DNA of 64,000 nucleotides from contig NZ_CP018091.1 of assembly GCF_001885215.1 (NCBI RefSeq), positions 248,001-312,000 of the forward strand, written 5' to 3'. Position 1 is the stretch's first letter, and every line of letters begins with the position of its first letter. Source of the DNA: Synechococcus sp. SynAce01 (GTDB taxonomy: Bacteria; Cyanobacteriota; Cyanobacteriia; PCC-6307; Cyanobiaceae). This document shows positions 1-64,000 of this stretch, in pieces. A program made the position numbers and the translations under genes. The notes under the pieces are model-generated. The model worked only from the letters and a program-made list of their open reading frames with translations. It made no database searches and was not told the DNA's origin.

Positions 1-728
1 TCTGGTAATTCATTGGGATGACGACCCTTTACGACCACAGGATGATGGAAGCAACCGACTTCTGCAACGGCGCGAAAGCAAGCCAGCCCATCGGAGATCA
101 CTTCACAGCCTATCGCCAGTGAATCTTGGGCCCAATCAGCAATAGCGGCAAAAGAGAACGTGGGCACGGTGGCAAGTTTTATATACCGGGGGTGGCCCGC
201 CTCATCGACAGAGACGGCTGCCACGACCGGCACCTTGTTCTCCGATCCACGACCAGGCTTGCCACCACAGCGTTCTCCGCCAAGGTAGGCATCATCCACC
301 TGCACCCTTCCTCTGAGGACATAGGCGCCATCACGTTCTTTCATTGCCTGCATGATCTTGTTCTGAAGCAACCATGCCGTTCGGTAGTTCACACCGAGAT
401 GACGCCTCAGAGCTAGTGAGGAGATTCCTGTCTTGGCTTGGCCGACGAGGTAGAAGGCAAGGAACCAGGTGGTCAGAGGTAACTTTGTTGCCTCCAAGAT
501 GGTACCGGCCGTGAGGGTGGCTTGATGACGACAGCTCCGGCACTGATAGCGCTTGTGGCGCCTGCCAATGATGAGCCCGTACTCCTTGCCCTCACAACGT
601 GGGCAACGGAAACCATCAGGCCAGCGCGCCTGTTCCAGGGCAACTTCACATTTTTGCTCGGTTCCGTAGAGCTCAATAAACTGGGGCAGCGACAGGCTGG
701 CCTGGAACTGGATCCGATTCATAGCCAT
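1..728 (-). CDS. IS1595-family transposase, 3' end cut by window edge
   Basis: Reading the minus strand from an ATG at 728 (a second in-frame ATG lies at 722) gives about 242 open codons up to the window edge. The N-terminus carries a zinc-ribbon with CPRC and CRSC pairs about 20 residues apart, followed by a helical LTTWFLAFYLV segment and the ISXO2-like DDE core (VQVDDAYLGGE, GRGSENK), as in IS1595-family transposases. The reading frame is open throughout the visible part, so this copy may be intact, but its C-terminus lies outside the window. I could not define the terminal inverted repeats. Confidence 0.85.
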   Translation of the reverse strand, partial: MAMNRIQFQASLSLPQFIELYGTEQKCEVALEQARWPDGFRCPRCEGKEYGLIIGRRHKRYQCRSCRHQATLTAGTILEATKLPLTTWFLAFYLVGQAKTGISSLALRRHLGVNYRTAWLLQNKIMQAMKERDGAYVLRGRVQVDDAYLGGERCGGKPGRGSENKVPVVAAVSVDEAGHPRYIKLATVPTFSFAAIADWAQDSLAIGCEVISDGLACFRAVAEVGCFHHPVVVKGRHPNELP

Positions 729-929
729 GGCAGTGACGACTGGTATATGCGTACCAGCCTAGGTCCCAAAAGGGCTGCCTGCGGAGCTTGCTGCCTAATC
801 AAGTCGATTCAAGCCAAAACTCGTAGCACACGACAGCTCCTGGGTTTTCAATCGCAGCGGGGATCGGAATGCAACAAGTTCAAACCCTGACCCAGAGAGA
901 ACTGCAGCCGCTTGAACCCAGGCTGGCGA

Positions 930-1715
930 TCAACTCGATGCCGAGGTGTAAAAGCGCAGGGCGAACTGCCAGAACTTGCGGCTGCCCAAGAGGCAGAACG
1001 CCGCCACCGCGAGGGAGGCGAGCAGCCAGGGAGCCGAGCCACGGCCGAGAATCGCCTCAGCCGGCACGGTTGTGAGGAAAGCCACCGGCAGGACAAAGGT
1101 GAAAAACGTGCGCAAGGCCACGGGATAGGCGCTGACCGGGTAGCGGCCTGCCACCAGGGCGGCGCGCAGCACCTCGGTGGCGTTCCAGACCTTCACGAAC
1201 CAGATGCTGGTGGCCGCCAGCACGAACCAGAGGCTGTAAAGGATCAAGGTGCTGCTGAGCAACAGCACCAGGGCCGCGACGACGCTGGCGCCATCGGGCC
1301 TGGCGCCAGCCTGGGCGGCGGCCACCACGATCAGAGCAAGACCGGCAGCCACCCCCGGCAGCCCCCAGGGGGAGAAGGTGCGCGCCGAGAGCCAGAACTG
1401 GCTGTCGACCGGCTTGAGCAGCACGAAATCGAGGGTGCCCTCCCGCACGTGCGTGACGATCGTGCTGAGGTTCGGCTGCAGCACCGTGCTGGTGATGCCG
1501 TCAAGCAGGGTGTAGAGGCCGAGAACCACCAGGGCCTCCTCCCAGCTCCAGCCGCCCAGGCTGCCGCCCTGGCCGAACAGCAGCGAGAGCACGAACAGGC
1601 TGCCGGCCAGGTTGCCGCCCACGGCCAGCAACTCGATCAGCACGTTCACCTGGTATTCCAGGTCAGCGGCCAGAGATGTGGCCCAGAACCGCCGCAACAG
1701 CCGCAGGTTTCGCAT
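930..1715 (-). CDS. ABC-2 type export permease (DUF990/COG3694-like)
   Basis: An integral membrane protein of about 261 residues with roughly six hydrophobic segments and no ATPase motif. It resembles the DUF990 ABC-2 permeases that occur as the second of two non-identical membrane subunits. I chose the internal start MRNLRLL at 1715, three bases after the upstream permease stops at 1718. The frame is open further, to 1760, but that would overlap its neighbour. With the preceding permease and the ATPase it would form one inner-membrane exporter. The substrate is unknown; related sets are annotated for lipids, daunorubicin-like drugs or ions, and nothing here decides. Confidence 0.85.
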   Translation of the reverse strand: MRNLRLLRRFWATSLAADLEYQVNVLIELLAVGGNLAGSLFVLSLLFGQGGSLGGWSWEEALVVLGLYTLLDGITSTVLQPNLSTIVTHVREGTLDFVLLKPVDSQFWLSARTFSPWGLPGVAAGLALIVVAAAQAGARPDGASVVAALVLLLSSTLILYSLWFVLAATSIWFVKVWNATEVLRAALVAGRYPVSAYPVALRTFFTFVLPVAFLTTVPAEAILGRGSAPWLLASLAVAAFCLLGSRKFWQFALRFYTSASS

Positions 1716-1717
1716 CC

Positions 1718-2526
1718 TCAGGCCCCCATCGCCGAATAGCGGCGCAGGCCCGCCTGCCAAAGCCAGAGGGCGAGGGGCAGCAGCAGAGCCGCCCAGACGC
1801 CGATTGTGATCAGGCCACCGGCCAGATCCACCGGTTCACCGGCGAGCAACTGGGCCGGAAACGACAGCATCGCCGGGAAAGGGGTGAGCAAGGCGAAGGC
1901 ACGCACCCCCTCCGGGAAAGCCTCCAGGGGCGCCACCAGACCAGAGAGAAACAGGTACGGAATCAGCAAGAGCCGCTCCAGTGCAGCGGCGCGCTCGGTC
2001 CAGAAGCAGAGCATGGTGATCACGGTCTGAAACAGGAAGCGCAGCAGGAAAGCCAGGTGGATGGCGACCACGGCCAGCAGGAAGCCGCCCGGGCTGGGCA
2101 GCCAGAAGGCGGCGGGCTGAAACAGAAAGAAGATCGCCATGATCAGCACCACGAACGGCAAGCGCGTGGCCTGCTCGGAGAGGTGGGAGGCGAGATAGCG
2201 CCAGAGGGGGTGCAGCGGCTGGAGCAAATAGGGCGAGAGCCGGCCCTGGAGCGCGTCTTCTTCGAAGACATGCACCAACCAGACAATCGTGAATTGCCGC
2301 ACCACAAAAGCCGACAGGAAGTAGCGGCTGAGGCGCTCCGGGCTCAGCCCCAGGCCACCGGCCGCCTCCGAACCACTCCAGACCCCGAGCATGATCAAGG
2401 GCAGCACGCCCGAGAGCGCCCAGAGGGCGATTTCAGCCCTGTACTCGAGCATGTAGGCGTACTGGGTGGAGAGCAGCACCCGGGCGATGCGCCACCCGCG
2501 AGCGAAACGAAGCCTGCGGCTGCCCC

Positions 2527-2530
<4 letters not shown>
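1718..2530 (-). CDS. ABC-2 type export permease (COG4587-like)
   Basis: A 270-residue polytopic membrane protein beginning with a basic, arginine-rich cytoplasmic stretch (MRGSRRLRFARGWR), as expected for the inside-positive N-terminus of an ABC-2 permease. It overlaps the ATPase gene upstream by four bases (2527-2530), the usual sign of translational coupling, and is followed three bases later by the second permease. Six or so hydrophobic helices are visible. Paired with the 930-1715 product it should form a heterodimeric transmembrane domain. Family assignment is firm at the ABC-2 level; substrate is not predictable. Confidence 0.85.
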
Positions 2531-3510
<980 letters not shown>

Positions 3511-3566
3511 CGAGCCTGGCGGAACACAGCTCCTAGGATCACTGGTCAGAAGCTGGGGTGGCGAGG

Positions 3567-4748
3567 ATGAGGGGATACCGCACCCTGCTCCGCGCTCTTT
3601 GCCTGCTGCTGGCCTGGTTGCTGGTGGTGCTGCCCGCCAGGCCGGGAGACTCTGAGCCGGTTCCAGCGCCAGCCTTGGCTCAGAAAGAAATCCGCGGGGT
3701 CTGGCTGACCGGCAACGACATGGACACCCTGCGCAGCCGTCCGCGCCTGCAGGCCGCCTTGGGCGAGCTGAGCCGCCTCAACTTCAACACCATCTACCCG
3801 GTGGTCTGGAACAGCGGCTACGCCTATCACACCAGCGCGGTGACCAAGCGGCGAAAGATTCAGTCGTTTTCGTTCAAGGGCTTAGAAGGGCAAGACATCC
3901 TCGCTGATGTGATCAAGGAGGGCCATGCCCGGGGCCTGCTGGTGATTCCCTGGTTTGAATTCGGCTTCATGGCGCCGCCCTTCTCAGAACTGGCCGTTCA
4001 ACATCCCACCTGGCTGACCCAGAAGCGCGACGGCGGCAAAACCTCGATCAGCGCCGCCGGGGAGGTGGTCTGGCTGAATCCGTTCCACCCGGAGGTGCAG
4101 GCGTTCATCACCGAGCTGGTGCTGGAGATCACCAGCCAATACGACGGCGACGGCATTCAGTTCGACGATCACATGAGCCTGCCGCGGAGTTTCGGCTATG
4201 ACGACTACACCGTGGCCCTTTACACCAAAGAGACCAAAAAAGCCCCACCAGCCAACCCAGAAGACCCCGGTTGGGTGAAGTGGCGTGCCGACAAGATCAC
4301 CGCCTTTATGACCAGATTAAACAAGGCAGTGAAAGCGGCAAAACCGAAGGCGATTATTTCTGTTTCCCCCAACTACTACGACTTTGCCTACAAACTCCAG
4401 CTCCAGGATTGGCTTGAATGGATGCGGCGCGGCATTGCTGACGAGGTGATCGTGCAGCTCTACCGGCCCGATCTGCCCAGCTTCGCCGCCGAGCTTAATC
4501 GCCCTGAACTACAGGAAAGCAAGCAGAAGATTCCAACGGCCGTGGGAATCATGAGCGGCCAGCGCACCAGCACAGTTCCGATCCAGCGCATCACAGACCA
4601 GGTGAGCGCCACGCATCAGCGTGGCCTGGGCGTGGCCTTCTTCTATTTCGAAAGCCTCTGGGAGCACACCGACGAGCCCGTGGAGGTGCGCCAGGCCAGC
4701 CTGCAGGACCTCTTCCCGATCCCGGCACGCCGATGGCGCCGCTCATGA
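3567..4748 (+). CDS. Family-10-like glycosyl hydrolase (GHL10/DUF187), exported
   Basis: About 393 residues from an ATG at 3567; an in-frame GTG at 3558 is also possible. The N-terminus is a signal peptide (basic MRGYR, then a leucine-rich core ending near ALAQ). The mature part begins with EIRGVWLTGND and continues with NTIYPVVWNSGYAYH, LVIPWFEFGF and GIQFDDH, motifs of the GHL10/YngK-type TIM-barrel proteins related to glycoside hydrolase families. Such proteins are thought to act on envelope polysaccharide, but the natural substrate is generally unproven. Starts divergently from the ABC operon and overlaps the MscS gene downstream. Confidence 0.88.
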   Translation: MRGYRTLLRALCLLLAWLLVVLPARPGDSEPVPAPALAQKEIRGVWLTGNDMDTLRSRPRLQAALGELSRLNFNTIYPVVWNSGYAYHTSAVTKRRKIQSFSFKGLEGQDILADVIKEGHARGLLVIPWFEFGFMAPPFSELAVQHPTWLTQKRDGGKTSISAAGEVVWLNPFHPEVQAFITELVLEITSQYDGDGIQFDDHMSLPRSFGYDDYTVALYTKETKKAPPANPEDPGWVKWRADKITAFMTRLNKAVKAAKPKAIISVSPNYYDFAYKLQLQDWLEWMRRGIADEVIVQLYRPDLPSFAAELNRPELQESKQKIPTAVGIMSGQRTSTVPIQRITDQVSATHQRGLGVAFFYFESLWEHTDEPVEVRQASLQDLFPIPARRWRRS

Positions 4749-6421
4749 GGGTGCGTGTTCTGCAGAGTCGGCTGCTGACTCGGCTACAGCGATCGCTCGC
4801 GCTCTGCCTGGCCCCCCTGCTGTTGGGCCTGGCTCTCGCTCTGGCCCCGGGGCTGGCTCCCGCCCAGGTCGGGCCGGCTGCGGCGGCTGAGAGCGCGGAG
4901 CTGGATCCCGGCTCAGCGTTCGTGGTGGTTGACGGGATCGAGCTGTTTCGGGTGCGCTCCTCAAATGACTACAGCGCCGAGCAACGGGTGGAGGCCGTGA
5001 ATGACGTGCTCAGCGACACGGTGGCCGCCAACGATCCCGCCGAGGTCTCCGTGGTGGAGCGCAATGGGCTGCCGGTCATCGCCATCGATGACAAGCCACT
5101 GCTGACAGTGACAAGGCGCGATGGACCTGAAGGCGTCAGCCCGGAGGCCCTGGCGGAGGTGTGGAGGCGGCAGCTGGGGCGCGCGATCGAGCGGGGCCGG
5201 CAGGAACGCCAACCCGCCACCGTGCTGCGACTGGTGCTGATCAGCCTCGGCTTGCTTCTGGGTGCCTGGATCGTCCAGCGTCTGCTGGGTCTGGCCTTTC
5301 GGCGGCTGTTTCCACAGGCCATGGTCCCGCCGGATCGTGAAGCGGAGGTGGGAGCCCCGGACCTGCAGGGCTCCAGGCTGTTACTGCGCTTCCTGCTGCG
5401 AACCCTGCAGCTGGCGGTCTGGATCGGCGTGATCGCCCGCTGCATCAGCTTGTTTCCGGTGAGCCGAACCTGGCTCGGAAAGATTCGGGACGCGCTGGCC
5501 GACAGCCTGGCCTCACCCTTCCTGCCCCTGGGCGAGCGCAGTTACTCCGTTCTCGACATCCTCGTTCTGATTGCCCTGTTCCTGCTGCTGGCCAAAGGGC
5601 TGGGGGTGGTGCATCAGCTGTTGCGCACCCGGGTGCTGCGGTACACCGGAATCGGCAAAGGCTCCCAGGAAGCGATCGCCTTCATTGTTCAGTACACGTT
5701 GCTGTTCGTGGGCTCGCTGGTGCTGCTGCAGCTCTGGGGGCTTGATCTGAGCTCCCTCGCTCTGTTCGCCAGTGTGTTCGGGGTGGCCCTGGGCCTGGGC
5801 CTGCAAGGCATCACCAAGAACTTCATCAGTGGCCTGATCATCATCTTCGAGCGGCCGATCGAAGTGGGTGATTTCGTTGAAATCGGCGCACTCCAGGGCA
5901 CTGTCCAACGGATCAGCCTGCGCTGCACCGAAGTGGTGACGTTGGATCGCATTGCGATCATCGTTCCCAACTCCGAATTTCTCGAATCTCAGGTGGTGAA
6001 CTGGAGCCATGGCAGCCCCACATCGCGGCTGATCCTGCCGGTGGGGGTGGCCTATGAATCGGATTGCCAGCAGGTGCGCGAGGTGCTGATCCAGGCTTGC
6101 CAAGGCTATGGCGGGATCCTGAGTGAGCCACCACCCAAGGTGTATTTCAAGGGGTTCGGTGACAGCTCCCTGGATTTCAGCCTGCTGGTGTGGATCTCCC
6201 AGCCGATGCGGCAGTACGAAATCATCAGCGAGCTCAATTTCAAAATCGAGGCCGCCCTGCGTGAACACCAGATCACGATTCCCTTCCCCCAGCGCGACCT
6301 GCATCTACGGCCCGGCAGTCTGCAGCTCAGCCTGCCGAGCGAACTGAGCGATGCTCTGCGCGAGCAGGCCTCCAGCCGCAGCGCAAGCCCCCCCCCAGCC
6401 TCACCGGAAGCAGGCTGCTGA
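4745..6421 (+). CDS. MscS-family mechanosensitive channel, long form
   Basis: About 558 residues starting at ATG 4745; an in-frame ATG lies at 4733, and both overlap the upstream hydrolase stop. It has a signal-like hydrophobic N-terminus, a periplasmic region of roughly 130 residues, several transmembrane segments, and the MscS pore and beta-domain signature GLGLQGITKNFISGLIII then FERPIEVGDFVEI. The C-terminal cytoplasmic vestibule region ends with IPFPQRDLHL, typical of the family. It should gate ion or osmolyte release on membrane tension. The length exceeds the minimal MscS of about 286 residues because of the N-terminal extension, as is common in cyanobacteria. Confidence 0.93.
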   Translation: MRVRVLQSRLLTRLQRSLALCLAPLLLGLALALAPGLAPAQVGPAAAAESAELDPGSAFVVVDGIELFRVRSSNDYSAEQRVEAVNDVLSDTVAANDPAEVSVVERNGLPVIAIDDKPLLTVTRRDGPEGVSPEALAEVWRRQLGRAIERGRQERQPATVLRLVLISLGLLLGAWIVQRLLGLAFRRLFPQAMVPPDREAEVGAPDLQGSRLLLRFLLRTLQLAVWIGVIARCISLFPVSRTWLGKIRDALADSLASPFLPLGERSYSVLDILVLIALFLLLAKGLGVVHQLLRTRVLRYTGIGKGSQEAIAFIVQYTLLFVGSLVLLQLWGLDLSSLALFASVFGVALGLGLQGITKNFISGLIIIFERPIEVGDFVEIGALQGTVQRISLRCTEVVTLDRIAIIVPNSEFLESQVVNWSHGSPTSRLILPVGVAYESDCQQVREVLIQACQGYGGILSEPPPKVYFKGFGDSSLDFSLLVWISQPMRQYEIISELNFKIEAALREHQITIPFPQRDLHLRPGSLQLSLPSELSDALREQASSRSASPPPASPEAGC

Positions 6422-6510
6422 GCCAATGACTGCCGGGCCAACATGCTCTCATCGAACAGAATCCTGACCTGACTAGATCCTCATCTGACAACGAAGGGCA
6501 AGCTCAGCTT

Positions 6511-6693
6511 GTGACACACTTGCCACACCAGCAACGGCCGACCGTGCCCAACGAGAAAAAGTCTTCAACCTCGGCGATCGCTGGCCTGCTGGTCGTGATC
6601 GGATCGATCGGCGGTGTGGGCCTGCTGGTGTGGCTGACGGTCGTTCTGCTGGATCTCAAGCACCTGAACACCTCAGGGTTCACCCTCCCTTGA
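6511..6693 (+). CDS. Small single-span membrane protein, unknown
   Basis: A 60-residue reading frame starting with GTG. After a polar N-terminus (about 20 residues) comes one strongly hydrophobic segment, AIAGLLVVIGSIGGVGLLVW, and a short polar tail. I do not recognise a family. Composition and the clean transmembrane segment make it plausible as a real small protein downstream of the MscS gene, with a gap of 89 bases. Confidence 0.5.
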   Translation: MTHLPHQQRPTVPNEKKSSTSAIAGLLVVIGSIGGVGLLVWLTVVLLDLKHLNTSGFTLP

Positions 6694-6751
6694 ACGCAGG
6701 CTCAGCCGCCCGCCCCTGTTGGTTTGGTTCCTCTGCCCGCTGATCTGATCG

Positions 6752-7243
6752 TCAGCTGATCCCGATCCAATCGCGCAAGGATTGCAGAGACTGCTGTTCA
6801 TAGCTGCAGAAATCAACCTGGCTGATGTTCCTCACCTTGGCCTTCTTACCCAGGGCTAAACCGGAGTCAAAGGCAAACAAGTGCTTCCAGGAGAATCGAT
6901 AGGGCTTTGGATAAAACAGCAGGGAGCAGAACTTGAAGAGTGCCAGATGAAACCCGTTGGTTCGCAGATCGTTTCCCATCGTGAAACCAACGACGAAGGC
7001 CTCATCATCAAGGGAGAAGTGCCTGCGCAGCAAAAGGTGAAGGCAATCATGCCGGTACAAGTTGATGTTGCCCGGCAAAGCGAACCTGCTGCTTGGGTTC
7101 TCAAGCAATCGCACCAAGAAGGGGATGCATGAACCGGGATCGCCCGTCATGCTTAGAAGCGCTTCGCCGAGGCTGGAAGAGCCAGGGATCGGGGCAAGAT
7201 CCTGTAGCCCTGAGGCTAAGTCGTTGCTGGGGCGGGAATCCAT
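6752..7243 (-). CDS. Conserved hypothetical cyanobacterial protein
   Basis: About 163 residues from an ATG at 7243; the frame is open upstream to 7351, but that part has low-complexity repeated triplets (GRIVSGRI) and looks non-coding. Conserved-looking motifs include NINLYRHDCLHLLL followed by DDEAFVVGFTMGNDLRT, which suggests a helical protein with a histidine/aspartate cluster. I recall similar sequences as uncharacterised cyanobacterial proteins but cannot name a domain. The 5' region contains the direct repeat CGGCCTGAAACAATC twice at about 7269-7298, just upstream of the chosen start. Confidence 0.6.
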   Translation of the reverse strand: MDSRPSNDLASGLQDLAPIPGSSSLGEALLSMTGDPGSCIPFLVRLLENPSSRFALPGNINLYRHDCLHLLLRRHFSLDDEAFVVGFTMGNDLRTNGFHLALFKFCSLLFYPKPYRFSWKHLFAFDSGLALGKKAKVRNISQVDFCSYEQQSLQSLRDWIGIS

Positions 7244-7404
7244 CAGAAAACTGCGAAGTTGGGGAATCCGGCCTGAAACAATCCGGCCTGAAACAATCAA
7301 CCTGATCTGTAAACCCAAGCTAGTGGGGCCAGCGACGATCACCAACAACACGGGTCTGGTCTTTGCTCAAACCGCAACACGTGCCGCGTCCATTAGGCCT
7401 TGGC

Positions 7405-7680
7405 TCAGCCGAGCAGCCAGAGCAGCATCAACCGCAGTTGACCGACAATGCCTTCGCCGGTGATCAGTTCACCAGCGATCGCCGCCACAAAGCCGAGCAT
7501 GGCCGCCCGGCCATTGAGGCGTTCCACCCCAACCAATGCCGAGCGATTCCAGGGCAGATCACCGGTCATGCTGGCACCAAAGCGCTCAACGGGTTCGTAA
7601 TTGAACGCGTCATCAGGCATGGGATTGGGCGTTGGATGGGGCGTTGGATCGGGGATTGATTTGGGCGTGTGATCACTCAT
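7405..7680 (-). CDS. hli: High-light-inducible protein (Hli/HLIP)
   Basis: A 91-residue protein with a proline-rich N-terminus and the chlorophyll-binding helix motif ERLNGRAAMLGFVAAI at about residues 53-68, followed by E-L-I-T-G-E-G. This is the single-helix CAB/ELIP/HLIP signature in which the Glu and Arg/Asn residues ligate chlorophyll. Hli proteins reside in the thylakoid and protect photosystem II assembly and photoprotect under high light. It is one of the strongest indicators that the host is a cyanobacterium (or cyanophage-derived, since phages carry hli too). No phage genes are adjacent here. Confidence 0.95.
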   Translation of the reverse strand: MSDHTPKSIPDPTPHPTPNPMPDDAFNYEPVERFGASMTGDLPWNRSALVGVERLNGRAAMLGFVAAIAGELITGEGIVGQLRLMLLWLLG

Positions 7681-7821
7681 GGGATTGGGAGACTAGGGCA
7701 ACCAAAAAGGGCTGGAAAGGTGCAAAACAGTGCCTGAAGTGGCCAAACACAACCAGTTTTAAACCACAAAAAAGGTCAGTAGAGAAGCGAAGCCCCAAGA
7801 CCTGAATGGATCCATGGGCGC

Positions 7822-8331
7822 CTACGGCTCGCCCAGGAAATCACGCTTGCCCAGCACCACGCCGTTGTGGCGCAGCAGGTCGTAGGCGGTGGTGATGTGG
7901 AAGTAAACATTTGGGAACACGAAACTGCTCAGGAACGGCCAGCCCTGCATCGTGATCGTCGCCCCACGGCCCACCGGCACCGTCACCTCCCGGATCTCTG
8001 ATCCTTGGAGCTGCTCGGCCGTCACGCTGTCGAGGTAGGCGACCGTGTCCTCCAGCCGCTTGATCAACTCCCCGAAGCTGGTCTCGGTGTCAGCGACAGC
8101 CGGGGCCTCACTGCCGCTCAGGCGGGCCACGCCGCGCCGGGCGATGTCTGCGGCAATTTGCACCTGACGGACCAATGGGAACATGTCGGGATAGAGGCGG
8201 CACTGCAGCAGCACCTCGGCATCGATTCCCTGGGCTTCGGCATGCTGTTGGCCCTTGGCCAGAACTGCAGCCAGGTTGCTGAGCGCGCGCTTCAGGGGCG
8301 GCACCGCCGCCACATGCATCGACAGTTCCAT
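7822..8331 (-). CDS. DUF1993 family protein
   Basis: About 169 residues starting at ATG 8331 (MELSMHVAAVP). The frame continues open to 8544 but the extension is rich in Pro/His and unlike the family. Matches the DUF1993 pattern: LYPDMFPLVRQVQIAAD, then FGELIKRLEDTVAYLD, and FVFPNVYFHITTAYDLLRHNGV near the C-terminus. DUF1993 proteins adopt a four-helix DinB-like fold and have no assigned reaction. It sits alone, between the Hli gene and the IS3 element. Confidence 0.88.
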   Translation of the reverse strand: MELSMHVAAVPPLKRALSNLAAVLAKGQQHAEAQGIDAEVLLQCRLYPDMFPLVRQVQIAADIARRGVARLSGSEAPAVADTETSFGELIKRLEDTVAYLDSVTAEQLQGSEIREVTVPVGRGATITMQGWPFLSSFVFPNVYFHITTAYDLLRHNGVVLGKRDFLGEP

Positions 8332-8684
8332 GGGCAAGCGCTTTAGCCATTGCAGATAAAAGCAGTCTAGGTGGGGGCTTGCGTGCGGCTTACAAGTGGC
8401 GCTCCAGGTTCCAAGACAGTTGTGATAAGGCAGTGGCGTGGGGGGAGGGGCGTGGGGGCAGTGGTCGATCGCCAAAGTTTTTGCAGCCCGCCGATCCGTT
8501 GCATCGCTAGCAGACAGTTGGCGTGATTCATGCGGATGAACCACCGGAAAACTGGCCGACTGCGGAGTGAGCTTGAGCGGCCCCTACATTAATCAGGCCT
8601 TTTTACAGAGAGGTAGTTGCCGGCGGCCCCTTAGGCATTAACAAGCTGGAGTTCTTGCACGGAGTTCATGCTACCGTAAATCAA
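8332..8684. other. Non-coding gap
   Basis: About 350 bases between the DUF1993 gene and the IS3 left end. I see no convincing reading frame, RNA gene or terminator. It should include the promoter of the DUF1993 gene, but no clear -10/-35 pair stands out. Confidence 0.5.
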
Positions 8685-8713
8685 TGGAGTTGCCCCGATT
8701 TCGTGGACACCGC

Positions 8714-9617
8714 TCAGGAGTTCACAGATACGAGTGTAGGGGCAGTGATGAACTGTTGCTCGTAATCGATCGGAGCGAGGTAACTGATCGTTGAATGGCG
8801 GCGCTCACGGTTGTAGTAGCCCTCGATCAGAAGGCCAGATCGTTTTGCAGTTGCTGGGGTGAAGTCAGATCCTTACGGTCGTCATCAAGATCCAGCTCGA
8901 ATTTGAGAGTGGAGAAGAAGCTCTCCACCACCGCGTTGTCCCAGCAGCAGCCCTTGGCGGACATGCTGCACACGATCTCGTGTTTCTCCAGGAGATCGCG
9001 GTAGTCAGTAGCCCGGTATTGGCTGCCCTGGTCCGTATGGATCAGCAGCTTCTCGGGTTCGACCTGGCGATGACCGAGGGCTCGGTTGAGCGCCTCGATC
9101 ACCAAAGCGGTATCGATCCGGCTGTCGAGTTTCCATCCGACGACCCGGCGACTGAACAGATCGATCCAGACGGCCAGGTACCGCCAGCCGGCCTTGGTGC
9201 GGATATACGTGATGTCGCCGGCCCAGCTGCGATTGGGAGCCGAGGGCTGGAAGTCCTGCTGCAGCAGGTTTTCCGTTGCCCCGCAGACGCTGCTGCTGGC
9301 CTTGCGGCAGGGGCGGAATGCCTTGCGGGTTTTGGCCTGCAGCTGGGCACGACGCATGAGCCTGGCCACGCGGTGGCGCCCGACCTGGCGGCCGGCAGCA
9401 GCCAACTCCTGGTGCACACGCGGTGATCCGTAGAAGCCACGGTGCTGCTGGAACACCTCCTGGATCTCAGCGGTGATCACTGCATCCTCCCGGGCCCTTG
9501 ACCCTGGGTTCTCCTGCCGCTGTCGCCAGGCGTAGTAGCCACTGCGGGCCAGCCCCAGCTGCCGGCACAGCCAGGAGACGGAGAAGCGGGCCTCCAGGTC
9601 GTGAATCAGGCAAAACC
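8714..9617 (-). pseudogene. IS3 transposase orfB, frameshifted near C-terminus
   Basis: The DDE integrase core is complete: SWAGDITYIRTKAGW, LLIHTDQGSQY and CWDNAVVESFFSTLK. OrfB is entered from orfA by a probable -1 slip at GGTTTTGCC (about 9612), as in IS3 elements. The frame stops at 8827 directly after LQNDLAF, where the family continues WIEGYYNRERRH. The continuation EGYYNRERRHSTISYLAPID is present in another frame down to a TGA at 8714. The cause is one missing G (TTCTGATCGAG where TTCTGGATCGAG is expected). This removes about 35 C-terminal residues, so the copy is probably inactive unless the base is a sequencing error. Confidence 0.85.
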
Positions 9618-9935
9618 TCTTGGCGGCAGCTGCTCCTTGGCAAAGTGCGCTGCCGCCAGCCTGAAAAAATCCTTCTCCCTCCTGAGCTCACGGTTCTCCT
9701 GGCGGAGTCGATTCAACTCAGAGCGTTCCTCGCTTGTGAGCAGGCCCTGGTCCTTGGGGCCGCTATCACCACGGTCAATCCGGGCCTGGCGAACCCAGTT
9801 GGCGAGGCTGCTGGAGGGAAGGCCCAGCCGCTGGGCGACGGCAGAGCAAGAGAGGTCCTCTTGGAGGCAGAACGCGACAGCTTCCTGTTTCTGCTGCGCC
9901 GTGAACCTACGCCTTGTCTTGGTGGGATTGGTCAT
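9606..9935 (-). CDS. IS3 transposase orfA
   Basis: A 109-residue protein with an N-terminal helix-turn-helix (FTAQQKQEAVAFCLQEDLS then VAQRLGLPSSSLANWVRQA) and a C-terminal leucine-zipper-like helix (ELNRLRQENRELRREKDFF). This is the DNA-binding OrfA of IS3-family elements, which also supplies the N-terminus of the OrfAB fusion after frameshifting. It ends at a TGA just past the GGTTTTGCC slip site. Confidence 0.92.
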   Translation of the reverse strand: MTNPTKTRRRFTAQQKQEAVAFCLQEDLSCSAVAQRLGLPSSSLANWVRQARIDRGDSGPKDQGLLTSEERSELNRLRQENRELRREKDFFRLAAAHFAKEQLPPRGFA

Positions 9936-10066
9936 TGATGGAGAGTCTGGAGGTTATGGCGTGACCCTTAGCGACCTGTCCACAGAATCAGGGGAACCCC
10001 AGGCGAGCGTTAGCGAGTCCAGTGGAGGCGCAGCTTTTTGCGCCGGAACGATATTTAAGAAATTTG

Positions 10067-10795
10067 TTATAGGCTTTTACCAAGACTATCCTCCAATGCT
10101 TTTAGAAGACTAGGCGCAGACTGCCTAACGAAATAGACCTGGTCATTAGTTATATTCTCGCCATGTACTGCATAGTTACAAATTGATATGACCTCTTGTA
10201 TGCCAATGACAATCTCTTTAGGCATGTAATCTGACTGTCTTAGTTGATACAACAATTTCCCAACAGAGACTCTTTTGCTATCAAGCCCGAATGCTATAGA
10301 GTGCCGGCGAAGAAGCTTTTCAAAAGCCAACCTAACCTCGAACATCTCTGTTTCAATCGAACCAGCATATTTTTCGCGTAGATTTTCTGTTTCTTCTGCC
10401 TTAATACCTAGCTTGGCTAGTGCATCTTGAATTTGAGCTGATAAATCTGGGATTTCCGAATCCTTTGGAGGTTCGGGATTTGTATTTACATATATTTGAT
10501 TATTGTTAGCGGAAGAAACTTCAATAGAGGAAGTAACTTCGGTTTTTAATATTGCTAATTGATGAGTCAAATCTTTCTTCAGCTCTTGAATATCTTGCTT
10601 AAGCTTGATTCCGAATAGATCCATTTCTTGAAAAATAGGAGCAAGGCAGATGCCAATCCATATAATAAATACTATTGAATCAAAATAAGTAGGTTTTCCA
10701 CTTATTAGGTCGTCCTGTCTGCTGTACAGAAAGAGGCCTATGACGATCACAAGGACAAACCACCAAAATATTTTAAAATCTTCCGTATTTTTCAT
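10067..10795 (-). CDS. AT-rich membrane protein with HEPN/DUF4145-like tail
   Basis: A 242-residue protein with two hydrophobic segments at the N-terminus (about 10-25 and 38-56), then a long charged coiled-coil-like linker (IKLKQDIQELKKDLTHQLAI) and a helical C-terminus ending in a module that includes SICNYAVHGENITNDQV. That last part resembles the DUF4145/HEPN-like helical domains often seen in defence or toxin proteins, but I am not certain. Base composition is far more AT-rich than its neighbours, indicating recent transfer. It lies between an IS3 and an IS91 element with no partner gene. Confidence 0.7.
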   Translation of the reverse strand: MKNTEDFKIFWWFVLVIVIGLFLYSRQDDLISGKPTYFDSIVFIIWIGICLAPIFQEMDLFGIKLKQDIQELKKDLTHQLAILKTEVTSSIEVSSANNNQIYVNTNPEPPKDSEIPDLSAQIQDALAKLGIKAEETENLREKYAGSIETEMFEVRLAFEKLLRRHSIAFGLDSKRVSVGKLLYQLRQSDYMPKEIVIGIQEVISICNYAVHGENITNDQVYFVRQSAPSLLKALEDSLGKSL

Positions 10796-11113
10796 AAACG
10801 CTCGATTCGCGGGATTGCCTTATAACGAATATGGATAGATCGTGCGCAGCCACGATCTTATCCGAAGTTGAACAAGCCCGCAACTCAGAAATCCAAGGCC
10901 TACTGCAGAAACATCCAGCCTGATTTCACAGTTGCTCCAGATTCACTGTGGGGGCAATGGCCTGTCGCATGACCCACATGACTCTGGCGTTGCGTCACTG
11001 GTTAGTATAAGGGCGCAACCGTACTGGCAGGCCAGTTCTCTGCATAGGGATCGGCCTGGATCAGGCTATAGGGTCTATCTCTCGATTGATCTTCTAGGCC
11101 TTTCTTGATCGGC
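10796..11113. other. Non-coding gap between AT-rich gene and IS91
   Basis: About 320 bases without a supported gene. It probably contains the IS91 end downstream of the transposase and the promoter of the AT-rich gene. I found no terminator or RNA gene. Confidence 0.4.
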
Positions 11114-12172
11114 TCAACACAATCGTGGTGCCATATTGCGCACCCGCACGGCGATGATGTTCATCACCCCTCTGCAACGTGGGCAGAGAATGGGGGGCTT
11201 TTGGCTCGCTGCTGGCTGATCTGGTAGCGACACCCTGAGAAGGAGTTGCACCAGCTGAATCAGTCGCTTGCAATGGCCATGCAGGATGCCGAAATCGCGG
11301 ACACGACGGAACCGTTTAGGCAGTACATGCCGCAGAAGCAGCCAGAGGAAGTCACCCCCGGGCACAGTCTGGATTGTCTCGTGTCCCTGGTTGTCCGTCG
11401 TTCGGAACGTTACCTTGCCATCCGCGTCAGAAAGGATGTTCTTCTCAGGTAGAACGCCTCGATACAAATAGCGACCAAGGTAGAGCAAGACCTTGTCGCC
11501 ACGTCCCACATGCTTGCAGTTCACCACCCATTCCTGCGGCAGGGCTGTCTTAATTTGCAAGCCAAGTCGCCGCATTCCCTCATACCACTTGGCACGGAAG
11601 ACCTTGGCCAGGTTGGCAGCATGAAACAGGTACTGTGTCGCCTTAGTCCTCCATTCCTGACGCTGCTGATTCACAGCACCTGCAGGCACAATCAGATGCA
11701 CGTGTGGATGGAAATAGAGTTTGCGGTTATGGGTATGCAGTACAGCATGGGCACCGATCTGCCCCTTGAGTTTCGGGTCACGCCGAGCGAATGAATCAAT
11801 TGTTTGCCAGGCTGTTTTCAGCAACAGATCGTAGGCGGTGCGCTGATGCTGCCAGATCAATGGCCGTAGTTCTGCCGGTACCGTGAAGGTGATCAGGAAA
11901 TACTGCACAGGTAGCAACTTGGCTCGTTGCCGTTCAATCCACTGTTGGCTTTCATGGTGCTGGCAGTGCGGGCAACTGCGATGGCCGCAGGAATGGGGGA
12001 TCTTGATGGTGTGTTCACAGTCAGAACATTGCAGCACCATCAGGTCGCTGCCTTGACGGCGGCAGCGCCGCATCGCCTGCAGAGCCTGGCGATGACTCGG
12101 CAGCAGTTGAGGGCCATGGCGGCGTTCCAGGTCGCCCTGGTAACGCTCCACCAATTGGGAGAGAAGAATCAT
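11114..12172 (-). CDS. IS91-family HUH transposase
   Basis: A 352-residue protein. The N-terminus carries a zinc-binding region (CSDCEH, then CGHRSCPHCQ). The HUH metal-binding motif is HPHVHLIVPAGA, and the catalytic tyrosine region is LLYLGRYLYRGVL, giving two tyrosines a turn apart. Such enzymes nick and join single strands for rolling-circle transposition. All core motifs look intact. It starts inside the last codons of the recombinase gene (ATGA overlap at 12169-12172). Confidence 0.93.
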   Translation of the reverse strand: MILLSQLVERYQGDLERRHGPQLLPSHRQALQAMRRCRRQGSDLMVLQCSDCEHTIKIPHSCGHRSCPHCQHHESQQWIERQRAKLLPVQYFLITFTVPAELRPLIWQHQRTAYDLLLKTAWQTIDSFARRDPKLKGQIGAHAVLHTHNRKLYFHPHVHLIVPAGAVNQQRQEWRTKATQYLFHAANLAKVFRAKWYEGMRRLGLQIKTALPQEWVVNCKHVGRGDKVLLYLGRYLYRGVLPEKNILSDADGKVTFRTTDNQGHETIQTVPGGDFLWLLLRHVLPKRFRRVRDFGILHGHCKRLIQLVQLLLRVSLPDQPAASQKPPILCPRCRGVMNIIAVRVRNMAPRLC

Positions 12173-13122
12173 GACTCCTCCACCCAGCGCAGCTGGAAGC
12201 CGCTCAGCAGCGTTTCAATGCGATCGCCGGTGTGATCGCGGACCACCTTGGTGATGTGGGCGTAGCGGGCTGTGGTGTTGCTATGGCTGTGCCCGAGCAG
12301 GGACTGGATGAGGCGCAGGTCCATTCCCTGCTCCAGCAGGTGCGTGGCGTAGGCGTGCCGCAGCGAGTGAACCGTGAGCCTCTTCTCAATCCCGCATTCC
12401 AGGCGAGCTGCTTTCAGTGCCGCCTGCACGCCGCTGGCATCCATCGGTGCACTGGCGATCCGCACGATGAATTGGCTGCCGGCCGGACTGGGGAACAGCA
12501 ACCGGGGATGGCGGTGAGTCGTCCAGAAGCGACGCATGGCTTCCAGCGTCAACGCCGGCATCGGAACGTAGCGATCTTTGCCGCCCTTGCCATCGCGAAT
12601 ATGCACGCGTCGCTGTGAACCGTCGATGTCGGACACTTCCAAGGCCAGACCTTCACTGATGCGCAGGCCCAGGCTGTAGATCACCAGCAGAACAATCCGG
12701 TAGCGCAACTTGCGCACCGTATTGATCAGCCTGTGCACTTCCTCGCGAGTTGGAATATCCGGCAGGCTATGAACTCGAGGTGGACGGATGATCTTGATCC
12801 ACTCCATCTCGCGATCGAGCACATAGCGATGGAAAAACTGCAGACTGCAGAGATCGACCTTGATCGTGCTCCACGAATACTGCTCAAGCAAAGCGGCAAA
12901 GTAGTCTTTGAGTTCAGAGGGGCTGAGATCATCAGGGCAACGGTCGAAATGACCGGTCACTCGACGTAGCGTTCGGCTGTAGCTGTCGATCGTCTTGCTG
13001 CGTAGGCCATGCAGCCTCATCGCTTGCAGGTTCGCATCAAACAGGCCATCAAAGCGCTCCTGTTCAGCAGGATCCATTGCGGTAGCTTCCCGTTGGAAAG
13101 ACGAAGGGAGTGGGCGCATCAA
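12169..13122 (-). CDS. IS91-associated tyrosine recombinase
   Basis: A 317-residue phage-integrase-fold protein. The N-terminal SAM-like core-binding domain includes LRSKTIDSYSRTLRRV. The catalytic domain shows the first Arg in LGLRISEGLAL, HSLRHAYATHLLEQG (H-x-x-R) and LLGHSHSNTTARYAH (the second His and the nucleophilic Tyr). In-frame starts exist at 13122 and at MDPAEQ (13077). It is translationally coupled to the HUH transposase and probably helps resolve or target IS91 intermediates. Confidence 0.92.
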   Translation of the reverse strand: MMRPLPSSFQREATAMDPAEQERFDGLFDANLQAMRLHGLRSKTIDSYSRTLRRVTGHFDRCPDDLSPSELKDYFAALLEQYSWSTIKVDLCSLQFFHRYVLDREMEWIKIIRPPRVHSLPDIPTREEVHRLINTVRKLRYRIVLLVIYSLGLRISEGLALEVSDIDGSQRRVHIRDGKGGKDRYVPMPALTLEAMRRFWTTHRHPRLLFPSPAGSQFIVRIASAPMDASGVQAALKAARLECGIEKRLTVHSLRHAYATHLLEQGMDLRLIQSLLGHSHSNTTARYAHITKVVRDHTGDRIETLLSGFQLRWVEES

Positions 13123-13472
13123 TAGATGCGCTTCCCTCAGTGTGTTCTCGGAAGACCTCCGCAGTCAGAACACAACAGGAATTGTTCAGCCTTGGTCCGC
13201 AGCATCAACCACGTGGGATGGCCTCAAAGACAAGACGAAGCTCCGACTCGAAGTCGTTATATTATGCTTGGATTTTAAATCTGCCGCGTAGCGGCTTTGT
13301 TCAACATGCGTTTCGACGGTCCGCATAACACCCCTACCCAGCACTGTCTCTTCCGCATATCACGACGAGGTCAGCTCCCATAAATGGCTCAGACCGATGG
13401 CTCCGCATAGGTTCTCAGGGGTGAGGTGGTTGCGGCCCAACAACTTGGGCTGATCCGTATAGCATCCTGATT
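13123..13472. other. Non-coding gap upstream of the IS91 recombinase
   Basis: About 350 bases with no supported coding region. It presumably includes the IS91 end and the recombinase promoter. No clear repeats were seen. Confidence 0.4.
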
Positions 13473-13622
13473 CTAGCCTCTGCTTCTCCTGGTTTCCTTG
13501 GCATCGGACTCTGTCTCTGAAGCGAGCAGATCCGCCGGGCTTCTAACCCCAACCGGTCCCCGATTGAAGACATGTGTATAGATCATGGTGGGCTTCATAT
13601 CGCTGTGCCAGGGCCGCCTAAC
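13473..13622 (-). pseudogene. Tyrosine recombinase (IntI-like) C-terminal remnant
   Basis: Reading the minus strand down to a TAG at 13473-13475 gives HSDMKPTMIYTHVFNRGP, then VGVRSPADLL. This is the catalytic C-terminus of integron/phage-type integrases (family pattern HSDV-TTMIYTHVL-RGG-GVRSP). Nothing upstream of GTTAGGC (13616-13622) continues the protein, so only the last ~45 residues remain. Confidence 0.75.
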
Positions 13623-13713
13623 GGAAAGGATCAGGCGGCGGCTAGAGGAACTCGCCCAACATAGCTACTTTGCTCCCGCTCGCCTGCATCCGTTTGTTCT
13701 GCCCCATGCATAC

Positions 13714-14427
13714 CTAAAGGCGGTGCTTATCAATGATGGCGCTGATGCTCTCGGTGCACTGGTTAACTCCGCCCCTTCCTGGATGCCGAGCATGCTCAAT
13801 AGCGATAGATGGATGTTCGCCCCGAAACGCATGCGAGAACGCTTTCTGCGCATTGGCACCCAAGAGAATTACAACACGGGGCTCCAAGGCAGCTACCATT
13901 CTTTGGGTGCCATATTCACAGATTCGCTTGAGTCGTCGGTATTCTTCAGCTCGGGGCTGCTTGATGAAGTCCTTGATCCCATCTGAGCCGGTTTGCACCC
14001 AAAATCGATTTAGACCCACACATTGCCGAAGCAAATCCTCACGCTTTAAGTTGCAGTTGAAGATCGTTTTAAGCTGAGCAGCAAAGGTGTGATTGTGTAC
14101 AAGATATGAGGACTTCTGGGGGACGCCTTTTTCGATCTCCCTAACAATATTTAATGCCAAGGTCATATCAACACGATCGAACCATGAGGGATTGTCACCG
14201 ATCAGCATCAAATCAGGGCGGATCTTGGGAATTGGGGTATACAGGATCGCAAAATGCCCCAGATCATGACCCCTATCCTCGGCTTTGTACCCCCTTGATT
14301 TCAGATCAAAATACTCAAATACCAATGGATAGTTTATCCTATTAAGGTGTGATCTGAAGTCACGATAAATTCCGTTGACCAACTCGTTGACAGATGCTAG
14401 GTCATTCATATGCCTACTCAAATACAA
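13714..14427 (-). CDS. Uracil-DNA-glycosylase-like protein
   Basis: A 237-residue protein with alternate start MNDLAS at 14409. PDLMLIGDNPSWFD resembles the first UDG-superfamily motif and EPRVVILLGANAQKAF is the central strand preceding the active-site loop. The C-terminal HARHPGRGG is where the family usually has HPS/HPA. The catalytic Asp/Asn of canonical UDGs is not obvious in order, so activity is uncertain. Lower GC than the surrounding backbone. It lies between two integrase C-terminal remnants, which suggests arrival by recombination rather than inheritance. Confidence 0.6.
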   Translation of the reverse strand: MYLSRHMNDLASVNELVNGIYRDFRSHLNRINYPLVFEYFDLKSRGYKAEDRGHDLGHFAILYTPIPKIRPDLMLIGDNPSWFDRVDMTLALNIVREIEKGVPQKSSYLVHNHTFAAQLKTIFNCNLKREDLLRQCVGLNRFWVQTGSDGIKDFIKQPRAEEYRRLKRICEYGTQRMVAALEPRVVILLGANAQKAFSHAFRGEHPSIAIEHARHPGRGGVNQCTESISAIIDKHRL

Positions 14428-14617
14428 AAATCACTGTGGGCAGAACTTGTTATTGGATGGTTTCCGTGAACCACCGCCGAAAGCTCACCCCTTTCCGAGA
14501 ACCACAGCTCAAGGACATCGGGCGCAAGGCACGAACTCAGTTGCATCAATGGGTTTCCGATTTATCTCCATAAGCTTGGCCGTGGTTCCCAGGTCCGAGA
14601 ACCACTTGTTCAGTACG

Positions 14618-14773
14618 CTACACAATCTCTGCCGGGCTGCGGACCCCAAGCTGATCACGATTGAGAACATGGGTATAGATCCTGGTCGTGATCACGTCCC
14701 GGTGGCTCAGTAGTTCCTTGATCGTGCGGATGTCCTGGCTGCTCTGCAGTCGGAGGCTGCAAAGCGGGTCGCG
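14618..14773 (-). pseudogene. Tyrosine recombinase (IntI-like) C-terminal remnant
   Basis: The minus strand encodes [20 protein letters not shown], then [20 protein letters not shown] and a TAG at 14618-14620. This again is the C-terminal end of an integrase of the IntI type, with the catalytic Tyr. It is a different remnant from the one at 13.5 kb (only partly similar in sequence). The N-terminal two thirds are missing. Confidence 0.75.
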
Positions 14774-14868
14774 CCACTTCAGGTTGTTGGAGAACAGCCT
14801 TGAGGCAACCCGTGGCGTTGTCAGTCCATCTCCCTTTGCTGGGCTGAGCGTCGTAGCCCAGACCTCTC

Positions 14869-15383
14869 TCAGGGATCCTGTGGAGTTTCAGGGCTGCTCT
14901 CTCCGCAGCGCCGCAGAACGGCATGAATCACTGCCGGAGCGATCCTGAAATCGCTGTCATGCAGTTGGGACAGCACGGCCCGAGCTGACGGGATCAAATG
15001 GCGCGCTCGGGCCATGCCGATGACCGCGGCTGTACCTGCAATTGACAGCCCCAGGCCCTGGGCCACGGCCCGCCCTGAGCGCTCGTCGATCAGCAACAGC
15101 GCCGGGCCCGGATGTGCAAGGGCCAGGCGAATGCTGGCCGCTTCTCCCTCATCGAGATCCGGCAGGTCAGGCCCCGCTGGGATGGGACCAGCAATCTGGA
15201 GCCAGCCAGCCTCCAGTGCTGCGGTGATGCGCGCTTCTTCTGCAGGGAAGCCTCCGGTGATCACTTCATCGGCCACCACCGCTGGGATGAGGACCTCACG
15301 AACAGCTCCTTCAGCCAGCCGATCCCGTTCACACGGGCGAGGCCGATCAGAGGGCTGGCGTCACTGATGACGACTGCAGCCAT
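14869..15383 (-). pseudogene. DUF3368 PIN-like toxin, frameshifted
   Basis: From ATG 15383 the frame reads AAVVISDASPLIGLARVNGI, then WLKELF, typical of the DUF3368 PIN-domain N-terminus with the first acidic residue. After LF one base is missing (TTCGTGAGGTC where TTCGGTGAGGTC is expected). The protein resumes in another frame as EVLIPAVVADEVITGGFPA and continues with LDEGEAASIRLAL, LLLIDERSGRAVA and GTAAVIGMARARHLI. DUF3368 proteins are the putative nuclease toxins of UPF0175/DUF3368 modules. Start overlaps the partner antitoxin's end. Confidence 0.8.
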
Positions 15384-15705
15384 TGCTCCAGGGTGTCAAG
15401 GTCGGCGTTGGTTTCGGCTTCCGTCAGACGGATCACCGGGATCCCCAGCCGCGAGAGATGGGAGATGAAGGCGGGTGTCCATCTCGGCGACCCGGGCGGC
15501 GCGAGCCAGGGAGAGCTCACCATCGCGGAACAGGGCGTGGCCAGTGCGGCCGCACGCCCGGTGCCTGCAGCAGGCCGCCCTGATCGAGGCCCATCATCAC
15601 CGCATCGGGATGGTCCCTGTTGAGCACGACGACCATGCCCTGCTTGGACTGGCGCAGGGCCTCGGCCGGATTGTTCTTGAGGCCGCTGACGCTGACGGCA
15701 TGCAT
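15347..15705 (-). pseudogene. UPF0175 antitoxin, multiply frameshifted
   Basis: The N-terminus from ATG 15705 reads HAVSVSGLKNNPAEALRQSK, then VVVLNRDHPDAVMMGLDQ, the UPF0175 DNA-binding start. The frame is lost near VRP, where one G is missing. Another G is lost after CCACG, and one extra C occurs before the terminal part FISHLSRLGIPVIRLTEAE. The C-terminus ends at 15347 and overlaps the DUF3368 start. Three indels within about 120 bases indicate decay, or indel errors in the assembly. Confidence 0.8.
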
Positions 15706-15937
15706 GGCCCATCCCTCCAGGGATGATCTGATGGGATGACTCTAAGGGCGATTGAGAAGGGAGCAGGCAGGCCCCCTCCTGGCAATAGCCCCAGCAGCAC
15801 CAAGCCCTTGGCCTCCAGGAGTCGCAGCCGATCCCGCAACAAGTGGCTGCCGCTCTCTCCGAAAGAGCAGCACGCAGGCGTTGCCGCCAAGGCGTCTCGC
15901 CGCTGGAGCCCTGGCGGGAGCATCCCTCCTGGTGGCC

Positions 15938-17388
15938 GTGCGTGATCGGCTTCAGCTCGCCTACGACTGCTGGAACCTGCTGCAGTCACCGGAAGGCGCC
16001 TGCCGCCGCAGCGTCTACTGCCCCAGGGCACAAGGAGCCTTCTCTCTCCTATGGGAGCCGCATCGAAGCCGCCCGGCCGACCGGCTTCTTCCGCGATGCC
16101 CTGCGCACCTATGCCGGCATGCTCTCCTTCCTTCACCCCCGCGCCCTGCCGAGCAGCCTGCTGCGGGTGCTCGGTGATGTCGATGGCCACGGCACTGACC
16201 TGTCGGTGTTCCTGTTTGTCGCCGATCTGCTCGTGCTGCGCGATGGCGGCTGTCTGTTGATGGTGCTGCCGCCCGAGCACCGCTGGCCCTCCGAGGGTCA
16301 TCGCCTCGATGCCATCGCCGCTGGTGATCGCGCTTCCCTGCCCCGGCTGCTGCTTGTGCCCCGTACGGACCTGCTGGACTGGGCACAGCCGAATCCCCAG
16401 GCGGCGCCCCATGGCCTCTGGTGGCGCCAGGATCGCCGCCGGCCGGTGACGCCGCGGCAGCACGGTGCCATCCCTGTTCACTTCATCGGCGCTGACGGCA
16501 ATCAGCTGCAGTCCGCTCAGCTTTCGGACTGGACCTACCACCGCCTGCTGCTCACACCAGATGGCATGACCCAGGCGTCGTTCGCCGCGGTGCCCAGCCC
16601 CCGTGAACCCGGTGGTTTCAGGGCCCAGCCCCTTGGCACCGCCTTGCTTAGCCCCAGGTTGCATCAGCTTCCTGCGGTCTGGTACGCCGCCGATGGCGCG
16701 GGCTTTGGGCAGGGTGACCTCCCGCACCTTGGCCTGGCGCACCAGTACCTCACCCACTACCGGCTCAAAAGCGAGTACGAGGACCTGCTTTCGCGCTGTG
16801 CCCTGCCGGTGGCGGTGCGCAGCGGCCTGGTCGATCAGTTCGGCAACGTGCCTGATGCCATGGCGATGAGCGCCCGCGAACCGCTGGTGCTCTCCACCAA
16901 CACCTTCATGGACCTGCCTGCCGGCGCGGACTTCGAGTGGAAGGAGATCCGCGCCGCTCCCTGGCCGAGCACCGCGCTACCTGCAGATGCTGGATCAGAA
17001 CATGCGCCGCGATGCGCTCGTGCCCGCCGAGAACATGGGCGCCGGCCGCAGTGAACAGGAGATCAGCCTCACAGCCGGGCAATCCTTTGCGCTCCTCCAG
17101 TCGCTGGCGACGCACAAGACTTCGGTGTTCTCCACCCTGCTGGGCCACTGGTGCGCTCTCACCGGTGATCCGCTGGAGGCAGGAGCCGGGGTGTCGCTGA
17201 CCGTGACGCCGCTCACCCCGCCAGCTCGGCCCCTGCCCTCAGTTGATGAATGGCTCAGCCTGCACGAGCGCGGCGTGATCAGCAGCGCTGAGCTACGCCA
17301 CCAGCTCGCGCTCTCCAGCGCCCCAGGCGTGGTGAACCCCATGGCAGCAACGGCTGATCCGATCGCCGTACCCAGCCACCAGCCATGA
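15938..17388 (+). pseudogene. Phage DUF4055 (portal-like) protein, frameshifted
   Basis: The start region VRDRLQLAYDCWNLLQSPEG lies in one frame. The body from about 16030 to 16970 is in a second frame and includes SLSYGSRIEAARPTGFFRDA, GLAHQYLTHYRLKSEYEDLL and SRCALPVAVRSGLVDQFG. The C-terminus RYLQMLDQNMRRDALVPAEN onward, ending at 17388, is in a third. This matches DUF4055, a phage head protein thought to act as a portal. Two frameshifts, one near 16000-16035 and one near 16960-16980, break it. It is the first gene of a degenerate phage head module. Confidence 0.7.
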
Positions 17389-18000
17389 GCGATCCCATCA
17401 CCAACCCCTACGCCTGGCGTCCCACTGATCTCGAAGCGATCCGCCGTGCCCTGCAGATGCCCGCAACGGCACCAGCCGTGCGTGCCATCAATGACGCCAT
17501 GGCGCAGCTGGAGGCCAGCTACCCCGATCCGATCCCCAGCGCCAAGGCGAGCCTCGATGCCATTGCCTTGATTGATGCCGCCCTGCTCGCTCCACCTCCC
17601 CCGCTTGACCCTGATGCGCCACCGCAGAACGCGGTGGTGACGAAGGTGTCGCGCAAGGGCGCTGCCATTCCGATCCCCGAGCAACTGCCGACAAAAAGCT
17701 GATGTGATCGAGTACGCCACCGATCTGCTCATGGAGGAAGTGGTCACCGAATACGAGATCCCCAGCGCAGACAGGCGGCTGCGCTTCCGCGCTGGCGCCG
17801 GCCCAGCAGCGCCGTCTTCACGCGCAGACGATTCTCTGATCCTGCCGAGCCTGCGTAGCTGGCAGGCCACCCCCAGCCCAGTAGTTACCAGGGCTGGATC
17901 CTGCGCGGCTGATGACCATGTCCGCCTCGCCGTTGCAGGTTGTCGCCAATGCCCGGTGCTGTTCTTTCAACCCCAGCACCCCGGTTCAGGGAGCCGGTGA
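17385..18000 (+). pseudogene. Phage connector-like small protein, frameshifted
   Basis: Starts with an ATGA overlap on the end of the DUF4055 frame. The first 105 residues (MSDPITNPYAWRPTDLEAI, then PAVRAINDAMAQLEASYP) end prematurely at LPTKS. In the next frame the reading continues sensibly as DVIEYATDLLMEEVVTEYEI. The shift is one extra A in a run of A at about 17695. Position directly after a portal-like gene suggests a head-tail connector, but I recognise no domain. Confidence 0.45.
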
Positions 18001-18502
18001 TCGTGGCGCGCATGTGCTCGATGTCTTCATTGCCCAGCAGCGCCTGATCTCCAACAACACCAACGGCCCTGGTGTCGATACCGGCGACATCCTCTGCGAG
18101 GGCTACATCTGCCGGGCGGCGGTGCTCGATGCCAAGCGCCCCTACGCCTGGGACTTCCTTGATGCCAGCCAGCCCTGGCAGGGCATCGGTGTGCGCGGCA
18201 CCTACCAGCCGCCTGATCTCACCGACCCCGACACCGGCATCACCACGACGCCCCCGGCCACCACCTGCTTTGCCCCCTGTGATGGCCTCTGCTGGCTGGG
18301 TGATCTCTCGGGCCTCCAGTCGCCCGGCCTGCTGCCCCCACAGCCGCGAGCTGAGCTGCTTGGCCTCTCTCTGCTGCTGGTGGGCCAGGCCTATGGCTCC
18401 GGTGGCATCGGCGCCCTTGGTGCAGCCACAGCTGGGCGAGAAGGTGGTGCTGGCGCTCAAGCCCAACCGGCGTGCTGGTCATCAGTCCCGGTGACACATT
18501 GA
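17912..18502 (+). CDS. Phage-module hypothetical protein
   Basis: A 196-residue frame with stretches that look translated (GAHVLDVFIAQQRLISNNTN, then YICRAAVLDAKRPYAWDFLD). I do not recognise it. The last 30 or so residues look frame-shifted, because the downstream LysM frame overlaps it by 30 bases. Its position between connector-like and LysM genes suggests a virion structural role. A minus-strand frame across the same bases is longer but has no recognisable motif. Confidence 0.35.
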   Translation: MTMSASPLQVVANARCCSFNPSTPVQGAGDRGAHVLDVFIAQQRLISNNTNGPGVDTGDILCEGYICRAAVLDAKRPYAWDFLDASQPWQGIGVRGTYQPPDLTDPDTGITTTPPATTCFAPCDGLCWLGDLSGLQSPGLLPPQPRAELLGLSLLLVGQAYGSGGIGALGAATAGREGGAGAQAQPACWSSVPVTH

Positions 18503-19074
18503 GCGTGATTGCGGAGCGCTACGGCACCACCGTGCAGACCTTGCGCAAGGAGAACCCTGAACTGGCGACCTACGAAACGATTGTCACCGTGGTGGGCGAC
18601 ACGCTCAACCTGCTGGCTGGTCGTCACGGCACCACGGTGGACACCCTGCGCAACCTCAACCCGCAACTGCTTCGCGCTGATGGCCACCTGGTGCTGGAGG
18701 GCGACACATTGGCCGTGCTCGCTGAGCTTTACGACACCACCAGACCCACCCTGCGCGAGTACAACCTCCCGGATCTTGATCGCTACCCCGGCGCTGAGCA
18801 GCTGCCGCTGGGCCTGGTGGTGAACGTGCCGGCGATCAGGCCCAGCAGTGAGCTGGACCCTGGCCAGGATCTGGTGGTGCCAGCGATCCGGCCCTCGACC
18901 CTGCTTCCCGCTGGCGGATGGATCCGTCTCCCGAAACTGCGCGGTGTCTCGGTGACCGATGACCTCTGGGATGTGGACCCGACACCAGGAGCAGCCCACG
19001 CCCGATCCCGATCCCGATCCCACTTCGCCGCTGGTTGGTTTCTCTTCTATCAATCTCTGAGCAGCTGGCAATAG
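18472..19074 (+). CDS. LysM-repeat protein
   Basis: About 200 residues. Three LysM-like repeats are visible: VISPGDTLSVIAERYGTTVQ at the start, VVGDTLNLLAGRHGTTVDTL near residue 45 and VLEGDTLAVLAELYDTTRPT near residue 75. The C-terminal third is Pro/Arg-rich and may be out of frame. LysM binds peptidoglycan; phage baseplate and tail-fibre-hub proteins often carry it. It has no signal peptide, consistent with a virion protein rather than a secreted one. Confidence 0.6.
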   Translation: MLVISPGDTLSVIAERYGTTVQTLRKENPELATYETIVTVVGDTLNLLAGRHGTTVDTLRNLNPQLLRADGHLVLEGDTLAVLAELYDTTRPTLREYNLPDLDRYPGAEQLPLGLVVNVPAIRPSSELDPGQDLVVPAIRPSTLLPAGGWIRLPKLRGVSVTDDLWDVDPTPGAAHARSRSRSHFAAGWFLFYQSLSSWQ

Positions 19075-19134
19075 ATGGCAGGAGCAGAGCCCGGACGGGC
19101 TGCTCCCATCAACCACAGCCGCGATGGGTGGACC

Positions 19135-20018
19135 ATGCCTCAATCCTTCTTTGATCAACTCGCTGCAGCTCAGCAGCGCTACGTCTCCTTTGATCAGCCG
19201 CAGCACCAGCCCAACCAGGGTGCCGGCGACACTGACCATGACCATGCAGCCGATACCTCCGACCTGGAGGATGAGTCGCTCGACGAGGAGCAGGACGACG
19301 AGGAACCCCTCGATGACATTGCTGGCGATGAGCCAGAGCCCGAGCCTGCTCCCCGCGGCGCGCAGATCAGCGAGGCCCTCAAGGCCGAGCGCCGTAAGAC
19401 CAACAACCTGGAGCGCGATCTGCGCACCTTGAAGCGCCAGCTCTCCCAGTTCTCCAAGATCAATCCCGATGAGTACGAGCGGCTGCAGGAGGCCGAGCGG
19501 CAGAAGGAACAGCTGGAACGTGAGATTGCCACCCGCGAGCGCCAACTGGAAGCCTCTGCTGCCCGCAAGGTGAAGCTGGTGGCCAAAGAGCGTGATGAGG
19601 CCCTCAAGCAGGTGGATGAACTGCGCAAGGATCGCTGCTGGAGCGCTTGTTCATTGATGCCGAGGGGCGTACCGGTGGCGACAACCGTGGCAGCTTCTTT
19701 GAGATCTTTCGCTCCCAGGTTGGCGCTGAGTTCAGGCTCAGCAAAGACGCCAATGGGCGTGACATTCTCGAGCCGATCGACAGCAAGGGCAGCACGATCC
19801 TTGGCGATGACGGCACCCTCGCTGCCTCCGAGCACGTGGAGTCGTTGCGCACTCACCCGGTGCTCAGTTTTCTCTTCAGTCAGCGTGGCGGCCTTGGCCC
19901 GAACACGGTGATCGCTGAGTTCGATGGCAATGGCCAGACGACCAACCTGCAGAGCATGACCACCTCAGAGCTGTACCTGGCCAGCTATGGACCCAAGCCA
20001 GCCGGGGCCAGGCGCTGA
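19135..20018 (+). pseudogene. Phage scaffold-like coiled-coil protein, frameshifted
   Basis: From ATG 19135 the first part is very acidic (about 19260-19350: DLEDESLDEEQDDEEPLDD), then a long coiled coil (TNNLERDLRTLKRQLSQF, QEAERQKEQLEREIATRERQ). After DELRKD a missing base at about 19630 shifts the frame. The true C-terminus LLERLFIDAEGRTGGDNRGS to YLASYGPKPAGARR ends at 20018. Acidic N-terminus plus coiled coil is the pattern of capsid scaffolding proteins. No major capsid gene follows. Confidence 0.6.
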
Positions 20019-20069
20019 TCCCAGCTGCACCGGCTACTGATCAGGACAGAGGCAATGACTGAATCTGCT

Positions 20070-20101
20070 GGCCCGAGCACATCTGTGCCGGGCCTTTTTT
20101 A
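20070..20101 (+). terminator. Rho-independent terminator of the phage-like module
   Basis: GGCCCGAGCAC-ATCT-GTGCCGGGCC followed by TTTTTT. The stem pairs GGCCCG with CGGGCC and GCAC with GTGC with one bulged A. It lies 52 bases after the scaffold-like stop. Confidence 0.85.
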
Positions 20102-20599
20102 TTGGAGAAGATGCGAGTAGGAAGCCAGTGTGGTTCTCGCTTTCGCTGTTGAACGGCGCCGTCGATGTTGCTGTGAATGAATCGATCGACAACCAGACGC
20201 GACGGTGCAAGATAAGCAGAGGTGTACGAAAATAAAAACCAAGATCCAAAAAGGGGTAACTATCCTTTGAAATGAGAAACGCGCGGACATTGCCTCGGAA
20301 ATGTCGCAAAATCTGGAAGACCAATGCACCACAACTGGAGGCATCACACGAAAGTGATAACGAAGCCCGAGCAGGCGCGAGAGGAGAAGAGAAGCTGTGG
20401 TGATGCCGGCTGCTGGCTTTGATTTGGCGGTACAGGTGCAAGGCAGCGGAATCCGAGTGGGAGCGAGCGGGTGGAGCGGCCTGGAGCAGCCGCCACCAAG
20501 ACCAGAGCGCAGCGCAGCGGCGATGTCCTCTGATGTCTGCCGGATGATGGTTGACATCTGCGGGCAGTTTTGGGCGGCCCTGAGCCGCCCTGGCTGGGG
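20101..20599. other. Non-coding gap
   Basis: About 500 bases between the terminator and the small membrane protein gene. Long frames exist on the minus strand, but they are arginine/proline-rich and lack motifs. I see nothing else to call. Confidence 0.4.
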
Positions 20600-20932
20600 C
20601 TACACGGCCCAGGAGAGCGGAAGATCCTGATCGGCCTCCTGCTGCTCGCTTTGCGGCTGGAGATCGCGCCACGAGCCTGTGTCGATGGGTTGTGGCTCGA
20701 TCCAGCGACCGGCTTTGACTTCCTCCTGCCAGGCCTCGATGGTGGCCATCAGCTGCGGATTGGCCGGTGCCAGCCGTGCCGACGCGACAGCGGAGAGCCG
20801 GCCATTGAGCCAATGAATGCCGCTGCCCAGAGCGAAACCAGCGCCGTAGGCGATGGAGCAGCAGAGGATGAGCGTGGCGAGGCTGTGAGCCAGCACGGAG
20901 CGCAGCAGGGACTCGGTGGTGTGGGTTTGCAT
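20600..20932 (-). CDS. Small membrane protein, unknown
   Basis: About 110 residues from ATG 20932 (MQTHTTESLLRSVLAHSLA). One hydrophobic span follows (LATLILCCSIAYGAGFALG), then a soluble C-terminal part with WLNGRLSAVASARLAPANP and a Trp/Gln-rich end. I do not recognise a family. The frame is open further upstream, to 20962. Codon use is like the neighbouring high-GC genes. Confidence 0.5.
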   Translation of the reverse strand: MQTHTTESLLRSVLAHSLATLILCCSIAYGAGFALGSGIHWLNGRLSAVASARLAPANPQLMATIEAWQEEVKAGRWIEPQPIDTGSWRDLQPQSEQQEADQDLPLSWAV

Positions 20933-20982
20933 CGCACCAGAGGCGAAGAACGCCGCCCCCACGCCCTGGGTGAGCCGGACGG

Positions 20983-21018
20983 GTCAAGGGCGGCGAAGCC
21001 GCTTGCGGAGCCCTTGAC
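20983..21018. repeat. Inverted repeat with 9-bp perfect arms
   Basis: GTCAAGGGC at 20983-20991 and GCCCTTGAC at 21010-21018, enclosing an 18-base spacer that can itself fold. It lies just upstream of the small membrane protein start, on that gene's promoter side. It could be an operator or an RNA hairpin. Confidence 0.5.
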
Positions 21019-21273
21019 GCGGCCGGCGGCGCCAGCCCGAGAGCGCAGCGATCGGCTGCTGGCAGCCCAGGGCACCATGCGGTGCGTTTCGCCCGTTCCG
21101 ATGCGCCCGCGCTCTGAGTCGCGGCCGGTGCTGGTTCGCCCGAGTGTTACTGACGTTGCTGTCTGCGCGGCTGAGGCCGCGTCGTCATCGGCCGCGCTAT
21201 CAGCCTGGTGCAACACCTAAGCCGCACACCGTTGGTTCGCTCCAGCTCTTGTGGCGAGCAGGAGCAGAGAAAA

Positions 21274-21291
21274 GGGCCGCGTTAGCGGCCC
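21274..21291 (-). terminator. Rho-independent terminator of the 71-residue gene
   Basis: On the minus strand GGGCCGC-TAAC-GCGGCCC is followed directly by TTTTC. It begins six bases after the stop of the gene at 21297-21512, which supports that gene being real. Confidence 0.75.
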
Positions 21292-21296
21292 GGGGC

Positions 21297-21512
21297 TCAG
21301 ATCACCGAGACGGTGCAGCCCCTTGTGCCCTGCAAGGAGCGGGCGATGGCGAATGCCTTCTCAGCAGGCACGAAGCGCATCTTCTTGACGGGCTTGCCGC
21401 GCTTCCCGAAGAACCGCTGCTCGCAATGGTGGGCGCCGCCCTTGGGGCCATCGGGATAGAAGTGAACGATGACGCGGCGGATTTCGCAGCTGGGTGCAGA
21501 GGGTGTGGCCAT
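21297..21512 (-). CDS. Small basic protein, unknown
   Basis: A 71-residue protein. Features are IRRVIVHFYPDGPKGGAHHC followed by a basic FFGKRGKPVKKMRF and an alpha-helix-like AEKAFAIARSLQGT. No family recognised. A canonical terminator follows immediately, which argues that it is expressed. It falls in the accessory region with other short genes. Confidence 0.6.
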   Translation of the reverse strand: MATPSAPSCEIRRVIVHFYPDGPKGGAHHCEQRFFGKRGKPVKKMRFVPAEKAFAIARSLQGTRGCTVSVI

Positions 21513-21902
21513 GGCCTTGAGGTGAGGAACCCGATGCAGCAGCGCGGCCCGCGCAGGGAAGGCAGGGGGCGCGAAGCGCCTCGCGTCAGCCCTTGCCGAA
21601 CCGAGCAGGCCAGCGCAGCCTTCGGGGGCTCCTCACCGGGGCCGTGGCGGAACACTCCCCATCGGTGCTGACCAATCCGTGTTGGCCGGCGGCTGTCGCC
21701 GATCCGAGGCGGCGGTGATCACGCCCGGCGGCCGGTGTCAGAGGTCGTTCGCTTGCTTGGTCAACTGCACGTGTGCAGTTCATGGCCGGTGGCATCGAGG
21801 AACCGGGTGCGGGTCTGGGTGCCGGACCGATCAGCCCGCTTTCAGCGCGACGTTGTCACCTGGGGCTCCACCTGGGGTCGCGCCCGAGCTGGCGGGAACC
21901 AG
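21513..21902. other. Non-coding gap with inverted repeat
   Basis: About 390 bases without a supported gene. It holds AACTGCAC-GT-GTGCAGTT (21763-21780), an inverted repeat with 8-bp arms that could be an operator for the genes starting at 21.9 kb. Confidence 0.4.
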
Positions 21903-22244
21903 ATGACTTCTGCTAGTACAGGTGTTCTCTTTGATGGTGTCGCCGTGGCTGCTTCCCTGCCCCGCTCCCGCGGTGCCAGGCCGGCGCCTAGCTCAGCCGC
22001 AGGCGATGACGGCTGCGAGCACTGGCCCTTTCTTGATGAAGCAGTCCTGCTGCCCACCCGTAGCCGCAAGGTCTGCATGACTTGTCATTGGTTTCGGCAC
22101 CACGCCGGGGTCAACTGCATCCCCCTGCTCACCTGCCAGCTGCACCAGGGCCTGCTGGTGCAAGGGGAGCACCTCACCCACCGCTGCCATGGCTGGACTG
22201 AAGACCTCTCGCGCCAGCGTGGCTGGGCGCCGGAAGGGTCGTGA
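21903..22244 (+). CDS. Small Cys/His-rich protein, unknown
   Basis: About 113 residues if the ATG at 21903 is used; an in-frame GTG at 21945 is an alternative. The C-terminal half has a conserved-looking cysteine/histidine array, KVCMTCHWFRHHAGVNCIPL then LLTCQLHQGLLVQGEHLTHR, and CHGW. Five cysteines spaced in this way suggest a metal-binding knuckle. I recognise no family. A LexA-box-like sequence (21915-21928) lies just inside the longer start. It overlaps the next gene by four bases (GTGA). Confidence 0.5.
   Translation: MTSASTGVLFDGVAVAASLPRSRGARPAPSSAAGDDGCEHWPFLDEAVLLPTRSRKVCMTCHWFRHHAGVNCIPLLTCQLHQGLLVQGEHLTHRCHGWTEDLSRQRGWAPEGS
21915..21928 (+). promoter_or_regulatory. LexA (SOS) box-like site
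   Basis: AGTACAGGTGTTCT fits the cyanobacterial LexA consensus RGTACNNNDGTWCB at every fixed position. It precedes a run of four co-directional genes ending in a RecD2-type helicase. It lies 12 bases inside the ATG start at 21903, so if real the translation start is probably downstream. Confidence 0.45.
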
Positions 22245-22498
22245 CAGCTGCGGCCAGGAGGCCAATACCGCTCTCCCCCAAGGATGGCTGGCTGCGTGAT
22301 GGCCGCCAGGTGCTGCGTTTTCGCCCGACCCGCTGGGAGCGGGATTACCACCGGCTGGAAATCACCACCGGCGAGTTGCTCCCCGACCAGGAGATCCCCT
22401 TGCTGAAATCACGCCGGGATCTGAGCCGTGCTGAGGCCCTGAAGCTCTGGGAGGAGAAACGCAAGGCGGGCTGGACGCCCTGCAGCCCCCAGTGGTGA
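22241..22498 (+). CDS. DUF1651 protein
   Basis: An 85-residue protein starting with GTG, overlapping the preceding gene by four bases. It shows the DUF1651 pattern: GWLRDGRQVLRFRPTRW, then EIPLLKSRRDLSRAEALKLW and a C-terminal AGWTPCSPQW. DUF1651 is almost confined to picocyanobacteria and has no known function. A second member lies at 44352-44573 on the other strand. Confidence 0.8.
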   Translation: MTAAARRPIPLSPKDGWLRDGRQVLRFRPTRWERDYHRLEITTGELLPDQEIPLLKSRRDLSRAEALKLWEEKRKAGWTPCSPQW

Positions 22499-22550
22499 TC
22501 ACCACCACAGCACAAACCGATCGACTCCCACCAAGCTGAGCTCAGAATTG

Positions 22551-22796
22551 ATGACCACCTTCTTGCCGATCAGCAGCAGCCACCAGCCACGGCGTTATCG
22601 CCTGGTGGATCACCACGGCCAACCTCACCTTGAGCTCGATGAGCACTTCGAGTCGATCGAGGAGGCCTGGGCCTTCGCCACCAACTGGTGGCAGCAGCGA
22701 AAGCCCACCGGCGATCCGGCTGCTCAAGTTGGCCTTGGCCTGGAGGTGAGCACCGAGAGCGGCAGCTGGCGCACCCTTCGCCCCCCGAAGGGCTGA
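22551..22796 (+). CDS. Small hypothetical protein
   Basis: About 81 residues from ATG 22551. It contains PRRYRLVDHHGQPHLELDEH followed by FESIEEAWAFATNWWQQRK, a mixed beta/alpha pattern with an aromatic-rich helix. I recall similar short proteins in picocyanobacteria but know of no function. It is in line with the DUF1651 gene and the helicase downstream and may be co-transcribed. Confidence 0.6.
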   Translation: MTTFLPISSSHQPRRYRLVDHHGQPHLELDEHFESIEEAWAFATNWWQQRKPTGDPAAQVGLGLEVSTESGSWRTLRPPKG

Positions 22797-22807
22797 AGCC
22801 TGCAAAG

Positions 22808-25098
22808 GTGAGGCCACAAGCCACTTCTGCCCTGGCACGCCAGTCCCCGTCAGATCAGACCCAAGCCAGCCCGCAACCCACCGAGGTGCTGGCAGGCTCA
22901 ATCGAGCGCGTCACCTTCCACAACGCCGAGAACGGCTTCTGCGTGCTGCGCATCAAGGCCCGCGGCCACCGCGACCTGGTGACGGTGGTGGGCTATGCCG
23001 CCGAGATCAGCGCCGGCGAATGGGTGACGGTGAGCGGCACCTGGGTGAACAGCCGGGAGCACGGCCAGCAGTTCAAGGCCTCCTTCCTCAGGGCCTCCGC
23101 CCCGACCACCGCAGAGGGATCGAGAAGTACCTGGGTTCTGGAATGATCCGGGCATCGGCCCGATCTACGCCAGCAAGCTCGTGGCGGCGTTCGGCGATCA
23201 GGTGTTCGAGGTGATCGAGCAGGCGCCCGAGCGCCTACGAGAGGTGCCGGGCATCGGCCCGGTGCGGGGCCAGCGGATCAGCCAGGCCTGGGCCGATCAG
23301 AAGGTGGTGCGCGAAATCATGGTCTTCCTGCACAGCCATGGTGTCGGCACCGCCAGGGCCGTGCGCATCTTCAAGACGTATGGGAACGACGCCGTGCAGG
23401 TGATGGCCGAGAACCCCTACCGCCTGGCGCGCGACATCCGCGGCATCGGCTTCCGCACCGCTGATGCGATCGCCGCAAGGCTGGGCATTGAGCCCACCGC
23501 CATGATCCGCCTGCGGGCCGGCGTCAATTACGCCCTGCTGGAGGCGAGTGGTGATGGCCACTGCGGCCTGCCCAGCGCTGAGCTGCTCAAGCTGGCTGGA
23601 GAACTGCTCAGCGTCGAGCGGCCCAGTGGGCCGGTTGAGGAGAGCGGCGCCACCTCTCGGGTGCCGATGGAGCCAGGGTTGATCCAGAGCGCCCTGGATC
23701 TGGAACTCGCCGAGGGCTCGGTGGTGGCCGACACCCTGGCTGGTGAACCCGCCATCTTGCTGGCGCATCTGCACCGCGATGAGCGCCGCATCGCCGAAGC
23801 CCTCCAGGCCCTGAACCTCAGTGCTCCGCCCTGGGGAAGCATCGAGGCCGCCATTGCCATCCCCTGGGTGGAGCAACGCCTGCCTGGAGCTCGCTGCCAG
23901 CCAGAAGGGCGGTGGAGCAGGCCCTCTCCAGCAAGGTGCTGGTGATCACCGGGGGCCGGGGGTGGGCAAGACCACCTGATCAACGCGATCCTGCGCATCA
24001 TGGCGGCCAAGAAGCTACGCATTCTGCTCTGCGCCCCACCGGCCGGGCCGCCAAGCGGATGGGCGAAACCACCGGGCTAGAGGCCAAAACCATCCACCGG
24101 TTGCTGGAGTTCGACCCGGCGCCTTTGGCTTCAAGCGCAAGGCCGAGCTGCCGCTGGAGTGCGATCTGCTGGTGGTGGATGAGACCTCGATGGTGATGTG
24201 CCGTTGATGGCCTCCTGCTGGACGCCCTGCCACCGAGGCGGCCTTGCTGCTGGTGGGTGATGTGGATCAGCTGCCCTCGGTGGGGCCCGGCCAGGTGCTC
24301 GCCGATCTGATCAACAGCGGCGCCCTGCCGGTGGCCCGGCTCACGGAGGTGTTCCGCCAGGCCGCGAGCAGCCGCATCATCACCGCCGCCCACGCCATCA
24401 ATGCCGGCACCATCCCCGATCTACGGCCGCCGCCGGCTGAGACCACCACCGACTTCTATTTCCTACCTGCCGACTCGCCCGAGCAGGCGGTGGCCTTGAT
24501 CCTCAAGGTGGTGGGCGAACGCATCCCGGCGCGCTTTGGCCTCGATCCGATCGCCCAGGTGCAGGTGCTGTGCCCGATGGCGCGCGGTGGTTGTGGCTCC
24601 CGCTCACTCAACATCGAGCTGCAGCAGCTGCTCAACCCCGACCCCACCGAGCAGGTGGAGCGCTTCGGCTGGCGTTTTGCCCCGGCCGACAAGGTGATGC
24701 AGGTGGCAAACGACTACGAGAAGGAGGTATTCAACGGCGATGTGGGCACGGTGGAAACAATCGATGCCGATGCCAGCGAACTGACGGTGCGCTTTCCCTC
24801 CGGGGAATCCGGGAGCAGCGACGGCCGCGAGGTGACCTATGGCTGGGGTGAACTCGACAACCTGGTGCCTGCCTACGCCTGCACGATCCACAAGAGCCAG
24901 GGCAGCGAATACCCCGCTGTGGTCATCCCCCTGCTCACCCAGCACTACGCCATGCTGCAGCGCAATCTGGTGTACACCGGCATCACCCGCGGCAAGCAGC
25001 TGGTGGTGCTGGTGGGGCAGAAGAAAGCACTGGCGATGGCGGTGAAGAACCACCTGGGCCGCCGGCGTTACACCAAGCTGGCGGAGTGGCTCAGCTGA
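22808..25098 (+). pseudogene. recD2: RecD2-type DNA helicase with many frameshifts
   Basis: A GTG start at 22808 leads into VLAGSIERVTFHNAENGFCV, the OB-fold-like N-terminus of RecD2. Helix-hairpin-helix repeats follow (VPGIGPVRGQRISQAW, YRLARDIRGIGFRTADAIAA). The Walker A region GGPGVGKTT is broken by one missing C at about 23958. [37 protein letters not shown] and the C-terminal [17 protein letters not shown] and [20 protein letters not shown] are clear. At least six single-base shifts occur between 23110 and 24240, whereas 24244-25098 is open. The enzyme would unwind DNA 5'-3'. Either a pseudogene or a stretch of poor base calling. Confidence 0.85.
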
Positions 25099-25488
25099 TC
25101 AGCTGCCAGGGCGACGAGGCGATCTTGGCTACTTCTTTCTCTGCGCAGTTGCAATCGCTCTGATGCCGCCGTCGCTGAGGTGGATGGCTCGGCTTGCCGT
25201 ACTGACAACCAAGGCAGGCGGATCTATCAATGAATCAGAGGCAAAGTGGAAGAAGCACTTGAGTAAGACTTAGCCTCCCCCGGATCTGAAGGAGAGCCGC
25301 CCACCGTCAGAGGAGTTGCAAGTGCCCATTCCGTGGCCCTGACCGAGAGTTTCAGAGAGCCAGGGGTGCACCCATCTTCGCCAAAACTTTGAGTTCACCA
25401 GAAGCCGAGGTGTACATCCTTGCCTTCGCTTGACTCTCCTGCATAGGGGAGACCATACGGTGTAGACGTTGCATTCACATCCACCCCC
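25099..25488. other. Non-coding gap with MerR-type promoter
   Basis: About 390 bases between the helicase and the DUF305 gene. Apart from the promoter at 25430-25461 nothing coding is evident. Confidence 0.5.
25430..25461 (+). promoter_or_regulatory. Putative MerR-family-type promoter
   Basis: TTGACT (25430-25435) is followed by a dyad TCTCC-TGCATAGG-GGAGA and then TACGGT at 25456-25461, giving an overlong spacer of about 20 bases. Extended spacers centred on a CTCC/GGAG dyad are the hallmark of MerR-type (CueR, ZntR, CoaR) operators. It lies 28 bases before the DUF305 start. No merR gene is in the window. Confidence 0.5.
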
Positions 25489-26208
25489 ATGCCACGTCGC
25501 TCGCTGCTGATCACCTTGTCGGCCATCGCTGCAGTCAGTGTTCTGCCTTTTCCGGCGCTGGCCCAGATGGATCCCCACGAGGGTCATCGCGGCATGGACG
25601 GCATGCCTGGCATGACGACCCCGACCGGTGGCGACCCGGCCCATGCCGGCCATGCGCACGATGTTGGCCCGGCCGGCTCCACTTACGACCTGCGCTTCAT
25701 CGACGGCATGGTGCAGCACCACACTGGGGCGCTGCGCATGAGCGAGTTCGTCTTCAATATCGGCCAGCCTGGCGTGGGGGCCTTGGGTCATTCGATCTGG
25801 CGCGATCAGGCCCAGGAGATCCGGGCGATGGCTCTCTGGCGCAAGGCCTGGTACCCCCAGGCGCCGGTGTACCCGGTGGCGCTCAAGCCGGGCGGAGACC
25901 CCAACAGCCTGGCGGGGCTTACCCGCATGAGCCAGGCTCAGATCGATGGCATGCGGATGATGGGCGATGGGCCCACGAAGGAGAACCGGGTGGTGTGGTT
26001 TCTCGAAGGAATGCTCGATCACCACGGCGGGGCGCTGATCATGGCCCACGACGCCCGCGCCAAGAGCACCAATCCCACAATCCTGCGTTTCGCTCGGGAG
26101 GTGATCATCGCCCAGCGGGCTGAGATTATTGAACTGCGCCGAATGTTGGCGGTCGAGGGATTACGCAAGCCGGAATATCACAAATACGACGCTCTTTTCG
26201 CGCTCTGA
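25489..26208 (+). CDS. DUF305 exported protein (copper/metal-associated)
   Basis: A 239-residue protein with a clear signal peptide ending at ALAQMD. A His/Met-rich segment follows (HEGHRGMDGMPGM, then HAGHAHDVG). Two DUF305 half-domains show the metal-site pairs FIDGMVQHHTGALRMSEFV and FLEGMLDHHGGALIMAHDA. DUF305 proteins form ferritin-like four-helix bundles found with copper and other metal resistance genes, and are thought to bind metal in the periplasm. The MerR-type promoter upstream fits metal induction. Confidence 0.88.
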   Translation: MPRRSLLITLSAIAAVSVLPFPALAQMDPHEGHRGMDGMPGMTTPTGGDPAHAGHAHDVGPAGSTYDLRFIDGMVQHHTGALRMSEFVFNIGQPGVGALGHSIWRDQAQEIRAMALWRKAWYPQAPVYPVALKPGGDPNSLAGLTRMSQAQIDGMRMMGDGPTKENRVVWFLEGMLDHHGGALIMAHDARAKSTNPTILRFAREVIIAQRAEIIELRRMLAVEGLRKPEYHKYDALFAL

Positions 26209-26414
26209 GCAGCCGCTGGCCCTGCAGCCCTCGTCTCATCCTGCTCTCCTGGTGCCGTGGTTCGCTTGTCGTCCTGACAGATCACCTCTGTTGTTCTACT
26301 CATGAATTCAGATGCCATCACCCGGGTGATACGAGCCATTGAGCTTCTGCGTAGGCGCAGCCTTTTCGATGAGAAGCTGTAGGGCGCCAGGCAAGGGGCG
26401 TCCTACTTCGCCAC
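26209..26414. other. Convergent intergenic region
   Basis: Lies between converging genes. It holds a perfect 14-bp palindrome ATCACCCGGGTGAT (26317-26330) and a 26-codon frame from ATG 26302 that looks like a gene stub. No terminator was recognised. Confidence 0.4.
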
Positions 26415-27539
26415 TCAAAGCCCTTGCTGATGCCGGTGCCGGTGATGTGCATCACTGACGTGAGGGTGATAATGCTCGATCGGTTCGTGCTGATGTTCAT
26501 GGGCATGCCAGTAGCCCTGCTGTGCGTTGCCCGTTGACGGACTGCCCTCAGGGTGGAGATGGCTGTGGTGAAGGTCTCCGACGACTGGATCGTGCTTGTG
26601 TCGGTGGGCATGCCGGAACGCCTGATGGCGATGCCAGTGGGCATGGTGTTCTTTCAGCAGCACCGCAACGCCGAGCAGCATCAAGGCTGAGGCCATGGCC
26701 ATGGCGCCGGTGAAGGCTTCGCGCAGCGCCAGCACCGAGAACAACACGCCCACGAACGGAGCCGTGGCAAACACCACAGCCTCGCGAGCTGCGCCCAGGT
26801 GGCGTAGAGCCAGCAGATCCAGCCAGATCGAAAGGCCGTATCCCACGGTGCCGATGGCCAGCAGCCCCAGCACAGCGGGAGCGGCCGGCAGGGATTGGCC
26901 AGATGCGAGAGCCAGGATCAGCATCGGAGCTGAGGCCCCGATCGCTTTCAGCAGGGCGATCTGGAGCGGGTCGCGCAGGCTCAGGCGTTGGCTGAGGTTG
27001 TTGTCGATCCCCCAGGCCAGGCAGGCGCCGCCGATCAACAGCGTGCCCTGCAGGGTGGCACCGTCAAAGGAGCTGTCGGTGAGCAGCACGGCACCGCTGA
27101 GGATCAAAACGGCAGCGATCAGTCCCTTGCCGCTGAGGTGTTCACGGCCAATCAACACCGCGATCAACAAGGTGAACACTGCTTCTAGGTTCAGCAGCAG
27201 CGAGGCTGATCCCGCAGGCAGCAGGGTGAGCCCCTGCACCAGGCAGATGGGTCCGACCATCCCACCGAGAATGCTGATCCCCAGGAGTGGTGGAAGGTCT
27301 TGGCGCTGAATCGGGGATTCCTCCTGTTGATGGACAACAAAACCCCGCACGATCAAAAGCCCGAAGGTGGCTCCTCCGTACAGCAGTGCCGCGATCATCA
27401 GCGGCGAGCCATCCCGACTGAAGACACTGATCAGCGGAGCGCTAAGACCGAAGAACAAGGCAGCCAGCAGCCCGGCGATCAAGCCCTGACTCTGTGGGGC
27501 ACCCCTCACTTTCGTGGCATGGTCGTGGAACATGATCAC
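26415..27539 (-). CDS. EamA/DMT transporter with histidine-rich C-terminal tail
   Basis: A 374-residue protein. Residues about 20-300 contain ten hydrophobic helices in two EamA repeats (LLAALFFGLSAPLISVF opens the first, ACLAWGIDNNLSQRLS the second). The last ~75 residues are extremely His-rich (HWHRHQAFRHAHRHKHDP, then HAHEHQHEPIEHYHPHVS, HHRHRHQQ). Such tails bind Ni, Co or Zn, and are unusual on DMT transporters, so this member probably handles a metal or a metal complex. It is the last gene on the minus strand of the metal-efflux island. Confidence 0.85.
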   Translation of the reverse strand: MIMFHDHATKVRGAPQSQGLIAGLLAALFFGLSAPLISVFSRDGSPLMIAALLYGGATFGLLIVRGFVVHQQEESPIQRQDLPPLLGISILGGMVGPICLVQGLTLLPAGSASLLLNLEAVFTLLIAVLIGREHLSGKGLIAAVLILSGAVLLTDSSFDGATLQGTLLIGGACLAWGIDNNLSQRLSLRDPLQIALLKAIGASAPMLILALASGQSLPAAPAVLGLLAIGTVGYGLSIWLDLLALRHLGAAREAVVFATAPFVGVLFSVLALREAFTGAMAMASALMLLGVAVLLKEHHAHWHRHQAFRHAHRHKHDPVVGDLHHSHLHPEGSPSTGNAQQGYWHAHEHQHEPIEHYHPHVSDAHHRHRHQQGL

Positions 27540-27620
27540 AAGCCTTCTATATCACTTGTTTGATCTTCATCAGCCTGAGAATATCTGCCGTGCAATGAAG
27601 CCCGAGGTGTCAGATTGTTT

Positions 27621-28583
27621 CTAGCCAGCGAGTTGCAACCTTTCGGCAGATTCTGGGCATGCATGCACTTCAACTGTGACATGGACAAGGCCCATGTTCT
27701 TGGGGATACATGCTTTGTATTGAGCTGGCGTCAGTGGTTCATGTGCAACGACGGAGATGATGGCGGAATAGATCTTTGGCCCAATCGCCCACACATGCAG
27801 ATCCGTGAGCACTGTGTCATCGTCGGCCTCGATGCTTTGCCTGATTGTGCGCCTGAGATTGTGCGGACCTTCCTGGTCCAGCAATACCCTGCTCGTAGAC
27901 CGTAATAAGACGACCGACCACTGCGCGACAAGCACAGCTCCAACGATTCCCATTGCCGAATCCATCCAGATGAACCCGAAATACTTTGCAGTGAGCAAGG
28001 CGACTATTGCCAGGATAGAGGTAAGCGCATCAGCAAGGACATGTAGGTATGCTGCTTTGAGGTTGTGGTCATGATGATGGCCGTGGTGATGGCTGTGATC
28101 ATGCTCAACATGGCTATGGTCGTGGTCTCTGACGCCGAGGATAAGCACACAGACGCCATTAACCAGCAAGCCCAGCACAGCAATGAAAATTGCCTGATCA
28201 AAAATAATTTCAATCGGATTAAGTAGTCTGCCAACACTTTCCACTGCCATAAAGAGTGCAAAGACAGCTAGCAGTAGTGCTCCGGTGAAGCCCCCAAGTG
28301 CGTTGACCTTGCCGGTTCCAAAGCTGAATCGAGGATTGCCGGCGTTGCGCCTGGCATAGACATAAGCGAAGGCTGAAACGCTGAGCGCAACGGCGTGTGA
28401 TGCCATATGTAGGCCATCGGCCAGCAATGCCATCGAGCCGAACATCGTGCCGGCGACGAGCTCAACCACCATCATCACGACCGTGATCCCAATGACAATC
28501 AGCGTGCGCGATTCTCCAGGTCGTCTTAGCTCTTGGCCAAACGTATGCCCGTGCTGCCAAGTGTGAATGTTTTCGTTATGCAT
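27621..28583 (-). CDS. dmeF: DmeF-type Co2+/Ni2+ cation diffusion facilitator
   Basis: About 320 residues from ATG 28583. The N-terminus MHNENIHTWQHGHTFG is the DmeF signature. TM helices carry the CDF metal sites (SMALLADGLHMASHAVALS and YLHVLADALTSILAIVAL, the HxxxD pairs), and a loop between them is His-rich (HDHSHVEHDHSHHHGHHHDH). The C-terminal cytoplasmic domain (LTDLHVWAIGPKIYSAIISV) is complete. It exports Co/Ni from cytoplasm to periplasm by proton antiport. It starts 17 bases after the tolC gene ends, so is co-transcribed with the RND operon. Confidence 0.92.
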   Translation of the reverse strand: MHNENIHTWQHGHTFGQELRRPGESRTLIVIGITVVMMVVELVAGTMFGSMALLADGLHMASHAVALSVSAFAYVYARRNAGNPRFSFGTGKVNALGGFTGALLLAVFALFMAVESVGRLLNPIEIIFDQAIFIAVLGLLVNGVCVLILGVRDHDHSHVEHDHSHHHGHHHDHNLKAAYLHVLADALTSILAIVALLTAKYFGFIWMDSAMGIVGAVLVAQWSVVLLRSTSRVLLDQEGPHNLRRTIRQSIEADDDTVLTDLHVWAIGPKIYSAIISVVAHEPLTPAQYKACIPKNMGLVHVTVEVHACPESAERLQLAG

Positions 28584-28599
28584 GCTGTGTTTGTTGCCC

Positions 28600-30114
28600 C
28601 TAAGGTGAACTGTATGGCTCTGGCCGGATAGATGCTGAGCCCTTGCGGGTTTCAACCAGCGGCAAGGTGCTCGCAGGCCATTGGGCCGAATAGCGGTAGA
28701 GGCTGGCGACTGCAGTGTTGTGGCTGTGTATCGCATCGATTCGATCCACGGCGGCCCGCTCTGCACTGCGCAGATTGTCAAGCACGGTGGTCATGTCTGT
28801 CACCCCAAGCTCGTACCGGGATTCGACGGCGATAAGAGCGGCCCGTGAGCTTCTGATTCTGGCTTCCGCACTTTCGATCGCCAGCTGCGAAATTGCATAG
28901 CGTGCGAGGGTGGCGACCGCCTGCTTGCGGATCTGCAGCCGCTGCTGAGCTGCCTCCGCTTGCCATTGGGACGATTCCGATCGGCGACTGTTGGCAGCAG
29001 CACGCTGGAGCCCACCATCAAAGAGGGTCCAGCTGAATCCGAGTCCAACGGCACCGTCCAGGGTGGCAGTTTCCGAATTTCCTCTGGAAAGCCGGTTGAT
29101 GCCGGCAGCTGCCGAGAGGGAGAGTTTGGGCAGATATTGATTTTGTAAGGCGCTCGCCTCCCAGGAGGCCCCACTGGCCTGGGCCAGGCTTGCCTGGATT
29201 TCCTCGCGCAGGGCCAAGGCCTGCTGAAGTGTCTGTTCGCGGTCCAGCGGCCAAGCCTCGCTGGGCTGCAGCGGTTCGGACGGCAGCACGAACTTCACAT
29301 CAGGCAGCGCCATGGCTCCAGCCAGTTCGGCAGAGTCAGTGAAGAGTTCTTCATAGGCTCGTAAAAGCTGCTGGAGTTGCTCGAGTTGGGCAGTGCGGAT
29401 CTGTTCAACATCAGCAATGCTGCGCAAGCCGGCATTGAAGAGCGCCTCGCTGCGCATAACCTGCTCGGTGGTGAAGATATAGATCTCTTGATGTGTCTGA
29501 ATCTTTTCGAGCATCGCCTGGAGATCGACGTAGCGCGTCTGGAGCCTCAGCAGCAGGTCTCTGGCACGGATGTCGAACAGGAATTTTTTAGCTTCGAGCT
29601 CGGCGCCCGCGGAGCGGATTGTGGGCCCGCGAGCGGGGTCAAAGAAGGTCCACTCGACCCCTGCCAACTGGACGATCTCATTGGGCCCGGTGGCACCGGC
29701 CGCCTGGGGGCCGATGGGAATCAGAGGCTGGGAATACTCCGTGGACGCATTCAGGCCGACCAAGGGACTGGCGGAAAGCTGGATCGTGGGAGACCACTGC
29801 CTTCGAGCTGCCACGAGCCGCCATTCCGTTCCCTGGATCTCGGCATAGGCCATGGCCAGCTCGGGTTGGTTCTCCAGCCCGGAACGCAGGGCGGTTTCCA
29901 GGTCCACACGTTTCGCCTCACTGCTGAGTTGCCCCTCAAGCACTCCAAGTCGCTCCTTCAACCTGCCGGCAATCGGGCTGGGCTCGACGGTGAGAGGCTT
30001 AAACCAAAGGGGCGATGGAGGCGTCCGTGCAACGGCCAGCTCAGGGCCGGCGAACATGCCAGCAATGGCTACCGGCAGCCAGAGCATCAAAAAACGTGGT
30101 TGTCGTGTTGGCAT
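28600..30114 (-). CDS. TolC-family outer-membrane efflux protein
   Basis: A 504-residue protein with an N-terminal signal peptide (MLWLPVAIAGMFAGPELAVA) and two outer-membrane-efflux repeats, each with long helices (for example IRTAQLEQLQQLLRAYEELF and ISQLAIESAEARIRSSRAAL). LSLSAAAGINRLSRG marks one beta region. It would provide the outer-membrane duct for the RND pump upstream. The spacing to the adaptor gene is 70 bases. Length is normal for the family. Confidence 0.9.
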   Translation of the reverse strand: MPTRQPRFLMLWLPVAIAGMFAGPELAVARTPPSPLWFKPLTVEPSPIAGRLKERLGVLEGQLSSEAKRVDLETALRSGLENQPELAMAYAEIQGTEWRLVAARRQWSPTIQLSASPLVGLNASTEYSQPLIPIGPQAAGATGPNEIVQLAGVEWTFFDPARGPTIRSAGAELEAKKFLFDIRARDLLLRLQTRYVDLQAMLEKIQTHQEIYIFTTEQVMRSEALFNAGLRSIADVEQIRTAQLEQLQQLLRAYEELFTDSAELAGAMALPDVKFVLPSEPLQPSEAWPLDREQTLQQALALREEIQASLAQASGASWEASALQNQYLPKLSLSAAAGINRLSRGNSETATLDGAVGLGFSWTLFDGGLQRAAANSRRSESSQWQAEAAQQRLQIRKQAVATLARYAISQLAIESAEARIRSSRAALIAVESRYELGVTDMTTVLDNLRSAERAAVDRIDAIHSHNTAVASLYRYSAQWPASTLPLVETRKGSASIRPEPYSSP

Positions 30115-30184
30115 GGAACTGGATCGATGGTTTACACCTATCCCTGCTCTGCGCTGGGTAGGTATGGAGCGACTGTCCTGAGGC

Positions 30185-31423
30185 CTAGGGGCGACTGCGT
30201 TCCAGCTCGGTCTTCAGCACATAGGTGTTTGAGCCGGCAAGAGTTTCGCCTCCCTTGAGGCCCGAGAGGATCTCCGTGCGGCCTCCTGTCTGCTTCCCAA
30301 TCGCCACAGATAGAGGCCTGGCCACACCCTTTTCGTAGAGAAAGACCACTGGGCTGCCGTTCAGGGTCTGAACAGCTCCTGAAGGCACCGTGAGGCGAAT
30401 GTCGGCGGCATTGACCACAGGAAAAGCCGTCACCGCCGTTCCCGCCGGCGGTGTCGTGGCGTTGATCGGCTGCGCCCGCAACAGAGTGCCACGATTAGCT
30501 CCGCTGCCGCCGCTGCCCACACTGGTGACCCGGGCCTGGAATTCACGCGATCCTGCTGTCACACGCAGCAGTTCCCCGACTTTGATGCTTTCACCAAGAA
30601 TCGGTGTCACAACAAAGTGGAGTTCCGTTGCGCCAGGATTACTGATTTCGGCTACCACTTCGCCGGCCTGCACGAAACTACCAGGCAACATCTTCACGGC
30701 CGTCACTTGGCCGCTGATCGGGCTCTTGAAAAGAACATTTCCCGATGCATCTGGTGAGTCCGCAGTGCTGGCCTTGGCGGCGGCGGCTCGAACCTCGGCA
30801 TTGGCGCGCACGATCTCGATACGTTTGTTCTCTAACTCCTGCCAGGGGAGATAGCCTTTCTTCGCCAGTGGCAGCATGCGGCGATACTGGCCGTCAACCA
30901 GCTTGGCCTGGGCCCGCGATACTTCCAGTTCGGCGTAGATCATCGCCGCTTCAGGGCTGACGACCGCTGCAATCGGCTGCCCGGCACGAACAGCATCACC
31001 GGGCGCGACAAGCAGCTTGCGGATTCGACCAGCTACCGGCACGCCCACCGCGGAACTGCCACCTACTGCAGCTTCAACGAAACCTGAGATCGGACGTTCG
31101 GCGCCACTGCTTCGCTCCGGCTCGATCAGCTCGATGCCGAAGCTGCGCAACTGGGCCTCGCTCATCTTCACGCCCTCCATCGGCTTGCCCTCCCTGACCT
31201 GGCTGGTATCGGTTTGGCTCGGGTCTGAGGGGGTAGTGATCTGTGGGCTAGTGCCAGAACAGCGGCCAAGGCCGAAAGCCACCGCCAGGGCAAGGCCAGC
31301 CCCCACGGGCAGCAGCCATGGCCGACTGGATTGAACCGTTGCAGAATCGAGGAACTGGAGAACTCCGTTCCGCTTGCCTTGCTGGTCTTCTTCCCCGGAG
31401 GGAGAATTCGGGGTGTTCGTCAT
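30185..31423 (-). CDS. RND efflux periplasmic adaptor (CusB/CzcB-like)
   Basis: A 412-residue membrane fusion protein. One N-terminal transmembrane anchor (PWLLPVGAGLALAVAFGLG) is followed by the lipoyl/barrel-sandwich hybrid domain halves GRIRKLLVAPGDAVRAGQPI and FKSPISGQVTAVKMLPGSFV. They bracket an alpha-hairpin with KLVDGQYRRMLPLAKKGYL. A beta-barrel region ends in a membrane-proximal domain. It couples inner-membrane pump and TolC. It overlaps the pump gene by four bases (31420-31423). Confidence 0.92.
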   Translation of the reverse strand: MTNTPNSPSGEEDQQGKRNGVLQFLDSATVQSSRPWLLPVGAGLALAVAFGLGRCSGTSPQITTPSDPSQTDTSQVREGKPMEGVKMSEAQLRSFGIELIEPERSSGAERPISGFVEAAVGGSSAVGVPVAGRIRKLLVAPGDAVRAGQPIAAVVSPEAAMIYAELEVSRAQAKLVDGQYRRMLPLAKKGYLPWQELENKRIEIVRANAEVRAAAAKASTADSPDASGNVLFKSPISGQVTAVKMLPGSFVQAGEVVAEISNPGATELHFVVTPILGESIKVGELLRVTAGSREFQARVTSVGSGGSGANRGTLLRAQPINATTPPAGTAVTAFPVVNAADIRLTVPSGAVQTLNGSPVVFLYEKGVARPLSVAIGKQTGGRTEILSGLKGGETLAGSNTYVLKTELERSRP

Positions 31424-34400
31424 TGCTTAGCGACAAGAATCGGCGGTGATACGGTTTCTAAAGAATGTTCTTGAGCGTCATCACGCCGGTGCACTCCGGT
31501 GGCCGGCAGCAACCAGCTACCGAAGCGGGCATAAAGAGCCGGGAGCACTAGCAGAGTGAGGCCGGTAGAGGTGATCAACCCCCCGAGCACCACAATCGCC
31601 AGGGGTTGGAGGATCTCGTTGCCTGCCCCGAAGGCCAGGGCCAGCGGCAACATGCCCAGAGCCGAGCTCAGGGCAGTCATCAGAATTGCATTGAGACGCT
31701 CAAGACTGCCCGCGCGGATCACCTCTCTGAGCTCTATTCCTTGCGCATGACGGCGGTTGTAGTTGTCGACCAGAAGCAGGCCATTGCGAACCGCTACCCC
31801 GAACAGGGTGATGAAGCCGATCAGCGAGGCCACCGAAAGCACACCGCCACTCAGCAGGATGGCGGCAAGGCCACCGACGAGGGCCAGCGGCAGGTTGATG
31901 AGGATGGCGATCGTTGCCGGGAGTGATTGAACCGACATGAACATCAGCACACCGATCACCACAACTGCCAGCAGGCTGTAGAGCACCAAGTTGGCGGTGG
32001 CCCGCTCCTCGGATTCGAACTGTCCGCCATAACGGATCAGGTAGCCGCTGGGCAGAGTGATGGTGGAATCGATCACCTTCTGAATGTCTTTGACGACTGG
32101 GCCAAGCGGCCGTCCACTGACGTTGGACGACACCACGATCAACCTGGAGACATCCTCCCGGTTCACGATGTTGGCCCCCAGGCCGTTGTCGACCCGGGCA
32201 ATGCTGCCGATCGGAACTGTGACTCCGGAAGGAGTAGCGATTGGAAGGGAACGGATGGCGTCGAGGTTGTCGCGTGCTCCTGCTTTCACCGTCACGAGCA
32301 CATCAGTGGGCAGGGAATCTTCCATCACCTGCCCTACCACCTTGCCGTTGAGGGCAATCTCCAAGGCCTCAGAGAGCTGTTGAACATTCAGACCCAGCAC
32401 CGCTGCCGCTTGGCGGTCGAAGCGGATCTGCACCTGCTCGATAGGCAGTTGCGGCTCAAGCTGCAGATCCACCACCCCCTCAATCGGCTCAATGGCGTCA
32501 CGCACCTGCTCGCCGATCCTGCGCAGCTCGCCGAGATCGGGGCCGTAGATCTTGATGGCGATCGCACTGCGCACACCCGAGAGCACTTCATCCATACGGT
32601 GGGAGATAAAGCCACCGATGTTTGGGGCTACCCCAGGCAGCTTCAGGAATGCTTCACGCAGCTGTCTGATGCTCTCCTCACGGTTGTTCATGGCCTGATC
32701 ACTCAGCTCCACATCCACATGAGCCAGATTCACCCCAGCACCGTCGGCATCACCGGGGGCCCGGCCAACCCGCACCTGCACCCACTCGAACAGGGGGCTG
32801 GCCATCAGGGTGTTGGAGAGTGCGAGGCCGGCGCGGTTGGTCATCTCCAGCGACACGCCGGGGTAGAGCACCATCGAATTCACCAGGGACTTCTCGCGGA
32901 ACTCCGGCAGAAAGACCCGCCCAAGGCTGGGCAGGATGGTGAAGGCCACCACGACGGCCACCAGGGCAACGGAGAGCACCCGCTTGGGTGAAACCAATGC
33001 GATCTCCAGCAGCGGCCGGTAGAGCCGCTCCGCCCGGTCCGCAATCCAGGTGTTCTCCGCTGGAAGCTGGGCCCTGGCCAGGAGAATCGCGCAGAGCGCA
33101 GGCGTGAGCGTGATCGCCACCAGGGTGGAGGCCACGATCGAGAACAGATAGGCCAGGCCCATCGGCGCGAAGATCCGTCCTTCCACCCCCGACAGGCTGA
33201 AGATCGGCGCGAAGACCACCACGATGATCACGGTGGAGAGAATCACCGGCTGGCGCACTTGCACCGACGTGTCAAACACCACCTGCAGGGGATTGCTGGG
33301 CCGACCGGCGGCCTGGTTGCGGCGCAAGCCGCTGTAGCAGTTCTCCATGTCGACAATGGCGTCGTCGACCACCGAGCCGATCGCCACCACCAACCCACCG
33401 AGGGTCATGGTGTTGATCTCCAGCCCGAAGGCACGCATCAGCATCAAGCCGATCAACAAAGACAGGGGGATGGCACTGAGGGTGATGACGGCGGTACGCC
33501 AGTTCATCAGGAACAGCACCATCACCACCGAGACGATCACGATGCCTTCGATCAGCGAACCACTGACGTTATTGATCGCTGTATCAATGAAGCTGGCCTG
33601 ACGGAAGGTGCGCTTGACCTGAATGTCACTCGGCAGGGTCTGGCTGAGGGCGGCGATTCGCTCCTCCACCTCACGGGTGACCTTGGGAGTGTCGATGTCG
33701 GGCTGTTTGTTGATCATCAGCACTAACGCCGGCTTGCCGTTGAAGCTGCCGTCTCCGCGCTTGAGAGCCGGGGCACGCCGTACCTCGGCCACAGCCGTCA
33801 GTGGCACGCTTCTGCCTGTCTGGTCAACAACCACCGCGCTCGACAGATCCTTGCTATCGGTGGCCTGGCCGAACGGTCGGATCAGCCTTTCCTGGCCTCC
33901 GCCGACGAGGAAACCGCCGGGGGTGATGGCGCTGGCGCCAGCCACACCATCAGCAACGGCCTGCAGCGAAATCTGGCGACGCTGCAGCTCCTCTGGATCA
34001 ATCAGCACTTGTTGCTGGGGCTCATCGCCGCCGTAAAAGCTGACCTGGGCCACCCCTGGAATGGACAGAATCTGGTTGCGAAAGGTCCTGACTACCAGGC
34101 GATGGAGCTCCATCGGCGTGGTGGAGCCGTCCTCGCTGACGGTGAAGGCGTACTGCAGGATCGTGCCGAGAGGGGAAAGCAGCGGAGAGATTTCCGGCTT
34201 GCCGGCGTTGGCTGGAAGTACCGAGGAGATCTGCCCAAGGCGCTCCGCCACCGATTGACGAGCCCGGTTGATATCGGCGTTCTGATCAAAGACCACCTGC
34301 ACCATTGAGAGTCCGACCTTGGAAGACGAGCGCACCGTTTTCACACCCGGCAGACCATTGACGGCCGATTCGATCGGCACGGTGATGCGTGACTCCACTT

Positions 34401-34590
34401 CCTCGGGCGCGAGACCATCGGCTGTGGTCTGCACATCCACCTGTGGTGGGGCGAACTGGGGAAAGACATCGAGGGGCATCCGGCTCAGGATGGAAAGGCC
34501 CCAGAGGGTGATCAAGATGGCGGCAACAACAACCAACCATCTCCTGGTGATCGAGGTCCGCAGCGTCTGGTTGAGCAGGCGGTTGAGCAT
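31420..34590 (-). CDS. RND heavy-metal efflux pump (CusA/CzcA-like)
   Basis: A 1056-residue inner-membrane pump with the usual architecture: TM1, large periplasmic loop, TM2-7, second loop, TM8-12. The fourth helix carries AIGSVVDDAIVDMENC, where heavy-metal RND pumps have acidic residues for proton relay. LNQTLRTSITRRWLV starts the protein and a late helix reads LIGFITLFGVAVRNGLLLVD. The context with DmeF, an RppA/B-type regulator and His-rich proteins suggests Co/Ni, Zn or Cu export. The substrate cannot be fixed from sequence alone. Length is standard. Confidence 0.93.
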   Translation of the reverse strand: MLNRLLNQTLRTSITRRWLVVVAAILITLWGLSILSRMPLDVFPQFAPPQVDVQTTADGLAPEEVESRITVPIESAVNGLPGVKTVRSSSKVGLSMVQVVFDQNADINRARQSVAERLGQISSVLPANAGKPEISPLLSPLGTILQYAFTVSEDGSTTPMELHRLVVRTFRNQILSIPGVAQVSFYGGDEPQQQVLIDPEELQRRQISLQAVADGVAGASAITPGGFLVGGGQERLIRPFGQATDSKDLSSAVVVDQTGRSVPLTAVAEVRRAPALKRGDGSFNGKPALVLMINKQPDIDTPKVTREVEERIAALSQTLPSDIQVKRTFRQASFIDTAINNVSGSLIEGIVIVSVVMVLFLMNWRTAVITLSAIPLSLLIGLMLMRAFGLEINTMTLGGLVVAIGSVVDDAIVDMENCYSGLRRNQAAGRPSNPLQVVFDTSVQVRQPVILSTVIIVVVFAPIFSLSGVEGRIFAPMGLAYLFSIVASTLVAITLTPALCAILLARAQLPAENTWIADRAERLYRPLLEIALVSPKRVLSVALVAVVVAFTILPSLGRVFLPEFREKSLVNSMVLYPGVSLEMTNRAGLALSNTLMASPLFEWVQVRVGRAPGDADGAGVNLAHVDVELSDQAMNNREESIRQLREAFLKLPGVAPNIGGFISHRMDEVLSGVRSAIAIKIYGPDLGELRRIGEQVRDAIEPIEGVVDLQLEPQLPIEQVQIRFDRQAAAVLGLNVQQLSEALEIALNGKVVGQVMEDSLPTDVLVTVKAGARDNLDAIRSLPIATPSGVTVPIGSIARVDNGLGANIVNREDVSRLIVVSSNVSGRPLGPVVKDIQKVIDSTITLPSGYLIRYGGQFESEERATANLVLYSLLAVVVIGVLMFMSVQSLPATIAILINLPLALVGGLAAILLSGGVLSVASLIGFITLFGVAVRNGLLLVDNYNRRHAQGIELREVIRAGSLERLNAILMTALSSALGMLPLALAFGAGNEILQPLAIVVLGGLITSTGLTLLVLPALYARFGSWLLPATGVHRRDDAQEHSLETVSPPILVAKQ

Positions 34591-34632
34591 GAAATCGAGT
34601 TGAGGAGCGGGAGAGAACGAGGGGTTCGGGGG

Positions 34633-35199
34633 TCAGTTCTTTTTGCCCAGGCGCGAGGCCACCACCACCCCGCCAACCACCAGCACTGCGGCACCGGCAC
34701 CAATCACCAAGGGGTTGAGACCAGCCGCTTCTGCCGCGGTGGCGGCCACTGGGGTTGCCGCTGCCGTTGTGGCTCCTTCTCCGCTGGCTGCTGCTGCGCT
34801 CTGGCTCTTCTTGGACTCGGCGTAGAGAGAGAGTGCACCCTGGTTCACCACCTTCTCGCCAACTGTCACGCCGTCAGTCACTGCGATCTGATCGCCCTGA
34901 CTGGCACCTGTCTGAATGAAGACCGGGTCATAGCTGGAGCCGTACTTCACGAACACCAGCGGCTTGCCATCCGCATCCACCACGGCGGCGACGGGAATGG
35001 TGACAACACCACCAGCCTCTGTGGCTGCTGCGGTGGTGATTCCCAGCAGCGAATCGATCTCCGTGCTCGCCTTCACCTGGCGCACGTCCCCCGTCTGCTG
35101 AAACTCATCGCCATGCCCCACATGGGCCAGGGCCGGGCTGACGCTGCCGAGGGCCAGCGTTCCAAGGCTGAGGCTGCCGGCCAGAAGTAATGCGTGCAT
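34633..35199 (-). CDS. CzcB-like small envelope protein, first gene of efflux operon
   Basis: About 188 residues from ATG 35199 (in-frame start also at 35226). It has a signal peptide, then HVGHGDEFQQTG near the mature start and a segment like the C-terminal part of adaptor proteins (VVTIPVAAVVDADGKPLVFV, QGDQIAVTDGVTVGEKVVNQ). A single C-terminal transmembrane span follows (PLVIGAGAAVLVVGGVVVAS). Similar proteins in cyanobacteria are labelled cobalt transporter or efflux-associated, but their role is unproven. It probably leads the operon, transcribed divergently from the regulator. Confidence 0.75.
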   Translation of the reverse strand: MHALLLAGSLSLGTLALGSVSPALAHVGHGDEFQQTGDVRQVKASTEIDSLLGITTAAATEAGGVVTIPVAAVVDADGKPLVFVKYGSSYDPVFIQTGASQGDQIAVTDGVTVGEKVVNQGALSLYAESKKSQSAAAASGEGATTAAATPVAATAAEAAGLNPLVIGAGAAVLVVGGVVVASRLGKKN

Positions 35200-35261
35200 G
35201 CTGCTGCTGCCGCAAAGGCAGGACAAGGACTCGCCGAGGATGCCGCAGGTGGGATGAAAAA

Positions 35262-35300
35262 CAGGTGAAACCGCCTGTTCTCACTAGGATCAGCGTCACC
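35262..35300. promoter_or_regulatory. Divergent regulatory region with AACAGG/CCTGTT and a shared 23-bp element
   Basis: AACAGG-TGAAACCG-CCTGTT (6-bp inverted arms) overlaps a 23-bp block at 35278-35300 beginning TTCTCACTAGGATCAG and ending GCGTCACC. TAGGAT within it could be a -10 box. A block of 22 bp differing by one gap and one substitution lies at 37430-37451. Candidate binding site for the response regulator encoded next door. Confidence 0.55.
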
Positions 35301-35322
35301 CGCCGCCCCATGACCCAGGCCC

Positions 35323-36021
35323 ATGCCCCTGCGCATCCTGTTGGTCGAGGACGAGGCCGAGCTGGCCGCTGCAATCCAGGCCGTGCTCAGTGCCGAGCGG
35401 CATGTGGTTGATCACGTTGCTGAGGGCCTGGGGGCATGGAGTTTGCTCCGCAGCGATCTAGCCACGTACAACCTGGCGATCGTTGATTGGATGCTGCCGG
35501 GTCTGACGGGAGTTGACCTCTGCCGGCGCCTGCGTGGGGCCGGACTCGATCTGCCGGTGCTGATGCTCACGGCCCTGGCCGACACCAAGCACCGGGTTCA
35601 GGGCCTCGATGCCGGCGCCGACGACTACCTGAGCAAGCCGTTTGCGATGGAGGAACTACTGGCAAGGATCAGGGCGCTGCATCGGCGCCAGCCCAGTTAC
35701 CGCGAGCCTGTGCTCCGCGCTGGTTCTTACGTTCTCGATCCAGCTGAAGGCTGCCTCAGCGTCGAGGAGGCGCTTGGAACCACGACGATCGCTTTGTCTG
35801 CCAAGGAACTCCAGCTGATGGGCTACTTCATGGAGCATCCCCGCGAAATCATCCCGGGATCACGCTTGCGCGCCCAGCTCTGGTCGCTCGATGAGGATCC
35901 GATCAGCAATGTGGTCGCTGCCCAGGTGCGGCTGCTGCGGCGCAAGATCGCCAGTCACGGGCTGCCCTCTCCGATCGACACCGTGCCCTCGAAGGGCTAT
36001 CGCTTCGATCCGGAGCCCTAG
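35323..36021 (+). CDS. OmpR-family response regulator (NrsR/RppA-like)
   Basis: A 232-residue protein with an intact receiver domain: acidic pocket in LLVEDEAEL, phosphoacceptor Asp55 in LAIVDWMLPG, the Thr in MLTALAD and the Lys in DDYLSKPFAM. The C-terminal winged-helix domain contains KELQLMGYFMEHPREI and TVPSKGYRF. The gene lies divergently from the metal-efflux operon and 15 bases before its kinase. In Synechocystis the equivalent pair controls nickel resistance, so a Ni/Co-responsive role is likely. Confidence 0.9.
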   Translation: MPLRILLVEDEAELAAAIQAVLSAERHVVDHVAEGLGAWSLLRSDLATYNLAIVDWMLPGLTGVDLCRRLRGAGLDLPVLMLTALADTKHRVQGLDAGADDYLSKPFAMEELLARIRALHRRQPSYREPVLRAGSYVLDPAEGCLSVEEALGTTTIALSAKELQLMGYFMEHPREIIPGSRLRAQLWSLDEDPISNVVAAQVRLLRRKIASHGLPSPIDTVPSKGYRFDPEP

Positions 36022-36036
36022 CGAGGGAAGCGCCCC

Positions 36037-37413
36037 ATGCTCAAGCTTGGTCCCATTCCCCGCAGTCGTCTGCGGCTGGCGGCTGCCTACCTGGTGGTGA
36101 TCGGGGTGATCCTCTATGGCGCGGGTTACGGGATGTTTGGACTGTTGATGCGCGCCAACTGGTCGGCCCTCGAGAGCGAGGTGGAAACTCTGGCCGGCAC
36201 CTTGCATGACAGCCTCAAGCCGTTGCTGCCTGCAGAAGCCAGGCCCTCTCCCGAGCTCGCCTCGGTTCTCCCCGGTCTTTGCCTGGTGGGTGATCCCTGT
36301 CTGGCACCCGCTTCGCTGCTGCCGCGCCATGCCGTGAGCATCACTGATTCGGAGCGCTTCTACCTGCGTCTGCTTGATCCCCGTGGCGTTCTGATCGCTC
36401 ACTCCCCTGGATCACCAAAAGCCAGGGGGCCAAGCCCTGGCCCCACCTGGACCGTGGTGGAGGAACAAGCAAAGGAGCGCTTCCTGCAGTATTCGATCCA
36501 TCTGCACCGCTCCGACACGCCAGGGCAGCCAGGCACAGATCAGAAGGAACTGGATTGGGGGTATCTGCAGATCGGGCGCAGCTTGCGCGGGCTCGATGCG
36601 GAGCGGGAACGGCTGTGGTGGTCGGCCCAAACGATCGTGGTGTTGGCGCTGCTGGTGGCAGCCCTGGCCAGCTGGTGGTTGTCCGGCCTGGCGATGCGGC
36701 CGCTGCTGGCGGCCTACCGGCAGCAGGAGCAGTTCACCGCCGATGCGGCCCACGAACTACGCGCACCTCTGACCAACCTGCTGGCCGTGGTGGACGCCCA
36801 CAGGTCGCAGCAGTCAGCTGACCCGATCGCCATTAACCAGAGACTGGATCAGACGCTGGCCGTGGTCACTGGGCAGGGGCAACGGCTGAGCCGCTTGATC
36901 AGCGACCTTCTGCTTCTCGCCCGGCTCGATGGACCTGAGGCAGCTTCGGCGCCGCAGCCGTGTCCATTGGCGCAGATCGCGCGCGACCTGGTGGAGGAGA
37001 CCAGCGAGGCGGCGGCGGCGGCAGGCGTGCAGCTGCACCTGGTGGGTGGTGCAGACGACTTTGACGTGCTGGGAGTGGAGCCTGATCTCTATCGGCTCGT
37101 ATCCAACTTGCTCCTCAACGCAATTCAGTACACGCCTACGGGTGGAGAAGTGGTTCTGAGAGTGAGGCGAGAGGGAAGCCATGGGCTGCTGCAAGTACAG
37201 GACAGCGGTATTGGCATCACCCCGGCGGATCAACGACGCATCTTCGATCGTTTCTTTCGCAGTGATCCAGGTCGCTCCCGTCGTCAGGGCGGCACCGGCC
37301 TTGGACTCTCGATCGTGGCGGCCATTGTGCGCCGCCATCACGGACAGATCTCTGTGGCCTCAAGCGTTGGTTCCGGAAGTGTCTTCTCTGTGAAGCTCCC
37401 CATCGCTGGCTGA
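36037..37413 (+). CDS. Sensor histidine kinase (NrsS/RppB-like)
   Basis: A 458-residue kinase. TM1 (LAAAYLVVIGVILYGAGYG) and TM2 (AQTIVVLALLVAALASWW) flank a periplasmic sensor of about 165 residues with two cysteines (LCLVGDPCL), a possible metal site. HisKA has the phosphorylated His239 in AAHELRAPLTN. HATPase motifs are LLLNAIQYTPTGG (N box), DSGIGI (G1) and GGTGLGLSIVAAI (G2). All catalytic motifs are intact. Co-transcribed with the response regulator upstream. Confidence 0.92.
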   Translation: MLKLGPIPRSRLRLAAAYLVVIGVILYGAGYGMFGLLMRANWSALESEVETLAGTLHDSLKPLLPAEARPSPELASVLPGLCLVGDPCLAPASLLPRHAVSITDSERFYLRLLDPRGVLIAHSPGSPKARGPSPGPTWTVVEEQAKERFLQYSIHLHRSDTPGQPGTDQKELDWGYLQIGRSLRGLDAERERLWWSAQTIVVLALLVAALASWWLSGLAMRPLLAAYRQQEQFTADAAHELRAPLTNLLAVVDAHRSQQSADPIAINQRLDQTLAVVTGQGQRLSRLISDLLLLARLDGPEAASAPQPCPLAQIARDLVEETSEAAAAAGVQLHLVGGADDFDVLGVEPDLYRLVSNLLLNAIQYTPTGGEVVLRVRREGSHGLLQVQDSGIGITPADQRRIFDRFFRSDPGRSRRQGGTGLGLSIVAAIVRRHHGQISVASSVGSGSVFSVKLPIAG

Positions 37414-37429
37414 AGCACAAGAGTGAACC

Positions 37430-37451
37430 TTCTCACCTGATCAGCGTCACC
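37430..37451 (+). promoter_or_regulatory. Copy of the 22/23-bp element upstream of the DUF305 gene
   Basis: A 22-bp block starting TTCTCACCTGATCAG and ending GCGTCACC, nearly identical to 35278-35300. It lies 55 bases before the DUF305 start at 37507, suggesting shared control with the two-component pair. Confidence 0.55.
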
Positions 37452-37506
37452 GTCCCTGTGCGTGGCGAGCTTGAAAGCAGAGGTTCAAGACGAAGGTGCA
37501 GCTCAG

Positions 37507-38187
37507 ATGGCAAACGATTCCAAACAGACCAGAGCCTGGAGACCGGCCCTCCTGGCCTTTGCCACTGCAGGGGCCTTCTCCTTGACCCTGCTGACGGGTT
37601 GCCCGTCGTGGTCTCAGAGCAGGGGTAGTTCATGGATGCCTGGTTCTGGCAGAGGCATGGGGGAACCTGGCCAGATGGGGATGGGCTACTCAGATCAGCA
37701 GTTCATCGTGATGATGATCCCGCACCACGACGGGGCGATCGCCATGGCTGATCTCGCTCTCACGAAGTCACGCAGGCCTGAGATCAAGGCCCTCGCCAAG
37801 AGCATCAAGGCCAGTCAGACCAAGGAGAACGCCCAGATGCGCGCCTGGTACCAGGAGTGGTACGGCCAGGGGGTGTCGCCCTGGGGGCCTGGCTCGAGCT
37901 GGGGCTGGCAGGGCGGGATGGGGCCTATGGGAATGGGAATGGGAGGTGGATTCATGGGCAACATGGGTACGAACCTGACCGCCCTGAGCACCGCCCCTGA
38001 CTTCGATCGCGCCTTCATCGAACAGATGATTCCCCACCATCAAATGGGCGTGATGATGGCGTCAATGGCTCAGACCAACAGCCAGCACCCGGAGCTACGT
38101 CAGTTGCAGCAGGCCATGCTGCGGGTGCAGAGCGATGAAATCCAGCAAATGTCCCAGTGGTATCGCAGCTGGTACGGCAAGCCTTGA
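37507..38187 (+). CDS. DUF305 lipoprotein (metal-associated)
   Basis: About 226 residues from ATG 37507, with a GTG alternative at 37462. The N-terminus is a lipoprotein signal (FSLTLLTGCPS, lipobox LTGC). Two DUF305 halves contain FIVMMIPHHDGAIAMADLAL and FIEQMIPHHQMGVMMASMAQ with paired histidines. The linker between them is Gly/Met-rich (GMGPMGMGMGGGFMGN), a typical copper-binding composition. It is the second DUF305 protein in the island and is only distantly similar to the first. A periplasmic metal-binding or storage role is likely. Confidence 0.88.
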   Translation: MANDSKQTRAWRPALLAFATAGAFSLTLLTGCPSWSQSRGSSWMPGSGRGMGEPGQMGMGYSDQQFIVMMIPHHDGAIAMADLALTKSRRPEIKALAKSIKASQTKENAQMRAWYQEWYGQGVSPWGPGSSWGWQGGMGPMGMGMGGGFMGNMGTNLTALSTAPDFDRAFIEQMIPHHQMGVMMASMAQTNSQHPELRQLQQAMLRVQSDEIQQMSQWYRSWYGKP

Positions 38188-38195
38188 CGCCACCG

Positions 38196-38618
38196 ATGGA
38201 TCAGTTCTTCATCCTCGACACGCCGAAATCCTTCGAGGAGGCCAGTGCCGCCCTCCAGGAGGCGGTGTTGGATCAGGGCTTCGGCGTGCTGGCCGTGCAT
38301 GATCTGGGCAACACCCTGCGCAGCAAAGGCCTGCCGTTCCCGGAACAGTGCCGCATCTTCGAGGTGTGCAACCCCCAGCAGGCCGCCGCGGTGCTCAGCA
38401 CCACGATGGCGCTCAACATGGCTCTGCCCTGCAGGATCTCCATCTACACCGAAGCCGGCCAGACCCGCATCGGCATGATCCGCCCCGAGGCGATGCTCGC
38501 CAGCCTCTCGGCCGATCCCTCCCTTCGGGAGGTGGCTAGAGCCGTGGAGGCCTCCACCACGGCGATCATCGAGGCCGCTGCGGCTTGGCCGTCCGTGTCA
38601 ACCAGCCTTTCCGGCTGA
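38196..38618 (+). CDS. DUF302 family protein
   Basis: About 140 residues starting nine bases after the DUF305 gene. The DUF302 pattern is present: SFEEASAALQEAVLDQGFGV, VHDLGNTLRSKGLPFPEQCR, then IFEVCNPQQAAAVLST and the C-terminal PCRISIYTEAGQTRIGMIRP. DUF302 domains are dimeric and often accompany metal or sulphur resistance genes. The function is unknown. Tight spacing suggests one transcript with DUF305. Confidence 0.85.
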   Translation: MDQFFILDTPKSFEEASAALQEAVLDQGFGVLAVHDLGNTLRSKGLPFPEQCRIFEVCNPQQAAAVLSTTMALNMALPCRISIYTEAGQTRIGMIRPEAMLASLSADPSLREVARAVEASTTAIIEAAAAWPSVSTSLSG

Positions 38619-38722
38619 CACCGATCGATCGGGAGCGGCAGATCCGGCTGCCTTTCGATGGGTCACGGCGGCTGGATCAGCTCGCTTCCGAGAACGGCAA
38701 CGGCTTTTCATCAGCCATCGAG
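38612..38722 (+). pseudogene. Possible IS481 transposase N-terminal remnant
   Basis: In frame after the DUF302 stop: RLTPIDRERQIRLPFDGSRR then LDQLASENG. It is about 40 percent identical over 35 residues to the N-terminus of the IS481 transposase at 45.4 kb (RLTPISRERLIRR). The frame then leaves the family. Weak, could be chance. Confidence 0.35.
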
Positions 38723-38899
38723 GTCAGAGAACTTCACCAAGCCCTGCAACCGGCCCTAGCCCTTGGCTTCTGCGCAGCAGTAGGGCGCTCGACACGGGGC
38801 GCCCTTCTCATTGGAACTGAGTTAGGCCCTGACAAGGCCATGCGTAGACGTGCCGAGCTGAGCTGTCTCTCTTAGGCTGACCACGGCTTCTGAGTTGCC

Positions 38900-39187
38900 A
38901 TGCGCCTCGACGACCTGCTGGCTCAGGCTCCAAGGATCAGGGAGATTGCGACGGCACACGGCGCCAGCAATGTGGCGGCGTTTGGCTCGGTGGCCCGTGA
39001 TCAGGCAGGAGCCGACAGTGACCTGGATCTCCTGGTGGATCTGCCCCCGCGCACGGGTCTGCTGGAGCGCATCGCCCTGAAGCTGGCTTTGGAAGACACG
39101 TTGCACTGCCGCGTGGATTTGATTCGCCGCCGCAATCTCAAGCCAGCCGTCCTGGCTTTTGCTGAGCGGGACGCCATTCCCCTGTGA
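38900..39187 (+). CDS. MNT-type nucleotidyltransferase antitoxin
   Basis: A 95-residue minimal nucleotidyltransferase. The motif GSVARDQAGADSDLDLLVDL (G-S-x10-D-x-D) at about residues 30-49 supplies the two metal-binding aspartates, and the third acidic strand is CRVDLIRRRN. MNT proteins are antitoxins of HepT/MNT modules and can AMPylate the toxin. Here the partner HepT is only a remnant (39222-39347), so this antitoxin is probably orphaned. Confidence 0.85.
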   Translation: MRLDDLLAQAPRIREIATAHGASNVAAFGSVARDQAGADSDLDLLVDLPPRTGLLERIALKLALEDTLHCRVDLIRRRNLKPAVLAFAERDAIPL

Positions 39188-39221
39188 TCGAGCCAAGGGA
39201 CCGTGATACCCCTGGCGGGAG

Positions 39222-39347
39222 ATGGCCGGGATGCGGGACGTACTCATCCATGCCTATGACCGAGTGGACCTCGAAGAGGTGTGGATCACGTTGAGCGAGC
39301 AATTGCCAGCGCTGCTGGAGCAGATCGAACCTGTGCTCGCCCTTTGA
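39222..39347 (+). pseudogene. HepT toxin remnant
   Basis: The frame reads MAGMRDVLIHAYDRVDLEEV then WITLSEQLPALLEQIEPVLA, the C-terminal HEPN region of HepT. RDVLIHAY is the RX4-6H ribonuclease motif, so the active-site segment survives. The N-terminal two thirds are gone: there is a TGA just upstream and no match between 39188 and 39210. Confidence 0.8.
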
Positions 39348-40009
39348 TCAGGTGGCTGCTGATCGGTGCCGCTGCGTTCATCGCTGGGTGGGGCAACGTT
39401 TTCTCCGCCGACACCGCGCAGGCCAACCAACAGGCTTCCGCCACGCTGCTCTCGATCGGTGATGGCGACACCATCCGCGTTCAACAGGGTCAGCAGCGGA
39501 TCACGGTGCGGCTGGCCTGCATTGATGCGCCCGAGATGGCCCAGGCTCCCTATGGCGAACAGGCCCGCAGCTATCTGCAGAGCCGGTTGAAGATCGGCAG
39601 CAAGGTGAACCTCCTTTCTCAGACCGTGGATCGCTATGGCCGCACCGTGGCCGAAGTGATCGGGGAGGTCAACTTGAACTTGGCGATGGTGGAAGACGGG
39701 ATGGCCTTTGCGTATCGGAAGTTCCTGGGCCATTGCGACGAGAAGGCCTATCTCGATGCCGAATTCAGAGCCAACCGGCGCCGCTATGGGGTGTGGAAGG
39801 TGCCTGGCGGAATCACCAGGCCCTGGGACTTCCGACGCAGTAGAAGATCATCGGGATCTGCTGCTGATTCCAGATCCGTTCCTGGCGGCCGCCGCTATCG
39901 CTGCAGCGAGATCGGCTCCTATGCCCTGGCCCAGGAACTGCTGCGCCAGGGTCACAGCTATCTCGATGGCAACGGCGATGGGGAAGCCTGCGAAAGTCTG
40001 CGCCCTTGA
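39281..40009 (+). CDS. Thermonuclease-family protein with Excalibur domain
   Basis: Longest frame begins with GTG at 39281, overlapping the HepT stub; a TTG at 39344 (LIRWLLIGAAAFIAGWG) begins with a signal-like helix and may be the real start. The SNase domain shows SIGDGDTIRVQQ, RLACIDAPEMAQ and TVDRYGRTVAEV, the positions of the catalytic Asp/Arg/Glu residues. The C-terminus has the calcium-binding Excalibur motif LDGNGDGEACESL. It is likely an exported nuclease. Confidence 0.85.
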   Translation: MDHVERAIASAAGADRTCARPLIRWLLIGAAAFIAGWGNVFSADTAQANQQASATLLSIGDGDTIRVQQGQQRITVRLACIDAPEMAQAPYGEQARSYLQSRLKIGSKVNLLSQTVDRYGRTVAEVIGEVNLNLAMVEDGMAFAYRKFLGHCDEKAYLDAEFRANRRRYGVWKVPGGITRPWDFRRSRRSSGSAADSRSVPGGRRYRCSEIGSYALAQELLRQGHSYLDGNGDGEACESLRP

Positions 40010-40086
40010 GATGACGGTTGGCCGCACCTTTTACGCCAAAACCCTCTTCCATCTTGCTATGTTGGTTCCATTCTTGCTCTACATCG

Positions 40087-40458
40087 ATGGCCCTTGTTGG
40101 ATCTGATCTGCTCGCCAAAGTCAAAGAACTTGGAGATGGCTCCAAATCTGATCTGGTGCGAGCTGCCGGCTACGTGAGCACCAAGAAAGATGGCAGTGAG
40201 CGCCTGAACTTCACGGCCTTCTACGAGGCCCTGTTGGAGGCCAAAGGCCTCAGCTTTGGTGATGGCACTAGCAAAGGACGCGGCAGTGGTGGGCGCAGCT
40301 TGAGCTACACCGCCAAAATCCAGTTCAACGGAAATTTGCTGGTGGGCAAGGCTTACACCGCCCTGCTTGACCTCAAGCCTGGCGATGAATTCGAGATCAA
40401 GCTGGGCAAGAAACAGATCCGGCTGATTCCTGCTGGTGCGGTCGACGACGAGGAATGA
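40087..40458 (+). CDS. AbrB-like transcriptional regulator (cyanobacterial type)
   Basis: About 123 residues from ATG 40087 (MALVGSDLLAKVKELGDG). The N-terminal half (SKSDLVRAAGYVSTKKDGSE, FTAFYEALLEAKGL) is the part specific to cyanobacterial AbrB homologues. The C-terminal part (GNLLVGKAYTALLDLKPGDE then FEIKLGKKQIRLIP) is the AbrB-like DNA-binding swapped-hairpin domain. These regulators bind carbon/nitrogen and hydrogenase promoters in cyanobacteria. It stands alone here. Confidence 0.9.
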   Translation: MALVGSDLLAKVKELGDGSKSDLVRAAGYVSTKKDGSERLNFTAFYEALLEAKGLSFGDGTSKGRGSGGRSLSYTAKIQFNGNLLVGKAYTALLDLKPGDEFEIKLGKKQIRLIPAGAVDDEE

Positions 40459-40559
40459 GGCGAGCGTGCAGCTCTGTTACGGCTGACGTCAAGGCCTCCA
40501 CTGCGGTTGGTGCGACGAACAACTTTCCCTAGCGTGATTGCCACTGCTGCAGGGTCACG

Positions 40560-41210
40560 GTGCAGGAAAACCAGCTCGTCAAAAACTGCCTGCGACGGCA
40601 CGGTGGAGCCTTGTTGTTCGTGGCACCGGAGTGGAGCGAGGCTCAGCGATCTGTCCAATGCCAGATCGTCGACGTCTTTGCGCTGAAAGTGGTGACCGGT
40701 TTCACCTGTGATCCCCACGGCAGGTTGCTGCTGGAGGCCGATCCCTCGGTGGCGGCTGGCCGGAGCTGGTCGCTGGTCAAAGCCTGCCAGCTGGCGCGTA
40801 ACGACGCCAGACCAAAGCGTTGGGTGGTGCTGCAACGCAACACCAAAGCCTGGGGGCTGTTTTGGGCAGGCGGCGGACTGCATCGCTGCCGGCAGGAACT
40901 GCTGGAGACCACGCGATCACCAACACCGGGTTCCGCCATCGTCCCGGTGACGCCGGAAGCGGTGCTGAAGCTCGTCCTCAATCTGCAAGTGGAGGACAAG
41001 TCTGCAGAGAAGGCAAGCCAAACGGTTGTTGCTCCTGCTCCTGCTGCAGTGGCTGCCTCTGGAGTTCTGCGGGCTGTTCTGTTGACCTCCCTGGCCTGGC
41101 TTGCCGTGCTGGGCGTGTCCGCTGCACATTTCCTGGGAGTGCTGCAGGAACAGGACCGCAAGTTGGAGCTGCTGCTTGAGCGGCTGCCAGCACCCGCTGT
41201 CAATCGCTGA
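40560..41210 (+). CDS. Hypothetical protein with C-terminal membrane anchor
   Basis: A 216-residue protein starting with GTG. The first 150 residues form a soluble alpha/beta region (CLRRHGGALLFVAPEWSEAQ, then GFTCDPHGRLLLEADP). An Ala-rich linker precedes one transmembrane span (AVLLTSLAWLAVLGVSAAHF) and a short tail. I do not recognise a family. Codon use fits the backbone. Confidence 0.55.
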   Translation: MQENQLVKNCLRRHGGALLFVAPEWSEAQRSVQCQIVDVFALKVVTGFTCDPHGRLLLEADPSVAAGRSWSLVKACQLARNDARPKRWVVLQRNTKAWGLFWAGGGLHRCRQELLETTRSPTPGSAIVPVTPEAVLKLVLNLQVEDKSAEKASQTVVAPAPAAVAASGVLRAVLLTSLAWLAVLGVSAAHFLGVLQEQDRKLELLLERLPAPAVNR

Positions 41211-41276
41211 TTTACAACCCGTAGGCCCAATGGGCAGCGGGCGCCGGCTCAGCTGCCGCTGGAGGGCCCGGCCGCC

Positions 41277-41525
41277 TCACCCGGGGCCTGCCGCAAAGCG
41301 CTCCCACTGCTGCTGTTCCTGCTCGCTGCGGATCTGCTGGATGCGGCTGAGGAATTGCTCGATCACCGGCAGCGCCACTTGCCGCAGGAAGTGCCGTTCA
41401 GTGGCTGAAAAGGGAGCTCCATGGGCCCGTGTGGCCTCGGCCGCTAAGAGAACGGCGCGGATGGCCTCGCGGCAGCTGAGCAGGAGCAGCACGGGATCGG
41501 TGCCGCTGTTGATGGGACGGGGCAT
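41277..41525 (-). CDS. Small hypothetical protein
   Basis: About 82 residues from ATG 41525 (MPRPINSGTDPVLLLLSCRE). The protein is helical, with ALPVIEQFLSRIQQIRSEQE near its end. No family recognised. The frame is open a little further (to 41579) but the extension is Gly/Arg-rich. Confidence 0.45.
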   Translation of the reverse strand: MPRPINSGTDPVLLLLSCREAIRAVLLAAEATRAHGAPFSATERHFLRQVALPVIEQFLSRIQQIRSEQEQQQWERFAAGPG

Positions 41526-41919
41526 GGCAGCAGACGCCAGTTGGCGCGCAGGCGGGACGCCCCTACCGCCGCACCGCATGGCAAGGGTCGGCCGTCAGGC
41601 CGACTTGCACCGTCCTTGCCGCGGGGCGGACGATGGGAAGACCCGCCTCCAGCCGCCTCTCTAATCGCTCTTGTGATTCCACCGCCCGGATTCCCCAAGC
41701 GCTGGCAATCGGTACGCGATCCACTCCGCTCCCCTTTGTCGAGGGCATCGCCCTACCCCACCATTCCGGTGGACCCGATGAGCCTGAGCGCTCCGGCTTG
41801 GCCCGTTCCCCATAACTCGGAGCCTGTCGCGCATGGATCAGCGGCCGAGCTCTCCACAGACGCCCACGAATCTGCCCAGATCCCAGTGGCAGCAATGGAT
41901 CTGCCCACGAGAATTGGGC

Positions 41920-43467
41920 ATGCAGAAGCCAAAGTCCTTCCGCCCCTGGTAGCCGGAGCAGACGACCCTGCTGCCGCCACAACCCCGTGACTGGCTCTCG
42001 GTTGATCACCAGGTGGATTTCCTGCTGGATTTGGTGGTTGAGCTGGATCTCTCCTCCATCCTGATCCCCGCTCAGGCCAAGGATCCACGCGGTGAGAAGG
42101 GTTTTGATCCGCGCATGATGACCATGCTGCTGCTCTACGCCTACTGCGTGGGCATCGTCTCCTCCCGCAAGATCGAGCGCGCCTGCTACGAGGATCTGGC
42201 CTTTCGGGTGTTGACGGGCAACCAGCAGCCGGACCACACACGGATCAGTGAGTTCCGTCGCCGCAACCTCGATTCCCTCAGGGGTCTATTTGTTCAGATC
42301 CTGCGCCTGTGCCAGAAGGCCGGGGTTGTGAGCCTGGGCCATGTGGCGTTGGACGGCACCAAGGTGCAGGCCAATGCCTCCATGCACAAAGCCATGAGCC
42401 ACGAGCGCATGCTCAGGGCGGAGAAGCAGCTGGAGAAAGAGATCAATGCCTTGATGCGCAAGGCCGAGATCCTTGATGCCCAGGAGGATCGCCGCTACGG
42501 CAAGGGGAAGCTGGGCAGTGAGCTCCTCGATGAACTGAGGCGGCGTCAGGACCGCCTGGCCAGGATCCGCCAGGCCCGCAAGGAGATGGAAGCGGAGACC
42601 GCCGCAGCAGCAGCACGTCAGCGGCACGAGGAAGCAGAAGAGGCCAAGGCCCAAGCCACTGCCGCCCGGGAATCGGATGCACCGGCAGCCGAGAAGGCCG
42701 ATCTTGACAAGAAAGCCGAGGCAGCAGCAGCCAAGGCCAGGGCGGCCCGTGAGAAGGCAATCGAGGCTGCCGAGATCGCCGATGTGGAACCGCCGGATCT
42801 GGAGCCCTTGGCGCCTGAGGCGATGCCACGCCGTGGTCTGGCGAGAAGGGCCGATGGCACACCGCAGAACAAAACCCAGCGGAACTTCACCGACGCCGAC
42901 AGCCATCTCATGAAGTCAGATAGCCACTACATCCAGGGCTACAACTGCCAGTTGGCGGTGGACAGCGACTACCAGGTGATCGTGGCGGTCGGGGTGAGCA
43001 ACCAGCCGCCGGATGTCGAGCATCTGGAACCCATGCTGGTACGCATCGCCGCCAGCGCCGGTGCCCTGCCCACGGTGATGACGATGGATGCGGGCTACTG
43101 GAGCGATAACAACGCCAACGCATGCGCTGATCAGGGCATTGATGCCTACATCGCCACCGGCCGGCTGCCCCACGGCCAGCCGCCCCCGCCGAAATGCGGA
43201 CCGCTGCCCAGGAACGCCGATGCCAAAGCCCGCATGGCCCGCAAGATCAGAAGCAAGAAGGGCGCCAAGATCTACGCCCAGCGCAAGGCGATCGTGGAGC
43301 CGGTGAACGGGCAGATCAAGGAAGCCCGCGGTCTACGCCGCTTTCTGTTGAAGGGCATTGAGAAGGTGAGCGGCGAATGGCACCTGATCGCCGCCACCCA
43401 CAACCTGTTGAAGTTGTTCAGGTTCAGGCGATCACAGCAACAGGCGCTGGTGGCGGCAACGGGATGA
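41920..43467 (+). pseudogene. IS1182-family transposase with amber stop at codon 11
   Basis: From ATG 41920 the frame reads MQKPKSFRPW, then TAG (41950-41952), then PEQTTLLPPQPRDWLSVDHQ, which is the normal IS1182 N-terminus. A GTG at 42013 could restart at VDFLLDLVVELDLSS. The rest is complete: HTRISEFRRRNLDSLRGLF, LGHVALDGTKVQANAS, a long Ala/Glu-rich coiled-coil insertion at about residues 170-260, and the C-terminal catalytic part with KAIVEPVNGQIKEARGLRRF. The stop replaces a residue that is usually aromatic or acidic. Likely inactive, unless read through or restarted. Confidence 0.88.
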
Positions 43468-44155
43468 GGGGCATGGCCAAACCCTGGCGATGGCACTCAG
43501 GATTGGCTCAAACACAAATCGAAAGACCCTAGAAACGAAAGAAGGGGGCCTCATCGCTTCGACTCAGGGCCGAGTTTGCCGTGACCGGCGGGCCCCTGCT
43601 TTATCGGCAACAAACTCCTAGGCGGAGATTTACAGAATGTGCAAATATATTCACCACTATCGGAAAGTCCCGCTGCCTCCTCGCCCATTTCAGTGAGGCA
43701 GAAGCGAATAGTCTTCAACCTGAATACGCAGTGGTCACGAAGGCAGCAGGCTACTCAGAAGGCACACAACGCCAATCAAGCCCTCACCAGTAGCCCACAG
43801 CTCGCCAGGAAGTATGTAGAGCAACTCATTCCCTTCTGCTCCAGCATTGGGAGCGTCGTCTTTTACGTGTGGGAATTGGGAGTTGGGTGGTCAGTAGGCC
43901 ACGATTCTAATCTAGTTCAAGACCGTTGCGTTTACCCATCACAAGGAAGATCGTTCTACCTCTGGGGCGAGATCGGCTGTACCTAGGAGTGTTGCCAATA
44001 CTGCAGCGCGCCCCTTAGCACTACGAATTATGGCTGAGGGAAACCCCTAGGTTCTGGTCTCCTTCTGGGTGGGTTCATTGAGTCAGGGCCACCACGCTCA
44101 TCTCAGGGTCCAACCCAAGAAAAGTGGGAACACTGTCACCAGCTACCCCTGACCG
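43468..44155. other. Non-coding gap
   Basis: About 690 bases with only unconvincing short frames. It probably contains the right end of the IS1182 element. I found no inverted repeats, RNA genes or promoters I can defend. Confidence 0.45.
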
Positions 44156-44350
44156 ATGCCTCTCACCACCTCTGATATCTCCATCCAGCTCTTGATGGAC
44201 AGCACGGTCAGCCTTCAAGAGATCGAGGCCCGCATTACGGCCGGGGTCTTCACGGCGGTGCACAACCCTGACCGTGAGCCTGCAGTGCGACAGGTGCTGG
44301 ATCTGTTGCTTGCGGTGCCGGATGCCATCAGCCCAGTTGGGGTGATCTGA
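44156..44350 (+). CDS. Small hypothetical protein
   Basis: A 64-residue frame (MPLTTSDISIQLLMDSTVSL, then REPAVRQVLDLLLAVPD). It is amphipathic and helical. No family recognised; it ends one base before the convergent DUF1651 gene. Weakly supported. Confidence 0.3.
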   Translation: MPLTTSDISIQLLMDSTVSLQEIEARITAGVFTAVHNPDREPAVRQVLDLLLAVPDAISPVGVI

Positions 44351-44351
44351 A

Positions 44352-44573
44352 CTACCACTGTGGCTCCACCCTTCTCCAGCCCGCCTTCAGTAACTTCTGC
44401 CACTGCTCGACCGCCCACTTCCGGGAGAGCCTCTCTCGCCGCTTCAGCAGGGCTGGCTGACCGGGAATCGGCTCCCCTCGATCGATGAACACGTAGGCCT
44501 TGTAGCGAGCAGCAGGATCACGGTGGAAGCGGAGGACATTGCGGCCATTGGGCTGCTGGAGCCAGCCGTCCAT
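44352..44573 (-). CDS. DUF1651 protein
   Basis: About 73 residues from ATG 44573; the frame is open upstream to 44699. The DUF1651 pattern is clear: GWLQQPNGRNVLRFHRD, GEPIPGQPALLKRRERLSRK, then WQKLLKAGWRRVEPQW. It resembles the second copy at 22.2 kb in motif order. Function unknown; family typical of picocyanobacteria. Confidence 0.75.
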   Translation of the reverse strand: MDGWLQQPNGRNVLRFHRDPAARYKAYVFIDRGEPIPGQPALLKRRERLSRKWAVEQWQKLLKAGWRRVEPQW

Positions 44574-44888
44574 GAAGAAGAGAATAGTACGGCTGTATTC
44601 TCGCCGATCGTGAGCCCGATGCTGCCAAGCGTGGTGGAGCTGGCGCCATTGGGCGCAAGGAAACACACCTTGGAGGCAGAAGGTGAAGTAAGACAGCACT
44701 TCATCCGTCCCTCCACCTGCCTCTATGCCCGATCGAGAACAGCAGGACGAGGTCCTTTTTCGCTGTCGCCTGACAGTCTTTACTGTTGTTTCACCTCATC
44801 ATCAGGTGAAAGTCGTTCTCACCTCTCCCTCATCACCGGTTTGGGCAGGTGGCATCGTCATCCCTCACCACAATTGCCCCCTAGGCCC
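44574..44888. other. Non-coding gap with regulatory-looking repeats
   Basis: About 315 bases. TTTCACCT (44789-44796) and AGGTGAAA (44804-44811) form an inverted repeat with 8-bp arms. Just downstream, 44816-44837 (TTCTCACCTCTCC then CTCATCACC) resembles the 22-bp element upstream of the DUF305 gene at 37.4 kb. These sit directly before the secreted protein gene. Confidence 0.5.
44789..44837 (+). promoter_or_regulatory. TTTCACCT/AGGTGAAA operator-like array
   Basis: Inverted repeat TTTCACCT-CATCATC-AGGTGAAA, then TTCTCACCT-N8-TCACC in the same spacing as 37430-37451. AGGTGAAA also occurs at 35264-35271 beside the response regulator. Possible third target of the same regulator. Confidence 0.45.
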
Positions 44889-45302
44889 ATGGCACCCGCC
44901 AACCTCGCCACCGTCGAGCCCCGGTTTATGAGCGCCCGCTTCCGGCCGGAGCTCAAGGCCCTTCTGCTGATATGGATGCCGCTTCTCCTTGGCCTACCGG
45001 CCCTGGCGGCCCCCATCGACATGATCTGCTCGTTACCGCCCGCCTCCGTCGGGGGCCTAGGAACCCTCGTTGACTTCAGCCTCAGCGAAGGCTCGGGTAG
45101 AGGTTTGTCGTTCTGGCCGACCAGCGGGCAGCGTCGATCGGTGCTCGCTCAAGTTGCCAGCTGGAAGATTCAAATCCTGCAGCCCGGAAGCGGTGTACTT
45201 CTGTTCAGCATCGATCGTCTCAACGGCAGCATCACCGCCGCCGAGGGTGAACCTGGGCGCTGCACCAACGCAGGCCATGTTCGTTTGGATCGAGCCATCT
45301 AG
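44889..45302 (+). CDS. Small exported protein, unknown
   Basis: 137 residues from ATG 44889, or 124 from ATG 44928, which gives a better signal peptide (ELKALLLIWMPLLLGLPALA). The mature part has two cysteines (MICSLPP and GRCTNAG) and reads like a small beta-rich protein (LFSIDRLNGSITAAEGEPGR). No family recognised. Its TAG stop lies in the TCTAGA target of the adjacent IS481 element, so the insertion hit the very end of the gene without changing it. Confidence 0.6.
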   Translation: MAPANLATVEPRFMSARFRPELKALLLIWMPLLLGLPALAAPIDMICSLPPASVGGLGTLVDFSLSEGSGRGLSFWPTSGQRRSVLAQVASWKIQILQPGSGVLLFSIDRLNGSITAAEGEPGRCTNAGHVRLDRAI

Positions 45303-45303
45303 A
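45298..45303. repeat. Target-site duplication (left) of IS481
   Basis: TCTAGA directly before the left IS481 end; the same six bases follow the right end at 46349-46354. Confidence 0.8.
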
Positions 45304-46348
45304 TGTGTAGTCCCACCACGTTGTTCAGCTGACAAGGGGGTGTGAGGTCGCCAGGGTCGGAGTGTCACCACCGTCCCAAGACCTCACACACCATGCATAG
45401 CCACCCTCTGGCCCGACTGACACCCATCAGTCGGGAACGGCTCATCCGCCGGCATCTCGATGAAGGCGTGCCACTCAAAGCCCTTGCAGCACAAGCCGGG
45501 ATCAGCCTGCGTACGGCCTACAAGTGGCTCTCCAGGTTTCGAGCAGGCGGCGTAGCGGCACTGGCGGATCGACGGAGTGTTCGCCGCACCCAGCGGCGGA
45601 CGCTCGATCCGCAGCAACTCCAGCAGGCTGTAGACCTGCGGCACCAGCGCTGCACGCTCCGCCGCATCGCCAGGGCTCTCTGTGCGCCCCTCTCCACCGT
45701 TGGTCGGCTCATGAAGGGCCTGGGTCTGGGACGACTGAAGAACCTTGACCCCAAACGTCTTGTTCGTCGCTACCAGTGGGAGCGCCCCGGGGACATGATC
45801 CATGTCGACATCAAACAGCTGGCCAGGTTTGAGCGGGTCGGCCACCGCATCACCGGCGACCGTCGTCAAGGCTCCTCCCGAGGTGCCGGCTACGAAAAGG
45901 TGCACGTCGCGATCGACGACGCCACCCGCCTGGCCTACGTCGAAGTGCTGGCTGATGAGCAGAAGGAGACGACCGTTGGATTCCTGGCCCGTGCCGTCGG
46001 CTGGTTCTCTGAGCAGGGGATCACCTGTCGGCGGATCCTCTCAGACAACGGCCCCTCCTACCGCTCTGGAGACTGGCGAAAAGCCTGTCGCGCCTTGGAT
46101 CTCAAGCCCATCCGCACCAAGCCCTACACGCCGCAGACCAACGGGAAGGCCGAACGGTTCATCAAAACCATCCTGGCGGAATGGGCTTACGTGATCGCCT
46201 ACCAAACATCGGATGAACGCAACCGCTGGCTACCCCGCTATCTGGGGATCTATAACGGCAGCAGGTGCCACATGGCTCTCGGTGGCCTCACTCCTCAGCA
46301 ATGCCTCCAGCGGCTGCTGATCGCTGAATGACCTGGTGAGAAAGCACA
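45304..46348 (+). mobile_element. IS481-family insertion sequence (1045 bp)
   Basis: The left end TGTGTAGTCCCACCACG pairs with the right-end complement TGTGCTTTCTCACCAGG, and both continue to TTCAGC. It is flanked by TCTAGA duplications. One transposase gene inside, apparently intact. Terminal TGT and a single DDE gene are standard for IS481. Confidence 0.9.
45393..46331 (+). CDS. IS481-family transposase
   Basis: 312 residues. The N-terminal helix-turn-helix reads VPLKALAAQAGISLRTAYKW then LSRFRAGGVAALADRR. The rve-type DDE core is intact: DMIHVDIKQLARF, RRILSDNGPSYRSGDW, PYTPQTNGKAERFIKTIL. With the well-preserved ends and target duplication, this is the copy most likely to be functional in the window. 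Confidence 0.95.
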   Translation: MHSHPLARLTPISRERLIRRHLDEGVPLKALAAQAGISLRTAYKWLSRFRAGGVAALADRRSVRRTQRRTLDPQQLQQAVDLRHQRCTLRRIARALCAPLSTVGRLMKGLGLGRLKNLDPKRLVRRYQWERPGDMIHVDIKQLARFERVGHRITGDRRQGSSRGAGYEKVHVAIDDATRLAYVEVLADEQKETTVGFLARAVGWFSEQGITCRRILSDNGPSYRSGDWRKACRALDLKPIRTKPYTPQTNGKAERFIKTILAEWAYVIAYQTSDERNRWLPRYLGIYNGSRCHMALGGLTPQQCLQRLLIAE

Positions 46349-46354
46349 TCTAGA

Positions 46355-46673
46355 GGCCTGGTCGGATACCTGAGTGCCACGGACACGTAGGTGATGTCCT
46401 CTGACAATGCATTGCAGTGAATTTCGAAACTGCGTCGCCTGCCGATGTCGGGTTCAATTGCGCCTGAGGCTGATCGGGACAAGCAGCAGCTCACCCCCTA
46501 CTCCTCCAGGCACAGGTATTCAGCCGACGGTCACCGCCTGGGCTTACAGCCCAAACAGCTGTCCGATGCGAGGGGACATTCCCTGGAAGTTCACATGGGT
46601 AGCTACGCCAGGTTCATGACCAGAAACCTGACGGATGCATTTGACGTGGTGAACAGCAATATTATGTCGACTA
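46355..46673. other. Non-coding gap
   Basis: About 320 bases between the IS481 duplication and the IS3 orfA remnant. No supported gene or RNA. Confidence 0.4.
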
Positions 46674-46856
46674 CTATTCTTGTTGGAAACGTGTCTTGAA
46701 CTGCTCCTTCCCCTGTAACCGCCAGGTCTTCCTCCATTTGAAGAGGGTGATCACGTGAATGCCCAGCTCTTCTGAAATCCGGGTCACGTTCTGCCGGTGC
46801 GGCGGGCTCATCCGCCTTTTCACATCAGCCTTGACGGCCTCGCTGTATCCGTGCAT
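46674..46856 (-). pseudogene. IS3-type orfA remnant (first ~48 residues)
   Basis: MHGYSEAVKADVKRRMSPPH onward to WRKTWRLQGK is over 90 percent identical to the N-terminus of the orfA at 60059-60565. Homology stops after LQG and the rest of orfA and all of orfB are missing. The conserved DNA stretch covers about 46711-46883. Confidence 0.85.
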
Positions 46857-47005
46857 TGAACTGCTCCATCAAGCCCCCTGGTGGAAAAGTTGGTCGGGAT
46901 GGAGAGGCGTCATCTTGTCAGGCAGAGGGGGGACCAGCGCTATAAATGGAGAGCGTTAGCGGAGACTAAAATGTTTGACATCGACTATTCGAGTTAGCCT
47001 TGCGG

Positions 47006-48061
47006 TTAGGGGGGCGATTGAAGGGAAGGTGAGTTGATCTTACACAGGCGTTTACGTAGCTTGCGTATGTAGCCGAACATGACTACGACCCCAAGTCCTG
47101 GTAGTGATGGACCTGGGACAGGCGTGACGGTACCCGTAATGGTAAAAGCATCCAGGGCGGAAGTGAGGTTGGTAGTACTGTTGCCGGTCCCGCGCACATC
47201 CTCTAAGTAGGTCGTCCATCGGATTCCACCGATCTGGGTGCCAGTTGAAAGCCCGACATCGATGTAGCTTAAGTTGGGGATATTGTTGTTTGTGCCGTTC
47301 ATTCCCGTTTGAGTGCTGTTCGAGCCTACGCCGATCACTGTTGAGGTTGAAGCCGCTACATAGTTGCCTAAGCCCGCCTGGCCAGTAAAGCCGCCACCGG
47401 CCGCAACGTATTGAGAGGCAGCCCCGGGAGTGAAGGTGAGCGCAGTGTTGATCAAAGAGCTGAATGGATTCCCCTGTGAATCGAGGAACTGGATCACCGA
47501 ATATTCCCAGGTTGTACCAGCGGTATTGAGACTAGCAAAATCGAAAGACGCCCCAGTAACGCCCAAGTTGGCATTGAAGCGTAACTCGAAACTATTCGCC
47601 GTTATCGTGCCTGGATTGTTGCTGATAACACCGGTGGTGTAGCCATGGCTGGCTCCTACCCTTCCGGAAGTTACCGCAGGGAATGGAGACGACGACCCTA
47701 TAGCTCCCAGTACCACACGTCCATATCCGCCGAAGCCAATTGCACTATTTGCAGAAAGGGTGAAGTCATTGAGATCGCCATTGCTGCTAACCAGTTTGGC
47801 GCCGGTGAGGTCATTGATGGTGTTGTAGCTGAAGGGTGTGTTTCCACTGAGTACCTGACCTGGACTGATTAGGTTGAGCACTTCACTGCCTGGTGTCGAT
47901 CCAGAGAGGAACTCAAGATTGTTAAAGTTAGCAGCATGGGCTTGATATACTCCCGCCAGCAAGCCACCAGTGATTCCAATCAGTGTATTAAGTACTGTAG
48001 GGATAACCTGGCTCCTTTGTCTATTGACTGATTTGATTGCAGGAACAAACAATTTTATCAT
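47006..48061 (-). CDS. PEP-CTERM-type exported protein
   Basis: A 351-residue protein with an N-terminal signal (IPTVLNTLIGITGGLLAGVY). Its large Gly/Ser/Thr/Asn-rich beta-type region (SLNTAGTTWEYSVIQFLDSQ) is typical of secreted cyanobacterial proteins. It ends with a sorting tail: VPGPSLPGLGVVVMFGYIRK then LRKRL, matching the PEP-CTERM motif (VPGP), hydrophobic helix and basic end. Such tails are processed by exosortases. No exosortase gene is in the window. GC is lower than the backbone. Likely surface or matrix protein. Confidence 0.75.
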   Translation of the reverse strand: MIKLFVPAIKSVNRQRSQVIPTVLNTLIGITGGLLAGVYQAHAANFNNLEFLSGSTPGSEVLNLISPGQVLSGNTPFSYNTINDLTGAKLVSSNGDLNDFTLSANSAIGFGGYGRVVLGAIGSSSPFPAVTSGRVGASHGYTTGVISNNPGTITANSFELRFNANLGVTGASFDFASLNTAGTTWEYSVIQFLDSQGNPFSSLINTALTFTPGAASQYVAAGGGFTGQAGLGNYVAASTSTVIGVGSNSTQTGMNGTNNNIPNLSYIDVGLSTGTQIGGIRWTTYLEDVRGTGNSTTNLTSALDAFTITGTVTPVPGPSLPGLGVVVMFGYIRKLRKRLCKINSPSLQSPP

Positions 48062-48389
48062 TTATCGGAAACGATGTAGCTCAAAGACAGTCACAGTGGT
48101 TAAAGTAAGTTATTAATAGGCAATAGCAATACTGAACACTATTGCCAAGCTGAACTACCTGCGGGGTGAAGGCACGAGTTAAAGCAATAACCCAATTTAG
48201 CGGATCCGTTCGACCGCATGGGACTGATGCCAACAGACTAAGTTGGTCTGGGTTTTCTCGACAAGCCCCATCGTTAACCTTTGAGGCGGGGCACCGCCCC
48301 TGAAAGGGGCTCCTACCGTTGGCGAAGCCTTCTCCGAAGGAGTTGAGCAAACGCCGTACCACAGCCCTGAGTTCAAGGCCAGGGTCGCC

Positions 48390-48629
48390 ATGGAGGCGAT
48401 CAGTGGCCGCAAGACGCTCCAGGAGATTGCCGCTGATCACGCGATCCACCCAATCCAGGTGAGCCAGTGGAAGAAGCAGATGCTGGAGGGCGCCAGCGAG
48501 CTGTTAGGCCGAGGCAAGAGCAGCAACGCCAAGGAGGATGTACAGGCCAAGGAGGCGGAGCTGTTCCAGCAGATCGGTCGTCTCCAGATGGAGCTGGAGT
48601 GGCTTAAAAAAAAGTCTCAGCTGCTGTGA
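48390..48629 (+). CDS. IS3 transposase orfA
   Basis: 79 residues from ATG 48390: the helix-turn-helix ISGRKTLQEIAADHAIHPIQ then VSQWKKQMLEGASELL, and a leucine-zipper end (LFQQIGRLQMELEWLKKKSQ) leading to the AAAAAAA slip site at 48607. The natural start may be further upstream: TTG at 48343 reads SKRR, and the frame TPYHSPEFKARVA just before 48390 belongs to the protein, so a one-base loss near 48360 is possible. Confidence 0.75.
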   Translation: MEAISGRKTLQEIAADHAIHPIQVSQWKKQMLEGASELLGRGKSSNAKEDVQAKEAELFQQIGRLQMELEWLKKKSQLL

Positions 48630-49197
48630 TGCCCGTGAACTGCGCAAGCTGGTCGACCACGATCACCCTGAGATCAGCATCACCCGGCAGTGTGAGCTGC
48701 TGGGGCTGCCACGATCCACGCTCTACTACCGGCCCACACCGATGCGTGAATCGACGCTGCGGATCATGGCCAGGATCGATGCTCTCTATCTGGAGGATCC
48801 CTGCAGCGGCAGCCGCCGGATGGTGGACTACCTGGCCAGAGAAGGGATCCCGATCAGCCGTGAGCGCGTGCGAAACCTCATGCGGCGCATGGGTCTACGG
48901 GCCATCTACCAGAAGCCACGCACCACAGTGCCAGTTGATCCATCGGAGCGCTTTCCCTGCCTGGTGGACCTCAAGGAGGTCAAGGAAGTGGATCAGGTTT
49001 GGGCAACGGATATCACCTATATCGCGCTGCGGAAAGGCTTCCTCTACCTCGTGGCTGTTGTGGATCTGTTTTCCCGGCATGTACTCAGTTGGAAACTCAC
49101 GGGCAGCCTTGACACGGAATTCTGCCTGGAGGCCTTGGAGATGGCTCTTGCTGGTGGGAGAAAGCCACAGATCTTCCACTCCGATCAGGGGTGTCAG

Positions 49198-51002
49198 CTC
49201 GGTTTCAAGTGGTCGTCGCAACACCTCATTCACTGAGGGATTTTGGGATGACGAGCAAGCATCAGCGGCAGATGGCCGTTCGCTCGATGAGGGGGAAAAT
49301 CCCCTCTCCTGGCCGTCCCTCGACAGCTCAGCACAAGCATCGAGTTCTTTTCTGGATGGCGATCGCTCAGGGGTTATCGAGCGAGAATGCCGCATCCGAG
49401 GCGGGCATCCCTCAAGCGATTGGAACGCGTTGGTTCCGCAATGCTGGCGGGATGCCTCCGATCGATCTGAACCCGCCTTCGGGCCGTTTCCTGTCCTTTT
49501 CTGAGCGGGAGGAGATAGCCATCCTCTGGGCGAGGAATCTGGGAGTCCGCGCCATTGCCCGTGAGCTGGGTCGCTCCGCCTCGACCATCTGCCGAGAGTT
49601 GCGCCGTAATTCCTCAACACGCAGCAATGCGTTGGCCTATCGGGCCACAACGGCACAGTGGCATGCTGAACGTCGCGCCAGACGTCCCAAAGTTGCCAGG
49701 CTCGCCGGGAACGGCCACCTGCGTAAGTATGTCCAGGAACGGCTTTCTGGCCAGATCACCCGCCCGAACGGTGATGTCGTGCCGGGTCCTGTTACAAGCT
49801 GGATCGGCCGCAGGCATGGTCGTCGTCAGGACCGGCTTTGGGCGACCTCCTGGAGCCCGGAGCAGATCTCGAACCGGCTCCGTATCGATTTTCCTGATGA
49901 TGCGTCGATGCGGATCTCTCATGAGGCGATCTATCAGGCTCTCTATGTTCAGGGCCGTGGAGCGTTGAAACGGGAACTTGTCGCGTGCCTGCGCACTGGG
50001 CGTGCCCTACGTGTTCCTCGCGCAAGGCGCCAGGCAAGCGGCAAGAACTTCCTCACCCCGGAGGTCATGATTTCCCAGCGGCCGGCCGAGGTTGACGATC
50101 GCGCCATTCCGGGGCATTGGGAAGGCGACCTCATCGTGGGGCTCAAGAGTTCAGCGATTGGAACGCTCGTGGAGCGCACCACCCGATTCACCCTGCTGCT
50201 GCACCTGCCCCGCATGCAGGGCCATGGAGAACAGCCACGGATCAAGAACGGCCCCCCACTGACCGGACATGGTGCAGAGGCGGTTCGCGATGCGATCGCT
50301 GCAACGATCGACACGCTTCCTGCTCAGCTGCGCAGATCCCTGACCTGGGACCAGGGAGCTGAGATGGCACAACACGCTCAACTCCGCATCGACACAGGCC
50401 TGAGGATCTTCTTCTGCGACCCGCATAGCCCCTGGCAACGCGGGTCGAATGAAAACACCAACGGGCTGCTGCGGCAGTACTTCCCAAAAGGTACTGATTT
50501 GTCCCGACACTCCCGTAACGAGCTTGATGCCGTCGCCCTGGCACTCAATACACGCCCACGCAAAACCCTCGGATGGAGGACCCCTGCTGAGGCCCTTGAC
50601 AATCATCTGAGGGCTTTGTGAAATCCCCTTTCTAATTCGCGACGGTGTTCTCGCGCATCGCTGCCATCGGACCTAAGCGACAGATCTGGCATTCTGTTCT
50701 CCCTGAAAACCACTGTGCATACTGGCTTTTGGATCCATAGGCACCGTCTGTTGAAACGATCATCAAGTGAGCCGGTGATCCATTTTTCCCTCTGAACAAA
50801 CCGCCTTGGCGGCAAGCGGGGGCGTCAGCCACCGATTGCCGACGAGGTGGAACCGCCCGCAAGCGGGCGGGGCCCAGCCGCTGCTGCTCGTTACTAACTG
50901 ATCGAAAAGAAATTTAAAAATGATGCAGCTGAGAAAACCCGTATCTACAAGCCCTTATGCTCCTTTTCCAACCCGGTGTTGCGACGACCGGTGGAATCCA
51001 CC
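49198..51002 (+). mobile_element. IS30-family insertion sequence (about 1.8 kb)
   Basis: Ends share GGTCGTCGCAACACC in inverted orientation (left about 49211-49225, right complement about 50975-50989) and are flanked by CAG at 49195-49197 and 51003-51005, a 3-bp target duplication. The transposase ends at 50621. The remaining 380 bases have a perfect CCGCCCGC-AA-GCGGGCGG hairpin (50853-50870) and are longer than expected for IS30. Confidence 0.8.
49248..50621 (+). CDS. IS30-family transposase
   Basis: 457 residues from ATG 49248. The N-terminal helix-turn-helix reads LSFSEREEIAILWARNLGVR then AIARELGRSASTICRELRRN. The DDE core includes PGHWEGDLIVG, LTWDQGAEMAQHAQL and WQRGSNENTNGLLRQYFPKG. 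A Gly/Arg-rich insertion lies at about residues 160-200. Intact throughout. Confidence 0.94.
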   Translation: MTSKHQRQMAVRSMRGKIPSPGRPSTAQHKHRVLFWMAIAQGLSSENAASEAGIPQAIGTRWFRNAGGMPPIDLNPPSGRFLSFSEREEIAILWARNLGVRAIARELGRSASTICRELRRNSSTRSNALAYRATTAQWHAERRARRPKVARLAGNGHLRKYVQERLSGQITRPNGDVVPGPVTSWIGRRHGRRQDRLWATSWSPEQISNRLRIDFPDDASMRISHEAIYQALYVQGRGALKRELVACLRTGRALRVPRARRQASGKNFLTPEVMISQRPAEVDDRAIPGHWEGDLIVGLKSSAIGTLVERTTRFTLLLHLPRMQGHGEQPRIKNGPPLTGHGAEAVRDAIAATIDTLPAQLRRSLTWDQGAEMAQHAQLRIDTGLRIFFCDPHSPWQRGSNENTNGLLRQYFPKGTDLSRHSRNELDAVALALNTRPRKTLGWRTPAEALDNHLRAL

Positions 51003-51388
51003 CAGTTCACCTCCGGTGACTTCGTGGCAAGGCTCAAGGCAGAGGAGATCAAGGTCAGCTGGTCGGGACGGAGGCGCTGTTACGACAACATCCTGGTGGA
51101 GAGGCTATGGAGAACAGTCAAATATGAGGAGGTGTATCTCCGTGCCTACAGCGATGGCTGGGAAGCGGAAATCAGCTTGGCCCGATTCCTTTGGAGGTAC
51201 TGCCATGTAAGACCACATAGCTCATTGGGCGGCAAAACCCCCAATGAGGTCTACAGTCAGATTCAACCCTGTTCTTCCCGCCCGAGGTTTACGATGTCAG
51301 GGGCCGAATCTGTCCAATAAAAGCCACCCACCTCAGATCCCAAGGGGCTGTGTGGCCTGTCCTGTTCATGTGGTGCCAACGGCAGCGA

Positions 51389-52825
51389 TCAATCCAGGGA
51401 AAAGGTCGGCAGAAAGTTCGCCACGTTGCATAGCTCAATATCGATCGCCCCAACATCGGTAAAATCCTGGCTGGTATTCCTGGTTCGCTCGATGAATCGA
51501 GCAGTTCTGACTGGGTGGGCCGTCAGCCCGACGAGGCGCTGAATCCAGTTTTTACGGGACACGGCTGGGACAAGACCCTGCAGCCCAAGGAACCAGGGAA
51601 TCAGTGAGGCTATGAGGCCAAGAGATTCAGATGGACGATGCGCGAAGGATGGCATGGAGATAGCGATCGAACGAATAAATGCATGCTGCGATTCGGCAAG
51701 AACCAGGGGCTCACAAAGGGTCCGAAGCTCAGATCCAGTTGTACTCAAAGCATCAATAAGGCGATCGGGATGACAAAGATAAGACTCATAACAAGTGGTC
51801 GGCTTAAGCTCTCGCTCAAGAAGACATCGCTTCATCCACTCAAGATCCACACTACCAAGCGAGTGATCGCTGTGGCAGCTGTAGACGAGGCCCCGCCGAT
51901 ACTGGACCGGGCAGAGATACTCCGGCTCAATCAACTCCGACGCCGCAGCATGATCGCTACAGATCACCGGCAATCCTGCATAACTGGCTTCAATGAGAAC
52001 TCGTCCAAGCGTCTCCAGATTAGAGGTGGTAGGAAACAACAGCACATCGATCCTGGCAAGGAAGTCCCAGATCTCGGCACTCGAGCGTGCAGGGGAATAG
52101 CTATAGACATCGGATATGCCGAGCGCCTGTACCAACATCTGGTCAACTAAATGCGGCTCACAGCTGGAGGAATGGTTGTGCCCGCAGGCGAACAACCTGT
52201 AGCGACGGGATGACAAACTTTTAGTCTCTTGATTCAGCTCAATTAACAAACGCACGAGATCTGGAAAGTTCTTGTCTTCCGAGATGCGCCCTAGATAACC
52301 AAGAATCAAGTCCGCGTCAGTGTTCCGAGAGCGCTTAGACAAAATCCGCTCACGCTCCGGAAAGCACACAGCAAGTGGATGAGAAAGAAGTGAAGGAAAA
52401 TGCTTGAGCCCTGGAAAGATTGCTTCAAATACGCCCCGAGCGTAGCGGCTGGGCACCAAGAGCGTGTCGTCGTACCGAAGAAAAGGATGGCAAAGAAACT
52501 CTTGAAATAGATAGCCGCTCCAGAGAGCAGTATGCACATCCCGGACGATTCGATAGGAAAGTCGAAGGTGTTCTCGGAGATAGAAATAATAATGCGCATG
52601 AGGACCTACATTGCTCACTACACAGTCGGCATTGGCCAACATTTCGACTGCGTAAGAGTCATCAGAAAGCAGCCGATTAAAATCATGGAAGTGCACGTTT
52701 AAAGCAGGCCCTGACCGATGCTTCAACAGCCAAGTCATGTTCTCGTGGGCAAAATTTACGCCATCACGCTGGGGCAACGCTGGATCGGTCCTGTAGTCAT
52801 GAAGGGTAACTCGAAATGTCTTCAG
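51389..52825 (-). CDS. GT4-type glycosyltransferase
   Basis: The first clear start is TTG at 52777 (462 residues), but coding sense continues upstream as LKTFRVTLHDYRTDPAL to a CTG at 52825. That CTG overlaps the previous stop as CTGA, where ATGA would be expected. The N-terminal GT-B half contains NVGPHAHYYFYLREHLRLSY. The C-terminal half has DLILGYLGRISEDKNFPDLV and the nucleotide-sugar motif NLETLGRVLIEASYAGLPVI. Sugar donor and acceptor are unknown. Last gene of a four-gene minus-strand set. GC is lower than the flanks. Confidence 0.85.
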   Translation of the reverse strand: MKTFRVTLHDYRTDPALPQRDGVNFAHENMTWLLKHRSGPALNVHFHDFNRLLSDDSYAVEMLANADCVVSNVGPHAHYYFYLREHLRLSYRIVRDVHTALWSGYLFQEFLCHPFLRYDDTLLVPSRYARGVFEAIFPGLKHFPSLLSHPLAVCFPERERILSKRSRNTDADLILGYLGRISEDKNFPDLVRLLIELNQETKSLSSRRYRLFACGHNHSSSCEPHLVDQMLVQALGISDVYSYSPARSSAEIWDFLARIDVLLFPTTSNLETLGRVLIEASYAGLPVICSDHAAASELIEPEYLCPVQYRRGLVYSCHSDHSLGSVDLEWMKRCLLERELKPTTCYESYLCHPDRLIDALSTTGSELRTLCEPLVLAESQHAFIRSIAISMPSFAHRPSESLGLIASLIPWFLGLQGLVPAVSRKNWIQRLVGLTAHPVRTARFIERTRNTSQDFTDVGAIDIELCNVANFLPTFSLD

Positions 52826-54441
52826 ATCAGGCTCTCCCCATCAAAAGGCTCAGTTGCTTGGAGGCCTGCAAGAGCAAGGATGGTGGCCGGCAGGTCCTCC
52901 AGTCGACCATGACGCAGCTTTTCACCTGGCTTGATTCCTGGACCAACAGCGAGAAGCAGGTTACTGACCTCGGTCCCATGCATCACATGCCCTCCAGAAC
53001 AGAAGAAGGGAAGAGGGCCAATTCGACCAAACTCCTCGCTATCCAATACATCAGCTGGAGGGCCAGAATCACCCCAGCGCACGATAAGGTCAGGGGGCAG
53101 GTGAGAACTTTCAAAAGGCGTTTCTCGCATGATCAACACATCATGTGCCAAGAATTTCCCGGTACGGGGATTCACGCATCGCAGGAGCAAGTCACGTAGC
53201 TCATGAAGAGTGGGGAGGAACTCCGCAGCATCGACCAGGCCTTCCACCTCACGCCCACGGACGTTCAGACGCACATAGCCATCTGCCACACTGGGGAGAG
53301 CGAAAGCCCGCATGCGGGGCCATAAGTTTCGGAACCAGTTGGCCGGATTCCAGCTGAGTGGATCTCCCGAAGCCTCCTGCTCAAAGGGACTGGAAATCAG
53401 AGCCTGCGCCGCCTCCCCCACGGTCTTCCAGACTTCAGCCTTCCAGTGCTCTCCATAGTCGTAGCGCCTAGAAGGCACTGGGGATCCAACCTCAGAAGTT
53501 GAGCCAATAGCGGTCTCACCTGGAAAGGCCCAGCGATACATCAGCTCTGGAAGAAGCGCCATACTGGGCACATCCATATGGTTGGCCGATACTTGATCAA
53601 TGGTGTAGACAATAAATGAAGTATCGTGACGCGCAAGTGTGTACAGCCTGGCCAGTGATCGGTCAATTTCGCGATAGACTTCAATGAGCGGCGAATTCCC
53701 TTCAGGAGATTCATCAGCCTGCGAGGGCAGAGCTCCTTCCCCTAAATGCCAAAGCATGTGATTCGCTGTATGGCTTTCTGAATAAAGAGAAAGAAAGAGA
53801 TCCCAGTCTTCTGCTTGCAGAAGCTCAGCGCAGATAGCCGTTCGACGGCGGACAGATTCACACAATTGTCTCTGAAGTTTCAGCAAGTCCTTCTTGATAT
53901 AAAGACTGGGAAGGGAAACAGAGCGCTCAGGCTTGCCTGAGATCGGATCAATCATTAACTTCAGGCCATCTTCGATTGGCGGATAGAGCCCATGAACACT
54001 CTCAAGATTTGCCAATAACCATTCTGGCTGACTCAAGGGAGCAAATGTATTGGTCTCGCTCCCCCAACCTGCTACTTGGAGGCCGTTGAGATCAGAAGAC
54101 ATAGGCGCCACCATATCGAACACACAGATTCGATGAGAAGCATGGCCGGAATAGAACAGTGGCAGCGAGGCCGAGTCTCTGTGAATTGGCAGAACAGCAT
54201 AGAGATATTTCTGTGCATCAAAGCAGCATCCTGGATGCGTTGTAGCTCGTCCCGTGAGAAAAACATCCCAACAGGATTCGTTCAGGAAAAGCTTAGTGTA
54301 AGAATAGTTACCTGTCGCACCATTCGAGCGCATCCAAGCCAAAAATGGAAGCTCCCCAGAATCCAATGCGTCCATAAGGAGCTCAGTATTAGGAGCATCG
54401 ATTCCAAGCGCAATAACAGATCTTTTGACACTATCAGTCAT
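52822..54441 (-). CDS. Alkaline-phosphatase-superfamily phosphohydrolase
   Basis: A 539-residue protein of the type I phosphodiesterase/AlkP fold. An N-terminal metal ligand lies in VIALGIDAPNTELL (Asp15), the candidate nucleophile in LNESCWDVFLTGR (Ser56), further metal-binding residues in LYSESHTANHMLWHLGEG and YTIDQVSANHMD, and the C-terminal FFCSGGHVMHGTEVSNLLLA has the late His. No signal peptide, so cytoplasmic. It could remove or transfer phosphate-linked groups from a nucleotide- or lipid-linked intermediate. It sits between the ATP-grasp gene and the glycosyltransferase, six bases from the former. Confidence 0.85.
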   Translation of the reverse strand: MTDSVKRSVIALGIDAPNTELLMDALDSGELPFLAWMRSNGATGNYSYTKLFLNESCWDVFLTGRATTHPGCCFDAQKYLYAVLPIHRDSASLPLFYSGHASHRICVFDMVAPMSSDLNGLQVAGWGSETNTFAPLSQPEWLLANLESVHGLYPPIEDGLKLMIDPISGKPERSVSLPSLYIKKDLLKLQRQLCESVRRRTAICAELLQAEDWDLFLSLYSESHTANHMLWHLGEGALPSQADESPEGNSPLIEVYREIDRSLARLYTLARHDTSFIVYTIDQVSANHMDVPSMALLPELMYRWAFPGETAIGSTSEVGSPVPSRRYDYGEHWKAEVWKTVGEAAQALISSPFEQEASGDPLSWNPANWFRNLWPRMRAFALPSVADGYVRLNVRGREVEGLVDAAEFLPTLHELRDLLLRCVNPRTGKFLAHDVLIMRETPFESSHLPPDLIVRWGDSGPPADVLDSEEFGRIGPLPFFCSGGHVMHGTEVSNLLLAVGPGIKPGEKLRHGRLEDLPATILALAGLQATEPFDGESLI

Positions 54442-54447
54442 GGGTTA

Positions 54448-56352
54448 TCACGGAGTAAGGAAGGGAGTCTGAATCGAGGTCTTTACTGCCGAATCAACCA
54501 CTCGCAGTTTGCTGACGTGGGGCTTGATCAGCTGCAAGAGCCGCTCGGAGTCTGGGTGGTCTTGCGGCAAGGCATCGCTAAGCAAAGTGCATGTGCCAAA
54601 TGAGGGAGCAGGAAGCCCCCTCTGAAGAATCTCGTTGGTTCTCAACGTGATCAGAGCTGATCTCAGGCGTTGGTCCTGAATCAGGATCTGAGCAGCGGAG
54701 AAGCCATTGGGAGACTTACACGCCAATGGCTTCTCATCAATCCAGGCCTCGTCAGCAAGGACTAGCCCATTACAGTGCAATTGCCGCGCCAATTCATGGG
54801 CCAGCGCATGCAGAACCCCAGGCTTCATGCCATCAGAAACTATCAAAAGGTGAACCAGGACAGGCTCTGCACATGTAAGCATATTAGCCAAGATCTCATG
54901 GTAAACCAAGGGAGTATCAAACGTACCGATCTGAGGCTGGGCGTTCACCTCGCAGACAATGCCTCCGCCATCCTTCCACGACACATTAACGTCAGGTATG
55001 ATCAGGTCGATTCCGGCGATGTCCAGCCGGAAGGTTCGCGCAACATGAAGTGCAAGCTCTAGATTCTCAGGATGTACTTGGTCTTTGTCGATCACGATTT
55101 GGGTTCCACCTGCTGAGATGTTCGCTTTGCCGCGAAGCCTCACAACAGTGCCCTCCTTAGGAATTGAGAGAGAATCTAGCCCTTGGTAGGCAAGAAGCAT
55201 GTGAGCTTCTGGATCGAGTTCGAGTCGCATCTTGCCAGTCCTTCGCCAGATCCTCTGATGCAGCTCCGAGGACTGCTCCCTGAGCACGAGACCAGCAACA
55301 GTTGTCCTGCCGTCGCCAACAACTCTGCCGGGAATTCTGTGCATGATCTTGACGATTTGACCATGAGCGACTGTGAATCGATAGTCCTCTCCAGCGATGA
55401 ACTTCTCGACGAGAATCCTCCCAGATAACTTTGCAGCCTCTCGATAGGCCATCCCGACAGACTGCTCATCCCTCAAACCAGCAAAGACCCCGCGGCCCTG
55501 CTCTTGGTCCGCTGGCTTGATCACCACGGGATAGCCCAGTTCACCTGCCAGCCGGATGGCCTCTTCTTCTGAACGGCAGATTTGATGGGTGGGCCCAGGC
55601 AGCCCATGCTGCTTAAGAAAGCAGGCTGTCCGCGCCTTATCTTTCGCCAGAGCCACGGACATGCAAGGAGTCTGATCCGTCAGAGAACTGTCGATCCAGC
55701 GTGTTGAAGCACCGTGGCCAATGGCCATGATATATCTGTCGATCCGAATTACCGGTAGGGCCAGCTCATGGGCCGCCTTGACAAAATAGAAGTTGTTGGT
55801 CCCCTTCAGGCCAAAGGCACTCAGTTGTCTGATCAACTGATCCCTGCTCCGGTGAATCTCCTCCAGGCGATTGTTCACGGCAGCAGGAGATTGGACGAAG
55901 GCATTGATCAGGAATTCAAGCCAGCGCAGGGTGTCCACCGAAGCCCGTGGAAACGAGTAGGGAAGGAAAAGATCGTGCGCCTCCAAGGGGACATCCCTCC
56001 CCTCGATCCTTGCAGGACACGAGTGATAGGGTCCGAACACAGGAAGATTCGCCAGGCGCTGGATCTCGAGATGGGTCATCAGAATCCCATCGAGGAGATC
56101 CAGGACGGGGGACTCTCTGCCCCCATCGCCATGAGTTGCATCAGGCTCCACGACCCTGGAGAGGAAGTCCCTGACCTTGCCTGCTGCTGTGGGCCTGTCA
56201 CGAAGGATCCCGATTCGGCCTTCAAGGAAAGGCTGACGGATTCCGTAGCCCATGCCCTGATAGACCCGGAACTGGGTCGAGAAACGAAGAAGAGAGAAGT
56301 TCTTGCCTCGTGGTCCTGATCGCTGAGACCGATCGGATGAGGGGAGCGCCAC
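54448..56352 (-). CDS. Cyanophycin-synthetase-like ATP-grasp protein lacking Mur P-loop
   Basis: 634 residues from GTG 56352. The central ATP-grasp part is like CphA: SLTDQTPCMSVALAKDKART, ELGYPVVIKPADQEQGRGVF, ILVEKFIAGEDYRFTVAHGQ, VVGDGRTTVAGLVL, then KANISAGGTQIVIDKDQVHP and DLIIPDVNV, ending with ICEVNAQPQIG. In CphA a Mur-ligase domain with GTNGKTT follows. Here the corresponding stretch reads LLIVSDGMKPGVLHALAHEL, so the second ATP site is gone, and the rest (EAWIDEKPL, RTNEILQRGLPAPSFGTCTL) is a degenerate Mur-like domain. It could ligate an amino acid to a carboxylate or peptide. Confidence 0.8.
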   Translation of the reverse strand: MALPSSDRSQRSGPRGKNFSLLRFSTQFRVYQGMGYGIRQPFLEGRIGILRDRPTAAGKVRDFLSRVVEPDATHGDGGRESPVLDLLDGILMTHLEIQRLANLPVFGPYHSCPARIEGRDVPLEAHDLFLPYSFPRASVDTLRWLEFLINAFVQSPAAVNNRLEEIHRSRDQLIRQLSAFGLKGTNNFYFVKAAHELALPVIRIDRYIMAIGHGASTRWIDSSLTDQTPCMSVALAKDKARTACFLKQHGLPGPTHQICRSEEEAIRLAGELGYPVVIKPADQEQGRGVFAGLRDEQSVGMAYREAAKLSGRILVEKFIAGEDYRFTVAHGQIVKIMHRIPGRVVGDGRTTVAGLVLREQSSELHQRIWRRTGKMRLELDPEAHMLLAYQGLDSLSIPKEGTVVRLRGKANISAGGTQIVIDKDQVHPENLELALHVARTFRLDIAGIDLIIPDVNVSWKDGGGIVCEVNAQPQIGTFDTPLVYHEILANMLTCAEPVLVHLLIVSDGMKPGVLHALAHELARQLHCNGLVLADEAWIDEKPLACKSPNGFSAAQILIQDQRLRSALITLRTNEILQRGLPAPSFGTCTLLSDALPQDHPDSERLLQLIKPHVSKLRVVDSAVKTSIQTPFLTP

Positions 56353-56355
56353 GAC

Positions 56356-57312
56356 TCAGGCTCCCACTACTTCGGACCGACCCATAGATTCCGTATGGAG
56401 CCACTCCAGGATACAAGCCTTGGCCGTATGGACATTGAGGGCATGAACCAGCACGGGATCACCCGGAGCGGCATCCTTGAGGAAAGCGGGGATGGCGGCA
56501 TGGACCTCTCCGACATAGCGAAGGTCCACCCCCGGATCGGCTGCATAACCGGCCTCAAGAATCATCGCCACAGCCTCTTCCTCAACGCGACCAGTATCCT
56601 GTTCACCTCGTGCAATCCGGACCACATCGAACAGCCGACAGGCTTCAGCTGCCATGGAGCACATCCAGTGATCAGCAGCGACGAAGCCCAGTCGAAGCAA
56701 GATCCGCGTGCGGGAGTTAGGCTTCGTGTTAAGCGACTCCATCAGCACAGAAATGGACTGTAGCGTTTCAGTGGTTCCCGCCCAGCTCAGAACGATGGAT
56801 CGCCCAGGAGTATCGATTCTTTCAGATCGACCTGGATTGTGGCTCGAATCGAAGTCAAGGATCCGCTCTCGAATCAGATTTGGAGCCACGCCCATCCTCT
56901 CGGCCATCACCGCCACGAATGCCGCTGCGATCACTGTCCCCCGGCACAGACCACCCCAGGCACCTTGGATCTCCGCTGCAGGAATCTCACACAGTGTGGT
57001 GTCGCCGCGACACAGGACCACCACGCCATCGGGCCCATCTCGCCACAGGGCGGCCGCTTGCAGGTTGATCTCCTGGCGGCGGCTGGTGTTCTGCCGGGCC
57101 CTGACGCTGAGGATCGCGTTCAACGTCTCGTCGTCGCCGCCAGTGTTCTGGCGGATGTAGAGATCCGTTTTGAGGTAGCTGCGGATCTGATCGAGCAGCC
57201 GGCCTTCTGCCGGCAGGATCGCCATCAGCTCGGTGCCACCGAAGTTGCGGCTGTGCAACACCGCCTCGCTGCCGTAGTGGGGATGCTCAGGAGTCACCAG
57301 GTTCACGGCCAC
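56356..57312 (-). CDS. CphA Mur-ligase-like C-terminal protein, 5' end probably lost
   Basis: The frame is open to 57537, but bases above 57326 belong to the IS21 end, so a GTG at 57312 is the first usable start (about 318 residues). The C-terminal 200 residues resemble the glutamate-ligase domain of cyanophycin synthetase: GGLCRGTVIAAAFVAVMAER, LDFDSSHNPGRSERIDTPGR (CphA pattern NPGR), ACRLFDVVRIARGEQDTGRV and AAPGDPVLVHALNVH. The Mur P-loop domain and any ATP-grasp part are absent. It precedes the ATP-grasp gene by three bases. Probably the tail of a larger protein cut by IS21. Confidence 0.65.
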   Translation of the reverse strand: MAVNLVTPEHPHYGSEAVLHSRNFGGTELMAILPAEGRLLDQIRSYLKTDLYIRQNTGGDDETLNAILSVRARQNTSRRQEINLQAAALWRDGPDGVVVLCRGDTTLCEIPAAEIQGAWGGLCRGTVIAAAFVAVMAERMGVAPNLIRERILDFDSSHNPGRSERIDTPGRSIVLSWAGTTETLQSISVLMESLNTKPNSRTRILLRLGFVAADHWMCSMAAEACRLFDVVRIARGEQDTGRVEEEAVAMILEAGYAADPGVDLRYVGEVHAAIPAFLKDAAPGDPVLVHALNVHTAKACILEWLHTESMGRSEVVGA

Positions 57313-57331
57313 ATCAGACTCCTTGCTATCC

Positions 57332-57380
57332 GGCGACAATCTGGTTGAGGGGTCGCGCCAAACAGGTTGACCGCTCTTGA
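57332..57380 (+). repeat. IS21 left-end terminal repeats
   Basis: Two tandem units, CAATCTGGTTGAGGGGTCGC and CAAACAGGTTGACCGCTC, at about 57338-57380. The same unit (CAATCAGGTTGATGGGTGGC, CAATCTGGTTGACCGG) is found inverted at the right end. Confidence 0.7.
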
Positions 57381-57423
57381 GGGGCTGAGCTGAATCCAGT
57401 TGCCATGCGCAGGGCACCGGCCC

Positions 57424-59021
57424 ATGCCAGCTCCCCTTACCGCTCAACAGATTGCGCTGTACATGTCCAAACGACGAGTCAGCAGCCGCCAGGAGGTGGC
57501 TGCTGCAGCGGCGGGTATCTCGGTGAGTAGTGCTCACCGGATCGATTCAGGCCGCCTCCAACCCAAAGCCGCCAAGCCCCCAGCAGACGCCGACCTGACC
57601 CGTTGGTTGAGGTTTGGGAGCCCCTGTTGGTGCCGTTATTGGAGCGCCATCCAGCTCTGACGCCCACCACGTTGTTGGAGCACCTGCAGGAGAAAAAGCC
57701 AGACCAGGACTGGATTCCTGTCAAACGCACCCTGCAGCGTCGTGTGCAGCAGTGGAAGGCGTTGCAGGGCCCACCGCCGGAGGTGATGTTCCCCCTGGCC
57801 TATCAGCCCGGCGAGATCGGCTTTTGCGATTTCACCAAGGTCAAGCGGGTGGAGATCACAGTGCGGGGCGAGCCCTTTCCGCACCTGCTGTTCCACTACC
57901 GCCTGGCCTGGAGCGGCTGGGCCTACGGCCAGGTGGTGCACGGCGGCGAAAGCTTTGTGGCTCTCTCAGAAGGGTTGCAGAACGCCCTGGCCGCCTGCGG
58001 TGGTGTGCCCAGAGAGCTGCGCACGGATCGGCTTTCGGCTGCCAGTCGCAATCGTGATGGCAGTTACGCCATCGACATCACGCCCCGCTACCAAGCCCTC
58101 TGCGCCCACTACCACCTTGCTCCCAGCCGCAACAACCGCGGCGTGGCCCAAGAGAACGGCATCGTCGAGGCGCCCCATGGCCATGTCAAACGGCGGCTGG
58201 AGCAGAAGCTGCTGCTGCGCGGCAGCTGTGATTTCGACGAGCCGGCCGAATACGGCGAGCTGCTCTCCGAGGTGTTCAGTGCCCTCAATGCCCCACGGCA
58301 GCGGCGCTATGAGCAGGAGTTCGAGGTCCTGGGCACCTTGCCTGCCTTCCGATTCGCAGATTACGAGCTGCTGACTGTGCGTGTGCGTAGCACCAGCACG
58401 ATCGAGGTGCGGCAGGTCGTCTACTCCGTGCCGCCGAGCCTGATTGGCCGTCAGGTCACGGTGCGGCTGCACCATGACCGGCTGATCGTTTACCTCGGTA
58501 GTGACTGGGTTTGCCAGTTGCCCAGGGTCTACGGCAGCGGCTGCCATGGACCCCGGGCTTGGTGTATCGACCTGGAGCACCTGATCGATGGGTTGCGCGC
58601 CAAACCCCGCGCCCTGCTGCATTGCCGCTACCAACGCCAGCTGTTCCCTGATACCCGCTGGTGGGATGTCTGGCAGCGCCTGCTTGCCAGCGGTGACCGC
58701 GACGCGGCGGCCCGGCTGATGGTCGAAGCGCTGTATGTCGCCGTGCGGGTGGCGTCATTTGAGCTGGTGCTCGCCTTTCTGCAGCAGGCGCAGCAGCGCA
58801 AAACCCTGTCCCTCTCGCTCTTGCAGCAGCGCTTCCGGGTGCCGCCCCGCACAGGCAACCTGCCTGATCTCGTCATTCCCCAACACCTGCTGGCCTCCTA
58901 TGACCACCTCCTCCCCGGTGCCCCGCTCTCAGGCGGTGGAAGCGGCCCTGCCGCTGCTGCTCAAACAGCTCAAGCTGGCGCGGTTCCGCAGCCACTGGCA
59001 GCCGCTCGCTCAGCAGGCTGA
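57424..59021 (+). pseudogene. istA: IS21 transposase istA, frameshifted
   Basis: The N-terminal HTH (QQIALYMSKRRVSSRQEVAA then GISVSSAHRID) starts at ATG 57424. Near 57580 a one-base indel shifts the frame; the remainder, VEVWEPLLVPLLERHPAL onward, is open from about 57603 to 59021. The rve core is clear: GEIGFCDFTKVKRVEIT, RELRTDRLSAASRNRDGSYA, HYHLAPSRNNRGVAQENGIV and EAPHGHVKRRLEQKLLLRGS. Ends about 120 bases inside istB. Inactive as read. Confidence 0.88.
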
Positions 59022-59703
59022 GGCCGAGGGCTGGAGCCCCGGCCAGTTCCTCTATGCCCTCTGCGAGCAGGAGGTGGATCACCGTCAGCTGGCACGGCAC
59101 CAGCGCCTCCTGCGGGAGGCTCATCTGCCCTGGCAGAAAGGACTCGATGGCTTTGATCAGCAGCAGATCGAGGCCAAGCATTGGCAGGAGCTGCAGGTAC
59201 TGGCCCGCAGCCACACCTGGCTGCTGCAGGCCGAGAATCTGCTGCTGTTTGGCCCCAGCGGCGTGGGCAAGACCCACCTGGCCATAGCCATCACAATGGC
59301 GATGATCGAGCAGGATCAACCCTGCCGCTTCTTCCCGGCCACCGCTCTGGTGCAGCTGCTGCAGAAGGCCAAGGCCAGCTACGAGCTGCCGGCCGTCATC
59401 CAGAAGTTGGATCGCTACGCCTTGCTGGTGATCGACGACATCAGCTACGTGCGCCGCAACGAGCTGGAAACCTCGGTGCTGTTTGAGCTGATCTGCCACC
59501 GCTACGAACGCCGCTCGTTGCTGGTGACCTCCAACCAGCCGTTCCGCGAGTGGGACACGATTTTTCCAAGTGGATCCATGACCGTGGCAGCGGTGGACCG
59601 GTTGGTGCACCACTGCCACATCGTGGGCATCAAAGGCGAGAGCTACCGTCAGAAAGAAGCTGCTGCAAGGGTTTCTAGTGATTCCAGTGATCCGCCTATG
59701 TAA
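58900..59703 (+). CDS. istB: IS21 helper ATPase istB
   Basis: 267 residues. The IstB/DnaC-like AAA+ domain shows Walker A LFGPSGVGKTHLAIAI, Walker B LLVIDDISYV and sensor residues in RRSLLVTSNQPFREWDTIF. It is the regulator that loads IstA on targets. Intact, and overlaps the istA end. Confidence 0.93.
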   Translation: MTTSSPVPRSQAVEAALPLLLKQLKLARFRSHWQPLAQQAEAEGWSPGQFLYALCEQEVDHRQLARHQRLLREAHLPWQKGLDGFDQQQIEAKHWQELQVLARSHTWLLQAENLLLFGPSGVGKTHLAIAITMAMIEQDQPCRFFPATALVQLLQKAKASYELPAVIQKLDRYALLVIDDISYVRRNELETSVLFELICHRYERRSLLVTSNQPFREWDTIFPSGSMTVAAVDRLVHHCHIVGIKGESYRQKEAAARVSSDSSDPPM

Positions 59704-59956
59704 TTGACGCGGGCGACATGGCCGTCACGATCAATGGCCGCAGCAACCCAGCTCGCCAGAAACAAGGCGGCGACACGAAAACTGGCCCACCAGCCTTGAA
59801 ATTGACGCCCGACCCACAACTTGATTGACGTCACGCGACAGCATGGTCAAGATCCAGTACCTACATGGAACCTCAAGCTTGCAGGAGGTTCAAAACAGGG
59901 GGATGCCACCGGTCAACCAGATTGACGCCACCCATCAACCTGATTGACACGGGACA
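59702..59956 (+). repeat. IS21 right-end repeated ATTGACG motifs
   Basis: ATTGACGCGGGCGACATGG (59704), ATTGACGCCCGACCCACAAC (59801), ATTGACGTCACGCGACAG (59824), ATTGACGCCACCCATCAACC (59921) and ATTGACACGGGACA (59943). Five units in about 255 bases, inverted relative to the two at the left end; probable IstA binding sites. Confidence 0.7.
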
Positions 59957-60110
59957 GCAGGCTGAGCCCGATCTCAGCGCAGGCACTCGCCAGCCTGGCA
60001 CCGGCTGCATTCGCCTCGGCGATCAGCTCAATGGCCCTATGCCGAGTCGCAGCAGTGGTCAGCCTTCCGCGTCCTCCGAGCAGAAGGCTTCCCACTTTTT
60101 TCGCAGCACC
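59957..60110 (-). pseudogene. IS3-type orfB N-terminal remnant
   Basis: Reading minus: LTTAATRHRAIELIAEANAA then GARLASACAEIGLSL, the start of OrfB of the same IS3-type element. It is cut at the IS21 right end. The rest of orfB is not found on the left side of IS21. Confidence 0.75.
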
Positions 60111-60565
60111 AGCAAGGCCGCCATCTCCGCCATGGCCTTTTCCTTGCGCTGCAGCTCCTTTTTGAGGGCTTTGATCTCTCGCTGGTCCTGGGCGCGGAGC
60201 TTTTCGAGCTCCTTCTGCTCGGCCATCGTCAGCACCGGCTTGGCATTGGCATCCTGGGCTGCCTGGCGCCAACGCTCCACCTGCTCGAAAAACGGGCCCC
60301 GCTCCCGGCAGCATGCGCTGAGCTCAGTGGCATTCAGGCTAGCGGTCTCCAGCACCACCGTGAACTTGTCGGCAGCGCTCCAGCCGTCTGGGTCCTTCTC
60401 CGATGCCGGCACCACCTCCCCCTGTAACCGCCACGTCTTCCTCCATTTGTAGAGGGTGATCACGTGGATGCCCAGCTCTTCTGAAATCCTGGCCACGCTC
60501 TGCCTGTGCGGCGGGCTCATCCGCCTTCTCACATCAGCCTTGACGGCCTCGCTGTATCCGCGCAT
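60059..60565 (-). CDS. IS3-type transposase orfA
   Basis: 168 residues: MRGYSEAVKADVRRRMSPPH, RQSVARISEELGIHVITLYK and WRKTWRLQGEVVPASEKDPD, then a coiled coil (LEKLRAQDQREIKALKKELQ) and AMAEMAALLVLRKKWEAFCS. This is a complete OrfA, but its orfB is truncated by IS21, so the element is dead. A second, shorter copy is at 46.7 kb. Confidence 0.85.
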   Translation of the reverse strand: MRGYSEAVKADVRRRMSPPHRQSVARISEELGIHVITLYKWRKTWRLQGEVVPASEKDPDGWSAADKFTVVLETASLNATELSACCRERGPFFEQVERWRQAAQDANAKPVLTMAEQKELEKLRAQDQREIKALKKELQRKEKAMAEMAALLVLRKKWEAFCSEDAEG

Positions 60566-60653
60566 TGATCATGTCCTCAAGCCCCCAGGTGTACTGACGA
60601 GAGGGGTGACATCTTCCTAAGAAACACCCACGGCCATCAGAGATCTCGGCCAT

Positions 60654-62000
60654 TCATCCGGTTGCGACCAGTTTGTAACCAAGCGCTTTTGCACGCCTTT
60701 CCAGACCACGCACGTGTCGTTCTTGTGATGCCTGCTGGTAAGCCAAAGCCCCCGGCTCTTGAAATGCCATGCCATAGCGCAACATATTATAGTAAAGAAT
60801 GGCAATCTTGCGCGCTGTAGCTATCAATGCTTTGCCTTTTCCAACCCGTGCAGATAGCCGCCGCTGGAATGCACCCAAGGCAGTGCTGGTTCTGCTGATT
60901 GGCACTGCTGCCATCCAAAAAGCGCTGCCGGCCCTAGTTGCTCCCTGTCGTGTCCGCGAGGAAAGTACCCGGCCACCAGAAATCTTATTTTGTGGGCTCA
61001 AGCCAAGCCAGGAGACAAAATGCTTGGCGCTTGGCCAGCGGGTCATGTCAAGCCCACACTCACTGATCAAGGTAATCACCGTTGCAGGCCCTAAACCGGG
61101 CAGGCTTAATAGGTCTTGGCCTGCTAACGCTGTAATCAAGGCCTGAGGATTGAACGAGAAACCATTGCCCATGATTCGCCAGTCGCTTGCTTGCTTCTCA
61201 GGCTCAACATAGCTATCCCCGGCCAGGTCATTCAGAACGACTTGACCGGCTAATTCACATTCTTGAATCTTTACTGAATAAGCATCAAACATCTCGACTG
61301 CAACCTTAAGCTCAAAGAGGTGTTCTTCTTGATAGTTGCCGTTTAGAGCGGCAGCTATCGTTGCTTGTGACTCCTTGCAGCGGGGATCACGCAGTGCGGC
61401 CAACTCCTCTGCATCTCTTTAACCTGAAAGGATGGCATCAATGATCCTGCGTGCAGTCAGACCAGTGATGTCTTTCACAACATGATGCAACTGTAGATTC
61501 ATTTGCATGAGGGCCTTCTGCATGTGTTGCTGATGCGAGGAGCGATAACGCACCAAAACATCCCTTTGCCGGAAGTAAGCCCTGAGCTTGGCGATACAGG
61601 GATCTGGTTGAAAGCTTGCGCGAACAAGACCGTAGCTGTGAAGTTGCTGCAACCATTGAGCATCACTGATATCAGTCTTCCGTCCGGGAACATTCTTGAC
61701 GTGCCTAGCATTGACCAGATAGACTTCAATGCCATATTCCACTAGTATTTCGTAGAGTGGAACCCAGTAGATTCCAGTCGATTCCATGGCCACCGTCTTG
61801 ATGTCGATGGCAAGCAACCACTCAGCCATAGCTTTCAAATCATTGGTGAAGCTTGAGAATTTCCGTACTGGGTCATCGTCAAGCTCCGCTGGTACCGCTA
61901 CAACATGAAACCGACTGCCGATGTCGATTCCTGCTGAACGTGGATTGACCACTCTTAGGCGCGCACGGCGGAGGCGAGAGGGGGAAGAAGTTCCTGGCAT
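60654..62000 (-). pseudogene. IS110-family transposase with ochre stop
   Basis: From ATG 62000 the N-terminal DEDD RuvC-like domain is present: SAGIDIGSRFHVVAVPAELD, ESTGIYWVPLYEILVEYGI, and GRKTDISDAQWLQQLHSYGL. At 61419-61421 a TAA stop follows DAILSG. The same frame then continues RDAEELAALRDPRCKES and later the Tnp20 domain SLPGLGPATVITLISECGLD with HFVSWLGLSPQNKISGGRVL and the serine region RTRQGATRAGSAFW, ending at 60654. The family has GE at this position, so one G-to-T change (GAA to TAA) explains the stop. Confidence 0.9.
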
Positions 62001-62194
62001 GCATCCACTGCAATGGGTCTGAGGAGGGAAGCCAAGCAGGTTCTGCGCTAAAGAATGAACATTTTCCTAATCGGGATCAACACTCGGGATTACTCCAGAA
62101 GTGTCGTCGCCAGGGCAGGGAGCGCTGTGAGAACCCAGACCACGTTTCCTTGCGGGAACAAGTCTCCAAAGATGTCATCGGCCATGGCCTGACT

Positions 62195-62823
62195 TACCCA
62201 TGGCCAGTTTGGCAACGGCCTTTGGACTTGGCCGTGGGTGTTTCGGACGCGAGGGCGTGCTCAGGGGTACTGGTACGTTTCCTGAAACCGGGGGAGACGA
62301 CTGGTATAAATCCATCGAACGACTCATTGGCCAAACTGATTGGCCCAGCGAGAAGCTTTACACGAATGTCAATGATTGCTAAACTGCAGAATGACTTGTC
62401 GTAAACCACATTTCAGGCATCCCCATTATCGTTTCATGTGCAGCCAGTTCGTCTTTACCGTGAGGCATGGGGCCTACCTGGTTGCACGACAGGCTTTGCA
62501 TGGACGGCGGAGTCTCCCAAACTAGTACCCACGCAGACGTGGTGGCAGGCGTTAAGCGAGCCGTGATTGTTTCCCTGACAGACGGTGGCAGCAATGCTGT
62601 GAAACATGGGCTTCGCACATCAGTCATGCCCAATACACTTCAAGCTGAAGTCAAGGCCCTTGAAGCACAGGGCACCAAAACCAAACTGATTGTGTGCGGC
62701 TTGTCTCCAGGCATGACGCACATCAAGAGCCTCGTTGACCCCACCTCGATTAAACCCATGATGACCGATGGGCGCTCTAGAGGGGTTGACGAAGCCAAAG
62801 AACTCGTTGCTTTTTGGAACTAG
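62195..62823 (+). pseudogene. Patatin-like phospholipase remnant
   Basis: A first piece in one frame, TGGDDWYKSIERLIGQTDWP then SEKLYTNVNDC, ends at a TAA at 62380-62382. A second piece in another frame from about 62490 reads DGGVSQTSTHADVVAGVKRA with VIVSLTDGG, then AEVKALEAQGTKTKLIVCGL and ends at 62823. DGGV is the patatin catalytic Asp motif. The GxSxG part is not found. Several stops and shifts; a decayed gene beside IS110. Confidence 0.7.
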
Positions 62824-63424
62824 TATTAGTTGCCCTTTCATGCCTCATGCATAAATCACATCGTCACCACAATAGACAAATCCGCCATATTTTTTCATTT
62901 TCTGTAGATGCGAAAGTTGCAGATCTACTCTATAAAAACTACTTTTCTCAGATATCGACTATCGGCCCATTAAGCGGGCACCTTGAAATAGTATCATTTC
63001 CAAGCCAGACCTGAGACGCCAAAAACTCATCCTGCGAACGCGCAGATCCCGCAGACATCCAACTCCATGGCTTCAAGTTAGTCCGCTTCCATCTAGCATT
63101 GATGATGGGTTAACGGCTGTGTCTATGATCAAACAGCGAGCTTAGTCTCTCACAGAGAATCGCCTAGAGCAGGCCATCATATTGACCTAATATATCTCAA
63201 AGCCTATGGATGTACCTCTCCACATCCCAGAATCAACACTATCCCATTCAGCTATGCCAAATGGACAGCTTCAATTACATAGCTCAAAGGCCGACAGGGA
63301 GTCGTGCGTACTTTTCAAGATACCCACAATAAGTTTTCGCATCTCAAGCATCAAGCCCGACAGGAGTAGCCATGTTAAATAGTTATCATCTTCATCGACA
63401 CAAAGCAACAGCAAGGGAGGGCTC
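62824..63424. other. AT-rich non-coding gap
   Basis: About 600 bases upstream of the P-type ATPase. No supported coding region, RNA gene or terminator. It presumably includes the ATPase promoter. Confidence 0.5.
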
Positions 63425-64000
63425 ATGAGAACAAGATCAGGTCAATCGAAAAGCTCAGAAATGGAATCAACAGATACAGAGCTTTCAAGTAATCTATCAA
63501 TACCTGATCTGATAGCAAAACTCAAAACATCTAAGACAGGGCTCAGCCAAGAGGAAGCTGATCAACGCCTTTCTAGGTACGGACCAAACGAATTAAAAGA
63601 ACAAAAAGCCAATCCCTTTCTGGCTTTTCTCCAGAACTTCTGGGGACCAATTCCATGGATGATTGAAATTGCAGCAGTTCTTTCGGCAATAGTGGGACAT
63701 TGGCCTGACTTCTTCATCATTCTCCTGTTGCTGATCTCCAATGCTTTTGTTGGCTTCTGGGAGGAACATGAGGCGGGCAACGCAATCGCTGCACTGAAGG
63801 CAAAGCTGTCTGTAAGAGCGCGAGTCAAACGGCATGGACAGTGGATCACGATCGCATCTCGTGAATTGGTACCAGGTGATTTGATCCGCCTGCGACTTGG
63901 TGACATTGTGCCCGCCGATGCCCGCCTGCTTGATGGGGATCCAGTCGAAGTCGATCAATCCGCTCTGACTGGCGAATCTTTACCCACTGAACGCAAGTCT
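63425..64000 (+). CDS. P-type H+-ATPase (IIIA), N-terminal part
   Basis: About 192 residues from ATG 63425, with an in-frame ATG at 63461, running off the window. The cation-transporter N-domain (SQEEADQRLSRYGPNELKEQ) is followed by two TM helices (PWMIEIAAVLSAIVGHWPDF, FIILLLLISNAFVGFWEE). The actuator domain has HEAGNAIAALKAKLSVRARV, VPGDLIRLRLGDIVPADARL and VDQSALTGESLPTE (the TGES loop). NAFVGFWEEHEAGNAI is characteristic of type IIIA plasma-membrane proton pumps. The DKTG phosphorylation site lies beyond the window. Confidence 0.92.
   Translation, partial: MRTRSGQSKSSEMESTDTELSSNLSIPDLIAKLKTSKTGLSQEEADQRLSRYGPNELKEQKANPFLAFLQNFWGPIPWMIEIAAVLSAIVGHWPDFFIILLLLISNAFVGFWEEHEAGNAIAALKAKLSVRARVKRHGQWITIASRELVPGDLIRLRLGDIVPADARLLDGDPVEVDQSALTGESLPTERKS

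Follow-up and report, generated by a model that had tools for sequence, protein, structure and literature searches.

A moved and decayed four-gene cassette in Synechococcus sp. SynAce01, the intact form of which may make a short glycosylated amide through paired CphA-like ligases

Enzymes of the CphA type are the makers of a nitrogen-storage polymer, and the question raised by this locus is what two CphA-like genes are doing next to an alkaline phosphatase (AlkP) superfamily-like gene and a GT4 glycosyltransferase gene. An ORF scan of the window (the whole 64,000-nucleotide stretch of DNA analysed) returned the four minus-strand ORFs that an earlier note had described as a cluster, at 57537 (57312 from the GTG start codon)-56356, 56352-54448, 54441-52822 and 52777-51389, with the gaps of 3 and 6 bases also given there. 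The 1-4 base overlap that had been claimed is absent: the GT4 frame has no start codon before the TTG at 52777, which lies 44 bases past the stop of the AlkP-like gene. The GC content (0.540 over 51354-57055 versus 0.618 at 30-47 kb) bears out the lower value with respect to the flanks.

The same four genes, in the same order and with gene 1 whole, are present in two relatives, Cyanobium CZS48M and Synechococcus Cruz-7E5 (loci L021 and L022, corresponding by contig coordinates to genomes G061 and G164), so that the check proposed in the earlier note, conservation of the gene order elsewhere, has a positive outcome in two family genomes besides that of the window. Nucleotide homology to the L021 cassette extends over 51354..57055 (minus strand, 75% identity) and that to the L022 cassette over 51383-57055 (72% identity), the right end being the same base in both matches. 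In L021 and L022, the cassette is flanked by uvrB on one side and by a sugar-transferase gene on the other. This site is empty in five of the seven cassette-less uvrB loci examined, including that of the window genome (G000), where the cassette lies approximately 1.1 Mb away among insertion sequences. On its right, an IS21-type element (57324..59959, plus strand) is bounded by 50-nt terminal inverted repeats of 80% identity and carries an IstA-like ORF (57603-59021, Mu-transpos_C_2) and an IstB-like ORF (58735-59703, read by eye). On its left, insertion-sequence ORFs occupy 48538..51320 (plus strand), namely an rve/HTH_21 ORF, an HTH_38/rve ORF, which is IS30-like on our reading, and an rve_3 fragment ending 33 bases away from the cassette homology.

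Of gene 1, only the C-terminal part (56356..57055, minus strand) is left, corresponding to the last approximately 231 residues and 86% identical over 231 aa to the 862-residue L021 protein. The N domain, the ATP-grasp domain and the Mur P-loop are lost, and the single chain of approximately 870 aa typical of CphA1 is not found, while the ligase 1 chain is complete in L021 and L022. The remnant is fused in frame to a brxC-like fragment (57063..57316, minus strand; 71% identical in nucleotides to the brxC gene that the same genome carries at C1:111746-115177). In the chimeric product, residues 72-166 match BrxC (PF25796, 3.7e-17) and residues 148-376 match the C-terminal part of CphA (TIGR02068, 9.1e-12); the Mur-ligase-like C-terminal protein of the earlier note is a chimera of BrxC and the remnant of a longer ligase. 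We read the window locus as a decayed copy of a moved cassette for ligase 1, ligase 2, an AlkP-like protein and a GT4 enzyme, in which a rearrangement would have removed the first approximately 630 residues of ligase 1 and joined the rest to the brxC fragment.

Ligase 1 is truncated and the searches revealed no second copy, which makes it probable that the pathway is dead or shortened in the window genome: there, ligase 1 as query hit nothing but the remnant and gene 2 (three of nine candidates scored), the gene 2 query matched only itself (6/6 scored), and neither search found a CphA1. Pairwise dN/dS values of 0.14-0.24 count in favour of the proposed pathway, and the higher N/S ratio on the window branch for genes 2-4 (0.62-0.78, versus 0.18-0.51 for L021), a hint of relaxed constraint, counts against it. 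It is improbable, on our estimate, that the remnant is still useful, with the BrxC-Mur lid as a new small protein, or that gene 2, the AlkP-like protein and the GT4 enzyme work without ligase 1. The chimeric frame is indeed open, with a plausible GTG start at 57312, inside the brxC-like fragment, and an AAGGAG-type site upstream, and the remnant has a dN/dS of 0.16-0.18. However, it has neither P-loop nor catalytic core, and the dN/dS value mostly reflects the time before the truncation, which cannot be dated from three sequences.

The intact ligase 1 matches cyanophycin synthases of the PDB with E-values down to 3.3e-103. All five proteins of its clade keep K220, K261, R309, R323, N394, S396 and D431, as well as E450, G456, R458, K499, T500, E558 and H586, so that the complete aspartate-binding set (R323, N394, S396, R458) is present in 5/5. 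None of the five has E215, H267, D585 or, in the N domain, the Cx19HxxEH residues; position 267 is K in each, and position 215 is Q, R or K. By comparison, H267 and E215 are each found in 17 of the 18 CphA1 rows, and the five CphA2 rows all have K267; the roles of His267 and Glu215 in the CphA1 ATP-grasp (G) site are as given in PMC9427784. At the Mur-type (M) site of ligase 1, D585 is lost in 5/5 beside the retained K499, T500, E558 and H586, and the DYAHNP and DDDTRGR motifs are gone, owing to which this site could be inactive.

Gene 2 (54448..56352, minus strand) encodes a 634-aa ATP-grasp ligase with a degenerate Mur domain, whose CphA likeness, already recognized in the earlier note, is confirmed by the matches of its ATP-grasp part to NCBIfam NF010623 (5.7e-76, 256 bits, with a cut-off of 877) and to PDB cyanophycin synthases (best 6.9e-52). 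K220, K261, R309, R323, N394, S396, D431 and E450 are kept in the three proteins of the clade, and E215, H267, G456 and R458 are absent from all three, with A215 and Q267 in 3/3; of the aspartate-binding residues, R323, N394 and S396 are thus kept and R458 is not. None of the M-site residues K499, T500, E558, D585 and H586 is consistently kept. From its sequence, gene 2 is predicted to have a G site with its ATP-grasp residues and a dead Mur domain. AlphaFold2 models built from the AlkP-like alignment (3 rows) or the gene 2 alignment (3 rows) reached a mean pLDDT of only 30.6 and 35.1, respectively.

In the tree, where row labels were assigned by us from length and layout, CphA1 (18 rows), ligase 1 (5 rows) and gene 2 (3 rows) form separate supported groups, also apart from the five CphA2 rows, and gene 2 falls outside the CphA2 group (100/100). 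One CphA2 row gave 887 bits against 8fxh, which, like 7ta5, we take to be CphA2. Residue patterns and tree both speak against an ordinary CphA1 or CphA2, and this reading was rejected. That genes 1 and 2 are an ordinary cyanophycin synthetase in two pieces, or a CphA1/CphA2 pair, is accordingly very improbable, even if cyanophycin synthetases are their best named matches and gene 2 resembles CphA2 in its length and its dead Mur domain: the relatives carry both genes separate and whole, the groups are distinct, no CphA1 was found in the window genome, and E215, H267, D585 and Cx19HxxEH are missing in 5/5 ligase 1 proteins, as are E215, H267, G456 and R458 in 3/3 gene 2 proteins. The split CphA of the earlier note is replaced by a decapitated, BrxC-fused remnant and a separate paralogue, and the ordinary damaged CphA that it named as a refuting outcome is contradicted by the separate clades and the missing residues. 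The proposal of a product distinct from cyanophycin fares better, as the key residues argue for it.

Six of 300 family genomes contain the ligase 1 clade, one of them as a remnant only, and these six are also the ones with the ligase 2 clade; the two clades show similar branching. The single-query search with ligase 1 matched 15 of these 300 genomes, five of them in the ligase 1 clade, the window genome via its remnant, eight elsewhere in the tree, and G234 (35 bits), which was left out of the tree. A ligase 1 profile search of the phylum (386 genomes, E 1e-120) yielded 108 genomes, with places at 404-453 bits on a score scale unlike that of the single-query search, and these were taken as CphA1 without placement in the tree. 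In three cyanobacterial relatives (G026, G147 and G284), ligase 2 adjoins a P450 gene or is separated from it by one small ORF, with TauD seen alongside only in the first two; these two have ligase 1 at another place, and G284 has it within the ligase 2-P450 run. These runs share with the cassette the ligase 2 clade and a ligase 1 in the same genome, but oxygenases replace the AlkP-like protein and GT4. The scanned neighbours of another ligase 2 relative, that of Polynucleobacter (L023), include no P450.

Gene 3 (52822..54441, minus strand) encodes a 539-aa protein, 67% and 66% identical to its L021 and L022 counterparts and about 28-33% identical to full-length homologues of other cyanobacteria. 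Its AlkP assignment in the earlier note holds through a chain of kin and not directly: the window protein has no Pfam match at 0.01, the L022 orthologue matches PF01663 at 1.6e-4 (21.8 bits, under the gathering score of 23) and more distant kin reach 1.7e-21. In an alignment of 22 sequences, H224, H228, D451 and H485 are conserved in 22, E222 in 21 and D15 in 19; the metal-ligand role of the first four, like that of the nucleophile place, is presumed by us from AlkP-type enzymes. No Ser/Thr is consistently conserved at that place, the two candidate columns varying widely, so that dephosphorylation of the product, as put forward earlier, is no more than possible. The group profile gave eight short C-terminal matches to PDB sequences (choline sulfatases, phosphoglycerate mutases and PafA; E 0.009-0.2), and among viral contigs the alignment matched 19 stretches by pattern and no relatives. 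Gene 4 (51389..52777, minus strand, 462 aa from the TTG; 73% and 66% identity to the L021 and L022 genes, whose ORFs start 17 residues later) is a GT4 glycosyltransferase as had been stated, matching PF00534 (Glycos_transf_1) at 4.3e-14 and 52.9 bits, above the cut-off of 26.4.

Taken as a set, the genes most likely specify an NRPS-independent amide-ligase pathway to a short, perhaps Asp-containing product, tailored by GT4 and the AlkP-like protein; that the intact form of the moved cassette makes such a glycosylated amide through its paired ligases is given about an even chance. We infer two probable working sites in intact ligase 1. Since the G site keeps the aspartate-binding residues of CphA1, it probably attaches an Asp-like residue to a carboxylate, with aspartate as the probable substrate by transfer of residues through the alignment. 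The M site probably couples a second amine other than arginine. A further residue would be added by ligase 2 with its G site alone, and the resulting short amide would then receive a sugar from GT4 and a further change from the AlkP-like protein. Against this scheme, the key CphA1 catalytic residue H267 has given way to K in ligase 1 and to Q in gene 2. Only three genomes, one of them with a broken copy, showed the exact four-gene set, and for this reason the AlkP-like protein and GT4 could be passengers.

It is possible, if on balance unlikely, that the cassette instead serves to attach amino acids or a short peptide to a surface polysaccharide, with the residue loaded by the ligases and the AlkP-like protein and GT4 taking part in glycan assembly. 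Gene 3 homologues lie near genes for polysaccharide assembly (Polysacc_synt, Wzy_C, Poly_export, GNVR/AAA_31 or WecG families) at seven of the eight loci scanned (of 14 fetched; neighbours chosen by eye), and one on a Nostoc plasmid is within an annotated exopolysaccharide cluster; a PGA_cap gene adjoins one ligase 1 relative, and in L021 and L022 a sugar-transferase gene borders the cassette. The eighth locus and a Planktothrix plasmid, however, have clusters of amino-acid type, and no glycan gene was seen by eye beside two weaker homologues (G220, G279). That sugar-transferase gene is also present in cassette-less genomes, the cassette is without flippase, polymerase or export gene, and three ligase 2 relatives are accompanied by P450 rather than by glycan genes.

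Returning to the amide pathway, we tentatively extend it, with less confidence than in the pathway itself, to an undescribed class of NRPS-independent amide products in the Cyanobium/Synechococcus family, assembled by non-cyanophycin CphA-like ligases that come as a fixed pair on mobile cassettes, with two tailorings (glycosyltransferase and AlkP-like protein, or P450 and TauD-type dioxygenase). If true, small cyanobacteria would have recruited enzymes of the CphA type to specialised metabolism, in the role of paired amino-acid ligases. Since the intact cassettes have only four genes, the product is directly testable. The gene set is rare, and the window organism clearly illustrates how a rearrangement next to insertion sequences can cut a pathway. 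No paper on the four-gene set was found in the PMC literature among the matches listed (title or start of abstract), which mostly leaves subscription journals outside.

With respect to known systems, the relatives' ligase 1 resembles CphA1 in length and domain order (862 aa), in the ATP and aspartate residues of the G site and in the Mur P-loop, but differs from it in the replaced E215 and H267, in the loss of D585, of DYAHNP/DDDTRGR and of the Cx19HxxEH primer site, and in its own tree group. Gene 2 shares with CphA2 a length of approximately 630 aa, a single ATP-grasp site with ATP residues and a dead Mur domain, and departs from it by its position outside the CphA2 group, by Q267 in place of K267, by Q456 and G458, and by the fact that no CphA1 was found in the window genome as supplier of the dipeptide. 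Finally, gene 3 is linked to the type I phosphodiesterase/AlkP superfamily of PF01663 by its kin and by its conserved His, Asp and Glu residues, whereas the window protein itself has no match at 0.01 and its candidate nucleophile columns vary.

The four genes of the cassette are read as open frames on the minus strand, at 57537(57312)-56356 (gene 1), 56352-54448 (gene 2), 54441-52822 (gene 3) and 52777-51389 (gene 4). The gaps of 3 and 6 bases reported in the earlier note were confirmed from these coordinates, and so was a GC content lower than that of the flanks (0.540 versus 0.618 at 30-47 kb of the window), but the presumed 1-4 base overlap at the third junction was replaced by a 44-base gap up to the first start codon. 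The cluster is real, with a nature other than that of a set built around a split cyanophycin synthetase: it comprises two apparently non-cyanophycin CphA-like ligases, an AlkP-like protein and a GT4 glycosyltransferase, and it is intact elsewhere and broken in the window. No tRNA was found in the window by ARAGORN, and reading by eye placed putative cation-efflux and RND metal-export genes close to a two-component system at 27621-37413.

Gene 1 proved to be a chimera rather than one half of a split CphA, with residues 72-166 matching the BREX protein BrxC (PF25796, 3.7e-17) and residues 148-376 matching the end of cyanophycin synthetase. Its homologue is a complete protein, ligase 1, in Cyanobium sp. 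CZS48M (G061, locus L021) and Synechococcus sp. Cruz-7E5 (G164, locus L022). On the right, the alignable DNA shared with either relative breaks off at one and the same position, 57055, and only the last approximately 231 residues of ligase 1 are kept (86% identity to L021), so that the N domain, the ATP-grasp domain and the Mur P-loop are missing from the window. Next come the brxC-like stretch (57063-57316) and, at 57324-59959, an IS21-type element bounded by inverted repeats of 50 nt. To the left, the similarity to L021 extends as far as 51354, and an insertion-sequence fragment lies 33 bases away. The brxC-like stretch is 69% identical to brxC of G002, gave no match to brxC of G001, and seems to derive from a BREX locus other than that of the brxC of SynAce01 itself (G000), to which it is only 71% identical. 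The latter gene is complete (G000:C1:111746-115177, loci L087 and L073, 983 bits to NF033441), so that the genome may contain a BREX system besides the fragment. Transposase-like frames with the same starting residues are found at 45342-46331 of the window and at 10211-11200 of L087. A search of G000 with ligase 1 returned only the remnant and gene 2 (three of nine candidates scored), and one with gene 2 only gene 2 itself (all six scored).

The same four-gene neighbourhood, to be sought in other genomes according to the earlier note, was retrieved with gene 2 as the query in L021 (from a metagenome-assembled genome) and L022, in identical order and with gene 1 whole (862 or 861 residues). In both, the cassette is flanked by uvrB on one side and by a bacterial sugar-transferase gene on the other, with an aspartokinase gene coming next (Pfam: L021 only). 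In five of the seven uvrB loci without a cassette (G000, G001, G002, G003, G147), uvrB and the sugar-transferase gene stand end to end, 9-42 bases apart; the latter was not found at the uvrB locus of G026 and G284. The cassette has thus moved between genomic sites: in G000, uvrB is at 1.447 Mb and the cassette at about 0.30 Mb. At the empty site of G147 (L066), the 32 bases that come after the stop codon of uvrB agree with the beginning of ligase 1 at 22-23 positions (7-13 in 20 shuffles), perhaps, in this one case, a scar of cassette loss. The cassette GC is 0.578 and 0.577 in the two relatives versus 0.65-0.70 in the flanks, although the ligase 1 gene itself is at 0.64.

Pairwise comparison of the window, L021 and L022 gave dN/dS ratios of 0.14-0.24 in genes 2-4 and of 0.16-0.18 in the gene 1 remnant, at dS values (0.5-1.7) that are partly saturated. 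The N/S ratio of lineage-unique changes in genes 2-4 was 0.62-0.78 in the window, 0.18-0.51 in L021 and 0.55-0.81 in L022. The window frames are open, and probably either the truncation of ligase 1 is recent or the remaining genes still matter.

Among 300 evenly drawn family genomes, close gene 3 orthologues were found in three (G000, G061 and G164, the last two being identified with L021 and L022 by contig coordinates), with weaker matches in four more; of 386 genomes of the phylum, 15 matched at 1e-15, G000 alone closely. The ligase 1 clade, from a single-sequence search and a tree, includes five family genomes (G061, G164, G147, G026, G284) and the G000 remnant. The same six exceed 911 bits with a gene 2 profile, the next match being at 253 bits; the profile was built from those six sequences, and the tree groupings are independent of it. 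They cover four genera (g1, g6, g24, g59), and the two ligases branch in parallel, L021/L022 versus G147 with (G026, G284). Since G147 carries the other version despite sharing genus g59 with G061 and G164, the distribution points to horizontal movement of the versions. Within the genus of SynAce01, neither search gave a match in G001, G002 or G003 at the cut-offs used; G001 contains two short CphA-type ligase pieces (L091 9189-9558, G001:C45), 45-49 residues long in the alignment at 42-43% identity and one of them interrupted by a flagged stop, which may be what is left of the pathway in that genome.

In the second version, genes for a P450 and then a TauD-family protein come after ligase 2 in G026 and G147 (L058 6225-10715 and L145 5686-10238), G147 having an additional 180-aa frame between the ligase and the P450. 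In G284, ligase 2, a P450, a 150-aa frame and ligase 1 form a single run (L061 292-6775), the ligase 1 frame breaking close to the contig end. In G147, ligase 1 has a methyltransferase gene before it and a PGA_cap gene after it. The ligase 2-P450 runs resemble small biosynthetic clusters that are as yet uncharted. For a relative of gene 2 in Polynucleobacter (34% identity), the scanned neighbours included no P450, and a gene for an AMP-binding protein lies at a distance of about 6 kb.

The chances that the cassette makes a small glycosylated amide are put at about even; decoration of a glycan is considered less likely. Full-length homologues of gene 3 (about 28-33% identity) occur in other cyanobacteria. 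In eight of 14 fetched loci, hand-chosen neighbours were scanned, and polysaccharide assembly genes lie close by in seven of the eight; a Nostoc plasmid has its homologue within an exopolysaccharide cluster. The eighth locus (G584) contains genes for a PhyH dioxygenase, an aminotransferase, an asparagine synthase and an FAD enzyme, and a Planktothrix plasmid is much alike, with phytanoyl-CoA dioxygenase, AlkP, L-aspartate oxidase, asparagine synthase and aminotransferase. In these two (L120 8374-16410 and L116 2547-10327, respectively), the AlkP-like gene sits in a recurring cluster of amino-acid type, the FAD enzyme being aspartate-oxidase-like. No polysaccharide genes of this kind were seen by eye adjoining the weaker homologues of G220 and G279. 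Across 22 gene 3 sequences, H224, H228, D451 and H485 are invariant and the nucleophile columns variable; residue 283 is Gln in the window versus His in both orthologues, while in most other members this position is Gly and the preceding one is His. Among the open-licence papers listed by the literature searches, none was found to describe the gene set.

Cyanophycin itself is given little probability as the product. Rows of the tree were labelled by us as CphA1 or CphA2 according to length and layout; one CphA2-labelled row matches 8fxh, which we take to be CphA2, at 887 bits. Long branches were flagged by the tree program, so that any order among the clades is tentative. Residue columns were mapped through a 47-sequence alignment (zero offset at two anchor motifs), with CphA1 roles taken from PMC9427784 and PMC9262961. 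Ligase 1 keeps in 5/5 sequences the G-site ATP residues K220, K261, D431 and E450, R309 likewise, the aspartate binders R323, N394, S396 and R458, and the Mur residues K499, T500, E558 and H586; it is devoid of E215, H267 (now K), D585, the N-domain motif, DYAHNP and DDDTRGR. H748, described in PMC9427784 as a CphA1 lid residue touching ATP, falls within DYAHNP in our reading of the reference row. Gene 2 maintains K220, K261, D431, E450, R309, R323, N394 and S396, with E215 changed to A, H267 to Q, G456 to Q and R458 to G, and has no Mur site. From these comparisons we infer that ligases 1 and 2 would be two active amide ligases that make no cyanophycin, the Lys of ligase 1 at position 267 being compatible with an active enzyme, as it is found in 5/5 CphA2 rows.
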